From: Pseudobutyrivibrio ruminis CF1b
Lineage (GTDB): Bacteria; Bacillota; Clostridia; Lachnospirales; Lachnospiraceae
Assembly (NCBI RefSeq): GCF_000424005.1
Contig: NZ_AUJB01000009.1
Location: 1 to 64,000 of the forward strand
Reading direction: 5' to 3'
DNA length: 64,000 nucleotides
Part shown: positions 1 to 64,000 of the stretch, one piece after another
Layout of the letters: each line of letters opens with the position of its first letter
How positions within the stretch are numbered: the first letter of the stretch is position 1
Made by a program: the position numbers and the translations under genes
The notes under the pieces: model-generated
Told to the model about the DNA's origin: nothing
Seen by the model: only the letters and a program-made list of their open reading frames with translations
Database searches by the model: none

Positions 1-257
<257 letters not shown>

Positions 258-438
258 AAAAGTTTAATTCCGAATCAGTATAAAACTGACTTGTTTACTA
301 ATAAAGGTTTTTGTTTCGTCTTAGAAACTAAATGAATTTCAAGGATACATGTTTTAAAAACTTGTATTAATTCAAGGTTTGTTTCACTGTTCAGTTATCA
401 ATCTTCGCTTTGTTGTTGCTCTTAGCAGCAACTCGTTT

Positions 439-467
439 ATAGTATCACGATGTCGGCTGTTTGTCAA
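439..467 (-). promoter_or_regulatory. rRNA operon promoter P2
   Basis: On the minus strand a perfect -35 TTGACA (462-467) is separated by exactly 17 bases from -10 TACTAT (439-444). It lies about 180 bases upstream of the 16S start and downstream of P1, as in the usual tandem rrn promoter arrangement. Confidence 0.85.
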
Positions 468-552
468 CAACTATTTTGATTTATTTTTCAAAATCTTTTT
501 TAGAAAACTCAGTGTTTTCTAAGTCGTTACCGCTTTTTGCGGAACGAATAGT

Positions 553-581
553 ATAATATCATCAGCAAACCTTTTCGTCAA
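553..581 (-). promoter_or_regulatory. rRNA operon promoter P1
   Basis: On the minus strand, -35 TTGACG (576-581), a 17-base spacer and -10 TATTAT (553-558). The sequence upstream of the -35 (582-605) is A/T tract-rich on both strands and could act as an UP element. The promoter is just downstream of the stop of the CvpA-like gene. Confidence 0.82.
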
Positions 582-608
582 CACTTTTTTCGAAAAAAAT
601 TATTGTCT

Positions 609-1298
609 TTATATTCCGATAATTCGCTCAATTATGTTGGTTTCATATACCAATGTTAGTATGGGCTCTACCTGAGTTTTTTCTATTATAAGACTGCCCA
701 GTTCTGAAGCTGGAAAACAGTCTGCTAAATACATGCAGACCCAGGTGATCAAGATGCCTTCGCCAAAGCCTGCTATTATACCAAGAGTTTTATTTACTCC
801 TCGTATTCCTGGTACCAGGCCAAGGAGGGCTATTACTTTACTAAGTAAATATAGTGCAAGGGTACCTGCTATTACACTTATAACTATAGAAATACCATGT
901 ATCGCTGTCTCGCTTAACTCATGGGAGATAAGCTGTATAGTTGTATCTATAGAAGTCTCGATAGTCTCATCCAGCTTTTCCTTAACAGATGGGGGAACCA
1001 GCTTCATAACAGCATCTGTACCTGTCCCCTCTTCTTCCTGCTCAGATGATTCGTATTTATCTTTTAGATGTATGACTATACTTTCCTGAACCATGGTAGG
1101 TATTGGTGTATTAACATTAAGATAGTCAGAAACAACCCCGCAGGCAAAATTTACAAAACATATAAGGAATATCCATGATACAAGACCATAGATTATCCTT
1201 AACATACCTCTTTTTGCCCCTCTTATAATGCAAAAGAGCATTAATACTATGAAGACTATTAATACAGGGTTGCTAACCAAACGCTCAACATATTCCAT
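609..1298 (-). CDS. CvpA-family membrane protein
   Basis: A 229-residue membrane protein. It has two N-terminal hydrophobic segments (about residues 12-28 and 36-55), an acidic hydrophilic stretch (85-120), and two or three C-terminal hydrophobic segments. The order RGAKRGMLRIIYG after the first segment and PGIRGVNKTLG before the last match the CvpA/colicin V production family, which in Firmicutes are small multi-pass proteins of unclear function. The start ATG lies 1 nt after the stop of the upstream DUF5711-like gene, with AGGA about 10 nt upstream, so the two are translated from one message. Family assignment is by motif, not by search. Confidence 0.65.
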   Translation of the reverse strand: MEYVERLVSNPVLIVFIVLMLFCIIRGAKRGMLRIIYGLVSWIFLICFVNFACGVVSDYLNVNTPIPTMVQESIVIHLKDKYESSEQEEEGTGTDAVMKLVPPSVKEKLDETIETSIDTTIQLISHELSETAIHGISIVISVIAGTLALYLLSKVIALLGLVPGIRGVNKTLGIIAGFGEGILITWVCMYLADCFPASELGSLIIEKTQVEPILTLVYETNIIERIIGI

Positions 1299-1299
1299 A

Positions 1300-2517
1300 T
1301 TATTTCAATCCTATCTCTTCTGTTCTGCTTTCTTCTATTAAATAGTACCTTCTGGATGTGGCTCCAGGTATAACACTGTATACCTTCTCATCAAATGTAT
1401 ATTTGAATTTCTCAAATCCCTGAAGATTATAAATAGATATATTATTTCCGTCGCTTAAAAGGACCTCATTATTTTCCATCAAGGAAATATCAGTGAAACT
1501 CTCTGTAATTTCCTTAGTGGTAGTTTTAAGACCATATAAGTTGTAAACATTAAGCTGGTTTACAACCGTTCCATCTTCTAATGCTTCCTCGCAAACATAT
1601 CCAAAATGGGTATTATTATAGAAGATGCTCTTCATTTCCTCTGAGACATTTATTTCCTTGGCTACTGTTGCCCTGAGGTTGTTGTTAAAGACAATGATCT
1701 TTTTATCTGCAAATGCTAATGCTTTATCTTTATTAACAAATTCCACTTTTGGAATAAGGGTGCCAATATAGGTATAAGTAGCAACTATATTATCTACCTC
1801 TTCTTTTCCCTTATCTGTAAAGTCATAGAAAACAAGCTCAGAAGTGATATCGCCACCATTAACATTAATAATTGAAAGAAGTAATTTGGTTGCATCAGAA
1901 GAAAGGGCCATAGAAACAGGGAATCCTCTGTTCTCTGGGTGGATTTCACCTGATACAAGCAATGTTCCTGTTTTATCGTACATTTGGATATAGCTGGTGT
2001 TATTCTCCTGAAGCAGAAGGGCTACTGTACCCTGACCAGCAACTCTGGCATCGATAACAGGTATATTTGTGGAAATTTGGTTTACAAAACCCTTGTTAGA
2101 AAAAATATCTACCTCACTACCCTTTTTATCGTAGGCAATAATGTAATTTTCGCATGTATCGATAGCAGGATTAGTCATATCATAAGTATAATTCCAAATC
2201 AGCGAGCCGTCATAAGATGTATAAAATATGCCGTCTCCACTATATTTAAGAATGTTACCCTGGAAACTGCTATAAGTACTTTCGCCTGTATCTACTCTTT
2301 CCCATGTCTTGATTTCTTCATAATCATCATAGGTGCTGATAATCTTTATTACGATTACAGCTACGATGCTTAGAATCAAAAGAATGATTAAAAAGATATA
2401 TCTTTTCTTAGGTGGAGTGTAGTCATCCTCCGGTTCCTTTCTCTTTAAAATCGGTTCTTCCTGCTGTTCATCTTCTTCAGTTTGTTCTGGTATTTTGATT
2501 ATTTTAAAATCTTCCAT
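1300..2517 (-). CDS. DUF5711-like membrane-anchored beta-propeller protein
   Basis: A 405-residue protein with an acidic/basic cytoplasmic N-terminus (1-40), one transmembrane helix (about 41-60) and a large outside domain. That domain reads as repeated short beta strands with YDGS, YDKKG and FSNKG turns, as in WD/PQQ-like propellers. Type II orientation is predicted (positive residues before the helix). The overall plan matches DUF5711 proteins of Lachnospiraceae; function is unknown. It follows the glgB terminator and is coupled to the CvpA-like gene downstream, suggesting an envelope-related pair. Confidence 0.6.
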   Translation of the reverse strand: MEDFKIIKIPEQTEEDEQQEEPILKRKEPEDDYTPPKKRYIFLIILLILSIVAVIVIKIISTYDDYEEIKTWERVDTGESTYSSFQGNILKYSGDGIFYTSYDGSLIWNYTYDMTNPAIDTCENYIIAYDKKGSEVDIFSNKGFVNQISTNIPVIDARVAGQGTVALLLQENNTSYIQMYDKTGTLLVSGEIHPENRGFPVSMALSSDATKLLLSIINVNGGDITSELVFYDFTDKGKEEVDNIVATYTYIGTLIPKVEFVNKDKALAFADKKIIVFNNNLRATVAKEINVSEEMKSIFYNNTHFGYVCEEALEDGTVVNQLNVYNLYGLKTTTKEITESFTDISLMENNEVLLSDGNNISIYNLQGFEKFKYTFDEKVYSVIPGATSRRYYLIEESRTEEIGLK

Positions 2518-2547
2518 TATTTCTCTCTTATCTCAATTCCCTAAAAC

Positions 2548-2577
2548 TAAAGAAATGGGCTGCAGATCACAGCCCAT
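2548..2577 (-). terminator. Terminator after glgB
   Basis: On the minus strand an 8-bp stem ATGGGCTG/CAGCCCAT (arms 2555-2562 and 2570-2577) is followed by TTCTTTAGTTTT. It lies 10 bases beyond the glgB stop and before the next gene. Confidence 0.75.
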
Positions 2578-2586
2578 ATTTCTCAA

Positions 2587-4482
2587 TTAATATGTAAATA
2601 TCGCTACCTGATATGGTGCAAGTGGGAATGCTGCCGAATACTCTCTTCCGTCACATTCCTCTTTTCTTGGAAGAATAACCTCTGGGATTTTTCCTCCATT
2701 TCCACCGTATTCTTTATCCTCACTGTCTAAAATGAGCTTCATTTTTCTATTTGTAGGAACACCAACGCGATAATCCTCGTAATTCATTGGTGTCATGTTA
2801 ATTACAAATAACAAGTCGTTCTTTCCATTTTTTGACTTACGAACGAAACTAAAAATGCTTCGATAACCATCATTGGCATTGATCCATTCAAAACCGGCCC
2901 ATGATACATCCTGCTCATACATCGCTGGATACTCTTTGTAGATATGAAGAAGCTTTTTAAACATTCTGGATACATGTCTATGATTTGGATTGTCCAACAC
3001 GTACCAGTCAAGCTCTCTTGCTTCGCTCCATTCAGTACCCTGGGCAAAATCCTGACCCATGAAAAGAAGCTTCTTTCCAGGATGGCCCATCATAAATGCA
3101 TAACCTGCCATAAGGTTTTTGTATTTATCTACCTCAAGACCTGGCATCTTCGCAAGCATTGAGCCTTTCAAATGAACTACTTCATCGTGGCTCAGCACAA
3201 GAATATATCTCTCTGCCTCATTATAACTCATGGCAAAGGTCATTTTATTATGATTATCTTTTCTGAAATATGGATCCAACTTCATGTAATCGATGAAGTC
3301 ATGCATCCATCCCATGTTCCATTTATATGAGAAGTTTAATCCTCCATCTTCAACATCACCTGTGATCTTAGGCCATGCTGTAGACTCTTCGGCAATCATA
3401 ACCACACCTGGATTTCGTCCTCTGATAAGTGTATTAATATGTTTAAAGAACTCGATAGCTTCGAGATTTTCATTGCCGCCATGCTCGTTTGGAATCCACT
3501 GACCTGGCTTCTTGCCGTAGTCTAAGTAAAGCATAGATGCAACAGCATCTACTCTGAGGCCGTCGATATGATAATGCTCAACCCACTGTAAAGCACTACC
3601 AATAAGGAAATTCTTAACCTCTGATTTGCCGTAGTTGAAAATCTTTGTACCCCAGTCAGGGTGCTCACCCTTTTTAGGATCTGGGTATTCATATAATGGT
3701 CTTCCATCAAAATCAGCAAGTCCGTGAGCATCTTTAGGGAAATGAGCTGGAACCCAGTCAAGAATTACACCGATGCCATTTTTGTGAAGGTAATTTATAA
3801 GGTACATAAAGTCGTCAGGAGTGCCGTAACGTGAAGTTGGTGCGTAATAGCCTGTAACCTGATATCCCCATGAACCATCAAATGGATATTCAGAAATACC
3901 CATCAGCTCAACATGAGTATAACCCATGTCTAAAACATATTCTGTGAGACTGTGAGCAAACTCTTTGTAGCTATAGAAGCCGTCATTTTCCTCTCTTGGA
4001 TGTCTCTTCCAAGAACCTGGATGAACTTCGTAAATAGAAAGTGGCTTTTCCCAGAAATTTCCACTTTTACGCTGCTTCATCCAAGATGAGTCTGTCCATT
4101 TAAACTTTGTATTGTCATAGATAATAGACGCTGTGCCTGGGCGAAGCTCAGCGTATGTAGCATAAGGATCCGCCTTGTATAATTTTTCCCCATCCTCTGT
4201 GTAGATGAGATATTTATACAGCTGACCTTCCTTTGCTTCTGGTATAAATGTTTCGAATACACCCTGACTTTCAGGTTCTACTCTCTGCATGAAATTTCTG
4301 GTTTCATCCCAGTTGTTAAACTCTCCAATAACTGCAACTCTGCTGGCATGAGGTGCCCATACATCAAAATAAAAGCCGTTATCTTTGCCCTTCTTACCCT
4401 TGTGGGCTCCGAGCTTTTTATAGATGTCGTAATGAGTCCCCTGTCCAAATAAATAACCGTCTAAGTCTGTAAAATTACTCAT
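2587..4482 (-). CDS. glgB: 1,4-alpha-glucan branching enzyme GlgB
   Basis: A 631-residue GH13 enzyme that makes alpha-1,6 branches in glycogen. An N-terminal CBM48-like domain (about 30-125, with the typical FDVWAPHASRV and GEFNNWD) precedes the (beta/alpha)8 barrel. Catalytic motifs are intact: nucleophile Asp312 in GLRVDAVASM, general acid Glu365 in MIAEEST, and SHDEV with Asp433. The length is normal for the family. It is downstream of the TPR/AAA+ gene with a 26-base gap, so probably co-transcribed, and is closed by a terminator. No other glg genes are in the window, but a second GH13 enzyme lies at 13.9-15.2 kb, consistent with storage-glycan metabolism. Confidence 0.95.
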   Translation of the reverse strand: MSNFTDLDGYLFGQGTHYDIYKKLGAHKGKKGKDNGFYFDVWAPHASRVAVIGEFNNWDETRNFMQRVEPESQGVFETFIPEAKEGQLYKYLIYTEDGEKLYKADPYATYAELRPGTASIIYDNTKFKWTDSSWMKQRKSGNFWEKPLSIYEVHPGSWKRHPREENDGFYSYKEFAHSLTEYVLDMGYTHVELMGISEYPFDGSWGYQVTGYYAPTSRYGTPDDFMYLINYLHKNGIGVILDWVPAHFPKDAHGLADFDGRPLYEYPDPKKGEHPDWGTKIFNYGKSEVKNFLIGSALQWVEHYHIDGLRVDAVASMLYLDYGKKPGQWIPNEHGGNENLEAIEFFKHINTLIRGRNPGVVMIAEESTAWPKITGDVEDGGLNFSYKWNMGWMHDFIDYMKLDPYFRKDNHNKMTFAMSYNEAERYILVLSHDEVVHLKGSMLAKMPGLEVDKYKNLMAGYAFMMGHPGKKLLFMGQDFAQGTEWSEARELDWYVLDNPNHRHVSRMFKKLLHIYKEYPAMYEQDVSWAGFEWINANDGYRSIFSFVRKSKNGKNDLLFVINMTPMNYEDYRVGVPTNRKMKLILDSEDKEYGGNGGKIPEVILPRKEECDGREYSAAFPLAPYQVAIFTY

Positions 4483-4508
4483 GCCTTGTGCTCTCCCCTA
4501 ATTATTTA

Positions 4509-7217
4509 TTATTTGTCAAAATCCTTCTCTTTCAAGATGATATTGCCATCTCTGTCATATTTTGGCTTGTTGAAGAATCCACCTCTTGTGGACTTTTCAA
4601 TAGCTCCATCCATAATCTCTGCGACTTCCTTGATAGTAGTAGCATGATTGTATCGACCAATAAGATTGATTCGGTTGTATAATGCCAAAACACCCATATC
4701 ATCGATGGTGCATCCTGCTTCATATGCATAAGTTCTGGCGAAGGAAACTAACTCATCAATAGTAAAGGCTGGAATAACAATTTTTTCTGTGAAACGCTTT
4801 GCAAAAGAACTATCCTTTGAAAGTGCCTTTTCAACACCTCTTTTGTTATCCTCAATGATAAGAATAGTGCCTGTGTTATCCTGCTCCATAAGGAGTGAAA
4901 GTGTAACAGCTGTTTCCTTTGAAATCTCGCCTGCTGTTTCGATGATAAGACATCCACCCTGAATCTTTGAATAAAGCTTCTGGATGTCCTTCTCATTAAG
5001 CTTTTCGCCGGAAATCTTTCCGATTCCACCCTTTGGATATCCTGTTTTCTTTTCAAGTACCTTTATGATGCTGGTAGCCATCTGTGTCTTTCCTGAACCT
5101 GGCTCGCCAACAATAACAATATTTCCACCCTTTAACTCAGGCTGCTTGATTCTCTCTACAGCACCTGTAAGAACCTGCACAATACTTTCTTTCATTCCGC
5201 TGATTGGAAGGAAATATGAGAAGGTCTCTAAATCTTCAGCATCAAGATTGTAATCTGGAATTTCTTCCTTTATAGCGTTTGAAAGGACGCTTTCATCAAC
5301 AAGCTCTGCTATTTCCTGAGGCTCGAGCACGTTCTCTGAAATGATTGGAAGCTCTTCCTGAATCACTTCTTCCAGCTCTGCTGCAATCTCAGGTTCATTT
5401 TCAATCATAGCTTCAGATTCTGGATAAACCTCAACTGCGCTTTCTGAATAGCTTTCAGAAGCCTCTGGAAGCTCGGCTAACAAATCCTCTGGTATCTCGA
5501 TAATTGGAAGTTCTATGTCATCGATGTTAATCTCTGCTTCCTGAATATCAGTAGTATCAACAACTGGCTCTTCTGGAATTTCCTGCTGTATTTCCTCCTG
5601 AATCTTATCTTCCTCACCGATAGTTAATCTATCGATTTCCTGCTGCAACATTTTATTTACATCAGCAATCAGTTCTGATGCTTCTTTTAAATCCACTTCG
5701 TCCTCTTCTCCCTCGTCTAATATAGGTGGCTCCCAATTTGTTGTATCATTAAGAACCTCTCCCGCTGCCTGTACAATTCCGCCGGCTGCTGCAGCACCAA
5801 AAACTGCTGCTCCATCCTCAGCCTTTACAATTGGAATATCAATAGAGCCAAGCTCTAAGCCGTCAACGCCAAGCTTTGGAATTGAAAATCCTGCTTCTTT
5901 TTCTTCCTCAACAGGCTCCTCTTCCTCTGAAGCTGTCACTTCTTCTGGAATCTCTATCTGTGGGGCTACCTCTTCAACAGGAGCTGCTGTGGCTACAAAA
6001 TCTGTATTTGAAAGGTATTCCTCTTTAAGTAAGTCTGAGGAAGTCATACCTGCGTTAAGCTTTGACATAGCTCCCTCGAGACGATTAAGGACATTATTTG
6101 CTTCTCTAAGAGCCTTTGCTCTTGCGCTTTCAAGCTCTTTTTCCTTTGCATCTTCCATAGCTGCTTCTGCAGCTCTTTTTGTCTTTTCCCACTCTGCAAG
6201 GACATCTTCGATTGTCATCTGACCTTCGATTTGTTCCTCTGTCTCAGTGCTTTCATCGTCAAGGATAAGGCTAATCTGACCGTCATAGCCTTCCTCAAGA
6301 TACTGCTGGAAAGTGTCGTTTACAGAGAATTTGTCTGTTTCCTCAGCTACAGGAGCCTCCTCTTCAGTTACCTGAAGATATGGGATTTCTTCCACGAGAG
6401 TCTTAATAGCTTCTACATTTTCACTAACCTCTCCTGTGTCTGTGGCCTTCATGATTTCATCGATACTCTTTTTAATTTCTGCCTGAAGGTTAATAGTGTC
6501 GAAACGCTCTGGACCTTCTGGAAGCTTTATATTTGCAATAGCAGGGAGGATCTCACTGGATTCTGCCACTGGCTTAGGTGTGATTTCTACAATTCCGTCT
6601 TTCTTCTGCTGGAGGCTACGGTATTTATCCTCCTGAACCTTATCAAGTGGCTGGTAAAGCATCTTAAGCTCAAGTGCTCGTTCTACAACCGGGCCATCGC
6701 CAAACCAAAGAATGATTTCATCGCAAAGGCTGATACATTTATCTGCCTGGTTTGTCTTGTGATATAAATAAGCAAGCTCATAAGCCCACTCCTCGATAAA
6801 ATCATTTTCCTTGAGCTGCTCAAGGATAGTGATAAGAGTGGCTGAGTCTGCACCTTTAGCTGTATTAATATTATATTTCAGGATATATTTGAGACTATCG
6901 TGAGGAGCTATCTGTACAAATTCGTTGTAGTACTCCTGAGCTTCGTCTAATTCCTTTAATTTGATGGAAATCATACAAAGCTTGTACAGAATCATTCTTC
7001 CGATAGGAGAACGCTCATGGGCAAGCAAAAGCAAGTCCCTTGCCTCATCAATTTTCCCTGCAGCTTCATAAGATTCACTTCCTGCGATAAGGTCATTGAT
7101 GTTGTGGACTTTTCGCCAATTTATGGTATCGGCAATTGCCATTGCATCAGCAAATTTATTATTTGAGACGAGAGATTTCATCTCTTCAATTCGATTTCTG
7201 TATTCCATTTTTTCCAC
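4509..7217 (-). CDS. TPR/AAA+ ATPase with long acidic linker
   Basis: About 902 residues from a GTG at 7217, placed 9 nt after GGAG; the reading frame is open a little further upstream, but that TTG lies inside the Shine-Dalgarno sequence. Three parts are visible. An N-terminal helical-repeat region (about 1-200) has TPR-like pairs. A low-complexity Glu/Ala/Ile-rich linker (about 240-650) is probably disordered. A C-terminal AAA+ domain has Walker A GEPGSGKTQ, sensor-1-like TILIIEDN and an Arg-finger-like AKRFTEKIVIP, resembling CbxX/SpoVK ATPases. The Walker B region reads GGCLIIETAGE, lacking the usual Asp-Glu pair, so ATP hydrolysis may be impaired. It sits upstream of glgB. Function is not known. 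Confidence 0.7.
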   Translation of the reverse strand: MEKMEYRNRIEEMKSLVSNNKFADAMAIADTINWRKVHNINDLIAGSESYEAAGKIDEARDLLLLAHERSPIGRMILYKLCMISIKLKELDEAQEYYNEFVQIAPHDSLKYILKYNINTAKGADSATLITILEQLKENDFIEEWAYELAYLYHKTNQADKCISLCDEIILWFGDGPVVERALELKMLYQPLDKVQEDKYRSLQQKKDGIVEITPKPVAESSEILPAIANIKLPEGPERFDTINLQAEIKKSIDEIMKATDTGEVSENVEAIKTLVEEIPYLQVTEEEAPVAEETDKFSVNDTFQQYLEEGYDGQISLILDDESTETEEQIEGQMTIEDVLAEWEKTKRAAEAAMEDAKEKELESARAKALREANNVLNRLEGAMSKLNAGMTSSDLLKEEYLSNTDFVATAAPVEEVAPQIEIPEEVTASEEEEPVEEEKEAGFSIPKLGVDGLELGSIDIPIVKAEDGAAVFGAAAAGGIVQAAGEVLNDTTNWEPPILDEGEEDEVDLKEASELIADVNKMLQQEIDRLTIGEEDKIQEEIQQEIPEEPVVDTTDIQEAEINIDDIELPIIEIPEDLLAELPEASESYSESAVEVYPESEAMIENEPEIAAELEEVIQEELPIISENVLEPQEIAELVDESVLSNAIKEEIPDYNLDAEDLETFSYFLPISGMKESIVQVLTGAVERIKQPELKGGNIVIVGEPGSGKTQMATSIIKVLEKKTGYPKGGIGKISGEKLNEKDIQKLYSKIQGGCLIIETAGEISKETAVTLSLLMEQDNTGTILIIEDNKRGVEKALSKDSSFAKRFTEKIVIPAFTIDELVSFARTYAYEAGCTIDDMGVLALYNRINLIGRYNHATTIKEVAEIMDGAIEKSTRGGFFNKPKYDRDGNIILKEKDFDK

Positions 7218-7283
7218 TACTTTATTCTCCAAAACTACATACTTATAGTTATAAGAATTTTATCATACGTTAAATCTAAAATC

Positions 7284-7313
7284 AAAAAAACCGGGATGAA
7301 AATCCCAGTTTTT
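7284..7313 (-). terminator. Terminator after the AI-2E-family gene
   Basis: The inverted repeat AAAACCGGGAT/ATCCCAGTTTT (one mismatch) has a GAAA loop on the plus strand. Flanking A and T runs make it terminator-like in both directions. It is 7 bases beyond the stop of the minus-strand gene at 7320-8642 and upstream of the AAA+ gene. Confidence 0.75.
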
Positions 7314-7319
7314 AGATTA

Positions 7320-8642
7320 TTATTTTGTATTAGATTTTTTATGTTTAATGCCTCGTCTTCGAGCCTTTTTCTCTTCATCATGGAATGGTGAATAAGGCAC
7401 CAGACTATTGTTCTCAATGTCTATATGATCAAGAGAAATATATTCAGATGTCTCCTCTGGGAAACCGCGGCGCTTAACCATATATCTGGCAAGCTTGCCT
7501 GCTATGTAGTAGATAATGGCAACAATAGGAACGGCAATGAGCATTCCCCAGAATCCGAAGTATCCTCCACCTAAAACAACGGCAAATACTACCCAGAAAG
7601 ATGATATACCTGTGGAATCCCCAAGAATCTTTGGACCTATAAGATTTCCATCTATCTGCTGCAAAATAAGTATAAATATCAGGAAATATATTCCCTTCTT
7701 AGGCTCTGTCAGGAAAATAATCAATACCGTAGGAACGGCACCAATATATGGACCAAAAACAGGAACGATATTTGTAACACCAATTATTGCTGATACCAGT
7801 ATTGGATAAGGCATCTTCATAATCAGGCAGCTGATATAGCAAATGATACCAATTATTATGGAATCAATGATTTTTCCAATGATAAAGCCATAAAAGATAT
7901 CTCCTGATTTTCTGCTAATCTCTAAAATGATATTGGCATAATCAGGCTTGAAAAGTCCGCAAATAAGCTTTTTGGCCTGACCCTTAAACATCTCCTTTGA
8001 AAGAAGAACGTAAATGGATACAAATGCGCCAATTATCAGGTTAATAAATATCTTTCCGATAGAGAGCACACTTGATGTGATGGTGGTCATCATTTTAGAC
8101 TGATCATAATCAATGTACTGCTCAAGAAAATCCAGTCCTTCCTCCATGAGGTCACCAATTTTATATTCCTTTGCCTGCATGAGGGCTTCTTCATATTTGC
8201 CCTTGGTTACATAATTACAGTAATCCAGTACTGCTGCAGCCTGGTTATCGATATGATTGGCCAGGTAGACTATTGTATTTATAAGATTTGGCAGCACGGT
8301 AGCAATTATGTATATAACCACTCCACCAAGAACTACAAGGGAGATAATTGATGAAACCACCCTGTTGACTCTTTCTGCTGTCTGTGGGTTCTTACAAATA
8401 AATTTGAAAGGTTTGTCTAAACGTTTCTCTAAAAAGACCATCAGCGGATTCATGAGAAAGGCCATGGCAAATCCCATAAAAATCGGCTGAACTACGGTTA
8501 AAAGGTGGTCAATAGCCAGGGATACACTTCGATTATTCTTAAGAAGGAAATAGAAGATAATGATAATGAATGCCGCATAAATGTAGCCTCTGATCTTCTT
8601 TCTTCTAAGTTTTTCCTCTAATTCATAGCGATCCTCTGGCAT
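7320..8642 (-). CDS. AI-2E family transporter (PerM-like)
   Basis: A 440-residue multi-pass membrane protein with about eight hydrophobic segments: two near residues 18-65, one near 95-115, and the rest between 195 and 370. The C-terminal half carries signatures of the AI-2E/PerM (UPF0118) family: a GVTNIVPVFGPYIGAVPT-type segment, LQQIDGNLIGPKILG, and a Gly-rich FGFWGMLIAVP helix. Members export varied small molecules or ions; the substrate cannot be read from sequence. The C-terminal tail is basic (KARRRGIKHKKS). The start has a strong GGAGGG ribosome-binding site. Confidence 0.85.
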   Translation of the reverse strand: MPEDRYELEEKLRRKKIRGYIYAAFIIIIFYFLLKNNRSVSLAIDHLLTVVQPIFMGFAMAFLMNPLMVFLEKRLDKPFKFICKNPQTAERVNRVVSSIISLVVLGGVVIYIIATVLPNLINTIVYLANHIDNQAAAVLDYCNYVTKGKYEEALMQAKEYKIGDLMEEGLDFLEQYIDYDQSKMMTTITSSVLSIGKIFINLIIGAFVSIYVLLSKEMFKGQAKKLICGLFKPDYANIILEISRKSGDIFYGFIIGKIIDSIIIGIICYISCLIMKMPYPILVSAIIGVTNIVPVFGPYIGAVPTVLIIFLTEPKKGIYFLIFILILQQIDGNLIGPKILGDSTGISSFWVVFAVVLGGGYFGFWGMLIAVPIVAIIYYIAGKLARYMVKRRGFPEETSEYISLDHIDIENNSLVPYSPFHDEEKKARRRGIKHKKSNTK

Positions 8643-8660
8643 ATTACCCTCCCTAAATAA

Positions 8661-10946
8661 CTACTGTCGGTTGTAGTTAATTAAGCATCCCTTAAGGATG
8701 ATTTCTCTTTCGTCATCTGTAAGCTGGCCTAATGTCATTTCGAATTCCTTAAGACCGTCTTCTTTAACAACATAAGCCTTTATTGTCTCTGCCTTGTTAA
8801 CAACAGCATCCTTAATTCCAGGAATGAAGAGGAAATCAAGATTCTTGAATGGAAGCTCTCCCTCTGGAATAACGAATGGAAGCATACCCCAGTTAATAAG
8901 GTTTGAACGATATCTCTTTGTAGCGTATTCGTTGGCAATGTTAGCCCATCCACCAAGTACCTTCTGACATGATGCTGCCTGCTCTCTTGCTGAACCATCA
9001 CCTGGCTTTACAGCAAAGATAGTAGAACCTACACCGAAGTTGTCATGGTTAACATCTGGATAAGTCTCTTTTACCTTGTGAACAATTTTCTTTAATTCTG
9101 GAACTGCATCTCCAGCACACTCACCAGCCTCTAAAGCCTTCTGTGCCTTCTGGATATTTTTAGCTCTTCCTACGTACTCTGGGTCCTTTCTTGACAATGT
9201 AAATTCTGCCAATCCAAGAGGATTAGAGCGGTAAGAAGATGTCTCTCCTGAAGGAATAAGCTCATCAGTAGTTGTAACTGGGTCGTGGATTTCTGATACA
9301 ACCTGAAGGAATAAATTCTCTGGAAGAGCACTCATCTTTGGCCAATCTTTAATGTTTGGACCGAAGTGAATCTCTGTCTCAGGCTCAGCAACACCATGAG
9401 AATCAAATACACGGTTAGCATAAATTCTTCCGTCAAAGTGATATTTTGGCTTGCTGAAATCAACATCGATATCTGTAGCTGCTGTAAGGTAACCCTTATT
9501 AGCTGCTGTAGCTGCAATTGAACGTGCATCCATAAGAGCAACTGATGCAATCTGACCATTCTGAAGCTTAGAACCTTCGCGGTTAGGGAAGTTTCTAGTA
9601 GAGTGGCGGATTGAGAAGCCGTTGTTAGATGGAGTATCACCTGCACCGAAGCAAGGACCGCAGAATGCTGTCTTAACAATAGCACCTGTGCTCATAAGGT
9701 CTGCAACTGCACCATTCTTAACAAGCTCCATATAAATTGGAGTAGAAGCAGGATATACAGAAAGAGTGAACTCATCAGGTCCGATGCTTGTTCCACGAAG
9801 GATATCTGCCGCATCACAGATGTTTTCGAATCCACCACCGGCACAACCAGCGATGATACCCTGATCTACATATAATTTTCCGTTTCGAACTTTATCCTTA
9901 AGAGAGAATTCTACCTGACCATCAAGAGAAACCTTTGCTCTCTTCTCACAGTCATCAAGAATATCCATAAGGTTGGCGTTTAATTCTTCGATTGTGTATG
10001 TGTTGCTTGGGTGGAATGGCATAGCAATCATAGGCTTAATCTCATCGAGATTAATCTCGATCATGCCGTCATAGTAAGCAACCTGTCCTGGATTAAGCTC
10101 CTTGTATTCTTCCTTACGACCGTGAATCTCGTAGAACTCCTCAGTCTTTTTATCTGTTGTCCAGATAGAGCTGAGACATGTTGTCTCAGTAGTCATAACA
10201 TCTACGCCAATTCTGAAGTCCATAGAAAGGTTTGCAACACCAGGACCAACGAACTCCATAACCTTGTTCTTAACGTAGCCCTTATCAAATACCTCGCCGA
10301 TAATTGCAAGAGCAACGTCCTGAGGACCAACACCCTTTCTTGGTGTACCTGTCATATAAACAGCGATAACACCTGGCATAGAGATGTCATATGTCTGATT
10401 AAGAAGCTGCTTTACAAGCTCTGGACCACCTTCGCCCATAGCCATTGTTCCAAGGGCTCCGTATCTTGTGTGTGAATCTGAACCAAGAAGCATCTTTCCG
10501 CCGCCGGCCATCATTTCACGAGCAAACTGGTGGATAACTGCCTGATGAGGTGGAACGTAGATTCCGCCATACTTCTTAGCGCATGTGAGACCAAACATGT
10601 GGTCATCCTCGTTTATAGTACCGCCTACTGCGCAAAGTGAATTGTGACAGTTTGTAAGACAGTATGGGATAGGAAATTTCTCAAGGCCTGAAGCTCTCGC
10701 TGTCTGAATAATTCCTACGTAGGTGATATCATGGCTTATAAGCTTATCGAATTTAATCTGAAGATTATCCATATTACCAGAGGTATTATGATCAGCTAAG
10801 ATTCCATATGCCATAGTAGCCTGATGTGCTTGGTCTTTAGTAACATCGAGGCCTGTAGCTGCTTTAATAGCGGCAGCTGCCTCGTGACCGTCTTCTACGA
10901 TCTGTGTGCCATTAACTAGGTAAACTCCGTTGTTGTAAAGCTTCAT
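8661..10946 (-). CDS. Aconitase-family hydratase (YbhJ-like)
   Basis: A 761-residue protein of the aconitase/isopropylmalate isomerase superfamily. The N-terminal three-domain part has [12 protein letters not shown] and the cluster region with Cys in [13 protein letters not shown] and in [19 protein letters not shown], giving candidate [4Fe-4S] ligands. The C-terminal swivel domain follows (about 580-761), with [18 protein letters not shown]-like residues. The arrangement and length are closer to the YbhJ-type hydratase group than to AcnA or AcnB. It may act as aconitate hydratase, but the substrate is not proven by sequence. The coiled-coil gene upstream lies 21 bases away on the same strand. 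Confidence 0.8.
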
Positions 10947-10967
10947 TCCTTAATTCTCCTTTTGTTT

Positions 10968-11732
10968 CTAGTGCTTTTTTCCAAAAAGACCACCAAGGCC
11001 TTTTTTCCCAGGTTTCTTCTCCTCGGTTATAGACTCTTCCTCCTGCCACTTAAAGTACTCAGCGTCCAAGTCTTCTGAGGATATTCCATTCTCCTCCCCG
11101 GATATATCACCAGCACTAAGGTCTTGGTCATCGTCTATTGCAAGACCTGCCTGTGCAAAGTAATCTTTGTTAATACGAATCTCAGGTGCAGAATACTTTG
11201 GCGCATCGAAATCCTCCTCTGAGCCCTCTGCTTTTTCCCTGAGTAATCTCATATTTTCTTCATCAATAAGACGTAGGTATTTCTGTGTATCAATCAAATC
11301 ATTGAGATGACTCTTGAGCTCAATCTGGTTAGTCTTAACAGCTCTTGTCTCCTCTTTGATTTTCTTTATTGCCTCATCATATATCTTTGAAACAGCATCC
11401 TGAGACTCTTTTAAAGCCTCCTGCAAGTTATCAAGTGCCTTGTCTGTGTACATGATGGAAGCAGCATAGATATCCTCAGCCTTTCTGGTGGCCTCGAATA
11501 CAATATCATCGCCTTGCTTCTGCATTTCACGGTTGGCTTTGTCACGACTCTTAACTGTAAGCTCGTGTTCCTCCATCATATCGTACATGCAGCTGTTTAA
11601 TTCCTTTAATAAATCCATCATGGCATTTTTGTCCACGATGACATTTTTTGTGCTTCCTTCGAATGGCTGTGCCTTTGAAAACAGCACGTGCATATCTCTT
11701 AACACTTTTTCGGTTCTGTCCTGAGCTCCCAT
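10968..11732 (-). CDS. Coiled-coil protein, DivIVA-like in plan
   Basis: A 254-residue soluble protein. Residues about 35-170 form a long charged, predicted coiled coil (many E/K/A/L heptads, KANREMQKQGDDIVFEATRK). An acidic linker (175-240) follows, then a basic Gly-rich tail, GKKGLGGLFGKKH. There is no membrane segment. The plan (N-terminal motif, coiled coil, charged tail) recalls DivIVA/GpsB-like scaffold proteins, but the conserved DivIVA N-terminal lipid-binding motif is not evident, so the family is left open. GAGGGA precedes the ATG. It lies between the SRP RNA gene and the hydratase gene. Confidence 0.6.
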   Translation of the reverse strand: MGAQDRTEKVLRDMHVLFSKAQPFEGSTKNVIVDKNAMMDLLKELNSCMYDMMEEHELTVKSRDKANREMQKQGDDIVFEATRKAEDIYAASIMYTDKALDNLQEALKESQDAVSKIYDEAIKKIKEETRAVKTNQIELKSHLNDLIDTQKYLRLIDEENMRLLREKAEGSEEDFDAPKYSAPEIRINKDYFAQAGLAIDDDQDLSAGDISGEENGISSEDLDAEYFKWQEEESITEEKKPGKKGLGGLFGKKH

Positions 11733-11765
11733 ATTTGTCCCTCTTAATTATTTATAAAAGTATAT

Positions 11766-11976
11766 AAAAATACCGAGCCGCTACTTAAGATATCAATTGG
11801 TAGCCACCCTGATGGCACTCCCTCCAGGTGCCCCCGCGTCAGATGAGCGGGCCTACTTAGTGCTGCTGCATTCCTGCCCTGACACGATTCATAGGTGCCC
11901 ATTACGCAGGACCCAAAGATCAGCATACCACCAAGGTAGCCGCCAAATGATATCTATATTTTGCTATGCTCGGAGC
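11766..11976 (-). ncRNA. ffs: Signal recognition particle RNA
   Basis: On the minus strand the helix-8 hallmark is present: TCAGG-GCA-GGAA-TGC-AGCAG, i.e. a GGAA tetraloop with the symmetric SRP loops (about 11867-11887). The ends pair (CCGAGC with GCTCGG, 11968-11973 with 11773-11778), and a second long helix joins GATATCA/TTGG/GCTACC near the 5' end with the matching sequence near the 3' end. The RNA ends in a T run (11766-11770). At about 210 nt it is larger than 4.5S RNA and shorter than the roughly 270-nt Bacillus form. It binds Ffh to target membrane proteins. Small ORFs across it are not real. Confidence 0.9.
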
Positions 11977-11980
11977 CTTT

Positions 11981-12009
11981 ATTCTATGAAATAAAGGCGC
12001 TTTTGTCAA
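11981..12009 (-). promoter_or_regulatory. SRP RNA promoter
   Basis: On the minus strand a perfect -35 TTGACA (12004-12009) stands 17 bases from -10 TAGAAT (11981-11986). Transcription would begin near 11975, at the paired 5' end of the SRP RNA. It is just downstream of the tadA stop. Confidence 0.88.
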
Positions 12010-12022
12010 TAAAATACCTTTA

Positions 12023-12562
12023 TTACATTAATTGATTTTTCTGTTCTCTAAGTTCTTCAAAGAATCTGGTCATCATTTCCTTGCATTCATCGCCCAATAC
12101 ATTAGTCTCCAAATCACATACATGATTGAACTGATGCATCTGAAGAATGTTTAAAACTGAGCCAGCGCATCCCGCTTTTGGATTCATGGCACCAACCACG
12201 ACTCTCGGAATTCTCGCCTGAACTATAGCACCTGCACACATCTGACATGGCTCAAGTGTGACATACAATGTACAGTCCTCTAATCTCCAGTCACCAGTCT
12301 TCTTGCATGCTTCTGAGATAGCTGCTATCTCCGCATGGGCAAGCACGCTCTTATCGGTATTTCTGCGGTTGTATCCTCTTGCTATAATCTTGTCATCCCT
12401 GACAATTACGCAACCAATTGGAACTTCGTTGATATTGTAGGCCTTTTTTGCCTCTTTAAGGGCCTGCTCCATGTATTTCTCATATGTCTTGAGATTTTTC
12501 TTCTCAAGCTTTTCAGCCTGTTTTTGTATTCTTCTCTCCTGACGTTCTTCTTTTGACAACAT
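12023..12562 (-). CDS. tadA: tRNA-specific adenosine-34 deaminase TadA
   Basis: A 179-residue cytidine-deaminase-fold enzyme that converts A34 to inosine in tRNA-Arg(ACG). Zinc-site motifs are intact: HAE (general-acid Glu) in SVLAHAEIAA and PCQMC in VTLEPCQMCAGAI. The family core begins at MEQALKEAKKA, leaving about 30 extra charged residues at the N-terminus. AAGGGG 7 nt before the upstream ATG supports the long form. It is divergent from the nrdG-like gene across a 97-base gap. The basic coiled extension is unusual for TadA and might be a lineage feature. Confidence 0.93.
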   Translation of the reverse strand: MLSKEERQERRIQKQAEKLEKKNLKTYEKYMEQALKEAKKAYNINEVPIGCVIVRDDKIIARGYNRRNTDKSVLAHAEIAAISEACKKTGDWRLEDCTLYVTLEPCQMCAGAIVQARIPRVVVGAMNPKAGCAGSVLNILQMHQFNHVCDLETNVLGDECKEMMTRFFEELREQKNQLM

Positions 12563-12601
12563 GGATTTTCCCCTTCCGTTTTGCTATACTTTTACTATGA
12601 A

Positions 12602-12631
12602 ATAGTAATTATAAAAGCTATTTTATGTTAA
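12602..12631 (-). promoter_or_regulatory. Candidate tadA promoter
   Basis: On the minus strand, -35 TTAACA (12626-12631), an 18-base spacer and -10 TACTAT (12602-12607). The -10 overlaps a perfect 7-bp palindrome (TTACTAT-GAA-ATAGTAA, 12593-12609) in the tadA/nrdG divergent region. Confidence 0.45.
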
Positions 12632-12659
12632 CACTTTTATCAATAAAAGGGAATGATTT

Positions 12660-13355
12660 ATGCTTATACTAGGCCTACAGAAAACTACTCTTTTAGATTA
12701 TCCTGGCAAAGTTGCCAGCACTATTTTCACCGGCGGATGTAACTTCAGATGTCCTTATTGTCATAACAGAGACTTGGTGATTCCACCTTCTGATGTCATG
12801 GCATATTCTGAGGAAGAGATTTTCACCCATTTAATCCAAAAGAAAAAAGTTCTGGACGGAGTATGTATTACAGGAGGAGAGCCTACTCTACACAAGGATT
12901 TACCTGACTTTATCGCAAGAATCAAGGAGATGGGTCTTCTGGTAAAGCTTGACTCCAACGGTACTAACCCTGAAATGATAAAAAGTCTTGTAAATAATGG
13001 CCTTATTGATTATGTGGCCATGGACATAAAGCACTCCAAAGAAAAATATAATACCATTGCATCCATGAAAAGTTTTGATTTGGCGGCTATAGAAGAATCT
13101 GTAGATTTCCTGAAAGAAGGACATATCGACTACGAATTCAGAACCACTATCATGAAGGAATGTCATAATTCTGAGGATATGGACGCTATCGGCAAATGGC
13201 TCCAGGGTGCAAAGGCATATTTTCTCCAGAGCTACAAAGAGTCTGAGCAGGTTATTAATCCTATATTCACACCTCACTCAGCAGAAACTCTTGAGAGTTT
13301 TGTAGAATTACTTAAACCATATATACCTAATACACATCTTAGAGGAATCGATTAA
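12660..13355 (+). CDS. nrdG: Anaerobic ribonucleotide reductase activating protein (NrdG-like radical SAM)
   Basis: A 231-residue radical SAM protein. The N-terminus has the cluster motif CxxxCxxC as CNFRCPYCHN, followed by the SAM-binding segment CITGGEPTL and a barrel with KLDSNGTNP. The opening MLILGLQKTTLLDYPGKVA is typical of the NrdG-like activase family, which makes the glycyl radical in NrdD. No nrdD is in the window, so another glycyl-radical partner is possible. AAGGGA precedes the ATG. It faces the replication direction, unlike its surroundings, and lies 23 bases before the GNAT gene. Confidence 0.8.
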   Translation: MLILGLQKTTLLDYPGKVASTIFTGGCNFRCPYCHNRDLVIPPSDVMAYSEEEIFTHLIQKKKVLDGVCITGGEPTLHKDLPDFIARIKEMGLLVKLDSNGTNPEMIKSLVNNGLIDYVAMDIKHSKEKYNTIASMKSFDLAAIEESVDFLKEGHIDYEFRTTIMKECHNSEDMDAIGKWLQGAKAYFLQSYKESEQVINPIFTPHSAETLESFVELLKPYIPNTHLRGID

Positions 13356-13378
13356 ATTTCTTTAAACCGGAGGGTAGT

Positions 13379-13927
13379 ATGAAATTTGAAATTGAGACTG
13401 AACGACTGTTATTAAGGGTACTGACTAAGCAACAAGCGGAAAAAGTGCTGGAGTTTTACTGCAGAAACCGTGATATTTTCGAGAAATACGAGCCTGTTAT
13501 GGGTAATGATTTCTATACCGTTGCTCATCAAAGAAAAATATTAGACTTTGAATATCAGAATATCATGAAGCTATCTATGCTTCGCTATTGGATTTTTGAG
13601 AAGAACAACCCAAATCAGATAATAGGAACTGTCAGTTTTAGAAATATTGTAAAACCAATCTACGAAAGCTGCACTGTTGGCTATAAGATGGACAGAGAGC
13701 ATATAAATAAGGGATATTGTACTGAGGCTTTAAATGCAACAATCCCTGTGTTGGCACACGAGCTGGGCATTCATCGATTTGAAGCTTTGATTTTGCCAGA
13801 CAATGATCCTTCCATCCATATGATTGAAAAACTTGGCTTCAAATATGAAGGCATCCTCCGGGATAAGATAATTATCGGCGGAGAACGCCTTGATCACTGT
13901 ATGTATGCCTATCTGGCAGACAATTAA
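13379..13927 (+). CDS. GNAT acetyltransferase, RimJ/RimL type
   Basis: A 182-residue GNAT-fold protein. It opens with FEIETERLLLRVL, the first strand of RimJ/RimL-type N-acetyltransferases, and carries the acetyl-CoA region near VGYKMDREHINKGYCTEAL and the late HRFEALILPDNDPSIHMIEKLGF motif. The substrate may be a ribosomal protein N-terminus, another protein or a small molecule. CGGAGGG precedes the ATG. Its stop abuts the stop of the convergent GH13 gene with no base between them, so no separate terminator is present. Confidence 0.85.
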   Translation: MKFEIETERLLLRVLTKQQAEKVLEFYCRNRDIFEKYEPVMGNDFYTVAHQRKILDFEYQNIMKLSMLRYWIFEKNNPNQIIGTVSFRNIVKPIYESCTVGYKMDREHINKGYCTEALNATIPVLAHELGIHRFEALILPDNDPSIHMIEKLGFKYEGILRDKIIIGGERLDHCMYAYLADN

Positions 13928-15217
13928 CTATTTAAGAATTTTACTACCATGAGGTGGGAGCACCACATCATGGTGTTCACCTCTATAATCGAAGCTTAAA
14001 TTCTGCTGATTTCCAGTACTATTCAAAGCTACAATTACATATTCATCACCTAAAACTCTGGCAAATACCAGAGTTTCATTTTTTACCTGAACCTCTTCGT
14101 ATAGGCCTGTTTTAAGGGCTTCCGAACTCTTTCTCATCTCAGCCAGAGTCTTAATATGTTCCACTAAATCAGGGTTACTCATCTTTTTGATATCAATTGC
14201 AGGTCTTAAGGCATAATCTCCCTGGCCGGCATTTTTATCTCCCTCAATGCCAAACTCACTGCCATAATAAATTGATGGAAGACCTGGCATAGTGAAGAGA
14301 AGAGTGTATACAGGGAAGATATTATCCTTCTCATTCAGGAGGGTGTAAATTCTGTTTACATCATGATTATCGATAAAGTTATACAGGTATTTTCCCTGAT
14401 AAAGTCCTCCCTGCCCCCATTGACGCTTCATGGCGTAATTGATTTCGAAGTAATTATGGTCGTTGTGAGAAGAGTAGATGCCTTTCCAGCATTCGTAGTT
14501 TGTTACAGCATCCAGCATTTCATCGTTTACATAAATGTTATAATCGCCATGGATAATCTCGCCCATAAGCCAGAAGGTAGGCTTTTTCTCCTCTGTAAAA
14601 TTCTTTAATCTCTTGAAAAAGTCTCTTTGAATACAATCTGCTGCATCCAGGCGCAAACCGTCTATGTCAAATTCATCTATCCACATTGCCACTGCATTTA
14701 ACACATGGTTATTCACAGCTTCACACCAATAATTCAACTTTACCAACTCCTGAGCACCTGCCCAGCAGTCATAAGAAAAACCATCGTTATACCAGTTATT
14801 TCCACCAAAGTTTAAGCCAGATATCCACTCTTTGTACTCGGAAGCCTCCCTCTTTTCTTTAACATCTAAAAAAGCTTTATGACCTCTGCCTACGTGGTTG
14901 AAAACTCCGTCTAAAACTACCTTTATATCCGCTTTATGACAAGCTTCAACGACCTTTTTAAAATCATCGTTGGTTCCAAGTCTAGAGTCCAGCTTATAGT
15001 AATCGTTGGTATCATACCCATGAGTGCCTGATTCCCAGATTGGGCCCAGGTAGATAGCATTAATTCCCAGATTCGTTAAATGTGGAATCCAGTCGATAAG
15101 CTGTAAAATCCTATTTCCAGCAGTCTCTTCACCTTTATTTTCCCTAGGGCAATCAAATGCTCCTATTGGATAAATATGATAAAAGATACTGTTTTTAACC
15201 CAACTAATGTCTCTCAT
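13928..15217 (-). CDS. Alpha-amylase family glycosidase (GH13)
   Basis: About 429 residues from the ATG at 15217, preceded by AAGGAGGG; an upstream in-frame ATG at 15244 has no ribosome-binding site. The GH13 catalytic regions are intact: DGVFNHVGRGH (region I), GLRLDAADCI with the nucleophile Asp (II), MGEIIHGDY with the acid/base Glu (III), and FIDNHDVNR (IV). There is no signal peptide, so it acts in the cytoplasm. The short length and GAFDCPRENKGEE-type N-terminus suggest a maltodextrin- or cyclodextrin-degrading enzyme. A strong terminator precedes the gene. It may work on glycogen built by GlgB or on imported oligosaccharides. Confidence 0.87.
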   Translation of the reverse strand: MRDISWVKNSIFYHIYPIGAFDCPRENKGEETAGNRILQLIDWIPHLTNLGINAIYLGPIWESGTHGYDTNDYYKLDSRLGTNDDFKKVVEACHKADIKVVLDGVFNHVGRGHKAFLDVKEKREASEYKEWISGLNFGGNNWYNDGFSYDCWAGAQELVKLNYWCEAVNNHVLNAVAMWIDEFDIDGLRLDAADCIQRDFFKRLKNFTEEKKPTFWLMGEIIHGDYNIYVNDEMLDAVTNYECWKGIYSSHNDHNYFEINYAMKRQWGQGGLYQGKYLYNFIDNHDVNRIYTLLNEKDNIFPVYTLLFTMPGLPSIYYGSEFGIEGDKNAGQGDYALRPAIDIKKMSNPDLVEHIKTLAEMRKSSEALKTGLYEEVQVKNETLVFARVLGDEYVIVALNSTGNQQNLSFDYRGEHHDVVLPPHGSKILK

Positions 15218-15257
15218 GGTGCCCTCCTTAATTTTAATACTCATGTGTCAATTATTT

Positions 15258-15289
15258 AAAAAGGCGAGACTAACCTGTCTCGCCTTTTT
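15258..15289 (-). terminator. Strong terminator after the YhgE operon
   Basis: A near-perfect stem AAAAAGGCGAGAC/GTCTCGCCTTTTT with a 6-base loop lies immediately after the stop of the gene at 15291-17462. T runs on both strands make it usable in either direction. Confidence 0.92.
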
Positions 15290-15290
15290 G

Positions 15291-17462
15291 TTACAACAAT
15301 ATTCCTGATTTTTCCTTACTAATTTCGATTTTCTCATTTAACAATTTGAATGGATGGTATAGTACCAATCCGATGAATACAGCTACTCCAACGTAAATCA
15401 GTAGCGTCAGCATACACTGTTTATATGTGTCATTGTAGAAGCCTCCAATGCACTCTCTAACAGCATTCATTGAATAATTAAATGGCATAAATCTGTATAA
15501 CTGCTGGAATACATCTGGAAGAACTTCTATTGGGAATGTTCCTCCCGCACCTGCTACCTGGACAACCATCAGGATAACAGAAAGCGCTTCTCCTATATTT
15601 CCAAAGGAGTATGTAAATGAGTATAACAGCAAAGAGTAAACAAATGATGTCCAGGCACAGGCAGCCCAGAATAAAAATCTGTCTTCACACTGGATTCCCA
15701 CAAAAAGGAATGCGCCAAGCACTGTGATAAGTGTCTGAATCTGGCCTATTACACAAGTGGTAAAGAATCGGCCAAAGAAGCATTCCCAATTCTTTAGATT
15801 TCTATAATTCGAAGTATCCTTGATTGCAGTTTTTAAAATGGTTGACATAATCAACGCTCCAACCCATATTGAAAGGACAATATAAAATGGGGCAGTCATG
15901 GAACCATTATTTTCTACAGGGTAGATATATTCATTATCTACTTCTACCGGACTACTTATGAAGTCTGAAAGCAGGTCAGGATCTGAACGAAGAAGCTCCA
16001 TTATTCTTGTATAAGCATCACTATTGCTAAGGCCCTTGATTTCATCAATTAACTTAGAAAGCTTCTTTTCCATTATCACAGCTTCATCTCTAGCTTTTTC
16101 TAATCCACTGCTAGATTGAGACAATATAGCATCATAATCCTTCAGATTAGCAACTACTAAATCAATGCTACGGGTATTATATTTCAAAAGCTTCTTAACC
16201 TCTGCAATAGATGAAGATGCAGAATCAATTGACTGCTGGGCTAATGGAGATATCAACGAACCATAATCATTTCTTAGCTCTGCTGTTTGACCTAAAATAC
16301 TTCCAGCATCCTTGACAGTTCTTTGTCTGATATCCTCTAAATTTGCGGCACTATTTTTTTCAGCTTCTACAAATTCCTGTAAGTCTTTTCCAAGATTCAC
16401 AAAGCTCTCGTTAACTGAATTTGCAAGTGTAACATACTTTTCTGGAACAAACTGACTATACTTTATTATCATTGCATATAGTCCATTGTTACCATCCGTA
16501 CCACTCCAAACTGTATTTGCAGCGTTATATATATTTAGAACTGTTGGTCCAACTGCTGGTCCACCTATTTTATAGTCTGAAAGAGCTTTATTAATAGCAC
16601 TTAGATTTGAATCAAAGCCTGCCAAATCCTTATTAATAGCATTTACTGCTTCATCGGTTTTATTCTTTGCATTTTGTACTTTTTGCTTCACTGATGGATT
16701 CTCATTCTCTGCAGATTGAACCATTGCCTCCGCAGTTTTTGTAATTGATTTTGCTGCATCAACAGCTGATTTTCCTGCATCAGTAACTTCTTTTGTGGAA
16801 TCAACAAGAGCAATATATGAATCCAATATTACTATTATTCCATTTAAATCCGAATCAAGTCTTTCTAGCTTAGCGATTCCCTTACCTGTGATATTACCCT
16901 GTTCATCAAGCGTAGAGAAATATTCTCCAGCCTTTAATAATACCTCAGCTACAGTTCCTACAAATGCGTGATCTACTTCTCTTTCAATAGTGGTCTTTAC
17001 CTTACCAGTAATCTTTGGGGCAATGGCATTCTTCTTTTCATTTTCGTAGTAGGTTATCTTTGGATTTTCGATATCTCCACCTAGAAAGCTTATCATATCT
17101 GCGCTAAATTGCTCATCAATAACAAGAGCGGCATAATAATCACCAGAATAAACTCCTGCTACCGCTTCCTCGGCATTATCCGTAAATACCCATCCAATTG
17201 TATCGTTTGCCTGTAATCGACTGATTATAATATTTCCTACATTAATCTCTGCACTACCAATTAGAATTCCCTGGTCTGAAGATACTACAGCTACCTGAAG
17301 ATTCTTTGTAGCATCTGGACCATATGGATCCCAATTAGATAGAATATTGAACCACGCATACAAACAAGGGATTACAGTCAAACCAATTATGACTACCATA
17401 GCTACTACATTAGTAGATAATCTTTTTATGTCTGATTCAATTATCTTTAATATATTCTTCAT
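15291..17462 (-). CDS. YhgE/Pip-family membrane protein (copy 1)
   Basis: A 723-residue protein of the YhgE/Pip family (Pip is a phage-infection receptor in Lactococcus). One N-terminal transmembrane helix (about 20-40) is followed by the signature YAWFNILSNWDPYG, a large extracellular part with Ala/Lys/Asp-rich coiled coils (about 60-530), and five or six C-terminal helices of ABC-2-permease-like type ending in ILL. A GTFPIEVLPDVFQ motif lies in the membrane part. It overlaps the small gene upstream by 4 bases (ATGA). The physiological role of the family is unclear; export or cell-wall association is suspected. Confidence 0.88.
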   Translation of the reverse strand: MKNILKIIESDIKRLSTNVVAMVVIIGLTVIPCLYAWFNILSNWDPYGPDATKNLQVAVVSSDQGILIGSAEINVGNIIISRLQANDTIGWVFTDNAEEAVAGVYSGDYYAALVIDEQFSADMISFLGGDIENPKITYYENEKKNAIAPKITGKVKTTIEREVDHAFVGTVAEVLLKAGEYFSTLDEQGNITGKGIAKLERLDSDLNGIIVILDSYIALVDSTKEVTDAGKSAVDAAKSITKTAEAMVQSAENENPSVKQKVQNAKNKTDEAVNAINKDLAGFDSNLSAINKALSDYKIGGPAVGPTVLNIYNAANTVWSGTDGNNGLYAMIIKYSQFVPEKYVTLANSVNESFVNLGKDLQEFVEAEKNSAANLEDIRQRTVKDAGSILGQTAELRNDYGSLISPLAQQSIDSASSSIAEVKKLLKYNTRSIDLVVANLKDYDAILSQSSSGLEKARDEAVIMEKKLSKLIDEIKGLSNSDAYTRIMELLRSDPDLLSDFISSPVEVDNEYIYPVENNGSMTAPFYIVLSIWVGALIMSTILKTAIKDTSNYRNLKNWECFFGRFFTTCVIGQIQTLITVLGAFLFVGIQCEDRFLFWAACAWTSFVYSLLLYSFTYSFGNIGEALSVILMVVQVAGAGGTFPIEVLPDVFQQLYRFMPFNYSMNAVRECIGGFYNDTYKQCMLTLLIYVGVAVFIGLVLYHPFKLLNEKIEISKEKSGILL

Positions 17463-17947
17463 TTTTTAAGTTTATCTCCCACGGTTTGAATATCTTTTTT
17501 TATCCCTTCCTGTAATTCCTTCTTTTCCTTTCGTATCTCTTCCTTCTCTTTTCTTATCTCATTTTTAATTTCTTTCTTCTTATCTTTGATATCTTGAACA
17601 ACTTCTTTTCTGACTGCATTGATATCATCAAGGCCCTGAACAACCTCGTGTCCTATTAATGCTTTATTTTCGTCCTCATCGATAATTCCAAACTCCTTTA
17701 ATCTGGCTTGCAGTTTGAAATCCATATATTCAATATATAAAAGGTAAAAGGAAATCCCAAATAACGAGATTATCCATAACAATAAAAATACTAACTTTGA
17801 ACGATTACTTATAAAACTGATTAACAAGAACACAAGAGGTAAAAAAATGTTAACCTTCAGGCCTACTCGTATTTTTTTCTGATTTTCTAAATGTACTTTT
17901 TCTTGAATATCAAAAAATTTATCGTACATTTCTTCTTTTTGATTCAT
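17459..17947 (-). CDS. Small membrane protein with charged coiled-coil tail
   Basis: A 162-residue protein. Two hydrophobic segments (about 31-46 and 51-70) follow a short charged N-terminus. The C-terminal third (about 110-162) is a highly charged Lys/Glu helix (KKKEIKNEIRKEKEEIRKE), predicted coiled coil and cytoplasmic. No family is recognised. It sits between two YhgE/Pip genes with a 17-base gap upstream and a 4-base overlap downstream, so all three are probably one operon and may form one membrane complex. Confidence 0.65.
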   Translation of the reverse strand: MNQKEEMYDKFFDIQEKVHLENQKKIRVGLKVNIFLPLVFLLISFISNRSKLVFLLLWIISLFGISFYLLYIEYMDFKLQARLKEFGIIDEDENKALIGHEVVQGLDDINAVRKEVVQDIKDKKKEIKNEIRKEKEEIRKEKKELQEGIKKDIQTVGDKLKK

Positions 17948-17964
17948 ACTCCCTCCTAAGGATT

Positions 17965-20181
17965 TTACATCATCTCTGTGTCTTCCATTCTTTCTTCCAT
18001 ATAGTGATTGATGTCTTCAAATGGAATCTGAATAAGTAATCCAATTATTAAAGCCACAATCATAAACATTCCAAGACAGATGAAGTTTTTCAAATAATCA
18101 TATTCATACATTCCACATAAACATTCTCTAATCGCGTTGATTGCATAAGGGAATGGGAAGAATATGTATACCTTTTTAAAGAAATCTGGTAACAACTCAA
18201 TCGGATAAGTTCCAGAACTTCCTGCTATTTGTATAACTACGATTACAACAGATAAAGCTTTTCCTACATCTCCCCAAGTGACAACCAGTGAATAGATAAA
18301 TAGTGTAAATGTAGTTGCGATAACTGAGCCTGCAAGCATGAAATACCAAGGATGTACACACTGAATATGCAACAGGAATAAGTCTCCTACCACAATAATC
18401 ACTGCCTGCAATTGTCCTAATATCCAATAAAGGACATATCTTCCGAAGAATAATTGTCCTACGGACGCATCTGGATATTTACTCTTATCTGGTTTTACCT
18501 TGATGATAGCTGTAAGTATTAATGCTCCAACCCAAAATGCTAATGTTGAATAGAATGGCGCAACAGCGGAGCCATAATTTTCAATAGGGTAAACAGCCTC
18601 TGTTACAACATTAACTGGTGTAGAGAAGAATTTGCCATATGCATCCGGATCACCTGATAATGCATTAACTATCGCCTGAATTTTATCTCCATCACCAACT
18701 TTATCTACCTGATCTATAACTTCAAGAATTCGTCCGTTTATATATGCAATAGCCTCATTTGTTTTGTTAAGACTTGTATTTGCAGCATCTACAGTATTAT
18801 CAATAGCTGTAAACATAATCATTAGATTACCGAATGTGTCTCCAACCGAATTAAGCATACTGTTTGTGCTATTTAAATCATTTGTGAGATTATCAAGATT
18901 CTTATTAATCTTTGGAACCAGCTCATTATTGTATTTTGACTGTAAGCTATCTGTGTGTTTTTTTATTTCAGATACTTGTGCCTTTAAGTCTTCTTCCTTA
19001 TTCTTTGCTAAGTCTGTAGCAATGACTGGTCCTTTATTTATGATTTCTTCCTTGCCCCACTGAATTAACTCATCTGTGGCGTTCTTGATTTCATAGGCTT
19101 TTTTACCAGCATCAATATAATCGCCATAGCCTTTTGCTCTTAGTATATTCTCTAGTGCATTTATTTCCTCACTATAGTCATTGTAAGCTTGCTTTGCCTC
19201 ATTCTTAGCTATAGTCTCTGGATTAATTTGATCTAATGTAGCCTTTAACTGTCCAACATCCTTTGCTATATCAGCAAGATTAGTTGTTAATTCTTCAACA
19301 TTATTAGTAGCCTCTGCTGCTTTTAGTTTATTTTCCATATCTGCCAAAGTGCTGTTCATCACTTTAAGCATGTCGTTCACATCATTAGAATAACTATTAA
19401 GAGTAACCTCTGCATTGCTAGCTGTTTTTGCTGAATTCTTTACAGCATCAGCACTTTTTCTAGCCTGGTTTTTTAAATTATTTGCATCAGCCTTTGCCAC
19501 CTTAAGAGATTCTTGTAGCTTTGCATCGTTTTCTATGATTTTCTTTATTGTAATTTGCTGTTCAGTAAGATCTGCACTTAATTCTCTAAGGCTATCTACA
19601 GCTATGTTGATATCGTTATCTTCCTTGATTTCTTTCGAAACCTTTCCTGCACCTGAAACAACTTCACTTACAACCACTTCTGTAAAAGCTACGTTGATAT
19701 TATTCTGCAGTGATTGAACTACTGTATCTGATATCTTTGTTGCTACTGGATTTTTCTTTTGATTTTCATAGAAATGAAGAGTCGGACGTTCTACATCTTC
19801 AGTCAGAACATTGTACATGTTATAGGAAAAATCTTCATCAATAACAACTGCAGCATAATACTCTCCACTATTTACACCTTCTATAGCTTCGTCTGAAGAA
19901 TCTACAAACTGCCAATTAACCGCGGTGTTTTCATGAAGATTATCTATAATAGTATCTCCTTGATTATGATATTTACCCTCGTCGTCTGTATACCCCTTGT
20001 CCAAGGATACTGCTGCAAGCTTTAATGCACCTGTATTACCATAAGGATCCCAGTTAGAATATATATTAAACCAGGCATACAATGCTGGAAGAAAACATAT
20101 TCCAATTACTATTACCAGTGCAAAGAAATTTTTACACAGACTGATTATGTCATCAAAAAATATTTTTCTTATGTTTTTCAT
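17965..20181 (-). CDS. YhgE/Pip-family membrane protein (copy 2)
   Basis: A 738-residue paralogue of the gene at 15291-17462: an N-terminal helix, the YAWFNIYSNWDPYG signature, a long extracellular coiled-coil region (about 180-500) and a multi-helix C-terminal membrane domain with SGTYPIELLPDFF. The extracellular parts of the two copies differ much more than the membrane parts, suggesting distinct partners. It is the first gene of the three-gene group and lies 11 bases after the diguanylate cyclase gene, so may be co-transcribed with it. Confidence 0.88.
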   Translation of the reverse strand: MKNIRKIFFDDIISLCKNFFALVIVIGICFLPALYAWFNIYSNWDPYGNTGALKLAAVSLDKGYTDDEGKYHNQGDTIIDNLHENTAVNWQFVDSSDEAIEGVNSGEYYAAVVIDEDFSYNMYNVLTEDVERPTLHFYENQKKNPVATKISDTVVQSLQNNINVAFTEVVVSEVVSGAGKVSKEIKEDNDINIAVDSLRELSADLTEQQITIKKIIENDAKLQESLKVAKADANNLKNQARKSADAVKNSAKTASNAEVTLNSYSNDVNDMLKVMNSTLADMENKLKAAEATNNVEELTTNLADIAKDVGQLKATLDQINPETIAKNEAKQAYNDYSEEINALENILRAKGYGDYIDAGKKAYEIKNATDELIQWGKEEIINKGPVIATDLAKNKEEDLKAQVSEIKKHTDSLQSKYNNELVPKINKNLDNLTNDLNSTNSMLNSVGDTFGNLMIMFTAIDNTVDAANTSLNKTNEAIAYINGRILEVIDQVDKVGDGDKIQAIVNALSGDPDAYGKFFSTPVNVVTEAVYPIENYGSAVAPFYSTLAFWVGALILTAIIKVKPDKSKYPDASVGQLFFGRYVLYWILGQLQAVIIVVGDLFLLHIQCVHPWYFMLAGSVIATTFTLFIYSLVVTWGDVGKALSVVIVVIQIAGSSGTYPIELLPDFFKKVYIFFPFPYAINAIRECLCGMYEYDYLKNFICLGMFMIVALIIGLLIQIPFEDINHYMEERMEDTEMM

Positions 20182-20192
20182 ACCTATTCCCT

Positions 20193-21803
20193 TTAATTTA
20201 ATTCTTCAGCATTGCATATTTTTATATTATTTCTGCTCTGCTGCTTTACTTCATATAGCATTTTATCTGCACCCTGCAGATACGCAAAAAAGCTGTCACT
20301 GCTATTTGGAATGCCCCAGCAAATTCCCTGAGAAATCGTTACTCGATTGTCTGTAAGGGAAAATTTGTGTTCTACGTTGGCATTATAAATGCGGCGACGC
20401 AATTCACTGGCTTTTTCCATTGATTCTCTTGATGTCAAACCCTCATAGATGATTACGAACTCATCTCCACCGTACCTTGAAACAAAGAGATTCTCCTCGG
20501 CAGCCATACTAATTAGAGTATTTGCTATAAATCTAATACAATCATCGCCTGCCTGATGTCCGTAGTTATCATTAAACTGTTTAAAGAAATCTATATCCAA
20601 TATTTCAACAGCTATGCTTGTATTATTCTTTTTTGCACGTTCAAAAGATTCGTCACTATACTCATTTAACTTTAATCTATTATACATCCCTGTTAATGGG
20701 TCTGTCTCTGAACGTTTTTGCAAAAATGTATTCTCTTCCTCTACTTTTTTATTGATTTGTGTAAGCTCGATATACGAATTACGCATAACAATCATGTCGC
20801 TTACCATCAATCTGTTTTCTCTCTCCATAAATTCTGAGAGCTCGAAAAATAAAACAGAGGCGATTTTGTATTCCTCTATCTGTCCAACTCGACGATAGTA
20901 TCTGATTTTCAGGGTCAAAAGCTTACGTTCAAGATTTTTAATCAAGGTATACTTGGTCAAATCATCAAGAACCATATATGCCTTAAAGAAATCATCGTAT
21001 TTTCCAGTAGAAAGAAGCATATCGAGATAATCGTAAAAATCATCGAATACGTCCATAATAGGCATATTTCCACTGGTATGAATATTTACCATGTCAACCC
21101 AGTAATCTCTTGTTTCTTCTTCACCGATGGCATTATGAACCCGGGCAAAAAAGCAGTAGATTACAATCTTATCCATATCCTGAAGATATGGGATACATTC
21201 TGTTTTTAATTTCTTCTCGATTTCAAGATAATTTACTCTAGAATCCAGCTTAAGATAAGCCCTTCCAAGGCCTAAGAGAACAGCAGTAAGATTCTCTAAA
21301 AATCCTTCCATATTCCTGTGCTCATTAATATATGCATAAGCTATTTCAATATGGGATATAGCTTTATTAAATTCTTCAATGTTGAGATAAAGTGAACCCA
21401 GATTAAGATGGATTATCCATTCAATATCCGGAAGTGTATAATCCTGGCATATGCTAATAGCCTTGATGAAATAATCAAGGGCAAATGGGGCATTACCTCG
21501 GTTAAGAGATACGATACCCAGCATATTATTGGCCATAGCAACATAGCTCCATTCTTTTGCGTTTTCCAATGGAGCTATAGATGCGCTCATTTGGGAATAA
21601 AAATTAGATGCGTCGTTAAGAAGATAATATGTTTCGCCTTTTGAAAAATAAGCATAACCCACCAAGGCATCGTCTTTCATGCTATTTCCGTAAGACAACA
21701 GACGATCACAAGCTGAAATCAATGCCGATGAGTCTTTTCCCCTATTTTTTTGAATCTCCCCTATGAGAAGCTGGACTTCTCTGTTGTAGGTCAGGACATC
21801 CAT
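20193..21803 (-). CDS. TPR-GGDEF diguanylate cyclase
   Basis: A 536-residue soluble protein. Residues about 1-350 are helical repeats of TPR type (e.g. MANNMLGIVSLNRGNAPFALDYF), a likely protein-interaction sensor. The C-terminal GGDEF domain (about 365-530) begins DPLTGMYNRLKLNEY and has an intact active site RYGGDEF plus the metal-binding DIDFFKQFNDNYGH, so cyclic-di-GMP synthesis is expected. The RxxD inhibitory site normally just before GGDEF is absent (AAEENLFVS), suggesting no classical product inhibition. There is no membrane segment. It may share a transcript with the YhgE genes. Confidence 0.9.
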   Translation of the reverse strand: MDVLTYNREVQLLIGEIQKNRGKDSSALISACDRLLSYGNSMKDDALVGYAYFSKGETYYLLNDASNFYSQMSASIAPLENAKEWSYVAMANNMLGIVSLNRGNAPFALDYFIKAISICQDYTLPDIEWIIHLNLGSLYLNIEEFNKAISHIEIAYAYINEHRNMEGFLENLTAVLLGLGRAYLKLDSRVNYLEIEKKLKTECIPYLQDMDKIVIYCFFARVHNAIGEEETRDYWVDMVNIHTSGNMPIMDVFDDFYDYLDMLLSTGKYDDFFKAYMVLDDLTKYTLIKNLERKLLTLKIRYYRRVGQIEEYKIASVLFFELSEFMERENRLMVSDMIVMRNSYIELTQINKKVEEENTFLQKRSETDPLTGMYNRLKLNEYSDESFERAKKNNTSIAVEILDIDFFKQFNDNYGHQAGDDCIRFIANTLISMAAEENLFVSRYGGDEFVIIYEGLTSRESMEKASELRRRIYNANVEHKFSLTDNRVTISQGICWGIPNSSDSFFAYLQGADKMLYEVKQQSRNNIKICNAEELN

Positions 21804-21831
21804 AAATACCCAACCCCCCTGTTGTGTATTG

Positions 21832-22686
21832 TTACATCTCTTTCAAGATGTTAGTAAGCCTAGCAAAATCCTCTAAAGATAAACTTTCTCCTCTGACTGT
21901 TGGAATAAAACCTGCCTTTGCAATAGCCTCTGCAATCTGTTCCTTTGAATAGTGAAGACCATTGCTTAATCCATTTTGAAGAGTCTTTCTTCTCTGATTG
22001 AAAGAAGCTCTAATAATCTGGAACAAAAGCTTTTCATCACATTCCACTGGTGGATTGTTGTGACACTTAAGTGTGATGACTGTGCTTGTAACCTTTGGCT
22101 GTGGCATGAAGCAGCTTGGTGGTGCATCACATACTATTTGTGGATTAGAGTAGTACTGAACAGCGAGAGAGAGGGCACCGTATTCCTTTGAACCAGGGCC
22201 TTCCTGCATTCTGTCAGCTACTTCCTTTTGAATCATGATTGTTATTGATTCCAGAGGAACATGGCTTTCAAATAATCCCATGATAATAGGTGTGGTGATG
22301 TAGTATGGAAGATTGGCTACTACCTTAATAGGCTTTCCTCCATTCTTTTCTTCAGCCAGTGCCTTAATATCTACTTTTAAAATATCCTGATTGATTACAG
22401 ACCAATTTTTATAAGTTGAGAGAGTATCATCAAGGATTGGAATAAGAGTTTTATCAATCTCTACTGCAACAACCTCTCTGGCCTCCTCGCAAAGGCGCTG
22501 GGTCATTGTGCCGATACCAGGACCAATCTCAAGGACGAAATCATCCTTTGTGATACCTGCTGCTTCAATGATATTATCAAGAATATTGCCATCTATTAAG
22601 AAGTTCTGGCCGTATTTCTTCTGGAAAGAAAAGCCATGAGCTTCCAAAACAGCCTTTGTATAAGTTGGATTACTTAAATATGCCAT
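21832..22686 (-). CDS. rsmA: 16S rRNA dimethyladenosine transferase RsmA
   Basis: A 284-residue SAM-dependent methyltransferase that dimethylates the two adjacent adenosines at the 3' end of 16S rRNA (KsgA). Motifs present: KKYGQNFLID, SAM-binding LEIGPGIGTMT, and the catalytic NLPYYITTPII. The C-terminal helical domain follows (about 200-284). It begins 2 bases after the tatD stop, a common Firmicutes pairing (metG-tatD-rsmA) seen here in full. Confidence 0.96.
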   Translation of the reverse strand: MAYLSNPTYTKAVLEAHGFSFQKKYGQNFLIDGNILDNIIEAAGITKDDFVLEIGPGIGTMTQRLCEEAREVVAVEIDKTLIPILDDTLSTYKNWSVINQDILKVDIKALAEEKNGGKPIKVVANLPYYITTPIIMGLFESHVPLESITIMIQKEVADRMQEGPGSKEYGALSLAVQYYSNPQIVCDAPPSCFMPQPKVTSTVITLKCHNNPPVECDEKLLFQIIRASFNQRRKTLQNGLSNGLHYSKEQIAEAIAKAGFIPTVRGESLSLEDFARLTNILKEM

Positions 22687-22688
22687 TA

Positions 22689-23474
22689 TTAATTCCTTTT
22701 TGCTTTTGAATATATTCTAAGAGCGTTCTCATAGGTAATACGTTCTACCTCTTCAACTGTAACACCCTTTAATTCCGCGATTTTTTCGGCCACATAGCTC
22801 AAATAAATAGAGGAATTGCGACTTCCTCTGTGTGGTTCCGGTGCCATGTATGGACAGTCTGTTTCAAGTACAATGCTTTCAAGTGGAATAGCTTTCACTG
22901 TCTCTACAATCTTCTTGCCATTTTTGAAGGTAATAACACCTCCAACTCCAATATACCACCCCATTTTTACATATTCTAGGGCGATTTCTTTAGAATAGGA
23001 GTAGCAGTGTACAATACCTTTATTTTCCTGGGTATTATACCTCATAATTGTGTTTAAAGTGTCTTCTGCGGCGTCTCTTGAATGGATAACTACTGGAAGA
23101 TTAACCTCTTTTGCTATTTCCAGCTGTCGATCGAACCATTCTCTTTGCTTGGCTCTGCCTTCCTCATCCTTTACCCAGTAGTAATCGAGACCTATTTCAC
23201 CAATAGCCACAACTTTTGGATTAGATGCATTGGCTTTAATCCAGTCTAAATTTTCCTGTGTCATATCATCCATTTCTTCTGGATGAATGCCAAGTGCTGC
23301 ATAGACATTATCGTATTCTTCAGCAAGCTTAAGACTGTCTTTACAACCTCTGAAGCTTGCGCCTATGTTTACAATATTTCCAATATTATTTTCTCTCAAT
23401 AAATGAGAAAGAAGTTCGACTCTATCCTGGTCGAACTTCTCATCATCATAATGAGCATGTGTCTCAAAAATCAT
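22689..23474 (-). CDS. TatD family metal-dependent hydrolase
   Basis: A 261-residue TIM-barrel metal hydrolase, likely a 3'-5' DNA/RNA exonuclease as known for TatD. Metal ligands are visible: HAHYDDEKFD near the start (HxH), GEIGLDYYW (Glu), VIHSRDA (His), HCYSYS (His) and ETDCPYMAPEPHRG (Asp). The order metG-tatD-rsmA is typical. A 110-base gap with a hairpin separates it from metG. Confidence 0.93.
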   Translation of the reverse strand: MIFETHAHYDDEKFDQDRVELLSHLLRENNIGNIVNIGASFRGCKDSLKLAEEYDNVYAALGIHPEEMDDMTQENLDWIKANASNPKVVAIGEIGLDYYWVKDEEGRAKQREWFDRQLEIAKEVNLPVVIHSRDAAEDTLNTIMRYNTQENKGIVHCYSYSKEIALEYVKMGWYIGVGGVITFKNGKKIVETVKAIPLESIVLETDCPYMAPEPHRGSRNSSIYLSYVAEKIAELKGVTVEEVERITYENALRIYSKAKRN

Positions 23475-23584
23475 ATGACTATCTCCCGCCTGTTACACAT
23501 ACAATCCTAAATATTGCTTTCAGTCACTAGATGTTCCTTTCAGCAACATTTAGAGATTGTCTGCTACAGGCTATTTAAAATTTA

Positions 23585-25555
23585 CTAACAGATTTCGGCA
23601 CCTGCTGGCATCGCATTCTCTGGTGTCATGAGTGAGAGATTACCCTCAGCATCCTCTGCACAAAGAAGCATACCCTCTGATAATACACCTGCAAGCTTAG
23701 CTGGCTTAAGGTTTACAAGAACCATAACCTTCTTTCCAACCATCTCTTCTGGTGTGTACTGCTTTCTAATTCCTGAAACAATCTGCTTTGTCTGAGAACC
23801 AATCTTTACCTGTGAGCAAAGAAGCTTCTTAGAACCCTTAACAGCCTCGCATGCAACAATCTTTCCTACCTGGAACTGCATCTTCATGAAATCATCGAAA
23901 GTTATCTCTGGCTTAGCCTCGATATCGATGCCTTCCTCCTCATCATCAGCCTCCTCTGGCTGTGCTGGATGAAGCTCAGCAACCTTTGCCATTACCTCAT
24001 CAAGGTCAAGACGAGCGAAGAGAATCTCAGGTGTCTCTGTAACCTTTCCACCATTTGGATAGTGACCAAATGTAGAAAGCTCATCGTAAGGAATCTCCTT
24101 TGTTCCAATCTGAGCAAGAATCTTCTCAGATGTCTCAGGCATAAATGCCTTGAGGAGAGTAGCACCAATTGAAATACCCTCTACAAGGTTATAAAGAACA
24201 GTAGCAAGTCTGTCCTGCTTTGCCTCGTCCTTTGCAAGTGCCCATGGCATTGTCTCATCGATATATTTATTACATCTCTTGAAGAGATTGAAGATTTCTG
24301 TGATAGCGTCAGCAACACGAAGATCTGCCATCTTCTTTTCAACTGCTGAAACTGTACCTGTAACTACAGCCTTAAGATCTGCATCTACGTCCTCAGCTAC
24401 ACCCTTATCCTCTACAACGCCACCGAAGTACTTGTTGCTCATAGAGATTGTACGGTTTACAAGGTTACCAAGTGTGTTTGCAAGGTCTGAGTTAACACGC
24501 TCAACCATAAGTGGCCATGAGATAGCACCATCGTTTTCGAATGGCATCTCGTGAAGAACGAAGTATCTAACAGCATCTACACCGAAGAAATCAACGAGCT
24601 CATCTGCGTAGATAACATTTCCTTTAGACTTAGACATCTTGTCATCTCCACCATCAGCAGCCTTAGTAAGAAGCCATGGATGACCAAATACCTGCTTTGG
24701 AAGTGGAAGATCAAGAGCCATAAGGAAAATAGGCCAGTAAATTGTATGGAAGCGGATAATATCCTTTCCGATAAGGTGAAGGTCTGCTGGCCAAAGTGCC
24801 TTGAACTGGTCTGTAGACTCACCGTCACACTCATATCCAATACCAGTGATATAGTTTGTAAGGGCATCAAGCCATACATATACAACGTGCTTTGGATCGA
24901 AATCTACTGGGATACCCCATGTAAATGATGTACGGCTAACACAAAGATCCTGAAGACCTGGAAGTAAGAAGTTGTTCATCATCTCGTTCTTACGTGATAC
25001 AGGCTGAATGAACTCAGGATGTGTGTTGATGTATTCAATAAGCTTATCTGCATATTTGCTCATCTTGAAGAAGTAAGCTTCTTCCTTAGCTGGCTGAACC
25101 TCACGACCGCAGTCTGGGCACTTGCCATCTACAAGCTGTGACTCAGTCCAGAAAGACTCACATGGTGTACAGTAAAGTCCTTCGTAAGAAGACTTATAGA
25201 TATCGCCCTTATCATAGAGCTTTTTGAAAATCTTCTTAACCTGCTTCTCATGATCCTCATCTGTTGTACGGATGAACTTGTCATAAGATGTGTTCATTAA
25301 ATCCCAGATATTTCTAACCTGGCCAGAAATGTTATCTACAAATTCCTTTGGTGTAACGCCTGCTTCTGCAGCCTTAAGCTCGATTTTCTGACCGTGCTCA
25401 TCTGTACCAGTCTGGAAGAAAACGTCATACCCTTCCTGTCGACGGAAGCGTGCGATACTATCTGCAAGGACAATTTCGTATGTGTTTCCAATATGTGGCT
25501 TACCTGATGTGTAAGCAATGGCTGTTGTAATGTAATAATTCCCTTTGTTGCCCAT
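23585..25555 (-). CDS. metG: Methionyl-tRNA synthetase
   Basis: A 656-residue class I synthetase. The HIGH-type site reads HIGN in TSGKPHIGNTYE and the second signature is KMSKSKGN. The zinc knuckle is CTPCESFW...CPDCGR with four Cys. The C-terminal tRNA-binding/dimerisation domain (about 550-656, FMKMQFQVGKI to the end) is present, as in most MetG2 proteins. An acidic linker (about 525-545) joins the parts. AGGAGTT precedes the ATG. No T-box leader is present; the gene lies 12 bases after a zinc-ribbon gene. Confidence 0.97.
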   Translation of the reverse strand: MGNKGNYYITTAIAYTSGKPHIGNTYEIVLADSIARFRRQEGYDVFFQTGTDEHGQKIELKAAEAGVTPKEFVDNISGQVRNIWDLMNTSYDKFIRTTDEDHEKQVKKIFKKLYDKGDIYKSSYEGLYCTPCESFWTESQLVDGKCPDCGREVQPAKEEAYFFKMSKYADKLIEYINTHPEFIQPVSRKNEMMNNFLLPGLQDLCVSRTSFTWGIPVDFDPKHVVYVWLDALTNYITGIGYECDGESTDQFKALWPADLHLIGKDIIRFHTIYWPIFLMALDLPLPKQVFGHPWLLTKAADGGDDKMSKSKGNVIYADELVDFFGVDAVRYFVLHEMPFENDGAISWPLMVERVNSDLANTLGNLVNRTISMSNKYFGGVVEDKGVAEDVDADLKAVVTGTVSAVEKKMADLRVADAITEIFNLFKRCNKYIDETMPWALAKDEAKQDRLATVLYNLVEGISIGATLLKAFMPETSEKILAQIGTKEIPYDELSTFGHYPNGGKVTETPEILFARLDLDEVMAKVAELHPAQPEEADDEEEGIDIEAKPEITFDDFMKMQFQVGKIVACEAVKGSKKLLCSQVKIGSQTKQIVSGIRKQYTPEEMVGKKVMVLVNLKPAKLAGVLSEGMLLCAEDAEGNLSLMTPENAMPAGAEIC

Positions 25556-25567
25556 TTCTAATAACTC

Positions 25568-25924
25568 CTACTCTTCAAATATATCATCTATTTTCTCTCC
25601 GCAAGCACTACAGAATCTGGAACCCTCTTTAACCATGGCTCCGCATTTAGGGCAGGCCATTCCGCCCTTTTTCTGCATAATTTCTTCAGAGATTTCTTTT
25701 ATTCTAAGGACTACGGCTGTGATTTCTTTGATGTCCTCATCATCCTCGTCCTTATGTGCTTCATAATATTTCTTACCAAGCTTTTCATAAAGCTTGATTA
25801 ATTCTGCTTCTTTTAGCTTTTTGTCGTACTGGAGCTTGGTCATGTCTCCTGCATTCTGAGCCATTTTTCCAAGGTCTTTAGTGGTGTTAACAATGTTATC
25901 TGATAATTCATCAAAAAATCCCAT
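25568..25924 (-). CDS. Zinc-ribbon domain protein
   Basis: A 118-residue protein from the ATG at 25924, preceded by AGAAGGAGG (the reading frame extends 6 codons further but through the ribosome-binding site). Residues about 1-75 are a helical charged domain (MGFFDELSDNIVNTTKDLGKM). The C-terminus is a zinc ribbon with two CxxC pairs, CPKCG and CSACG. Similar small proteins are common in Lachnospiraceae and of unknown function. It is 12 bases upstream of metG. Confidence 0.75.
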   Translation of the reverse strand: MGFFDELSDNIVNTTKDLGKMAQNAGDMTKLQYDKKLKEAELIKLYEKLGKKYYEAHKDEDDEDIKEITAVVLRIKEISEEIMQKKGGMACPKCGAMVKEGSRFCSACGEKIDDIFEE

Positions 25925-26011
25925 AGGTGACCTCCTTCTCAAAACGTTACAACCCCTTTAAACCTTTTGATTTTAACATAACAACTGACTTTTTACCACC
26001 ATTAGCGGGCT

Positions 26012-27001
26012 CTACATAACACCGCCATCACGAATGATAATATAAGCTAAATATCCAAAATAAAGTGCAAGCATAATCACACCCTGGAATCTTGATAAAT
26101 TCTTTTTCACAACGCACATGAGCCATACAATTGCTGAAAATACAACAAGGAGAACGGCATCAATAGCATTTACAGTAAGATAATCAAGTGGTGAGATAGC
26201 AGCAGCTGTACCTAAAATCAATAAAATATTAAAGATATTAGAACCAACTACATTTCCGATAGCCATATCAAGAGCATTCTTTCTGGCTGCAACAATTGAT
26301 GTAACAAGCTCTGGAAGAGATGTTCCAAGTGCCACAATTGTAAGACCTACAAGTGTCTCTGACATGCCAAATTTAAGTGCGAGAGTAGTACATGAATCTA
26401 CAACCCAGTCACCACCAAACTTGATAGCAACAGCACCACCGATAATATAAACAATACATCTCCATACTGGGAGATCTTCGATTTCATTTTCTACATCAAT
26501 CTCTGCCTCAAGAGCTGCTTCTTTACGAGACTTCTTTGCTGAACAAAGCATTGAAAGAAGGAAGATGATAAATGCTACAAGGAGAATAAGACCATCTACA
26601 TGTCCAACCTCGTTTCCAATAAGACCCATTACCATAAGTGCTAAAGCACAGCCTACAGAAAATGGAAAATCTTTTTTGATTGTATCTTCACTAACATCTA
26701 GCACAGAGAACAGTGCACAGCTACCTAATACAACCAATAGATTGAAAATGTTGGAACCTACAACATTTCCGATGGCAAGCTGATTGCTTCCTGCAAGAGA
26801 AGCTGTAACAGATACTGAAAGCTCTGGAAGAGAAGTACCCATTGCAACTATTGTCATACCAATAATAAGGGGAGGAACGTGAAGCTTGTTTGCTACAGCA
26901 GAAGCTCCTTCAACAAAGAAATCTGCTCCCTTAATCAAAAATACAAATCCTACAACCAAGAGGATTAAAGCTCCTGGTATGGTCTGAAAAAATGCTGTCA
27001 T
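26012..27001 (-). CDS. Calcium/sodium antiporter (CaCA family, YrbG-like)
   Basis: A 329-residue membrane protein made of two inverted repeats. Each has the alpha-repeat signature: GTSLPELSVSVTASLAGSNQ / GNVVGSNIFNLLV near residues 50-85 and GTSLPELVTSIVAA / GNVVGSNIFNILL near 225-260. This is the K+-independent Na+/Ca2+ exchanger fold with about ten helices. A hydrophilic acidic loop (about 155-175) separates the halves. It lies 9 bases after mntP, suggesting joint cation homeostasis. Confidence 0.9.
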   Translation of the reverse strand: MTAFFQTIPGALILLVVGFVFLIKGADFFVEGASAVANKLHVPPLIIGMTIVAMGTSLPELSVSVTASLAGSNQLAIGNVVGSNIFNLLVVLGSCALFSVLDVSEDTIKKDFPFSVGCALALMVMGLIGNEVGHVDGLILLVAFIIFLLSMLCSAKKSRKEAALEAEIDVENEIEDLPVWRCIVYIIGGAVAIKFGGDWVVDSCTTLALKFGMSETLVGLTIVALGTSLPELVTSIVAARKNALDMAIGNVVGSNIFNILLILGTAAAISPLDYLTVNAIDAVLLVVFSAIVWLMCVVKKNLSRFQGVIMLALYFGYLAYIIIRDGGVM

Positions 27002-27010
27002 TTTGGCCTC

Positions 27011-27601
27011 CTAAAATCCAAGTGTGATTCCCATTGTATGCTCAAGAAGAATCTTTACACCCAGGAATATTAAAATAATACCACCTAAAAGCTGCGCTTT
27101 TGCCTTATATCTGTCTCCAAATATATTTCCAACATAAACACCGCCTGAAGATATAACAAATGTTGTTACACCTATGATTGCTATAGCTCTAAGTATATTG
27201 AAATTCTCTTCAAAAGAAAAGGTCACTCCACAGGCAAGTGCATCGATACTTGTTGCGATAGCGAGAAGAGTAAGTTCCTTAAAATCAAGAGGTGGATCCA
27301 TCTCCTCTACACAATCTTTATCTTTCCACTCTTTGATAGCATCTACAACCATTTTTCCACCAACATATAGAAGCAAAATGAAGGCAATCCAATGATCATA
27401 TGCAACTATCTTCTTTGCAAAAGTAGTGCCAAGCGCCCATCCAATTAAAGGCATTAATGCCTGAAATCCTCCAAAAAACAGCGCAATTACAAACATCTGT
27501 CTTTTGTTTACCTTTCTCATAGCAAGACCTTTGCAAATAGCTACTGCAAAAGCATCCATCGAAAGACCTACTCCTAAGAGTAATATGTCCAATAAACTCA
27601 T
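27011..27601 (-). CDS. mntP: Manganese efflux pump MntP
   Basis: A 196-residue six-helix membrane protein of the MntP family. Two internal repeats carry the conserved GVGLSMDAFAVAICKG and AIATSIDALACGVTFSF motifs with the Asp residues needed for Mn2+ transport, and GFQALMPLIGW between them. The 26-base gap upstream leaves no room for a yybP-ykoY Mn riboswitch. Confidence 0.92.
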   Translation of the reverse strand: MSLLDILLLGVGLSMDAFAVAICKGLAMRKVNKRQMFVIALFFGGFQALMPLIGWALGTTFAKKIVAYDHWIAFILLLYVGGKMVVDAIKEWKDKDCVEEMDPPLDFKELTLLAIATSIDALACGVTFSFEENFNILRAIAIIGVTTFVISSGGVYVGNIFGDRYKAKAQLLGGIILIFLGVKILLEHTMGITLGF

Positions 27602-27627
27602 TAATAAACTCCTTTTATTGCATTATA

Positions 27628-28197
27628 TTATGCCATCTTCTTGTCGAATTTTTTATAAAGCAAGTTAACAATAAAATAGCTAATGATACCACCACATATA
27701 CCGATAATAGTGCCAGCTAATACATCGGTAGGCCAGTGAACAAATAAATAAAGTCGGCTAAGGGCTATAGCTGCTGCAAGAATAATAGCTGGAATACCTA
27801 ACTTTTTATTGCGGGTAAAGATAGCAGTAGCAACTGTAAAACTGGCGTTTGAATGGCCTGATGGAAATGAAAAATCATGAGGAATATTCACAAGCATATT
27901 AACATCAGTCTCCAACCAGCATGGTCTGCATCTCATTAATCCTGGTTTTAAAACAAGGTTACATAAAATAAATGTCATTATAAGTGCAATTAACCCCTGT
28001 ACACCCATTTTCCTGTTATAAGGCAAAATTAGCAGAAGGAGGATAATTACAATCCAAAACCATCCTGCATTTCCCAAAAATGTAATCTTTGGAACAAGAA
28101 AATCTAATACAGAGTTATGAATACTCTGAAACCAGTGAAGCAAATCAAGCTCCCAGTCAAAATAAAAGATATTACCAATATTACTTATACTCTCCAT
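27628..28197 (-). CDS. PAP2-family phosphatase
   Basis: A 189-residue membrane protein with five or six helices. The phosphatase signature is complete: KPGLMRCRPC (KxxxxxxRP-like), PSGHS in FSFPSGHSNASF, and SRLYLFVHWPTDVLAG with the catalytic His-Asp. Members dephosphorylate undecaprenyl pyrophosphate or phosphatidic acid. Membrane location and context do not settle the substrate. It is downstream of the tyrS terminator. Confidence 0.88.
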   Translation of the reverse strand: MESISNIGNIFYFDWELDLLHWFQSIHNSVLDFLVPKITFLGNAGWFWIVIILLLLILPYNRKMGVQGLIALIMTFILCNLVLKPGLMRCRPCWLETDVNMLVNIPHDFSFPSGHSNASFTVATAIFTRNKKLGIPAIILAAAIALSRLYLFVHWPTDVLAGTIIGICGGIISYFIVNLLYKKFDKKMA

Positions 28198-28214
28198 TAA
28201 AAATCCTTTCTAGC

Positions 28215-28243
28215 AAAAAAGTGCCAAAGCAAAGCCTTGGCAC
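28215..28243 (-). terminator. Terminator after tyrS
   Basis: On the minus strand, stem GTGCCAAGGC/GCTTTGGCAC with a TTT loop is followed by TTTTTT (28215-28220), 6 bases beyond the tyrS stop. Confidence 0.88.
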
Positions 28244-28249
28244 GAAACT

Positions 28250-29470
28250 TTATACTGTAATCTTACAGAATGATTTCTTGCCCTTCTTAAGCATGAATTC
28301 TTCTGCGAATGCGTCTTTTTCGTAAGCTGCGAATGGATCTGCAACCTTTTCTCCGTTTACAGAAACACCACCCTGTGTTACAGCACGTCTTGCCTCTGCA
28401 CGGCTAGCTGTAAGTCCTGCTGAAACAAGAATCTGAAGGATGTCTACCTTACCATCTCTGAAATCCTCTTCTGCAAGAGTGTGAGTTGGTACATTCTCTG
28501 AATTAGCTCCACCTGCAAAGAGTGCCTTTGAAGCCTCACGTGCTTTGTCAGCCTCCTCTGTACCGTGAACCATCTGAGTAAGCTCATAAGCTAAGATATC
28601 CTTTGCTTCATTGAGCTGTGCACCTTCCCAGCTGTCCATCTTCTGGATTTCCTCGATTGGGAGGAATGTAAGCATACGGATGCACTTAAGAACATCTGCA
28701 TCACCAACATTTCTCCAGTACTGATAGAACTCGAATGGTGAAGTCTTGTTAGGATCAAGCCATACAGCGTTACCTGCTGTCTTACCCATTTTCTTACCCT
28801 GTGAATCTGTAAGAAGAGTAATAGTCATAGCGTGAGCGTCCTTACCAAGCTTACGTCTGATAAGCTCTGTACCACCAAGCATGTTAGACCACTGGTCATC
28901 ACCACCGAACTCAAGGTTACAGTTGTATTTCTGGAACATGTAATAGAAGTCATAAGACTGCATAATCATGTAGTTGAATTCAAGGAATGAAAGTCCCTTT
29001 TCCATACGCTGCTTGTAGCACTCTGCACGAAGCATGTTGTTAACTGAGAAGCAAGCACCTACTTCTCTAAGAAGCTCTACATAGTTAAGGTTAAGAAGCC
29101 AGTCAGCATTGTTAACCATAAGAGCCTTATCATCAGAGAAATCAATGAAACGCTCCATCTGCTTCTTGAAGCACTCAGCGTTGTGATCGATATCTTCACG
29201 AGTGAGCATCTGTCTCATATCAGTACGACCAGATGGATCACCAATCATAGTAGTACCACCGCCGATAAGAGCGATTGGCTTGTTACCAGCCATCTGAAGT
29301 CTCTTCATAAGTGTGAGAGCCATAAAGTGACCGGCTGTAAGGCTGTCTGCAGTACAATCAAAGCCTATATAAAAAGTTGCCTTGCCCTCGTTAATTAATT
29401 TTTTAATTTCTTCTTCGTTCGTTACCTGGGCAATCAGGCCACGAGCTACTAACTCGTCATAAATTGTCAT
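28250..29470 (-). CDS. tyrS: Tyrosyl-tRNA synthetase
   Basis: A 406-residue class I synthetase. The first signature is AGHFM at residues about 46-50 in place of HIGHL, and the second is KMGKT in GKKMGKTAGN. A C-terminal S4 RNA-binding domain (about 340-406, SRAEARRAVTQGGVSVNG) is present. No T-box leader is seen: only about 50 bases separate it from the tRNA-Cys terminator. Confidence 0.96.
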   Translation of the reverse strand: MTIYDELVARGLIAQVTNEEEIKKLINEGKATFYIGFDCTADSLTAGHFMALTLMKRLQMAGNKPIALIGGGTTMIGDPSGRTDMRQMLTREDIDHNAECFKKQMERFIDFSDDKALMVNNADWLLNLNYVELLREVGACFSVNNMLRAECYKQRMEKGLSFLEFNYMIMQSYDFYYMFQKYNCNLEFGGDDQWSNMLGGTELIRRKLGKDAHAMTITLLTDSQGKKMGKTAGNAVWLDPNKTSPFEFYQYWRNVGDADVLKCIRMLTFLPIEEIQKMDSWEGAQLNEAKDILAYELTQMVHGTEEADKAREASKALFAGGANSENVPTHTLAEEDFRDGKVDILQILVSAGLTASRAEARRAVTQGGVSVNGEKVADPFAAYEKDAFAEEFMLKKGKKSFCKITV

Positions 29471-29524
29471 TGCATTTCCTCCTTACTTTATTTCAATAGT
29501 TAGTATATTTGATACTTAATTATA

Positions 29525-29565
29525 AACAAAAATCCCTCGCCCCCATTACTAGGGTCGAGGGATTT
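29525..29565 (-). terminator. Terminator of the tRNA-Ser/tRNA-Cys unit
   Basis: On the minus strand, stem AAATCCCTCG/CGAGGGATTT (arms 29530-29539 and 29556-29565) is followed by TTTGT, right after tRNA-Cys. Confidence 0.85.
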
Positions 29566-29570
29566 GAAAG

Positions 29571-29641
29571 AGGTGCCAACCAGATTTGAACTGGTGATAG
29601 AGGTGTTGCAGACCTTTGCCTTACCACTTGGCTATGGCACC
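29571..29641 (-). tRNA. tRNA-Cys (GCA)
   Basis: A 71-nt cloverleaf on the minus strand. The acceptor stem GGTGCCA pairs with TGGCACC; the anticodon loop CTGCAAC gives anticodon GCA; the T-loop reads GTTCAAATC. CCA is not encoded. It is 22 bases downstream of tRNA-Ser on the same transcript. Confidence 0.95.
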
Positions 29642-29663
29642 ATATCATATATAACAAGTAAAA

Positions 29664-29751
29664 CGGAGAAGGAGGGATTTGAACCCTCGCGCCGGTTGCC
29701 CGACCTACACCCTTAGCAGGGGCGCCTCTTCGGCCTCTTGAGTACTTCTCC
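29664..29751 (-). tRNA. tRNA-Ser (GCT)
   Basis: An 88-nt class II tRNA on the minus strand. Acceptor GGAGAAG pairs with CTTCTCC; the anticodon loop CTGCTAA gives GCT; a long variable arm (GGTCGGGCAACCGGC region) is present, as expected for tRNA-Ser. CCA is not encoded. Confidence 0.95.
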
Positions 29752-29792
29752 AAGTTGTAGGTAATTACTTATTTTGTTTCGACGCAAGTGTT

Positions 29793-29821
29793 ATTCTACT
29801 AGAGTAATACACTAATGTCAA
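29793..29821 (-). promoter_or_regulatory. Promoter of the tRNA-Ser/tRNA-Cys unit
   Basis: On the minus strand, perfect -35 TTGACA (29816-29821), 17-base spacer, -10 TAGAAT (29793-29798). The -35 sits 2 bases from the end of the T run of the oppA terminator, so the two signals are packed together. Confidence 0.88.
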
Positions 29822-29822
29822 C

Positions 29823-29853
29823 AAAAAAATGGGGAAATCTTAACGATTTCCCC
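29823..29853 (-). terminator. Terminator after oppA
   Basis: A perfect 9-bp stem GGGGAAATC/GATTTCCCC (29831-29839, 29845-29853) with a 5-base loop. On the minus strand it is followed by seven T. A T run also follows on the plus strand. Confidence 0.9.
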
Positions 29854-29903
29854 AAGTTTTTTTTCTCAACCTTTAAGTAGTTTTAAAACTAGCGAAATCC
29901 GCA

Positions 29904-31637
29904 TTAATTAGCTGACTTCTCTGCGTACATGAAGTACTTATTCTGATTAAGAGAAGTATAAATTCCAGTTACATTTGTCTTCTGGAGATAGATATCATTG
30001 TAGAAGTAGATAGGTACTACAGCATTTGTCTCCATAAGCATATCCTCTGCCTCACGCATAAGGTCTACACGAGCTGCAAAGTCTGTTGTCTTGTAGATTT
30101 CGTTGATTTTCTCGTCATATGCCTTCCAGTCTGGAGCTGCACTGCTAGATCCCTTACCAAGCTGCATGTCGTTGTTACCACCAGTTGATAACCACATCTC
30201 AAGCATGTTGATAGGATCGTTGAAGTCTGCAATCCATCCCTCACGAGCGATATCAAACTTACCAGCTTTTCTATCCTCAAGGAATACGTTCCAGTCCTCT
30301 GTCTCGATCTTAACATCGATACCTACAAGGCCCCAATCCTGCTGGATGCATGCTGCGATAGCTTCGTGACCTGTACCTGAGTTTGTCATGTATGTAACCT
30401 CAAGAGCTGGGCTGATCTTGTATCCGCCATTGCCATCAGACTCGAATGAGTAACCACACTCCTCAAGAAGGCTCTTAGCCTCTTCTACGTTACCTGCACC
30501 TGTAGTTGTTGCATCATAGTAACCAAAATCAGAAGCCTCGAATACACCGCCGTTACCATCAGCCATTCCATCAGGAATGAATGTATCAGCTGGTACCTGA
30601 CCTGTCTGACCTACTGTATCTACGATGTACTGTCTGTCGATAAGAAGTGAAAGAGCCTTTCTCATCTTAGAAGCCTGCTCAGGTGTAAGACCCTTGAATA
30701 AATCAGAGTTTACATTGAAACCAACATAGTATGTTCCAAGTGTATCGATTACGTGGAACTCTGGGCTGTTGAGAAGTGACTGAATCTCATCGTTTGGTAC
30801 TGTATCAGCGAAGTCGATGTCACCTGAGTTGTAAGCAGCGTAAATAGCTGTATCATCTGCTGAAAGCATAAACTGGAGCTTCTCAAGCTTAACATCATCA
30901 GCTCTGTAGAAGTTAGGGTTCTTCTCATATACCATTGACTCGTTGTGCTTCCACGCTGTAAGTGTGAATGCACCGTTTGATACGAAACCTGGCTCCTGTG
31001 CCCAAGCACCTGGCTGTGTTCCATCTGGGTTAGCAGCCTCAACATCTGCCTGGTATACTGGCATGAATGTTGGGAATGCAAGAAGGTCGAAGAAATATGC
31101 ACATGGTGCATTAAGCTCAACCTTAAGTGTGTAATCATCTGTTGCCTCAACCTTAAGTGTGCCGTCTGCGTTAGTTGCGATTGGAGCAAACATGTAAGCA
31201 TAGTCAGCTGCTGTCTCCTCAGCTACTGCACGGTTCCAGCTGTATACGAAATCATTAGCTGTAAGTGCTTCACCGTTAGACCACTTTGACTCGATTAACT
31301 TGATTGTGTAAGTAAGTCCATCCTCTGACATCTCTGGCTCACCATCAGCAAGAGCTGGTACAAGGTTGTTGTTCTCATCGTATGTGTAAAGACCTACGAA
31401 TGAGTTAACTGCAAGACAAGCACCATCAACTGATGAGTTGAGTGCTGGATCGAGATAATCTGGCTCTGATGCAAGATTAAGTCTAAGTGTTGTTGTGTCT
31501 GTATCTACTGCTGTAGCCTCAGCTGGTGCCTGGTCAGCTGTGTCAGTAGATGATGTGCCTGCGTTCTTATTTCCGCAAGCAACAAGGCTTGCTGCCATTG
31601 AAGCAACAAGTAAAACCGCGATAAGTTTCTTTTTCAT
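29904..31637 (-). CDS. oppA: Oligopeptide-binding lipoprotein OppA
   Basis: A 577-residue extracellular binding protein of SBP family 5. The signal peptide MKKKLIAVLLVASMAASLVAC ends in a lipobox (LVAC), with Cys21 as the lipidated residue, followed by a Thr/Asp/Ala-rich linker. The family motif region NEPDYLDPALNSSVDG-like is present, as are TLTAWKHNESMVYEKNPNF and a C-terminal DFNDPINMLEMW segment. It is the last gene after oppB-C-D-F, with an 81-base gap and its own strong AAAGGAG, and is followed by a terminator. Confidence 0.93.
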   Translation of the reverse strand: MKKKLIAVLLVASMAASLVACGNKNAGTSSTDTADQAPAEATAVDTDTTTLRLNLASEPDYLDPALNSSVDGACLAVNSFVGLYTYDENNNLVPALADGEPEMSEDGLTYTIKLIESKWSNGEALTANDFVYSWNRAVAEETAADYAYMFAPIATNADGTLKVEATDDYTLKVELNAPCAYFFDLLAFPTFMPVYQADVEAANPDGTQPGAWAQEPGFVSNGAFTLTAWKHNESMVYEKNPNFYRADDVKLEKLQFMLSADDTAIYAAYNSGDIDFADTVPNDEIQSLLNSPEFHVIDTLGTYYVGFNVNSDLFKGLTPEQASKMRKALSLLIDRQYIVDTVGQTGQVPADTFIPDGMADGNGGVFEASDFGYYDATTTGAGNVEEAKSLLEECGYSFESDGNGGYKISPALEVTYMTNSGTGHEAIAACIQQDWGLVGIDVKIETEDWNVFLEDRKAGKFDIAREGWIADFNDPINMLEMWLSTGGNNDMQLGKGSSSAAPDWKAYDEKINEIYKTTDFAARVDLMREAEDMLMETNAVVPIYFYNDIYLQKTNVTGIYTSLNQNKYFMYAEKSAN

Positions 31638-31718
31638 GCTTCCTTTTCTCCTTTTTTGAAATAATTTTTATCTCAAGCCCCAAAGCTTAAAATACATAAT
31701 ATAAGAAAAATGTGTATT

Positions 31719-32699
31719 TTATTTGTTCCAGCATGCAACAAAGTGACGATCTCCTCTGTCTGTAAGAGGTGGCATCTCCTTAGCACACTGTTCTGTAGCA
31801 TATCTACATCTTGTTCTGAATGGACAACCGCTAGGCATCTTTAATGGACTTGGTACATCGCCCTCAAGGATGATTCGCTGACTCTTTCGTGCTGTCTCTG
31901 GATCTGGAATAGGTACAGCTGAAAGAAGTGAAAGAGTATATGGATGAACTGGATTGTTATTTAAATCATCAGCATCCGCAATTTCCATAATGTGTCCTAA
32001 GTACATAACAGCAATTCTGTCTGAAATATGATGTACTACAAGAAGGTCGTGAGCGATGAAGAGGTAAGCAACTCCGAGCTTTTCCTGCAACTCTTCAAAC
32101 ATATTTACAACCTGTGCCTGAATAGAAACATCAAGGGCAGATACTGGCTCATCACAAACGATGAACTTAGGATTTACAGCAAGGGCTCTTGCGATACCGA
32201 TTCTCTGACGCTGTCCGCCTGAGAACTCGTGAGCATAACGCATTGCGTGCTCCGCATTAAGTCCTACAGTCTCCATTAATGAAAGGATTTTGTCTCGGCG
32301 TTCACCCTTAGAAGAGTAAAGCTTATGAACATCAAGAGGTTCACCGATAATATCCTCAACTGTCATACGTGGATCAAGTGATGAATATGGATCCTGGAAT
32401 ACCATCTGCATCTGCTTACGGTATGGATGCATATTTACATCAATCTTTTTCTCACTATCAAAAAGAACATTTCCATCAAATACGATACGACCTGCTGTAG
32501 GCTGGTAGAGACGAAGGAGAGTACGACCAACTGTTGTCTTACCACATCCTGACTCACCTACAAGACCAAGTGTCTCGCCTGGCTTAATAGCAAATGAAAT
32601 ATCATCAACTGCCTTAAGGGGTACTGTTCTAAAACCTTCCTTAATTGGGAAGTACTGCTTTAAATGTTCAACCTCAAGGAGGTATTTTTCTTCACTCAT
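31719..32699 (-). CDS. oppF: Oligopeptide ABC transporter ATPase OppF
   Basis: A 326-residue ABC ATPase. Walker A is GESGCGKTT, the signature is [15 protein letters not shown], and Walker B is [13 protein letters not shown]. The C-terminal oligopeptide-transporter domain (about 245-326) has the Cys-rich [15 protein letters not shown] cluster. It pairs with OppD, whose stop is 2 bases upstream of its start, to drive peptide import through OppBC. Confidence 0.94.
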
Positions 32700-32701
32700 T
32701 A

Positions 32702-33700
32702 CTATGCCTCCTTACTTTCGTATAATTCTTTTACATTCATCCAGCAGCTAGCCAAGTGTGAATCACTGATTCTAAGCTCATCTGGTACTTCCTTAAGACA
32801 AATTTTCATTGCCTCATCACAACGAGGGCAGAATGCGCAGCCCTCAGGCATATTAAGAAGATTGATAGGTGTACCACCGATTGGTACAAGCTTTTCGTTC
32901 ATGTTATCTGTACGAGGGATTGAACGAAGAAGTCCCTTTGTATATTCGTGAGCTGGGCTGTAGAAAATATCATCAGCTGTTCCTCGCTCACATACACGTC
33001 CACCGTACATTACAAGGATTTCATCGCACATTGATGCGATAACACCAAGGTCATGAGTAACCATGATGATTGCCATTCCAAGCTTCTTCTGAAGTTCCTG
33101 CATAAGCTCAAGAATCTGTGCCTGAATAGTAACGTCAAGAGCTGTTGTAGGCTCATCAGCGATAAGAATGTCTGGCTCACAAGCAAGAGCCATAGCAATC
33201 ATATCTCTCTGTCTCATACCACCTGAATGCTCATGTGGATACTGTTTAATACGCTTTTCTGGATCATTAACACCTACAAGCTTTAAGAGCTCGATTGCTC
33301 TTTCCTTAGCCTGTGCACGTGTTTTGTTTGTGTGAAGCATAATAGCTTCCTCAAGCTGATAACCTACAGTAAATACTGGGTTTAAGCTTGTCATAGGATC
33401 CTGGAAGATGATAGAGCATTTACTTCCTCTAAACTTCTGCATCTCTCTTTCAGAATACTTTGTTATGTCTTCGCCCTTAAAGAGAACCTCACCACCTGTG
33501 ATACGTCCTGTCTGAGCGAGAATTTGCATTATTGAATATGCTGTAACTGATTTACCTGAACCTGACTCTCCAACGATTCCAAGAGTCTTACCTGGCTCTA
33601 AGTTAAAGCTTACGCCGTTAACTGCTTTGACCTCACCTGCATCTGTGAAAAAGCTTGTATGGAGGTCTTTTACTTCAAGTACATACTTTGAATCTGCCAT
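32702..33700 (-). CDS. oppD: Oligopeptide ABC transporter ATPase OppD
   Basis: A 332-residue ABC ATPase. Walker A is GESGSGKSV, the signature is [15 protein letters not shown], and Walker B is [13 protein letters not shown]. The C-terminal extension carries the Cys motif [14 protein letters not shown], which in this subfamily can bind an Fe-S cluster. It is 14 bases from oppC and 2 bases from oppF. Confidence 0.94.
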
Positions 33701-33714
33701 AATTACCTCCTAAA

Positions 33715-34797
33715 TTAATCAAGCTTTGTATCGAATGCATCTCTAAGACCATCGCCTAAGAGGTTGAGTGCAAGTACGATTAAGCAAATAATAATTGCAG
33801 GAATAACAAGTCTTCCTGGATATGACTGCATTCCTGATCTGGCATCATTGGCAAGTGAACCAAGTGATGCAAGTGGAACTGATACACCAAGTCCTAAGAA
33901 TGACAAGTAGCTCTCTGTGAAGATAGCACTTGGAATCTGAAGAGCTGTAGTGATGATAATTACTGATAAACAGTTAGGTAAAATATGTCTCTTCAAAATC
34001 TTTGCATTTGAAGTACCAATACATCTTGCTGCAAGTACGTATTCGTTATTCTTAATTGTAAGAATCTGACCTCTGATAAGACGTGCCATACTTACCCAAT
34101 AAAGCAAACCAAATACGATGAACATGGAAATCATATTTGCACCTAGTGCTGAAAATACTGTTCCTGTAAGCTTCCCCGATAAATTCTCCTTCAAGACAAC
34201 TGAAAGTAAGATGATGATAAGCATATCTGGAAGAGAGTAAATGATATCAACGATTCTCATCATGATAAGATCGACTCTGCCGCCGAAGTAACCAGCAACT
34301 GAACCATAGATAATACCGATGATTACTACCATGATTGCTGCTACAACACCTACTGCAAGAGATACTCTTGTACCGTAGATAACACGGATAAAGTAATCTC
34401 TACCAAGACCATCAGTACCGAAGATGTGTGGGAAAAGATCCTCACCTGTCTGCTCCATATACTGTAATTCTTTCTGTGAATATTCGAAAAATCCTAAGTT
34501 TGCACTTCCCTTATCTCTTACGCCACCAACTGAAATAATCTGGTCATAAGAGTATGGTACGAAGTGTGGTGTGATTAAAATAATCAAAATAATAAGTGCA
34601 AGAACCACGATACTTCCCATAGCAAGAGGATTCTTGCGAAGTCTTCTCATACCATCCTTAAAGAATGTAGTAGACTCACCCATAACGTCCTGCTGACGCT
34701 TTTCCTCATCTGTCGCTTTCTCAAAATTAGCTGAACTGAATTTTGAAAGATCTACCTGAGCTGACAGGAGGTTTTTCTTTATTTCTTTATTATCCAA
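33715..34797 (-). CDS. oppC: Oligopeptide ABC transporter permease OppC
   Basis: A 360-residue permease. An extended cytoplasmic N-terminus (about 1-65) is followed by a helix (65-85), a periplasm-side loop, and five helices. The EAA loop reads VLAARCIGTSNAKILKRHILPN, which docks on the ATPase. Located between oppB and oppD in the usual order. Confidence 0.93.
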   Translation of the reverse strand: MDNKEIKKNLLSAQVDLSKFSSANFEKATDEEKRQQDVMGESTTFFKDGMRRLRKNPLAMGSIVVLALIILIILITPHFVPYSYDQIISVGGVRDKGSANLGFFEYSQKELQYMEQTGEDLFPHIFGTDGLGRDYFIRVIYGTRVSLAVGVVAAIMVVIIGIIYGSVAGYFGGRVDLIMMRIVDIIYSLPDMLIIILLSVVLKENLSGKLTGTVFSALGANMISMFIVFGLLYWVSMARLIRGQILTIKNNEYVLAARCIGTSNAKILKRHILPNCLSVIIITTALQIPSAIFTESYLSFLGLGVSVPLASLGSLANDARSGMQSYPGRLVIPAIIICLIVLALNLLGDGLRDAFDTKLD

Positions 34798-34811
34798 TTT
34801 CTTAATTCCTC

Positions 34812-35726
34812 CTAATCAAGCTTAATTCTAGGGTCAACCATCTTGTAAACAATATCTGTGATAAGGTTTGCAATTACCATGAGGATTGCAAGGAAAATTG
34901 TTACAGCCATGATAGTTGTGTAATCTCTGTTAGTAATTGATGTTACGAATGTAGAGCCAAGTCCACCGATAGTGAAGATATTTTCTACTACCATTGATCC
35001 AGTTAAGATGTAAGCAACCATTGGACCTACATAAGTGATAACTGGGATAAGCGCGTTTCTAAGAGCATGAAGGAAAATAACCTTAAGCTTTGAAACACCC
35101 TTTGCTCTAGCTGTTCTAACGTAATCCTGATTAAGAGCATCAAGCATACTTGTCTTTGTAAGACGTGTGATGTATGCCATAGGATAAACTGCAAGTGCAA
35201 TTACTGGTAATGTGTAATTTGGATCAGAACCTAATGAAACTACAGGGAACCAGCCAAGTCTTACACAGAAAACAAGCAAAAGAAGAGTAGCAAGAACGAA
35301 AGATGGCATTGCTGTTCCCAGTGTAGTGAAGAAAATTATCAGTCTGTCTGGTAATTTGTTTCGATTTAAGGCTGCTGTAGCACCAAGGATAATTCCAAGA
35401 ATGATTGCTACGATAGCTGCTCGTCCACCGAGCTTTGCTGATACTGAAAATTTACTCATCATATCATCCCAGATAGGACGACCAGAGTGAAGGGAAATTC
35501 CCCAATCTCCGTGAAGAAGATTTTTCATGTAGAGAACATACTGCTCTCCAACAGGTTTATCCAGATTATATCTGGCTTCCAGAGTAGCGATTACTGCTGG
35601 GTCTGTGGCCTTTTCTTTGTTGAAAGGACCGCCTGGAATAGCGTTCATTGCAAAGAAAGTTATCATTGTAATTATCCAAATGGACACTATCGCCAGTAAA
35701 ACTCGTTTTGAAATGTACTTTACCAA
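34812..35726 (-). CDS. oppB: Oligopeptide ABC transporter permease OppB
   Basis: A 304-residue six-helix permease. The EAA loop reads VRTARAKGVSKLKVIFLHALRN, and the first helix motif RVLLAIVSIWIITMITFF is typical of OppB. It is the first gene of oppB-C-D-F-A and starts 33 bases after the fumarase beta-subunit stop, without an obvious terminator between, so read-through from the fumarase genes is likely. Confidence 0.93.
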   Translation of the reverse strand: MVKYISKRVLLAIVSIWIITMITFFAMNAIPGGPFNKEKATDPAVIATLEARYNLDKPVGEQYVLYMKNLLHGDWGISLHSGRPIWDDMMSKFSVSAKLGGRAAIVAIILGIILGATAALNRNKLPDRLIIFFTTLGTAMPSFVLATLLLLVFCVRLGWFPVVSLGSDPNYTLPVIALAVYPMAYITRLTKTSMLDALNQDYVRTARAKGVSKLKVIFLHALRNALIPVITYVGPMVAYILTGSMVVENIFTIGGLGSTFVTSITNRDYTTIMAVTIFLAILMVIANLITDIVYKMVDPRIKLD

Positions 35727-35759
35727 AACATTTAACTCCTTTTCTAAAATTTCTTTCTT

Positions 35760-36311
35760 TTATATTTGGCTAAATTCTTTGATAGCTGTTTCATAAAGAT
35801 TATTTCCTTCGCTGTCGATTACGACTATCACTGGAAAATCCTCTACATATAGCTTTCTGATTGCCTCTGCTCCGAGGTCGTCATAGCAAACTATCTCAGA
35901 ATTTTTTATGCATTTTGAAAGTAGTGCACCTGCTCCGCCTACTGCTGCAAAATAAACACCCTTATTTCTAACAATGGCATCGATTACCTCTGGTGTTCTT
36001 TTGCCTTTTCCTATCATAGCCTTCATACCAAGGTCTAAAAGACGTGGTGCGTATTTATCCATACGACTGGCAGTGGTAGGACCTGCAGAGCCTATAGGTC
36101 TTCCTGGTCTGGCAGGAGATGGACCCATGTAATAAATTGTGCAATTTTCGATTGGTATTGGAAGTTCTTCTCCCTTGTTAAGAGCTTCGTTCATACGGCC
36201 GTGAGCTGCATCTCTAGCCACATAAATCTCGCCTGAGATATAACAGTAATCTCCCGAATGTAATGAACTTGCTACTTCAGATGTGATTGGTGTTGTTATC
36301 TTGTGCTCCAT
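35760..36311 (-). CDS. fumB: Class I fumarate hydratase, beta subunit
   Basis: 183 residues from the ATG at 36311, which shares one base with the alpha-subunit stop (TAATG) and has GAGGAAA 7 nt upstream; an in-frame start 13 codons upstream would lie inside the alpha-subunit gene. The sequence has the swivel-domain motifs GPSPARPGRPIGSAGPTTA and MIGKGKRT of the Fe-S hydro-lyase beta chain. It acts with the alpha chain to interconvert fumarate and malate. Tartrate dehydratase (TtdB) is a close homologue and cannot be fully excluded. Confidence 0.88.
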   Translation of the reverse strand: MEHKITTPITSEVASSLHSGDYCYISGEIYVARDAAHGRMNEALNKGEELPIPIENCTIYYMGPSPARPGRPIGSAGPTTASRMDKYAPRLLDLGMKAMIGKGKRTPEVIDAIVRNKGVYFAAVGGAGALLSKCIKNSEIVCYDDLGAEAIRKLYVEDFPVIVVIDSEGNNLYETAIKEFSQI

Positions 36312-37153
36312 TATAGTTTCCTCGTAATATGTCTGTTTACGTGACAGCAAATATTAATTGCAACTGGCAATCCTGCAATATGGGTCGCATAAGTATTAAT
36401 ATTTACCGCTAGAGCAGTAGTAGTTCCACCAAGTCCGCCTGGGCCTATGCCAAGTTTATTTATCTTTTCAAGCATCTCATCCTCTAAATCCTTTACCCAA
36501 GGAATTTCTGGACGTGCTGAAAATTCTCTTGTAAGTGCCTGCTTTGCCATAAGTGCTGATTTTTCGAAGGTACCACCAATTCCTACTCCCACAACCATCG
36601 GTGGGCAGGCATTTGGTCCAGCATCTCTTACTGCAGTAAGGATAGCTTCCTTTACTCCTTCAATTCCATCTGCAGGCTTTAACATAAATACACGGCTCAT
36701 GTTTTCTGAGCCGAAACCTTTTGGAGCCAGCGTGATTTTTAGTCCGTCTCCAGCAACTAAATCGTAATGTATGATTGCTGGTGTGTTGTCTCCAGTATTG
36801 ACTCGCTCTATAGGATCACCTACGACTGATTTTCTAAGGTATCCTTCTGTATATCCAAGTCTGACTCCCTCGTTAATAGCGTCAGTTAAAAGTCCTCCTT
36901 CAATGTGAAGATCCTGACCTACCTCAACGAAAAATACTGCCATTCCAGTGTCCTGGCATATTGGAATCTGTTCCTGATCTGCTATAGTTAAATTTTCTTG
37001 AAGTTGGGTTAAAATTTTCTTACCGAGCTCAGATTTTTCCGTGTTAACTGCATTCTTAAGTGCTAAATTCATATCTTCCGAGAGATAATGATTAGCCTGT
37101 ATACACATTTCCTTAACGGTGTCTCGTATAATTTCTGTCTGTAAATTCTTCAT
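36311..37153 (-). CDS. fumA: Class I fumarate hydratase, alpha subunit
   Basis: About 280 residues from the ATG at 37153 (a TTG codon in front would add one residue). This is the Fe-S hydro-lyase alpha chain, with Cys in IPICQDTGMAVFF, GPNACPPMVVGVGIGG and the late NICCHVNR giving candidate cluster ligands. The oxygen-sensitive [4Fe-4S] enzyme fits an anaerobe. It is followed by the beta chain and the opp operon and preceded by the gyrA terminator. TtdA of tartrate dehydratase is the main alternative. The symbol follows two-subunit class I usage. Confidence 0.88.
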   Translation of the reverse strand: MKNLQTEIIRDTVKEMCIQANHYLSEDMNLALKNAVNTEKSELGKKILTQLQENLTIADQEQIPICQDTGMAVFFVEVGQDLHIEGGLLTDAINEGVRLGYTEGYLRKSVVGDPIERVNTGDNTPAIIHYDLVAGDGLKITLAPKGFGSENMSRVFMLKPADGIEGVKEAILTAVRDAGPNACPPMVVGVGIGGTFEKSALMAKQALTREFSARPEIPWVKDLEDEMLEKINKLGIGPGGLGGTTTALAVNINTYATHIAGLPVAINICCHVNRHITRKL

Positions 37154-37213
37154 CAATATATCCCGATACCACTTTACATTATTCTCACTTTAAACTATTA
37201 AAGCGTTTGTTTA

Positions 37214-37250
37214 ACAAAAAAGGGACTGCTATCTATTAAATAACAGCCCC
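37214..37250 (-). terminator. Terminator after gyrA
   Basis: On the minus strand, an imperfect stem (GGG-CTG...TAT / ATA...CAG-CCC, about 37222-37250) is followed by TTTTTT (37215-37220). It closes the dnaA-to-gyrA gene run. Confidence 0.78.
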
Positions 37251-37269
37251 ATTGCTATTACGTTAATTA

Positions 37270-39804
37270 CTATACTTCGGTTGTTGAACCTTCATTTAAT
37301 TCTTCAACCTCTTCTGCAAGTATTGTATCACTTTTTCTAACTTTTGCAATGCTTATTAATTTAGTATTTTCTTTTAAGTCGATTAATTTAACTCCTGATG
37401 TAATTCTACTAAGGAGTGTAGTGCCTGCAACTTCGATTCTAATGATAGTACCTGCAGTATTGATGAGCATTACCTCATCATCCTTTTCAACAGCCTTTGC
37501 TCCGATAAGGTTACCAGTCTTTTCTGTAATCTTGTAGCACTTAACACCCTTACCACCACGGTGGATTGTGTTGAACTCCGTCATAAGTGTACATTTACCA
37601 AGACCGTTTTCTGAAACAGTCATAAGGCTTTCACCCTGAGAAATAAGCTGCATTCCAATGATTACGTCATCAGCTGAAAGATTCATACCGATAACACCCA
37701 TTGTCGCACGACCAGTAGCACGAACCTCAGTCTCGCTGAAGCGGATAGCCTGACCATACTTTGTAACCATGATTACATCTTCATCACCGTCTGTAAGCTT
37801 AACCTCGATAAGAGTATCATCATCACGAAGTGTGATAGCTGTAAGACCGTTCTTTCTGATGTTGTCATATTCAGTAATCTTAGTCTTCTTAACAAAACCA
37901 TCAGCTGTAGCCATGAAGAGGTATTTATCCTCATGGTAATCCTCGATAGGAATCATAGCTGTAATCTTTTCATCTGGCTGAAGCTGAAGAATATTTACGA
38001 TGGCAATTCCTCGGCTTGTGCGGCTAGACTCCGGAATCTCGTATGCCTTGATACGATATACCCGACCCTTATTAGTGAAGAATAGGAGATAATCGTGAGA
38101 TGACATCATGAGCATTTCAGTAACGTAATCCTCATCGATGGTCTCCATACCTTTGATTCCCTTACCACCTCTGTGCTGAGCCTTGAAGTTGTCCTCGTTC
38201 ATACGCTTGATGTAACCAAGCTTTGTGAATGTAACAACTGTATTTGTTACAGGAATCATATCCTCCATGCTGATATCGAATTCGTCGAATCCGATTGATG
38301 TACGTCTGTCATCACCATACTTATCAGCGATTTCTGTGATTTCAGTTTTGATTACTCCGAGAAGAATCTTCTCATCACCAAGAATAGCCTTCAATTTTCC
38401 AATTAAAATCTGTAAATCATCATATTCCTTCTGAATCTTGTCACGCTCCAAACCTGTGAGAGCACGGAGACGCATATCAACAATGGCCTGAGCCTGAGCA
38501 TCTGAAAGACCAAAACGCTCCATCAATGTGGCCTTTGCTGAATTTACATCAGCGGAACTTCTGATAATCTGAATTACTTCATCAATGTTATCAAGTGCAA
38601 TGAGCAAGCCCTCTAAGATGTGAGCACGCTCTTCAGCCTTGTTTAACTCGTACTTTGTACGACGAGTAACAACATCTTTCTGGTGATTAAGATAGTGCAC
38701 AAGCATCTGCTTAAGATTAAGAATCTTAGGCTGATTATTTACAAGTGCAAGCATAATTACACCAAATGTATCCTGAAGCTGAGTATGCTTGTAAAGCTGA
38801 TTTAAAATGATGTTAGGATTTACATCACGGCGAAGCTCGATACAAACACGGATACCTTCACGAGATGACTCATCACGAAGATCTGTGATTCCGTCAATCT
38901 TTTTATCCTTAACAAGCTTAGCGATATTCTCGATAAGTCTTGCTTTATTTACCATGTATGGAAGCTCAGTAACAACGATTCTGTTCTTACCATTTTCCAT
39001 AGGCTCGATTTCTGAAACGGCACGAACTCTAATCTTTGCACGGCCAGTTCTGTAAGCCTCTTCAATACCTGTCTTTCCAAGGATTACACCACCTGTTGGG
39101 AAGTCAGGACCCTTTACGATATCAAGAAGCTCATCGATTTCTGTCTCTCTGTCTTCTTCAACCTGATTATCAATGATTTTATTAACAGCACCAATAATCT
39201 CACGAAGGTTGTGAGGTGGAATATTGGTAGCCATACCAACGGCGATACCAGTAGTACCATTAACAAGAAGGTTAGGGTAGCGGGCTGGAAGAACAGTAGG
39301 CTCTTTCTCAGTCTCATCGAAGTTTGGCATAAAGTCTACGCCATCCATATCGATATCCTTACCAGTAGTGAACTTCTCGTCCTTGTAATTGATACCGAAC
39401 ATTGTCATGGAAATCTTTGAAAGACGAGCCTCAGTGTATCGCATGGCAGCGGCACCATCACCGTCCTCAGAACCAAAGTTTCCGTGGCCATCTACAAGTG
39501 GGTAACGAGTGTTCCACTCCTGAGCCATATTAACAAGAGCTCCGTAAATAGAACTATCACCATGAGGGTGATATTTACCCATTGTATCACCGACAATACG
39601 CGCACATTTTCTGTGTGGCTTGTCAGGACCATTGTTCAATTCAATCATAGAGAAGAGAACTCTACGCTGAACTGGTTTTAAACCATCTCTTACATCTGGA
39701 AGTGCACGTGAGGCAATAACGCTCATGGCATAATCGATGTAGCTGGTCTCCATTGTTTCTTTTAGATCAACATCATGAATGTTATCAAAAATTTTGTCGT
39801 CCAT
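37270..39804 (-). CDS. gyrA: DNA gyrase subunit A
   Basis: An 844-residue type IIA topoisomerase subunit. The catalytic Tyr is in AAMRYTEARLSKI (about residue 123). The GyrA box reads QHRGGKGI (about residue 560), showing it is gyrase rather than Topo IV. Six C-terminal beta-pinwheel repeats follow, then an acidic tail (EEVEELNEGS). In the quinolone-region helix the sequence is HPHGDSSIYG: the residue aligned with E. coli GyrA Asp87 is Gly. The gene follows gyrB after 55 bases containing a GC-rich hairpin. Confidence 0.97.
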   Translation of the reverse strand: MDDKIFDNIHDVDLKETMETSYIDYAMSVIASRALPDVRDGLKPVQRRVLFSMIELNNGPDKPHRKCARIVGDTMGKYHPHGDSSIYGALVNMAQEWNTRYPLVDGHGNFGSEDGDGAAAMRYTEARLSKISMTMFGINYKDEKFTTGKDIDMDGVDFMPNFDETEKEPTVLPARYPNLLVNGTTGIAVGMATNIPPHNLREIIGAVNKIIDNQVEEDRETEIDELLDIVKGPDFPTGGVILGKTGIEEAYRTGRAKIRVRAVSEIEPMENGKNRIVVTELPYMVNKARLIENIAKLVKDKKIDGITDLRDESSREGIRVCIELRRDVNPNIILNQLYKHTQLQDTFGVIMLALVNNQPKILNLKQMLVHYLNHQKDVVTRRTKYELNKAEERAHILEGLLIALDNIDEVIQIIRSSADVNSAKATLMERFGLSDAQAQAIVDMRLRALTGLERDKIQKEYDDLQILIGKLKAILGDEKILLGVIKTEITEIADKYGDDRRTSIGFDEFDISMEDMIPVTNTVVTFTKLGYIKRMNEDNFKAQHRGGKGIKGMETIDEDYVTEMLMMSSHDYLLFFTNKGRVYRIKAYEIPESSRTSRGIAIVNILQLQPDEKITAMIPIEDYHEDKYLFMATADGFVKKTKITEYDNIRKNGLTAITLRDDDTLIEVKLTDGDEDVIMVTKYGQAIRFSETEVRATGRATMGVIGMNLSADDVIIGMQLISQGESLMTVSENGLGKCTLMTEFNTIHRGGKGVKCYKITEKTGNLIGAKAVEKDDEVMLINTAGTIIRIEVAGTTLLSRITSGVKLIDLKENTKLISIAKVRKSDTILAEEVEELNEGSTTEV

Positions 39805-39823
39805 AGTTTTCCTTTATCTTTTG

Positions 39824-39849
39824 CTTTTTGGGGCGAAGCCCCGATTTTT
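39824..39849 (-). other. GC-rich hairpin between gyrB and gyrA
   Basis: A perfect 5-bp GC stem GGGGC/GCCCC (39830-39834 and 39838-39842) with a 3-base loop. A T run follows on the plus strand (39845-39850), where no gene would use it. On the minus strand the hairpin is preceded by a T-poor A run, so classical termination between gyrB and gyrA is not expected. It could be a processing or stability element. Confidence 0.5.
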
Positions 39850-39859
39850 TATATAAAAA

Positions 39860-42871
<3,012 letters not shown>

Positions 42872-42882
<11 letters not shown>

Positions 42883-43087
42883 TAGTAACTGTTACGCTTT
42901 CTCCATTAAATTCAACAACATCACCAGGGTAAATCTTTTTGCCACGGCGAGTTTCAACCTCGCCGTTATATTTTACTAAACCATCTTCAATAACTTCTTT
43001 AGCCATTGCACCTGATTCAACAAGATTAGCAAGCTTAAGAAGCTGACCTAATTTAATAAATTCGTCTCTAATTTGAATCTTTTCCAT
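42872..43087 (-). CDS. rlbA: S4-domain RNA-binding protein RlbA (YaaA)
   Basis: A 71-residue S4-like domain protein with IKLGQLLKLANLVESGAMAKEVI and VKYNGEVETRRGKKIYPGD, the family pattern of YaaA/RlbA, found between dnaN and recF in most Firmicutes and involved in ribosome-related RNA binding. Its ATG shares one base with the dnaN stop (TAATG). Confidence 0.92.
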
Positions 43088-44202
43088 TAATTTGCTCCTG
43101 GATTATTAAAGTTTACAGGAAGAACAATGTAAATGAATGAACCTTCATCATCCTTAATGAAGCATGGGCTCTTAGCATTAAGCATGTAAAGATTGATTTC
43201 TTCATCATCGATAACCTTGAGTGCATCCATAACAAACTTTGGATTAAATCCAATCATGATGTCCTTACCCTCTTTAACAATATCAATATCTTCATTCATA
43301 GAACCAATGAATGATGAAATTGAAAGTGACATTGTATTTCCAGCTGCATTAACAATAATTGGCTTTTTATCTCCTTCATTAACAAGGATTGTAGCTCTGT
43401 CGATACAGTCAAAGAATTCTCTTTTATTAATCTTAATCTTTGTTTCATAATCAGCAGAAAGCATCTGCTCAATCTTGAAATATTCGCCTTCAATAATTCT
43501 TGAAACAACAGTAGTCTGATCAAATTCAAAAATGATGTGATTATCAGTAACGAATATATTTACTTCATCATCAATACCACCATCTACAATCTTAATGATT
43601 TCATTAAGTGTCTTCTTTGGAACAACAACCTTAACATCCTCAGCTGGATTCTTAAGTTCAACATTTCTGATAGATACTCTGTGTCCATCAAGAGCAACAA
43701 CCTTAAGCTTATTATCTTTAATTTCAATAAGCTCACCTGTCATCATCTTATTATTTTCATTATCAGCAACTGAGAAGATAGTCTGTCTAATGATATCTCT
43801 AAGAGTAAGCTGAGAAATAACAATAGGCTGATTTCTTTGAATGTTTGGAAGATAAGAGAAGTCTTCTCCAGATTTTCCTATAATATCAAACTTAGCTTTT
43901 TCACATGTGATAGATGTTCTGTAAGCTGAATCAGTTTCAATAGTAACTTCATTATCAGGAAGCTTTCTAACAATCTCAGAAAACTTCTTTGCATCAAGAG
44001 CAATGATACCTCTTTCTAAAATAGAACCATTAACAATAGTTTCAATTCCGATTTCCATATCATTAGCTGTAAGTTTTATCTCTCCAGCTGATGCATCAAT
44101 AAGTATACATTCAAGTATTGCCATTGTAGTTCTAACTGGAACTGCTTTTGAAACAATATTGACACCTTTAACAAGGTCGGATTTTTGACAAGTGATTTTC
44201 AT
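43087..44202 (-). CDS. dnaN: DNA polymerase III beta subunit (sliding clamp)
   Basis: 371 residues from the ATG at 44202, preceded by AAAGGGAG; a longer TTG start would consume the ribosome-binding site. The three clamp domains are recognisable, including TMAILECILIDA at the start and LPVNFNNPGAN at the end. It encircles DNA and tethers Pol III. It follows dnaA after a 269-base spacer that contains weak DnaA boxes. Confidence 0.97.
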   Translation of the reverse strand: MKITCQKSDLVKGVNIVSKAVPVRTTMAILECILIDASAGEIKLTANDMEIGIETIVNGSILERGIIALDAKKFSEIVRKLPDNEVTIETDSAYRTSITCEKAKFDIIGKSGEDFSYLPNIQRNQPIVISQLTLRDIIRQTIFSVADNENNKMMTGELIEIKDNKLKVVALDGHRVSIRNVELKNPAEDVKVVVPKKTLNEIIKIVDGGIDDEVNIFVTDNHIIFEFDQTTVVSRIIEGEYFKIEQMLSADYETKIKINKREFFDCIDRATILVNEGDKKPIIVNAAGNTMSLSISSFIGSMNEDIDIVKEGKDIMIGFNPKFVMDALKVIDDEEINLYMLNAKSPCFIKDDEGSFIYIVLPVNFNNPGAN

Positions 44203-44471
44203 TGGTGTTCTCCCTTTCAAAAAAAAATAAATAAAAAATATATTCTTAGTACTCTTATTATAGGTTGTGGATTTGTATATAACTGTGAAACCCCAGTATC
44301 TACACGTAAAACATGGTCTAATAACTTTTAAAAATCTGTGAATTAATTATTGATAATGTATGGATAGATTGTGAATAAAAATTGTCTAAATTTTTAAATA
44401 TCTACCGTTTTTGAAAATGATTAACATATTGTTCACAGATTATCCATAATGTTATTAACAAGTTTTCCACA
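44203..44471. other. dnaA-dnaN spacer with degenerate DnaA boxes
   Basis: An AT-rich spacer of 269 bases. It holds TTATCCATA (44440-44448), TTTTCCACA (44463-44471) and the reverse-strand TTATTCACA (44370-44378), each one mismatch from the DnaA consensus, plus further TGTGGAT/TGTGAAT fragments. In Bacillus the equivalent region carries the unwinding element, so it may be the second half of a bipartite origin. It probably also carries a dnaN promoter. Confidence 0.6.
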
Positions 44472-45854
44472 TTAATTTGGATTAATCTTTTTCTTAATAG
44501 TTTCTACAAGACTTTTTGTGTTTTCATCTTTTTCAATTTCTTCACCGATTTTGTTAGCTCCGTGAATAATTGTGGAATGATCTCTTCCTCCAAGAAGAAG
44601 ACCAATTGCCTGAAGTGATGAGTCTGTCATTGTATTACATAAGTACATTGCAATCTGTCTAGGTCTGGCAACATTATTTGATCTGTTTTTAGATGCCATC
44701 TGATCAACAGTAAGATTAAAGTGTTCTGCAACTACTTCTATAATAAGCTGTGGTGTAATTTCTCTTGAAATGTTAGGAGATATGAAATTCTGTAATTCTC
44801 TTTCAGCAATCTCCATTGTGATATCTATCTTTTCAAGTCTTGAGAAAGCAATAAGCTTATTTAAAGCACCTTCGATTTCTCTAATGTTTGACTGAATATT
44901 TTCAGCAATATATTTTCTGATTGATTCATCAAGATTGAAGTTTTTATCTTCAACCTTCTTATTAAGAATAGCCATACGTGTTTCATAATCTGGATATCCA
45001 ATATCAGCCATAAGACCCATATCGAATCTTGATTTGAAACGATCATCCAAAGTCTCCATATCCTTTGGTGGCTTATCTGATGAAATAACAATCTGCTTTC
45101 CCATTGCATGGAGAGCATTAAAGGTATGGAAAAACTCTTCCTGAGTTGCTTCCTTTCCTATAATAAACTGAATATCATCAACCATTAAAACATCAACTGT
45201 TCTATATTTATCTCTAAAACGCTGCATAGCAGTAGCATTAGAATTAGCTCTCATGTTTTCGATAACTTCATTTGTAAATTCCTCTGAAGTTACATATAAA
45301 ATATGAGTATTTGGATTTTGATTTTCAATGTAATTTCCAATAGCCTGCATTAAGTGAGTCTTACCAAGTCCAGGACCTCCATATATATAGAGGGGATTGT
45401 AAAATTCACCAGGTGATTCAGCAACAGCAAGAGCTGCAGTCTGAGCGAATCTGTTATTTCTACCAACGACAAAATTATCAAAAGTAAATTTTGGATTTAT
45501 AGTAGTATTGCCAATTTTCTTTTCATTATATGTTGGAGCTTCTTCTATATTAATATTTACATTTTTTTCTTTTTTGATTTGGTTTGCATTATCCTGAGAT
45601 ATAACTAAGATTTCATCGAATTGAATTCCTGTGATTTCTGCGATTGTTACTTTAAGTGGTGTAGCGTATTTTCTTGTTACATAACTAAGTGTCATTGTAT
45701 TTTGATCACCACTGTAGGTAAGATATAATTTGTTATCTTCTATTTGAAATAATTCCAGAGGTTTGATCCAAGAATCATAAGATACATCTGTGATTGCATA
45801 TTCATTTTTTAAATAGGAAAGTATCTCATCCCATTTCTTAACAATTTCTTCCAT
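44472..45854 (-). CDS. dnaA: Chromosomal replication initiator DnaA
   Basis: A 460-residue AAA+ initiator. Domain I (about 1-90) is followed by a short linker. The ATPase domain has Walker A GGPGLGKTHLMQAIGN and Walker B VLMVDDIQFI. The C-terminal DNA-binding domain has GGRDHSTIIHGANKI, the DnaA signature that reads TTATCCACA. Boxes lie on both sides of the gene, one of them 13 bases before the start codon, suggesting autoregulation. Confidence 0.98.
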   Translation of the reverse strand: MEEIVKKWDEILSYLKNEYAITDVSYDSWIKPLELFQIEDNKLYLTYSGDQNTMTLSYVTRKYATPLKVTIAEITGIQFDEILVISQDNANQIKKEKNVNINIEEAPTYNEKKIGNTTINPKFTFDNFVVGRNNRFAQTAALAVAESPGEFYNPLYIYGGPGLGKTHLMQAIGNYIENQNPNTHILYVTSEEFTNEVIENMRANSNATAMQRFRDKYRTVDVLMVDDIQFIIGKEATQEEFFHTFNALHAMGKQIVISSDKPPKDMETLDDRFKSRFDMGLMADIGYPDYETRMAILNKKVEDKNFNLDESIRKYIAENIQSNIREIEGALNKLIAFSRLEKIDITMEIAERELQNFISPNISREITPQLIIEVVAEHFNLTVDQMASKNRSNNVARPRQIAMYLCNTMTDSSLQAIGLLLGGRDHSTIIHGANKIGEEIEKDENTKSLVETIKKKINPN

Positions 45855-45892
45855 ATATAGTCCCTTTTATCCACAATTTTAAACTATTTATT

Positions 45893-45921
45893 ATTCTAAA
45901 CTAAATAAGGCATTTTAGCAA
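45893..45921 (-). promoter_or_regulatory. Probable dnaA promoter
   Basis: On the minus strand, -35 TTGCTA (45916-45921), 17-base spacer, -10 TAGAAT (45893-45898). A DnaA box (45867-45875) lies just downstream of the -10, inside the predicted leader, a position fit for autorepression. Confidence 0.6.
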
Positions 45922-46260
45922 TAATTACTATTATAATGGTGTAGGGGATTGTTTAAAGCAAAAAGAGCCTTATTTTTGAAATTTGAGCCTGTATTTAGCC
46001 TGCTAATTTTTATCCACAACTGTCAATTTCAGTTATCCACAAAAAACAGCCTTTATTTTACTATAATTGTTATATTTATTGTGGATAAATTAATTTTTAT
46101 CACGTCTTATCCACATAGTTTTCCACACATTGTAGATAACATTTAATTTTTTTTGAGGGTTTGAACACAACATTTAGTATTCCATTTTGATAGTTTTATT
46201 AAGATATTGTGTTTTTTAGTTATCCACAATGAATTCTATATTTAAATAATCGTTTTTTTA

Positions 46261-46289
46261 TTGACTTTATGGGCTTTTCCCTTTATAAT
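46261..46289 (+). promoter_or_regulatory. rpmH promoter
   Basis: -35 TTGACT (46261-46266), 17-base spacer, perfect -10 TATAAT (46284-46289), 40 bases before the rpmH ATG and next to a DnaA box (46220-46228). Confidence 0.88.
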
Positions 46290-46329
46290 TTCAACTGATG
46301 TTTTCTCATAAAGAGGAGGTGGATATATT

Positions 46330-46464
46330 ATGAAGATGACATATCAACCAAAAAAGAGACAGAGATCCAAAGTTCATGGATTTAGATCTAGAATGAGCAC
46401 AGCAGGCGGACGTAAGGTACTTGCTGCTAGACGTGCAAAAGGAAGAAAGAAGTTATCAGCTTAG
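46330..46464 (+). CDS. rpmH: 50S ribosomal protein L34
   Basis: A 44-residue basic protein, [20 protein letters not shown] through ...AKGRKKLSA, the exact length and pattern of L34. GAGGAGGT lies 10 nt before the ATG. It is the first gene of the rpmH-rnpA-yidD-yidC-jag cluster, transcribed away from oriC. Confidence 0.97.
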
Positions 46465-46512
46465 GCCACAGACCATGTGGTCTTTCTTTCTATTTAAAGG
46501 AAAATTTTTGTT

Positions 46513-46851
46513 ATGGAATTTAGTGAATCGCTAAAAAAGAATAAAGACTTCACTCTGGTATACAGAAGAGGTGTGTCCAAAGCTAATCGCCAGCTCGTTA
46601 TGTATATCTACCATAATAATACGGATCGAAATCGCATTGGAATTTCTGTTAGTAAAAAGGTTGGAAATTCGGTAGTTAGGCATCATTTGACGAGACTGAT
46701 AAGAGAAAGTTATAGACTAAATGAAGAGATGTTCAATAGTGGTTTGGACATTGTAGTCGTTGTAAGAGAGGCCGCAGCTTCTGCTAATTTCGATGAGATA
46801 CAAAAATCTTTGCTTCATCTTGCAAATCTTCACAAAGTAACTCGAAAATAA
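46513..46851 (+). CDS. rnpA: Ribonuclease P protein component
   Basis: A 112-residue basic RNA-binding protein that helps RNase P RNA mature tRNA 5' ends. The signature is RNRIGISVSKKVGNSVVRHHLTRLIRES, the conserved RNR-type motif. The N-terminal FTLVYRRGVS is also typical. It lies 48 bases after rpmH with AAAGGAAA upstream. Confidence 0.96.
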   Translation: MEFSESLKKNKDFTLVYRRGVSKANRQLVMYIYHNNTDRNRIGISVSKKVGNSVVRHHLTRLIRESYRLNEEMFNSGLDIVVVVREAAASANFDEIQKSLLHLANLHKVTRK

Positions 46852-46884
46852 TTGGAATTATCATTTCCATTGTGTTGAATAAGT

Positions 46885-47097
46885 ATGTTAAAGAGACTTT
46901 TTATATTTTTAATTAAGTTCTACCAAAAATATATATCTCCAATGAAAACTACTAAATGTCCTTATTGTCCCAGCTGTTCTAATTATGGGCTTCAGGCCGT
47001 TGAAAAATATGGAGCAATTAAGGGTGGCAGTTTAGCATTATGGCGTATCATTCGTTGTAATCCTTTTTCTCATGGTGGATATGATCCAGTTCCATAA
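46885..47097 (+). CDS. yidD: Membrane protein insertion efficiency factor YidD
   Basis: A 70-residue protein with the family pattern [21 protein letters not shown] and the terminal GGYDPVP, with three conserved Cys. It assists YidC. The ATG has no clear Shine-Dalgarno sequence (GTTGAATAAGT precedes it) and an in-frame stop lies 9 bases upstream, so no other start is possible; coupling to rnpA translation is likely. Confidence 0.93.
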
Positions 47098-47114
47098 AAA
47101 CTGGAGGTTTTACA

Positions 47115-48389
47115 TTGAGCGAGCTTTTATTAACCGCTTATGACGGTTCAATCTTAGGACCTATTGCGAAGGTTCTTGGTTGGTTTATGGACAAGATTTA
47201 TATTCTTCTTGCATCTATTGGTATTGAGAATATAGCTCTTACAATTGTTATTTTTACAATCTTTATCTATCTTTGTATGTTTCCTCTTACATATAAGCAG
47301 CAGAAGTTTGCTGTTCTTACACGTAAGATGCAGCCAGAGATGAAGGCTATTCAGGATAAATATAAAGGTAAGAAAGATCAGGCCTCTATGCAGGCACAGC
47401 AGAGTGAGACTCAGGCTCTTTATGATAAATACGGCATTTCACCTACAGGTAGCTGTGTTTACATGTTAATTCAGATGCCTATTCTTTTCGCTCTTTATAG
47501 AGTTTTCTATAATGTTCCAGCCTACATTTCTTCTGTAAAGAATGTATTTACAGAGCTTGTAAATGGCATTATGGCTACAGATGGTTTTGCTACAACTATG
47601 CAGACTATTTATGAGGAGTCAGGTGTTAAGAATCTTAAGCCTGATTTTACTGCAGCAGATACATCTGTTGTTTCTGATTCTATTATTGATGTACTTTATA
47701 AGCTTCCAACAGCAGGTTGGGAAGCTGTTACTTCTAATTTTCCTAATTTAGCTTCTTCTGTTGATACAGTTGTTGCTAAGCTTGAGAAGATTAACTACTT
47801 ATTTATTCTTAACATTTCAGATACACCACTTAACCTTATTAAGGATGGATGGTCTGCAAATACTAAGAATTTTGGGCTTATTATCTGTGCTTTACTTATT
47901 CCTTTATTCTCATATCTTACACAGATGTTAAATATTAAGCTCACACCTACTTCTACTGAAGGACAGTCAGAGCAGATGGCTCAGCAGATGAAGACTATGA
48001 ATCTTATGATGCCACTTATGTCACTCTTTATCTGTTTCTCAGTTCCTGTAGGTCTTGGTCTTTACTGGATTGCCGGTGCTGTTGTACGTATCATTCAGCA
48101 GTACTTCTTAAATAAGCATTTCGAGAAGATTGATCTTGAAAGCATCATTGAGAAGAATAAAGAAAAAGCCGCTGTTAAGGCTGAAAAGCGCGGTATTCGT
48201 CAGGCTCAGATTTACGAGGCAGCTCGTATGAGCACAAAGGCTACTACTATGACTGAGAAGGCTAACATGCTTTCAAATGATTCTGAAACTCTTAAAAAGG
48301 CTGAAGAGTTTAGATCAAAGGCTAGTAGTGGTTCACTTGCTTCAAAGGCAAATCTTGTTAAAGAATTTAACGAAATGAATAATAAATAA
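47115..48389 (+). CDS. yidC: Membrane insertase YidC/Oxa1
   Basis: A 424-residue insertase starting with TTG at 47115, 7 nt after GGAGG; no ATG fits. Helices lie at about 18-60, 120-140, 255-280 and 300-330. The cytoplasmic hairpin QQKFAVLTRKMQPEMKAIQDK and the following GISPTGSCVYMLIQMP segment are conserved. Between helices 2 and 3 a long hydrophilic insertion (about 145-250) replaces the shorter loop of Bacillus SpoIIIJ. The C-terminus is long, Lys/Ala-rich and cytoplasmic, as in forms that bind ribosomes. There is no lipobox. Confidence 0.95.
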   Translation: MSELLLTAYDGSILGPIAKVLGWFMDKIYILLASIGIENIALTIVIFTIFIYLCMFPLTYKQQKFAVLTRKMQPEMKAIQDKYKGKKDQASMQAQQSETQALYDKYGISPTGSCVYMLIQMPILFALYRVFYNVPAYISSVKNVFTELVNGIMATDGFATTMQTIYEESGVKNLKPDFTAADTSVVSDSIIDVLYKLPTAGWEAVTSNFPNLASSVDTVVAKLEKINYLFILNISDTPLNLIKDGWSANTKNFGLIICALLIPLFSYLTQMLNIKLTPTSTEGQSEQMAQQMKTMNLMMPLMSLFICFSVPVGLGLYWIAGAVVRIIQQYFLNKHFEKIDLESIIEKNKEKAAVKAEKRGIRQAQIYEAARMSTKATTMTEKANMLSNDSETLKKAEEFRSKASSGSLASKANLVKEFNEMNNK

Positions 48390-48403
48390 GGGGGAACTTA
48401 ATA

Positions 48404-49033
48404 ATGGAATTTAAAGAGTTTACTGGTAAGACTGTTGATGATGCCCTTACTAATGCAACAGTTTCATTAGGTGTGACTTCTAGCGAGATTAAATACGAAG
48501 TAGTAGAAGAAGGAAGCTCTGGTTTCCTTGGTATTGGTTCAAAGGATGCTATCATTAAGGTAGTTATTTCTACAGAGGAAGATCCAAAGCAGGTTGCTAA
48601 GGAATTTCTTGATGGCGTATTTGAAGCTATGCAGCTCGAAGTTAATATTTCAATGGAGTTCAGCGAAGAAGATGATACACTTCTTATCGACCTTGCTGGT
48701 CCAGAGATGGGTGTATTAATTGGTAAGCGTGGTCAGACACTTGATTCTTTACAGTATCTTACTAACTTAGCTGTTAATCGTTCTTCTGAAAAATATACAA
48801 GAGTTAAGATTGATACAGAAGATTACAGACGTCGTAGAAAAGAGACTTTAGAAAATCTTGCAAAGAATATGGCTAGCAAGGTTAAGAGAACAAAGAAGGC
48901 TGTTACTCTTGAAGCTATGAATCCTTATGAGAGACGTATTATCCATTCAGCACTTCAGAATGATAATAATGTTACAACTCATTCAGAGGGTGAGGAGCCA
49001 TATCGCTACGTAGTTATTACACTTAAGAAATAA
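48404..49033 (+). CDS. jag: RNA-binding protein Jag (KhpB)
   Basis: A 209-residue protein of three domains: Jag-N (about 1-50, FKEFTGKTVDDALTNA), KH (about 75-145, with LIGKRGQTLDSLQYL) and R3H (about 150-209, MNPYERRIIHSALQ). It binds RNA and in Firmicutes influences cell division and wall synthesis. It starts 15 bases after yidC with AGGGGGAA and is followed by a weak terminator. Confidence 0.95.
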   Translation: MEFKEFTGKTVDDALTNATVSLGVTSSEIKYEVVEEGSSGFLGIGSKDAIIKVVISTEEDPKQVAKEFLDGVFEAMQLEVNISMEFSEEDDTLLIDLAGPEMGVLIGKRGQTLDSLQYLTNLAVNRSSEKYTRVKIDTEDYRRRRKETLENLAKNMASKVKRTKKAVTLEAMNPYERRIIHSALQNDNNVTTHSEGEEPYRYVVITLKK

Positions 49034-49047
49034 TCTTTTGATTTTTT

Positions 49048-49083
49048 AGGGTTAGTCTTATAATTAGGCTAACCCTTGTTGTT
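49048..49083 (+). terminator. Probable terminator after jag
   Basis: Stem AGGGTTAG/CTAACCCT (49048-49055, 49069-49076) with a 13-base loop, followed by the T-rich TGTTGTTTG. It closes the rpmH cluster, though the T tract is interrupted. Confidence 0.6.
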
Positions 49084-49144
49084 TGTTTTATAGAATTTAT
49101 AATCTATTTATAAGCTCTATAAGATAAATAGTTTGGAGGCTAAT

Positions 49145-50515
49145 ATGTATCATTCTGATACCATTTGCGCTATCGCTACATCTATGAATAGTTCTGGCAT
49201 TGGAATAATTCGTGTCAGTGGAGAAGAATCAATTTCTATAGTTGATTCTATTTTTCGTGGAAAAAATAAATTAGCTGATTGTGATACACATACTATTCAG
49301 TACGGACATATTGTTTCTAATGATGAAGTGATAGATGAAGTACTCATAATGCTTATGAAGGCTCCAAGAAGTTATACTACAGAGGATACTATTGAGATTG
49401 ATTGTCATGGTGGTGTTCTTATTCTTAAAAAAGTACTTTCTCTTTTAATAGAAGCTGGAGCAAGAATAGCTGAACCAGGAGAATTTACAAAAAGAGCATT
49501 CTTAAATGGAAGAATAGATTTATCAGAAGCAGAATCAGTTATGGATTTGATTTCTTCAAATTCAGAATTGGCAATGAAGAATTCTATTAAACAATTATCT
49601 GGTTCATTAAATAAAATCATTGTTGATTTAAGAGATAAGATTTTATATGAAACAGCATTTATAGAATCAGCTTTAGATGATCCTGAACATTATGATTTAA
49701 CTGATTATCCTGAAGAGTTAAGAGATAAAGTAAATGATATGATTGGAAGAGTTGATGATTTGATTGATTCATTTAATTCTGGTCATATTTTAAAAGAAGG
49801 TATTAATACTCTTATTTTAGGAAAACCTAATGCTGGAAAGTCTTCTTTATTAAACACATTAAGTAGAAGAGAAAGAGCAATTGTTACTGATATTCCAGGT
49901 ACTACAAGAGATACTTTGGAAGAGCAGATTACAATTAATGGAGTTTCTCTTAATATTATTGATACAGCAGGTATTAGAGAGACTGATGATATAGTAGAAA
50001 AGATTGGTGTAGATAAAGCTCTCGATTCTATTGATGATGCTGATTTGATTTTATTTGTAATTGATTCATCAAGACCATTAGATGAGAATGATGAGTTCAT
50101 TATTGATAAGATTATAGATAAAAAAGTAATCATTTTACTTAATAAATCTGACCTCGAGACGAAAATTAGCGAGGAAGAAATATGCAATAAGTACAATAAA
50201 CCTGTTATTTCTTTCTCATCTGTTAGCTTAGATGGTCTTAAAACATTAGAATCTAAAATAACAGATATGTTCTTTAGTGGTCAGGTAAAATCTGATGATA
50301 CTTTGTACATTACAAACTCTAGACAGGCTGGTTGTTTGACTAATGCAAAGAATAGTTTGTCTAATGTTTTAAATAGTATTGATAATATGATGCCAGAAGA
50401 TTTCTTTTCAATTGATTTAATGGATGCATATAACTTCCTTGGTGAAATCACTGGTGAAACTATTGATGATGATTTAGCTAATAAAATTTTCTCAGAGTTT
50501 TGTATGGGAAAGTAA
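49145..50515 (+). CDS. mnmE: tRNA uridine-5-carboxymethylaminomethyl GTPase MnmE
   Basis: 456 residues from the ATG at 49145, 5 nt after GGAGG. The N-terminal folate-binding domain (about 1-115) precedes a helical domain and an inserted G domain (about 215-375) with P-loop GKPNAGKSSLLN, switch TTRDTLEE, DTAGIRET and NKSD. The protein ends in the conserved C-terminal FCMGK (CxGK). It works with MnmG, encoded next, to modify the wobble U34 of several tRNAs. Confidence 0.97.
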   Translation: MYHSDTICAIATSMNSSGIGIIRVSGEESISIVDSIFRGKNKLADCDTHTIQYGHIVSNDEVIDEVLIMLMKAPRSYTTEDTIEIDCHGGVLILKKVLSLLIEAGARIAEPGEFTKRAFLNGRIDLSEAESVMDLISSNSELAMKNSIKQLSGSLNKIIVDLRDKILYETAFIESALDDPEHYDLTDYPEELRDKVNDMIGRVDDLIDSFNSGHILKEGINTLILGKPNAGKSSLLNTLSRRERAIVTDIPGTTRDTLEEQITINGVSLNIIDTAGIRETDDIVEKIGVDKALDSIDDADLILFVIDSSRPLDENDEFIIDKIIDKKVIILLNKSDLETKISEEEICNKYNKPVISFSSVSLDGLKTLESKITDMFFSGQVKSDDTLYITNSRQAGCLTNAKNSLSNVLNSIDNMMPEDFFSIDLMDAYNFLGEITGETIDDDLANKIFSEFCMGK

Positions 50516-50534
50516 AAGTAGTAAGGAGTAATAA

Positions 50535-52415
50535 ATGAGTCATGTTGAAGAATCCTATGATGTAGTTGTTATAGGAGCTGGTCATGCTGGTTGTGAAGCT
50601 GCACTTGCTTCTGCCCGCATGGGATTAAATACAATTTGTTTTACAGTTAGCATGGATTCAGTTGCAATGATGCCATGTAATCCAAACATTGGTGGAAGTT
50701 CAAAGGGACATCTTGTAAGAGAACTTGATGCACTTGGTGGTCAGATGGGTATCAATATTGATCACACATTTATCCAGTCTAAGATGCTTAACAGTTCTAA
50801 AGGACCTGCAGTACATTCACTTAGAGCACAGGCTGATAAAGCTGCATACTCTCAGAGAATGAGAAAGACTATGCAGGATACTGAAAATCTTACATTAAGA
50901 CAGGCAGAAGTTACTGAATTAATTATTGAGGATAGAAAAGTAGCAGGAGTAAAGACTCTTTCCGGGGCTACTTATCATTGTAAGGCAGTTGTTATTTGTA
51001 CAGGAACATATCTTAGAGCAAGATGTTTATACGGTGATGTTATTGAACACAATGGTCCAAATGGATTAAAAGCTGCAAATCACTTAACTGACTCATTACT
51101 TGCTAATAATGTAGAAATGAACCGCTTTAAAACTGGTACTCCGGCAAGAATTGATAGTAATTCTATCGACTATTCTAAGATGGAAATCCAGCTTGGAGAC
51201 AATCCAGTAGTGCCATTTTCATTTAGCACAAAGAGAGAGGATGTTCAGATTGAACAGGTTCCTTGTTATCTTACATATACTAATGAAAAGACTCATGAAA
51301 TTATCAGAGCAAACCTTGATCGTTCACCAATGTATTCAGGTGTAATCGAAGGAACTGGTCCAAGGTACTGTCCAAGTATTGAAGACAAGGTTGTTCGTTT
51401 TGCAGATAAGAATCGTCATCAACTTTTCGTTGAACCAGAAGGACTTAACACAAATGAAATGTATATTGGTGGTATGAGTTCTTCAATGCCAGAGGATGTT
51501 CAGTATGCAATGTACAGAACAGTACCTGGACTTGAAAATTGTAAAATAGTTCGTAACGCATATGCGATAGAATACGATTGTATTAATGCTACTCAGCTTA
51601 AGGCCAGCTTAGAGTTTAAAGATATTGATGGTCTTTTTGCTGCAGGACAGTTTAATGGAAGTAGTGGATATGAAGAGGCTGCAGCTCAGGGATTAGTTGC
51701 AGGAATTAATGCTGCACTTAAACTTCTTGAAAAAGAACCAATGATTCTTGATAGAAGTAATTCATACATTGGTGTTCTTATTGATGACCTTGTTACCAAG
51801 GAGACAAAAGAGCCATATCGTATGATGACATCACGTGCAGAGTACAGACTTTTACTTAGACAGGATAATGCAGATTTAAGACTTTCAAAGATTGGATATC
51901 ATGTAGGTCTTTTATCAAAAGAGCGTTATGACCATGTAGTTGAAAAGGAAAGACAGATAGAAGAAGAGGTAGCAAGAGTAAAGGAGATTAATGTTGGTGC
52001 CAGAAAAGAAGTACAGGCACTTCTTGAATCTTATGGAAGTATTCCTCTTTCAAATGGTATAAAGTTAGTAGACTTAATTAGAAGACCAGAGCTTGATTAT
52101 GATAAGCTTGCTCCTATTGATCCAGAGAGACCAGAACTTTCTGATGAAGTACGAGAAGAGGTAAATATCTATATTAAGTACGAAGGATACCTTACAAGAC
52201 AGGCAAAACAGGTAGAGCAGTTCAAGAAACTTGAATCTAAAGTTATACCACAAAATATAGATTATGAGGATGTTTCTAGTTTACGCTTAGAAGCAAGACA
52301 AAAGCTTACTAAATTACGTCCAGCTAACATTGGACAGGCTTCAAGAATTTCTGGAGTTAGCCCAGCAGATATATCTGTACTTTTAGTTTATCTGGAAACA
52401 TATAAGGGTTATTAA
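50535..52415 (+). CDS. mnmG: tRNA uridine-5-carboxymethylaminomethyl enzyme MnmG (GidA)
   Basis: A 626-residue FAD-dependent partner of MnmE. The FAD-binding motif is [20 protein letters not shown]; the conserved [14 protein letters not shown] and DNADLRL regions and the C-terminal helical domain ending [10 protein letters not shown] are present. AGTAAGGAG precedes the ATG, 19 bases after mnmE. A structured element follows its stop. Confidence 0.97.
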
Positions 52416-52431
52416 TTTTTTTAATCGATGT

Positions 52432-52595
52432 TTTTAAGGGTGGTTTTATTGGTGCTAATGAATGCACCAATAAAATCTGGCATTCATTTCATTTATGCCA
52501 GACTACTTTCTTGAACATAGTTCAAGAAAGCATCCTATTACAGTAATTAATAAGCTTGATGCTTATTAATTACTTACTTCTATATACCCTTAAAA
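52432..52595. other. Four-hairpin element with closing stem (five-way junction)
   Basis: A 164-base element between mnmG and rsmG. The outer stem TTTTAAGGGT/ACCCTTAAAA pairs 52432-52441 with 52586-52595. Inside are four perfect hairpins: 12 bp (52444-52455/52464-52475), 8 bp (52476-52483/52495-52502), 11 bp (52506-52516/52520-52530) and 13 bp (52543-52555/52561-52573, extendable by one A-T). Loops 1 and 2 hold complementary AATGAA and TTCATT, allowing a kissing pair. No known RNA family is recognised. It could act as RNA in the rsmG leader (which begins 27 bases beyond) or as DNA. Confidence 0.8.
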
Positions 52596-52621
52596 CAATC
52601 AAATTTTTTTGAAGGAGCTTT

Positions 52622-53341
52622 ATGAGTAGAGATTATTCATACTTAGTTGATACATTATCAGGTTGGAATTTTACATTAACTGACAGACAGATAGAACAGC
52701 TTGATTTATTTTATGAATTATTAGTAGAGAAGAATAAGGTAATGAATCTTACTGCTATTACTGAGTTCGATGAAGTTATTGTAAAACATTTTGCTGATAG
52801 TTTATCTATATGTACAGTATTACCTGATTCAGTTAAAAATGTTTGTGACCTTGGAACAGGCGCTGGTTTTCCAGGTATTCCTATGGCAATAGCTTACCCT
52901 AATTTACAGTTTACACTTATCGATTCTTTGAATAAGCGTATTAAGTTTTTACAGGAAGTAGTTGATGCATTAGGACTTACTAATGTTACCCTTGTACATG
53001 CAAGAGCAGAAGAAGCAGGACGTAATAAATTATATAGAGAAAAGTTTGATTTAGTAGTATCACGTGCAGTCGCAAACATTGCTACTTTATCAGAGTATTG
53101 TTTACCACTAGTAAATGTAGGTGGATACTTTATTAGCTTTAAGTCTGGTGACGTAAAAGAAGAGATTGAAACATCAGGTTCAGCAGTTAAAAAGCTTGGT
53201 GGAAATCTTACTAAGCCAGTATACTTTTCTTTACCAGATACAGATATTAGCAGATCATTTTTGATAATAAAGAAAGAAAAGAATACTCCAAAGGCATATC
53301 CTAGAAAAGCTGGAACTCCAAGCAAGGAACCTTTGAAGTAA
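52622..53341 (+). CDS. rsmG: 16S rRNA (guanine-527-N7)-methyltransferase RsmG
   Basis: A 239-residue SAM methyltransferase (GidB). The SAM site is VCDLGTGAGFPGIPMAIAYP, and HFADSLSI and SRAVANIATLSEYCLPL are family motifs. The C-terminal tail after ISRSFLIIKKEK is short and basic. GAAGGAG precedes the ATG. Its upstream leader would include the 3' part of the hairpin element. Confidence 0.96.
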   Translation: MSRDYSYLVDTLSGWNFTLTDRQIEQLDLFYELLVEKNKVMNLTAITEFDEVIVKHFADSLSICTVLPDSVKNVCDLGTGAGFPGIPMAIAYPNLQFTLIDSLNKRIKFLQEVVDALGLTNVTLVHARAEEAGRNKLYREKFDLVVSRAVANIATLSEYCLPLVNVGGYFISFKSGDVKEEIETSGSAVKKLGGNLTKPVYFSLPDTDISRSFLIIKKEKNTPKAYPRKAGTPSKEPLK

Positions 53342-53346
53342 TATCA

Positions 53347-53362
53347 TGTTTCACGTGGAACA
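53347..53362. other. parS: parS site 1
   Basis: TGTTTCACGTGGAACA, a 16-base palindrome with one pair off symmetry, matching the ParB-binding parS consensus. It lies 5 bases after the rsmG stop, before the 170-residue gene. Confidence 0.92.
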
Positions 53363-53411
53363 TATATAGTAATTGTGATTTGTTACAACACAACATGTAG
53401 GGGGAATATCT

Positions 53412-53924
53412 ATGATTAATGACTTCCTTAAAAAATATCAGGAAGAACTTATTTCTGAAAAAATTCAATTAAAAGAAGATATGGACTTGCTTGAAACAAA
53501 GATTAAGGAAGAAAATAAATTCCTTAATCTTTTAGAAGAGTCCAATGAATCATATTTCAAAGAATTTACTCCTAGGAATTTAAATGCAAAGAATAATAAA
53601 AAAGCAGAAGAAATACGTGAGTATCTTGTAGAATTAAATGGTCAACTAGATGAAAAGCAGACTCAGATGAAATTCTATGATGGAAGATTAGTAGAGCTAA
53701 GTACTTTAATTTCTAATACTGTTGTCAATCAGCAGCCAGTTGTAGAAACTGTTGAAGAACCAATATCAGAAGAGATAGTTGAAAGTGAAGATGAAGTCGG
53801 AACTAATCCATTTGGAATATCAAATTCAGACTTGATTGGACAACTTTCTAATATAAAAGATTTGATTTTATTAGATCCATACAGAGCTCAGATTGAATTA
53901 GAAAAAATAATTTCTACTATATAA
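53412..53924 (+). CDS. Coiled-coil protein between parS sites
   Basis: A 170-residue soluble protein of unrecognised family. Residues about 5-100 are a predicted coiled coil (KYQEELISEKIQLKEDMDLL), residues 110-135 an acidic linker, and the C-terminus (about 140-170) an amphipathic LSNIKDLILLDPYRAQIELEKI helix. AGGGGGAA precedes the ATG. It lies between rsmG and parA with one parS site before it and two after, so it would be inside a ParB-spread zone; involvement in partition is only suggested by position. Confidence 0.6.
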   Translation: MINDFLKKYQEELISEKIQLKEDMDLLETKIKEENKFLNLLEESNESYFKEFTPRNLNAKNNKKAEEIREYLVELNGQLDEKQTQMKFYDGRLVELSTLISNTVVNQQPVVETVEEPISEEIVESEDEVGTNPFGISNSDLIGQLSNIKDLILLDPYRAQIELEKIISTI

Positions 53925-53948
53925 TCTTTAACAACCTAAATATAGATA

Positions 53949-53964
53949 TGTTTCACGTGAAACA
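53949..53964. other. parS: parS site 2
   Basis: TGTTTCACGTGAAACA, a perfect 16-base palindrome identical to the common Firmicutes parS type. Confidence 0.95.
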
Positions 53965-54050
53965 TTTTATGTATATATTAGGTTCTAAACACAAAATATA
54001 GTACTTGGATTTTTGAATCAACTCCTATATATTGCAGTTTTAAATGATAA

Positions 54051-54066
54051 TGTTTCACGTGAAACA
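54051..54066. other. parS: parS site 3
   Basis: Second perfect copy of TGTTTCACGTGAAACA, 86 bases after site 2 and 160 bases before parA. ParB loading here would mark the origin region for segregation and could repress parAB. Confidence 0.95.
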
Positions 54067-54225
54067 TTATCTTTTTATTAATAGAACACCTATATATAGT
54101 TAATTAAATCAATATATATATATAATCGCACAGATTTTCTTGGTAGAATTGAATTATAGGTAATGATATAATTCTAAGAGTTAAGATCATAAAGAAACTA
54201 GAAAAAGAAAAGAGGGAGACAACAA

Positions 54226-54996
54226 ATGAAGAGAGTGATTGCAATTGCCAACCAGAAGGGTGGCGTTGGTAAAACTACTACTAGTATTAACCTTTCAGCT
54301 TGCTTGGCTGAAGCAGGAAAGAAAGTCCTTGTTATCGATACTGATCCACAGGGAAATGCTACAAGTGGTCTCGGTTTAGATAAGGATGAATGTGAGAATA
54401 CTGTTTATGATTTAGTTTTAGATCAGTGCAGCATTAAGGAGTGTATGTATAAGGTGGAGAATATTCCTAACCTTACAATCATTCCATCAAATGTTGATTT
54501 AGCTGGTGCAGAAATTGAACTTCTTGGAATCAATGAAAAGGAATATATCCTTAGAAATGCAGTAGATTATGTTAAGGATGATTTCGATTATGTAATCATT
54601 GATTGTCCTCCTTCACTTAATATGCTTACAATCAATGCTATGACAACAGCTGATTCTGTGCTTGTACCTATCCAGTGTGAGTACTATGCGTTGGAAGGAA
54701 TTAGCCAGTTGATTCATACAATTGACCTTGTTCAGGAAAGACTTAACTCAAAGCTTCAAATTGATGGTGTTGTATTTACTATGTATGATGCCAGAACAAA
54801 TCTTTCTTCAGATGTAGTTGATACTGTAAAAAATAATCTTAATGCTACAGTATATCAGACTATTATTCCTAGAAATGTTAGACTTGCAGAGGCTCCTTCA
54901 CACGGACTTCCTATCAATCTTTATGATCCAAAGTCTACAGGAGCAGAGAGCTATCGTAATCTTGCAAAAGAAATTATCGGGAGAAAGGATATTTAA
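54226..54996 (+). CDS. parA: Chromosome partitioning ATPase ParA (Soj)
   Basis: A 256-residue MinD/ParA-type ATPase without the N-terminal DNA-binding domain of plasmid ParA. The deviant Walker A KGGVGKTTTSINL includes the signature first Lys. Also present are VIDTDPQGNATSGLG, DYVIIDCPPSLNML and VPIQCEYYALEGI. It acts with ParB at parS to place origins. The stop is 2 bases before parB. Confidence 0.97.
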   Translation: MKRVIAIANQKGGVGKTTTSINLSACLAEAGKKVLVIDTDPQGNATSGLGLDKDECENTVYDLVLDQCSIKECMYKVENIPNLTIIPSNVDLAGAEIELLGINEKEYILRNAVDYVKDDFDYVIIDCPPSLNMLTINAMTTADSVLVPIQCEYYALEGISQLIHTIDLVQERLNSKLQIDGVVFTMYDARTNLSSDVVDTVKNNLNATVYQTIIPRNVRLAEAPSHGLPINLYDPKSTGAESYRNLAKEIIGRKDI

Positions 54997-54998
54997 AA

Positions 54999-55892
54999 AT
55001 GGCTGTTAAAAAGGGAGGTCTCGGTAAGGGATTAGATTCTCTTATTGTAAATAAGAATGAGGGTGTAGTAGCTGTTAATCCAGAACAGCATGGAGCACCA
55101 GTAGAGGTTGATATCAATAAGGTTGAACCTAATAAGCTTCAGCCTAGAAAGAATTTTGATGAAGATAAACTTCAGGATTTAGCAGAGAATATTAAGATAC
55201 ATGGAATTATCAATCCACTTATTGTTCAGGACCGAGGAAAGTATTATGAAATCATCGGTGGTGAGCGTAGATGGAGAGCTGCTAGATTAGCAGGTTTTAA
55301 GAAAGTTCCAGTTATCATTATGAATCTTAGCGAGCAGGAGTTCGTTGAGATTTCTCTTATTGATAATATCCAGCGTGAGCAGTTAAACCCAATCGAAGAA
55401 GCTATGGCATTTGCTAGACTTATTGATGAGTTTAAACTCAAGCAGGATGAGGTAGCAGAGAGAGTATCAAAGAGCAGAACAACTATCACTAATGCTCTTA
55501 GATTACTTAAGCTTGATAAGCGTGTCCAGGATATGATTGTTGATGACAAACTTACAACTGGTCATGCTAGAGCTATGCTTGCAATTACTGATCCAGACAA
55601 GCAGTATGAGTTTGCTGAAAGAGCATTCGATGAGAAGATGTCTGTTCGTGATGTTGAGCGTGAGGTAAAGAAGCTCATCAATGATAAGAAATCTGATAAG
55701 AAGTCAAAAGCAGCAGAGCTTGATCCACAGCTTGTTGCAGTTTATGAGCAGACTCAGGAAAAGCTTAAGGGTGTACTTGGTACAAAGGTATTTATTAATG
55801 CCAAGGATAACAAATCAGGAAGACTTGAGATTGAATACTATTCTCAGGATGAGTTAAACAGAATAGTAGATTTACTTGAAAGTATAAAATAA
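54999..55892 (+). CDS. parB: Chromosome partitioning protein ParB (Spo0J)
   Basis: A 297-residue ParB. The CTP-binding domain has NKLQPRKNFDEDKLQDLAENI, GERRWRAARLAG and LIDNIQREQLNPIEEA; a helix-turn-helix (about 140-190, QDEVAERVSKSRTTITNALRL) reads parS; the C-terminal dimer domain follows. The initial short GGLGKGLDSLI motif is the segment expected to touch ParA. AAAGGA lies inside the parA 3' end. Confidence 0.97.
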   Translation: MAVKKGGLGKGLDSLIVNKNEGVVAVNPEQHGAPVEVDINKVEPNKLQPRKNFDEDKLQDLAENIKIHGIINPLIVQDRGKYYEIIGGERRWRAARLAGFKKVPVIIMNLSEQEFVEISLIDNIQREQLNPIEEAMAFARLIDEFKLKQDEVAERVSKSRTTITNALRLLKLDKRVQDMIVDDKLTTGHARAMLAITDPDKQYEFAERAFDEKMSVRDVEREVKKLINDKKSDKKSKAAELDPQLVAVYEQTQEKLKGVLGTKVFINAKDNKSGRLEIEYYSQDELNRIVDLLESIK

Positions 55893-55928
55893 AACATATG
55901 TTCGCTACGAGCATTTATAGGAGTAGAA

Positions 55929-56423
55929 ATGATAGAGCAGTATTTAGGTTTTAGTTCAGATTACATTTTATTAGGACTTGCAGCATTAGTCCTGATTTTG
56001 ATTATTCTTTTAATAGTTTTCATCGTACAGATGTCAAAGCTTAAGAAGAGATACAAAATCTTCATGGAAGGTAGCACAGCAAGATCATTAGAAGATACAC
56101 TTATTTACAGATTAGAGCAGGTAGATGAACTCATCGAAGCTAACGCAAGCAATGAGAGAAATATCGATACAATCTTTAAGAACATGCAGCCTTGCTTCCA
56201 GAAGATTGGACTTGTAAAGTATGACGCCTTCAATGAAATGGGAGGAAAGCTCAGCTTTTCACTTTGCTTATTAAACGAGTTAAATTCAGGATTCATAATT
56301 AATGCTATGCATTCTCGTGAAGGATGTTATACTTATGTTAAGGAGATTATAGATGGAAATTCTATAATCCAACTTGCAGAGGAAGAAGAGAAGGCATTAC
56401 AACAGGCTTTAGGTGACAATTAA
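55929..56423 (+). CDS. DUF4446 family membrane protein
   Basis: A 164-residue protein with a single N-terminal transmembrane helix (about 13-35), a short helical region with RSLEDTLIYRLEQVDELIEAN, and a compact domain VGLVKYDAFNEMGGKLSFSLCLLNELNSGFII typical of DUF4446, which occurs next to parB in many Clostridia. Function is unknown. AGGAG precedes the ATG. The stop overlaps the next start (TAATG). Confidence 0.85.
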   Translation: MIEQYLGFSSDYILLGLAALVLILIILLIVFIVQMSKLKKRYKIFMEGSTARSLEDTLIYRLEQVDELIEANASNERNIDTIFKNMQPCFQKIGLVKYDAFNEMGGKLSFSLCLLNELNSGFIINAMHSREGCYTYVKEIIDGNSIIQLAEEEEKALQQALGDN

Positions 56424-57295
56424 TGCATAAATACATGCCAGCAGTTGGTTTTAGCAAATTAAATAAAGCGGCCCTTGAAGAGTTAATAAAAGAAATTACT
56501 CTTAGACCAGATTATCAGGAGTCTGCAATTGATTTCGAAGGGAATCAGTTTGTAGAACTTCGATATATGGTGGCGGATAATGTGGGATTAGTACTTAGAG
56601 GAATCTACAATGAAAATGATGAGTTTATTTTAGATTATTACTATCCTACTTATTTTGGTGGGTCTCTTTCTATCAATAATGATGTAGAAGTAATTAAGCA
56701 GACTGATAAAGATAACTACTATGTAATGTGCGACGAGATTAGATTAGGCGTTAATCTTATTTTTCAGCTTCAGAACATGGGCGAATATCTTAGAAGATGT
56801 GGAAGTACTAACAAAGTAGAAAATAGAGATATCAGATTATCAGCTCTTTCTACTGAGGGAAAAATTCTTTTACCTGTATACGACAATGAAAAAAGTCGTA
56901 TTAAGGAAAAAATGAATAATCAGAAGAGAATAAATCTTGTTGAACAGGCAAGGGATGGAAACGAAGAAGCCCTTGAAAGTCTTACTATGGACGAGATAGA
57001 TCTCTATCAGAAGATTTCCAGAAGAGTGACAAGAGAAGACATTTTTAGTGTCGTAACATCTTTCTTTATGCCATATGGAATAGAGAATGATAAGTATGAG
57101 ATTCTGGGAGATATCTTAGATGTAAAGTATGTGGTAAATCATCTTACCATGGAAGAACTTTGCATTATGATTATCGAAAGTAACGATGTAGTGCTTGAAG
57201 TCTGCATTAATAAAAATGATTTATTTGGTGAGCCATTAGTTGGCAGACGTTTTAAAGGTATAATCTGGCTACAGGGAACAGTGGCGTTTTCCTAA
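56423..57295 (+). CDS. DUF3881 family protein
   Basis: A 290-residue soluble protein beginning MHKYMPAVGFSKLNKAALEE, the pattern of DUF3881, so far seen in Lachnospiraceae. A mixed alpha/beta first half is followed by a helical Glu/Arg-rich part (about 165-200) and a C-terminal domain with ICINKNDLFGEPLVGRRFKG-like residues. It is translationally coupled to the DUF4446 gene. Function is unknown. Confidence 0.8.
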   Translation: MHKYMPAVGFSKLNKAALEELIKEITLRPDYQESAIDFEGNQFVELRYMVADNVGLVLRGIYNENDEFILDYYYPTYFGGSLSINNDVEVIKQTDKDNYYVMCDEIRLGVNLIFQLQNMGEYLRRCGSTNKVENRDIRLSALSTEGKILLPVYDNEKSRIKEKMNNQKRINLVEQARDGNEEALESLTMDEIDLYQKISRRVTREDIFSVVTSFFMPYGIENDKYEILGDILDVKYVVNHLTMEELCIMIIESNDVVLEVCINKNDLFGEPLVGRRFKGIIWLQGTVAFS

Positions 57296-57297
57296 TC

Positions 57298-57326
57298 TTG
57301 ATTTTTCATAACCAGTAGATTAAAAT
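57298..57326 (+). promoter_or_regulatory. tRNA-Arg promoter
   Basis: -35 TTGATT (57298-57303), 17-base spacer, -10 TAAAAT (57321-57326), 25 bases before the tRNA. The promoter sits inside an inverted repeat (57301-57344): a 12-bp arm ATTTTTCATAAC with GTTGTGAAAAAT, then a small inner stem. Confidence 0.7.
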
Positions 57327-57351
57327 CTAATAGTTGTGAAAAATCGCTTCT

Positions 57352-57425
57352 GTTTGAGTAGCTCAGCTGGATAGAGCGTCCGCCTCCTAAGCGGAAGGTC
57401 GTGGGTTCGAATCCCATCTCGAACA
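57352..57425 (+). tRNA. tRNA-Arg (CCT)
   Basis: A 74-nt cloverleaf. Acceptor GTTTGAG pairs with CTCGAAC (one G-T pair); the D-loop has AGCTCAGCTGGATAGAGC; the anticodon loop CTCCTAA gives CCT; the T-loop is GTTCGAATC. CCA is not encoded. Two terminators follow. Confidence 0.95.
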
Positions 57426-57442
57426 TTAATACTTTAATTATT

Positions 57443-57467
57443 TTGGAGCCTTAGGGCTCCATTTTTT
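57443..57467 (+). terminator. tRNA-Arg terminator 1
   Basis: Stem GGAGCC/GGCTCC (57445-57450, 57455-57460) with a 4-base loop, followed by ATTTTTT. Confidence 0.88.
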
Positions 57468-57471
57468 ATTT

Positions 57472-57502
57472 TACAATCTGGTTAGTGCCAGGTTGTATTT
57501 TT
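57472..57502 (+). terminator. tRNA-Arg terminator 2
   Basis: Stem TACAATCTGG/CCAGGTTGTA (one wobble) at 57472-57481 and 57488-57497, then five T. Tandem with the first terminator. Confidence 0.8.
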
Positions 57503-57670
57503 ATGCTGTAATTAACACTGTTTAGCCACAATAATTTCGCAATATTGTCATAAAATAGTTAGGAATGATAAGTAGTCTAATAATTACAAATATTGTATAA
57601 TCAAAAGTAGAATATTGAACTATGATTTCATACAAAGGGGGAAAATAATTATTTAGGAGGACGGTTGTCT

Positions 57671-58279
57671 ATGGCTGATGTTACTTTAACAAAAGAGCAA
57701 CAAGATACACTGGGTGAAATTGCGAATATTAGTATGGGATCTTCTGCAACGTCTCTTAGTGCATTACTAAATAATCTAAAGGTAGATATAACTACACCTA
57801 AGATTGAATTGATAAGAAAAAGTGAATCACTTGATGATTATCACAATGTGTGTGTATTAGTTCATATAAATTATGTTAAGGGATTATCTGGAAGTAACGT
57901 TTTAATTCTTAAGGAAAACGATGTAAAGATAATTGCTGATTTAATGATGGGTGGTCCAGGAGTAGCAGGACCAGATGATATTGGAGAAATTCAGTTATCT
58001 GCAGTATCAGAAGCTATGAACCAGATGATGGGTAGTGCGGCTTCTTCTATGTCACAGCTTTTGAATAGAGTAGTAGATATTTCTCCACCAAAGACAGATA
58101 ACATTGATGTAGAAAGTGTTAAGATTTTTGAGAGGTTATTCGAGTCACCAGAAATAGATTTTGTAAAGATAACATTTAATTTAAAAATTGGGACAATAAT
58201 AGATTCAGTTATGGTACAGCTGTATCCTATTTCTTTTGCATTGGACATGGTACATCTATTTGATAAAAAGGATGCATAA
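57671..58279 (+). CDS. FliY/CheC-type CheY-P phosphatase domain protein
   Basis: A 202-residue protein from the ATG at 57671 (AGGAGG 10 nt upstream); a TTG two codons earlier is also possible. It is a complete CheC-like domain with both phosphatase sites: GEIANISMGSSATSLSALL and LSAVSEAMNQMMGSAASSM, each with the E-x2-N pattern and a Pro about 23 residues on. The second is very close to FliY of flagellar motors. Unlike FliY, there is no N-terminal CheY-docking peptide and no C-terminal FliN domain, and no che or fli genes are adjacent. It is followed after 11 bases by a membrane protein gene. It likely dephosphorylates CheY-like regulators. Confidence 0.8.
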   Translation: MADVTLTKEQQDTLGEIANISMGSSATSLSALLNNLKVDITTPKIELIRKSESLDDYHNVCVLVHINYVKGLSGSNVLILKENDVKIIADLMMGGPGVAGPDDIGEIQLSAVSEAMNQMMGSAASSMSQLLNRVVDISPPKTDNIDVESVKIFERLFESPEIDFVKITFNLKIGTIIDSVMVQLYPISFALDMVHLFDKKDA

Positions 58280-58290
58280 CAGGGGGCACA

Positions 58291-59967
58291 ATGGACGAGA
58301 ATACAAAGAAATTACAGAGAGAAATAGCTAAGGACAAAATTCAGGTTATTCTTTCCGGCATCGCGGTTGCAGTGCTTATTGTCATGGAGTTGTACATCAT
58401 GATAAATTTTGCCAGCAACTTTATGTTCATGGCGGTGGGTGTACTACTGATGATTGTTGCGCTTTTTTTCCTGATAAGTGCAATACTGGATATGTCTATT
58501 AAGTCAAAAGACATTGAAAATCAGAAGTATGATGAAATCTATAGTGCACAGAAAGCTTCGTATCTCGTAATAAAGAAAAGCTTCGACGAGATGGAACAGC
58601 GTCTCAGAAATATCGAAGAAAGTAGTTCCTTACCAGCAGAAGATATTATTAATGCGCAAAAGGCAGTTGCAAAGGTTACAATTTCAAGAAACAAAGAAAA
58701 TACCGATGCACTGATGAACTCAAATGATGAGCTTATAAATCAACTTTTCTCAATTAAAGAAAAGATTGAAGCAAATAACAGTCAGATTCTTGAAAAGCAG
58801 CAAGCTCTGTTGAAGGAAACAAATTTTGATATTCAACAGAAGATTACAGAATTAAATTCTAAGATTGCAAATATAGAGGGGAAAATCCAAAACGGTATTC
58901 CAGTGATGGCACAGCCAGTTCAGATGGCAGCCCCAGTAATGCCAACAATGCCGGCTATGGAAACTCCAGTTATGGAGACACCAGTAATGGAAACTCCTAC
59001 AATGGATATTCCTGAAATGGAGATTCCAGCGGCTGAGCCAGAGCCTGTATTAGAAGAACCTGTGATGGAAGAAATGCCTGTAATGGACGAGGTATTACCT
59101 GAAGAACCATTACCAGAAGAGGCTCCTTCAGAGGAGATAAGTTTAGAAGAGCCAGTAGAAGATTTAGGAATCGATTTAGATATGCCGGTTGAGGAAGAGC
59201 CACTTCCAGAGGAAGCAGTAGCAGAAGAACCGGTAGAAGATAAAGGAATTGATTTAGACATGCCGGTTGAGGAAGAACCACTTCCAGAAGAAGCAGTAGC
59301 AGAGGAGCCGGTAGAAGATTTAGGAATTGATTTGGATATGCCGGTTGAGGAAGAGCCACTTTCAGAGGAAGCAGTAGCAGAAGAACCGGTAGAGGACTTA
59401 GGAATTGATCTTGATATGCCTGCAGAAGAGGTAGCTGTAGATGATGAGATTTCTTTAGAACCTCCAGCAGAAGAAATTAGTTTGGAAGAACCAGTAGCTG
59501 AAGAAGCACCGTCGGAAGAAATAGTTTTGGAAGAGCCAGTAGCTGAAGAAGCACCGGCAGAAGAAATAGTTTTAGAAGAGGCAGTAGCTGAGGAGGCTCC
59601 TCCAGAAGAGATAGTCTTAGAGGAAGTACCTGTAGAAGAGGCTCCTCCAGAAGAAGCTCCAGCTGAGGAAATCCCTGTAGACGAGCCAGTGGCTGAGGAG
59701 GCACCTGCAGAGGAGGTAATCTTAGAGGCTGCACCAGCAGAAGAAATAATACTTACTGAGGAACCAGCAGCAGATGTAGATTTGGATGCACTTCTAGAAG
59801 AGGTAGGTGGAGCTGTCGAAGAAGAGCCAGCACCAGAACCTGAGCCAGAACCTCCAGCAGAGGAAAAGGCAGATGAGATAGTAATTCCTGATGTAGGAGT
59901 AGATTTAACAGATCCAAACAGAGTTATGAGTGCTGAAGAGATAGAAAAACTCTTTGCAAATATCTAA
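58291..59967 (+). CDS. Membrane protein with acidic repeats and FliM-like C-terminal peptide
   Basis: A 558-residue protein of unrecognised family. A charged N-terminus precedes two transmembrane helices (about 18-40 and 45-66), giving both ends in the cytoplasm. A helical region (about 75-205) with coiled-coil character follows, then a very acidic Pro/Glu/Val/Ala region (about 215-530). It includes a 26-residue repeat (78 bp, 59146-59420, about 3.5 copies, EEPVEDLGIDLDMPVEEEPL). The end, NRVMSAEEIEKLFANI, resembles the FliM/FliY N-terminal CheY-P docking motif (SQxEIDALL). It is in one operon with the CheC-like gene. Confidence 0.65.
   Translation: MDENTKKLQREIAKDKIQVILSGIAVAVLIVMELYIMINFASNFMFMAVGVLLMIVALFFLISAILDMSIKSKDIENQKYDEIYSAQKASYLVIKKSFDEMEQRLRNIEESSSLPAEDIINAQKAVAKVTISRNKENTDALMNSNDELINQLFSIKEKIEANNSQILEKQQALLKETNFDIQQKITELNSKIANIEGKIQNGIPVMAQPVQMAAPVMPTMPAMETPVMETPVMETPTMDIPEMEIPAAEPEPVLEEPVMEEMPVMDEVLPEEPLPEEAPSEEISLEEPVEDLGIDLDMPVEEEPLPEEAVAEEPVEDKGIDLDMPVEEEPLPEEAVAEEPVEDLGIDLDMPVEEEPLSEEAVAEEPVEDLGIDLDMPAEEVAVDDEISLEPPAEEISLEEPVAEEAPSEEIVLEEPVAEEAPAEEIVLEEAVAEEAPPEEIVLEEVPVEEAPPEEAPAEEIPVDEPVAEEAPAEEVILEAAPAEEIILTEEPAADVDLDALLEEVGGAVEEEPAPEPEPEPPAEEKADEIVIPDVGVDLTDPNRVMSAEEIEKLFANI
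59146..59420 (+). repeat. 78-bp tandem coding repeat
   Basis: Starts at 59146, 59224, 59302 and 59380 (last copy partial). Each encodes 26 residues beginning EEPVEDLGIDLDMP; copy 2 has Lys for Leu at position 7. Synonymous differences between copies show the repeat is not very recent. Shorter E-E-P/A-x repeats follow to about 59760. Confidence 0.85.
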
Positions 59968-59979
59968 AATTAAAGTCTA

Positions 59980-60010
59980 ATACCTGTCTCATAATGAGGC
60001 AGGTATTTTT
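59980..60010 (+). terminator. Terminator after the acidic-repeat gene
   Basis: Stem ATACCTGTCTC/GAGGCAGGTAT (one G-T wobble) with a 5-base loop, followed by TTTTT. Confidence 0.9.
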
Positions 60011-60123
60011 ATTATTTCCAAGAAATAGTAAAGCATAATAGTAAAATGGTATTCAATTCAGAAACATTAAAAAATAGTCGAAACAGAAAATAAGAAAATT
60101 TAGAAAAAAATTAAAAAAAGGAC

Positions 60124-60152
60124 TTGCAAAAAACAGGAAAAGGCTATATACT
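60124..60152 (+). promoter_or_regulatory. tRNA-Lys promoter
   Basis: -35 TTGCAA (60124-60129), 17-base spacer, -10 TATACT (60147-60152), 32 bases before the tRNA. Confidence 0.8.
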
Positions 60153-60184
60153 TATCTTCGTTGCTGAGGCAATGAATTGAATAT

Positions 60185-60257
60185 GCGCGACTAGCTCAGC
60201 TGGCAGAGCACCTGACTCTTAATCAGGGTGTCCAGGGTTCGAACCCCTGGTCGCGCA
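60185..60257 (+). tRNA. tRNA-Lys (CTT)
   Basis: A 73-nt cloverleaf. Acceptor GCGCGAC pairs with GTCGCGC; the anticodon loop CTCTTAA gives CTT; the T-loop is GTTCGAACC. CCA is not encoded. Confidence 0.96.
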
Positions 60258-60262
60258 CGAAA

Positions 60263-60298
60263 AAGACGTTGAAGAAATTCAGCGTCTTATTTTTTTTC
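60263..60298 (+). terminator. tRNA-Lys terminator
   Basis: Stem AAGACGTTGAA/TTCAGCGTCTT (one G-T wobble) with a GAAA loop, followed by ATTTTTTTT. Confidence 0.88.
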
Positions 60299-60315
60299 GT
60301 TTGAGTATGAAAAAA

Positions 60316-60454
60316 GATGCGGTAGTTAATCTTGGCAAGCGCGAGCAGGGAGGCACCATACCGAGGATGGGAAGGACCTACACCGGCGGGAGGGTTCCCA
60401 TCCGAAAGTATGGAAGGTGCCCTGCGGGAGCATGTAAAAATATATTACCGCATC
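60316..60454 (-). other. GC-rich structured element after trmB
   Basis: A 139-base element, conspicuously GC-rich inside. The outer stem GATGCGGTA/TACCGCATC is perfect (60316-60324 with 60446-60454). The inner arm has GCAGG/CCTGC, GCACC/GGTGC, CATAC/GTATG and a 9-bp GGATGGGAA/TTCCCATCC (60365-60373 with 60395-60403), separated by purine-rich bulges (CGA opposite GAAA, and AAGG), with a 21-base apical loop. On the minus strand the outer stem starts 6 bases after the trmB stop and ends in TTTTTT, like a terminator with a large insertion in its loop. No known RNA family is recognised. Confidence 0.7.
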
Positions 60455-60459
60455 ATTAT

Positions 60460-61104
60460 TTATCTATTAGCAATTAATTTAAAGATTGGATTACCCTGAC
60501 TAGAAAACTTTTCTTCATATTCTGTCATCACATTGCCCTGATTCATAGTCTCATCATTATGCAAATCATAAGTAATCTCAGCCAACTTCCAAAGAGGATG
60601 ATTATCAATCTCATCTACAGAAAAATCAAACAATCCCCTGTTATCAGTCTTAAACTCAATACGTCCATCCTTAGCAAGAATAGAATTATATCTATTTAAG
60701 AAATTAGAGGATGTGAGACGACGCTTACTGTGTCTATCCTTTGGCCATGGATCACTGAAGTTTAAGTAAATTCTATCTACTTCACCGCAGCTAAAAATAT
60801 CAAGAATCTCTGCAGCATCAAAACAGATGAAGCGAAGATTAGGAATCTCTTCCTCCTCAACCTTTTGAATAGCTCTAAGAAGAACACTGGTATAGCGCTC
60901 AATACCGATGTAGTTAATATCAGGATTCTGCTTTGCAAGAGTAGTGATAAACTGTCCCTTACCCATACCAATCTCGATATGAATTGGATTGTCATTCTGG
61001 AAAATTACTGATTTATATAAACCTTTATACTGAGCAGGATTGTTAATGCAGTAGCTGCTGTTTGAAACAACCTCGTCTGCACCTGGAATATTTCTTAATC
61101 TCAT
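60460..61104 (-). CDS. trmB: tRNA (guanine-46-N7)-methyltransferase TrmB
   Basis: A 214-residue SAM methyltransferase. The SAM site is IEIGMGKGQFI (about residue 42), with YIGIERYTSVL, and the characteristic catalytic/recognition motif NFSDPWPKDRHSKRRLT and TDN in FKTDNRGLFDF. It is on the strand opposite to its neighbours, one of few head-on genes near the origin. The sequence just after its stop is the structured element at 60316-60454. Confidence 0.96.
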   Translation of the reverse strand: MRLRNIPGADEVVSNSSYCINNPAQYKGLYKSVIFQNDNPIHIEIGMGKGQFITTLAKQNPDINYIGIERYTSVLLRAIQKVEEEEIPNLRFICFDAAEILDIFSCGEVDRIYLNFSDPWPKDRHSKRRLTSSNFLNRYNSILAKDGRIEFKTDNRGLFDFSVDEIDNHPLWKLAEITYDLHNDETMNQGNVMTEYEEKFSSQGNPIFKLIANR

Positions 61105-61221
61105 ATTTACCTCCGCATTAATAAAAATCCTAAAGATTATATCACAAAAATGCTAGATAAATGCTACAAGAAAAAGATAAAAAAGTAGCTAAAGCAAGGT
61201 AATTTAATTATAATCTAAGTT

Positions 61222-62391
61222 ATGAATAACAAAGATATCTTTAAATATGGAGAAGAGATACTAAATAGAATAAACAGAGCATCAGAATCGGGAGATTTTT
61301 CTCATCTTAGCAGGGATATAAAAACTACTGTTTCAAATGCGACTTATGATATTGGTTCAGAGATACGAGATGCCATTGAAAATGGAGTAAGAAGCGTATT
61401 TTCTGGCAGACGTGATAATAGAACACCGTTCTTTTCTACCAGAGTAGATAAGAAAATGGGGGTAGGCAAGATTGTCGCTGGTGGTATCATTACAGGCTAT
61501 GGAACATTAGGATTTCTGGCAAATCTTATTGTTATGGCAGTGGGTGTTTCTAGCTTACCTTTGTTTATTACACTTGCGCTAGTTGATGCCGTAGTCTTAT
61601 CAGTAGGAATTGGCCTCCTGGGTGCAGGAATCAATAATAGAAAACTGATTAAGAACTATTTTAATTTTGGAAATATAATAGGTAAAAGACCATACATTAC
61701 ATTTAGAGAGCTAGCTGACAAGACAGGAATACCTGCAAATGATGTTCTTCGTCAGATTAAGCAGATGAAAAAGCGTGGATTTTTGCCAAATGCAGCTATT
61801 GATAATGCTGAGACTACCTTGATGCTTACAGACGAGGTTTATAATCAGTACACCAGAAGTATTGAGTATAATGAGCAGAAAAAGAAGGAGGAACAGTCAG
61901 TAGCTAAAGAGATTTTGAAGGCTAAGGAAGCCAATAAAGTCGATTATTATACTATTGATGAGGATTTACCAAAAGATGTTAAGGACATTCTGAAGGAAGG
62001 TAATGATTATCTCAATAAGATTCATTATTACAATGACCTTATACCTGATACAGAAGAAATGTCTGATAAGCTCTATACATTAGAAGCAACAGTACTTTCA
62101 ATATTTAAAAAGCTTAAGGAAGAGCCGAAAGTTGCAGGGGATTTGCGCAAGTTCATGTCATATTATCTTCCTACCACAGAAAAGCTTTTGCAGAGTTATG
62201 TGGATCTTAGAAATGAAAACCTCGATGTAGAGAATATTAAGAATTCTCAGCGAGAGATAGAAGAAGCTACAGATGTGATAAATGACGCATTTGTAAAGCT
62301 TTTAAATCAGCTTTTTGAAAACTCAGCATGGGATATCTCATCAGATATTTCAGTTATGAAGACAATGATGAAACAGGATTCATTACTATAA
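61222..62391 (+). CDS. XpaC-like protein
   Basis: A 389-residue protein. A charged helical N-terminus (1-80) is followed by two hydrophobic helices (about 85-130, VAGGIITGYGTLGFLANLIVM). A winged-helix-like region (about 150-190, YITFRELADKTGIPANDVLRQIKQM) and a long helical C-terminus follow. The arrangement and the downstream telA gene match the XpaC (5-bromo-4-chloroindolyl phosphate hydrolysis) family, whose true function is unknown. The ATG at 61222 has only a weak AGTT/AAGGT upstream. The 3' end is 20 bases before telA. Confidence 0.7.
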   Translation: MNNKDIFKYGEEILNRINRASESGDFSHLSRDIKTTVSNATYDIGSEIRDAIENGVRSVFSGRRDNRTPFFSTRVDKKMGVGKIVAGGIITGYGTLGFLANLIVMAVGVSSLPLFITLALVDAVVLSVGIGLLGAGINNRKLIKNYFNFGNIIGKRPYITFRELADKTGIPANDVLRQIKQMKKRGFLPNAAIDNAETTLMLTDEVYNQYTRSIEYNEQKKKEEQSVAKEILKAKEANKVDYYTIDEDLPKDVKDILKEGNDYLNKIHYYNDLIPDTEEMSDKLYTLEATVLSIFKKLKEEPKVAGDLRKFMSYYLPTTEKLLQSYVDLRNENLDVENIKNSQREIEEATDVINDAFVKLLNQLFENSAWDISSDISVMKTMMKQDSLL

Positions 62392-62411
62392 AGAAAGAGC
62401 AGGGAGAAAAG

Positions 62412-63533
62412 ATGGAGTTTAAAACAGAGACACCGACATTGGTATTTGATGGAGTAGCAGAGACACAGGAATTACCAGCAAATGCTGATAATGAGATGAA
62501 GGAAGAAATCATCCTTTCAGAAGAAGAAAAAGCTCAGGTAGAAGCTTTTGCAAAACAGATTGATTTATCAAATTCAACCGCTATACTTAACTATGGTGCA
62601 GGCACACAGAAGAAGCTTTCCGATTTTTCGGAAAAGGCTTTAGATAGCTTACGTACCAAAGATATGGGCGAAGTAGGCGATATGATTACTAAGCTTATTG
62701 GTGAGCTTAAGAACTTTGATGCAGCTGAAGAGGAGAAGGGACTTAGAGCTCTTTTCAAGAAAAGCTCAAACAAAATTACAGCAATGAAATCTAAGTACGC
62801 CAAGGTGGAGACTAACGTAAATGTTATTACCACTGAGCTTGAAAAGCATGAGACAACCCTGTTAAAGGATGTGGCTATGCTTGATCAGATGTACGATGCG
62901 AACTTAGCATATTTTAGAGAGCTTTCTATGTACATCGCAGCTGGAAAGAAGAAGCTTGAAGAGACTAGAAACGGTGAACTTGTAGAGCTTCAGAGAAAGG
63001 CACAGGAAACAGGCCTTGCTGAGGATGTTCAGGCTGCCAAGGATTTAGCTGCTAAATGCGACAGATTTGAAAAGAAAATCCACGATTTACAGCTTACAAG
63101 AACAATCGCTCTTCAGAGTGGCCCACAAATCAGAATGGTACAGAGTTCTGATACAATGATGGCAGAAAAGATTCAGTCTACCATCGTAAATACAATTCCT
63201 CTTTGGAAGAATCAGATGGTTATTGCTATCGGTGTTGAGCATTCTAATCAGGCAGCAAAAGCCCAGAGAGAAGTATCTGATATGACAAATGAACTTCTCA
63301 AGAAAAATGCAGACGCCCTTAAAACTGCAACAATCGAGACAGTCAAAGAATCTGAGCGTGGTATTGTTGATATGGAGACAATCAAGCACACAAACGAGCA
63401 GCTTATCAGCACAATGGACGAAGTCTTAAAGATTCAGGCTGAGGGCAAGGAAAGACGTCGAAATGCCGAGCAGGAATTATTCCAGATTGAGCAGGAATTA
63501 AAGACAAAATTATTAGAGGCATCGAAATCATAA
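62412..63533 (+). CDS. TelA/KlaA family protein (toxic anion resistance)
   Basis: 373 residues from the ATG at 62412, 5 nt after AGGGAGA; the frame runs further upstream inside the XpaC-like gene but that is not needed. It is a soluble, almost all-helical protein with the TelA core: FSEKALDSLRTKDMGEVGDMI, KYAKVETNVNVITTELEKHE and QSGPQIRMVQSSDTMMAEKIQ. TelA was named for tellurite resistance on plasmids; in Firmicutes xpaC-telA pairs are linked with envelope stress and antibiotic tolerance. The role here is inferred from context. Confidence 0.88.
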   Translation: MEFKTETPTLVFDGVAETQELPANADNEMKEEIILSEEEKAQVEAFAKQIDLSNSTAILNYGAGTQKKLSDFSEKALDSLRTKDMGEVGDMITKLIGELKNFDAAEEEKGLRALFKKSSNKITAMKSKYAKVETNVNVITTELEKHETTLLKDVAMLDQMYDANLAYFRELSMYIAAGKKKLEETRNGELVELQRKAQETGLAEDVQAAKDLAAKCDRFEKKIHDLQLTRTIALQSGPQIRMVQSSDTMMAEKIQSTIVNTIPLWKNQMVIAIGVEHSNQAAKAQREVSDMTNELLKKNADALKTATIETVKESERGIVDMETIKHTNEQLISTMDEVLKIQAEGKERRRNAEQELFQIEQELKTKLLEASKS

Positions 63534-63536
63534 GTT

Positions 63537-64000
63537 ATGAGTTGTAAAAGAGTATTAAGTAAATTTCTAGCATTTATATTTTTAGTTAACGCATTAGTAA
63601 TATGCAATTATCAAACAGTAAAGGCCGAAGATTACTGGCCTACCAGTGTAGATGTTGTGGCTGAATCGGCCATAATAATGGAGCAGGAAACGGGAACCAT
63701 CCTTTATTCCAAGAATATCGATGAGGTTCATTTCCCAGCCAGTATCACAAAAATCATGACAGCATTGATTGTCCTTGAAAATTGTGAGCTGGATGAGACA
63801 GTTAAGTTTTCAGCTGAAGCAGTATATGGAACAGAGCTTGGTTCTTCAAGTATCGCAAGAGATGTAAATGAGGAAATGACCGTAGAGCAGACCCTGTATG
63901 GAATGATGCTTGAGTCTGCAAATGAATGTGCATATGCTTTAGGCGAGCATGTGGCAGGAGACGTTCCATCATTTGTAAAGATGATGAATGAAAAGGCCAA
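63537..64000 (+). CDS. D-alanyl-D-alanine carboxypeptidase, 5' part (DacA-like)
   Basis: The gene starts at ATG 63537, 3 bases after the telA stop, and runs off the window (154 complete codons). A signal peptide is likely (basic MSCKRVLSKF, hydrophobic to about residue 23, Ala-Glu after KA). It has the S11 penicillin-binding active site SxxK in FPASITKIMTA and SxN in MLESANECAYALG. The KTG motif would lie beyond the window. It trims peptidoglycan stem peptides. No strong Shine-Dalgarno sequence is near the ATG, so coupling to telA is likely. Confidence 0.85.
   Translation, partial: MSCKRVLSKFLAFIFLVNALVICNYQTVKAEDYWPTSVDVVAESAIIMEQETGTILYSKNIDEVHFPASITKIMTALIVLENCELDETVKFSAEAVYGTELGSSSIARDVNEEMTVEQTLYGMMLESANECAYALGEHVAGDVPSFVKMMNEKA

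Follow-up and report, generated by a model that had tools for sequence, protein, structure and literature searches.

The window, a stretch of 64,000 nucleotides from Pseudobutyrivibrio ruminis CF1b (genome G000), contains a densely paired spacer whose flanking genes match GIDA and GidB in Pfam, bearing out its placement between mnmG and rsmG in the original prediction (Table 1). Each stem of the five-way junction proposed there was found in its place and perfectly paired (outer stem 10 bp, then 12, 8 and 11 bp), although the last, given as 13 bp, is 14 bp long. RNA folding of 52420–52610 yielded −70.8 kcal/mol, compared with a mean of −27.25 (sd 3.43) for dinucleotide shuffles (z = −12.7; 0/200 shuffles equal or better), so that the suggestion of pairing beyond chance was upheld. 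No intrinsic terminator was called within 52300–52800, in keeping with the earlier impression that the structure is not terminator-like. A search with the 4227 covariance models of Rfam placed no family on the element (window positions 46000–58000, E up to 5), and none matched it in nine loci with copies searched at E up to 1. The four inner hairpins, H1 to H4, are reversed relative to mnmG–rsmG transcription, with H1 first, 26 nt after mnmG.

Table 1. Features of the mnmG–rsmG region, in window positions. R1 and R2 are covariance models built on 11 and from 52 copies, respectively.
Feature	Position	Strand	Evidence
mnmG (context)	50535..52415	+	Pfam GIDA match
Left arm of older host mnmG–rsmG spacer hairpin (outer stem of the original prediction), TTTTAAGGGT; 10 bp, perfect	52432..52441	.	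Same hairpin without insert in 8 genomes
Full copy of the four-hairpin mobile repeat	52442..52574	- (H4-first, 'sense' orientation)	R1 156.7 bits, R2 116.4 bits; copies at other loci; empty site in relatives
Hairpin H1: 12 bp, 8-nt loop	52444..52475 (arms 52444-52455/52464-52475)	.	Perfect pairing; covariation
Hairpin H2: 8 bp, 11-nt loop	52476..52502 (arms 52476-52483/52495-52502)	.	Perfect pairing; covariation
Hairpin H3: 11 bp, 3-nt loop	52506..52530 (arms 52506-52516/52520-52530)	.	Perfect pairing; covariation
Unpaired linker CATCCTATTAC	52531..52541	.	Alignment columns; commonest family form tGCCatnTACG
Hairpin H4: 14 bp, apex loop TTGAT	52542..52574 (arms 52542-52555/52561-52574)	-	Minus strand = tagged hairpin, REP shape; tag GTAA in window copy
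Target TA, right side	52575..52576	.	Comparison with empty sites; left partner without A (GGGT/GG)
Right arm of host hairpin, ACCCTTAAAA; 10 bp, perfect	52586..52595	.	Same hairpin without insert in 8 genomes
rsmG (context)	52622..53341	+	Pfam GidB match

Spacers for comparison were chosen after a BLAST of the region against 29 genus genomes, in which several relatives matched the right edge only, and the mnmG–rsmG spacer was read in ten genomes of the genus, the window and G009 (L028) included. In 8/10 (L011, L012, L013, L014, L016, L018, L023 and L024) the host hairpin TTTTAAGGGTA-CTTCTATA-TACCCTTAAAA, or a close variant, was free of any insert. The window carries 133 bp inside the loop of this hairpin, at its GTAC; G009 carries, at the same TA, a member of a different subfamily in the opposite orientation with TA on both sides, and the left TA of the window copy is one base short (A missing). 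Judged from this comparison of sequences, the outer stem is older host sequence and the four inner hairpins are a separate unit with a different history. The outer stem being the host's own, the five-way junction is no conserved unit, and its reading as one structure has to be given up. The suggestion of an rsmG leader finds no support in the same spacers, only two of which (the window and G009) hold a family member, in different subfamilies and opposite orientations. In the window the repeat stands reversed within the loop of the host hairpin, probably as a recent insertion; apart from the structure that it adds to the spacer, this copy itself probably does little. The loop of the host hairpin is itself flipped in some species (CTTCTATA versus TATAGAAG; L012 and L024 versus L014, L016, L018 and L023), as if recombination between its arms had turned the hairpin over.

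The search of relatives proposed with the original prediction recovered copies at unrelated sites throughout the genus: R1 had matches in 24/29 genus genomes (own genome included in the set) at E values up to 0.01, two of them at E 0.007 only, with as many as 23 rows in a single genome (G008). The window's own genome gave 13 R2 rows, nine of them full-length at E 4e-12 or better. When named genomes were scanned with an exact pattern, 14 stretches came back, the records being Pseudobutyrivibrio or Butyrivibrio fibrisolvens 16/4. A third covariance model, which adds one diverged copy, was run on 397 family genomes under strict filters that lose weak matches, and found matches in five, spanning 4/334 genera (the own genus, G172, G249 and G321); an earlier run of R2 on the family was positive in 3/250 genomes. 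Four copies lie in G172. In the diverged copies the stems are very different, but an H1 loop of AAGG type, GGACA, a linker resembling TGCCAT-T(A)CG and a GAT apex persist in most. The element measures about 105–142 bp, with four hairpins, GG...CC ends and TA flanks, and its hosts are rumen-type bacteria (Pseudobutyrivibrio and a few relatives). Phage and plasmid collections held no match to the window element, and an IMG/VR scan gave 0 stretches with an H1 pattern that covers part of the family only, the window copy lying outside it. Among the matches listed from the open-access literature, no such repeat was described for Pseudobutyrivibrio or other Lachnospiraceae.

Insertion could be followed at several loci. 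Before a Glu/Leu/Phe/Val dehydrogenase gene in the own genome (L061), the sequence reads CTTTTCTA/GG...CT/TAGATTG, with slashes at the element boundaries, versus CTTTTCTAGATTG in G019, and G027 has a truncated element remnant at the equivalent site. A duplicated TA flanks the element at L061 (/L105) and L028, the two cleanest sites. In other genomes the sites at atpE–atpF, dnaK–dnaJ, L009, L043, L067, L068, L073, L077 and L081 either have no insert or have a different one; the older gene-end loci have no clean empty sites. Head-to-tail tandem arrays (three units at L062, two each at L049 and L102, and also in G321), insertions of other orientation or place (the window, L061 and L028) and the amplification of one subfamily in G008, with 37 BLAST matches and internal-deletion remnants, together indicate real mobility. 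On the evidence of these genome comparisons the four inner hairpins are a dispersed mobile repeat, absent from the orthologous site in relatives, and the palindromic mobile repeat among the options first offered is the one that held, with copies at unrelated sites in many genomes and an empty mnmG–rsmG site in relatives. The three copies of the L062 array (G009:C56:29165-29516) follow a glycosyltransferase gene; the H4 sequences of its two far units are nearly the same, whereas the H4 next to the gene is similar to the flank at the opposite end of the array.

Gene context was examined for 83 of 94 matches, leaving aside 8 reverse-strand overlaps of palindromic copies, 2 L052 rows at the same place as L102 and a truncated forward copy (L007:1896-1975). 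Most often (53/83) the element stood between two codirectional genes, A and B, with H4 next to A, the upstream one. Hand assignment put 98 copies (the 83 and 15 later ones) into 59 locus groups. In 31 of these the gene upstream has its stop codon inside the element's first 25 nt; the other 28 were not scored as having it there, among them the atpE group, where the script took a longer ORF and the 86-aa ORF (ATP-synt_C) does have its stop in the element. In one form the stop is a TAG whose TA comes from the flank and whose G comes from the element; in the other it is a TAA or TGA codon 10–21 nt in (TGA or TAA in the G172 copies). For 29 of the 31 groups, random choice of a TA in the spacer would place about five there, a figure to be read with the loci having been chosen for this feature. 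Gene-end loci shared between genomes, of which one representative each was checked in Pfam, included dnaK–dnaJ (6 genomes), atpE–atpF (5), a glycosyltransferase gene of family 2 (9) and an ABC permease (7) that precedes a 557-aa gene lacking a Pfam match; G022 has a copy at rpoC–rpsL, where G011 has a solo H4. The window copy stands outside the gene-end arrangement and supplies no stop codon.

Some orthologous gene-end copies were more conserved than their surroundings. At the ABC-permease locus of three species (L054, L081 and L082) the element was 129/129 identical, versus 277–281/300 (92–94%) for the upstream coding sequence; L085 and L086 were identical at 126/127 positions versus 89–90% in their neighbours, and L010 and L027 at 126/128 versus 85–87%. 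Other orthologous pairs fell below their neighbours in conservation, the lowest at 62%. Gene-end copies may shape the mRNA end.

Pairing was conserved across the family. In alignment A3, which drew on 48 of the 76 sources from the 94-match scan and was fitted to the R1 structure, and hence is biased toward it, 95.9% of 2196 cells in 52 copies were standard pairs; 43/45 pairs showed changes on both sides (588 cells changed on both sides; 0/500 shuffles), and the compensatory stem changes sought by the covariance-model check first suggested for this element were thus found. Covariation was 0.656 versus 0.150 shuffled, and sliding the partners by one column halved pairing. An earlier MAFFT alignment of 11 copies agreed (97.7% paired, 25 pairs with double changes), and a measure of further pair types was weaker, being reached by 14/500 shuffles for the 52 copies and by 157/500 in another covariation test. 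Of the unnamed structured RNA once envisaged here, the strong covariation stands, with no Rfam match, and what falls away is its belonging to mnmG–rsmG.

Loops AATGAA (52457–52462) and TTCATT (52488–52493) are complementary and lie where they were first reported, but the kissing interaction proposed between H1 and H2 was rejected: complementarity of at least 6 bases occurs in 4/52 copies (the window, L007, L019 and L025), and the mean number of complementary bases over the 52 copies, 2.5, equals the permuted mean of 2.5. Pairing between the H1 loop and the linker, showing no excess over permuted copies in the same 52, was rejected likewise. The H2 loop is TTC in 22/52 copies, in some of them closed by C-G (e.g. 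L009, L044 and L062), so that the gene-sense strand reads C-GAA-G. The C-GAA-G loop is exceptionally stable in single-stranded DNA.

Wobble cells were very rare (11 G-T and 42 A-C of 2196), and their asymmetry (42 versus 11 cells) points to the sense strand of the upstream gene. This lean was seen in 23 versus 4 copies among the 45 rows classed as gene-oriented and, the rows not being independent, in 5 versus 1 among the 7 reversed rows. Suggestive as the strand test is for the sense strand, the lean is the same in reversed copies, so it does not follow the way in which the copies are now transcribed. Selection on the hairpins at the RNA level is likely, to judge from the pairing pattern, with hairpin-level selection or correction of the DNA a possible alternative; the near absence of wobble would be expected also from DNA palindromes or template-switch correction.

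We consider the element probably to be a trans-mobilised small non-coding palindromic repeat, often kept as an mRNA-end structure, with the window copy a reversed insertion. It would be moved in trans by a transposase, perhaps via a single-stranded hairpin intermediate like REPs, and gene-end copies would be retained because their hairpins shield the upstream mRNA or determine how stable it is, or tune the cistron downstream, an effect on the mRNA end of the kind proposed for ERIC (PMC2229807) and REPs (PMC3733652, PMC6006769).

Compensatory change among copies, orthologous loci included, a common stop-codon position in four genera, unpaired motifs conserved in 48 copies and the wobble excess on the sense strand would all suit a cis-acting structured RNA of gene ends (3′-UTR or intercistronic), spread by ordinary duplication and horizontal transfer with no dedicated mobility. 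That reading is possible but rather doubtful, given the insertions elsewhere and reversed (the window, L061, L028), the tandem arrays, the G008 subfamily with its 37 BLAST matches, and the rarity of wobble pairs.

Among known systems the closest kinds are GTAG-tagged REPs, the best match, and TA-flanked MITE-like repeats. ERIC/RU-1, RUP and Correia elements are 107–155 bp long and intergenic, with TA termini and highly base-paired transcripts, and for ERIC an orientation-dependent effect on mRNA stability has been reported (PMC2229807). By their description they resemble our element in size, intergenic position, TA termini and dense pairing (PMC2229807); they have terminal inverted repeats and long stem loops, whereas our element has four separate hairpins and, by eye, no terminal inverted repeat beyond GG...CC, which is common to both ends of most copies. 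An origin as a MITE mobilised by a DDE transposase with TA specificity (IS630/Tc1-mariner or IS5 subgroup) would explain the TA duplication at L061 and L028 and would match the TA termini of ERIC, RUP and Correia (PMC2229807). It is nonetheless unlikely, for the one DDE domain searched for, the IS630-type PF13358 (DDE_3), was found in 0/29 genus genomes, terminal inverted repeats are confined to the GG/CC, and no longer form with an ORF between element ends occurred among the G008 matches listed.

GTAG REPs are 20–40 bp long and lie just 3′ of genes, often with a terminus that gives a TAG stop (PMC3733652), and are thought to be mobilised by RAYTs (PMC3733652, PMC6006769). Palindromic repeats with both a tagged hairpin and stop-codon docking have been reported mainly from Proteobacteria (PMC3733652), and the text of that paper makes no mention of Firmicutes or Clostrid- (PMC3733652). 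By the published rule a REP has GTAG or GTGG 0–2 nt 5′ of a hairpin with a stem of 7–20 bp and a loop of 2–5 nt (PMC6006769). H4 has such a hairpin, with a 14-bp stem and a 4–5-nt loop, tagged by GTAG in 46/98 copies and by another NTAG in 28/98, although the window copy (GTAA) and the G172 copies (TGAG/ATGA) depart from the tag rule; further points of likeness are the position 3′ of genes, the TAG stop, clustered copies and complementary stem changes. The element differs in its size (105–142 bp with four hairpins) and in forming head-to-tail arrays, which are absent or under-represented among REPs in the account given by that literature (PMC3733652).

A true REP, meaning a ssDNA element moved by a RAYT (TnpA-REP) via GTAG and H4 with the other three hairpins as an add-on, would account for the tagged hairpin seen on H4-first reading and for the TAG stop and position just 3′ of genes that published GTAG REPs often share (PMC3733652). 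Such an origin is distinctly unlikely in view of the enzymes found: Y1_Tnp is present in 10/29 genus genomes and had no match in G000, G018 or G022, each with 8–10 R1 rows, and 18 Y1-transposase loci gave 0 element matches at E up to 1. The G172 tag of TGAG or ATGA speaks against it as well, as does the TA duplication at clean sites, which is not expected from a Y1 enzyme. Of the two transposase families searched for, Y1_Tnp and DDE_3, neither could be linked to the element. YD-repeat genes beside copies in this genome were also considered as a mobility gene and rejected, as on reading of their sequences they look like duplicated tip cassettes. Three same-orientation copies, two of them weak matches, lie among YD-repeat/RHS-like C-terminal cassettes at L070 (G000:C1:908162-913330), and a fourth copy lies 5′ of a similar cassette at L071 (G000:C6:10543).

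Two further kinds of repeat bear comparison. The bcr1–bcr18 repeats of Bacillus cereus are, like our element, dispersed and intergenic in Gram-positive hosts; about half are transcribed, within UTRs, operon spacers or ORF-less units, and some have conserved RNA structure (PMC3446304). They belong to another host group, with no stop-codon docking described in the part of that source used here (PMC3446304), and are likened by description only. TwoAYGGAY RNA (RF01731) is a dispersed palindromic repeat in the same genomes, of other sequence and with a much longer palindrome than the element; it occurs in 27/29 genus genomes, with 49 matches in G007 (an own-genome example is G000:C1:463771-463931). 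In P. xylanivorans MZ8 (L184:4388-5126) it occupies the middle of a palindrome some 740 bp long, in which 4388–4521 pairs with 4989–5126 and 4647–4976 pairs with itself, and a copy of our element (4526–4641) interrupts one arm; the nested unit recurs at other sites in the same genome and in G011. This Rfam family thus behaves in the genus as a multi-copy palindromic repeat.

At least 9 bases of the first H4 arm recurred within 45 nt beyond the H1 end in 23/78 copies (20 of the 98 being omitted as near-identical or truncated), as against about 5%, and at most 11.7%, in permuted pairs. In at least 5 of these 23 copies another array unit follows immediately. The flank copy often runs on into the apex ATCATCA, which identifies it as a further, usually truncated, H4; the matches of the window (+24, in mnmG) and L061 (+31) look like chance. 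The second H4 arm is missing at most dnaK–dnaJ and atpE–atpF copies. One could picture a mobile RNA module docking on stop codons as a transposable ribosome-sensitive switch of the upstream/downstream protein ratio (e.g. dnaK–dnaJ, atpE–atpF), an idea we regard as quite improbable. In such a switch the 5′ arm of H4 starts at the stop codon, so that a terminating ribosome would cover it, and the 3′ arm could pair with either the stop-codon side or the far-side arm, the latter pairing enclosing H1–H3. Alternatively, the second arm may be no more than what is left of a neighbouring tandem unit, and decayed tandem arrays explain the flank repeats equally well. An origin of the H4 arms as a copy of the native target, suggested by the frequent recurrence of the H4 arm in the flank beyond H1, was rejected, for at the clean insertions (the window, L061 and L028) they are, by eye, unlike their targets; the seemingly empty sites L111 and L144 at the GT2 locus look like internal deletions retaining part of H4. 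On both grounds the flank repeats are read as tandem or truncated H4 units.

Readings as chance palindromes or as a leader specific to rsmG, which have the position alone in their favour, are of negligible probability beside the fold score, the covarying homologues and the empty site in eight relatives.

The four-hairpin version has spread through one genus of Lachnospiraceae and can be recognised, in diverged form, in another three genera of that family. Its orthologous copies, with compensatory change and in some cases greater identity than the adjacent coding sequence, offer a natural series on which the point where a mobile repeat turns into a working mRNA element could be tested.
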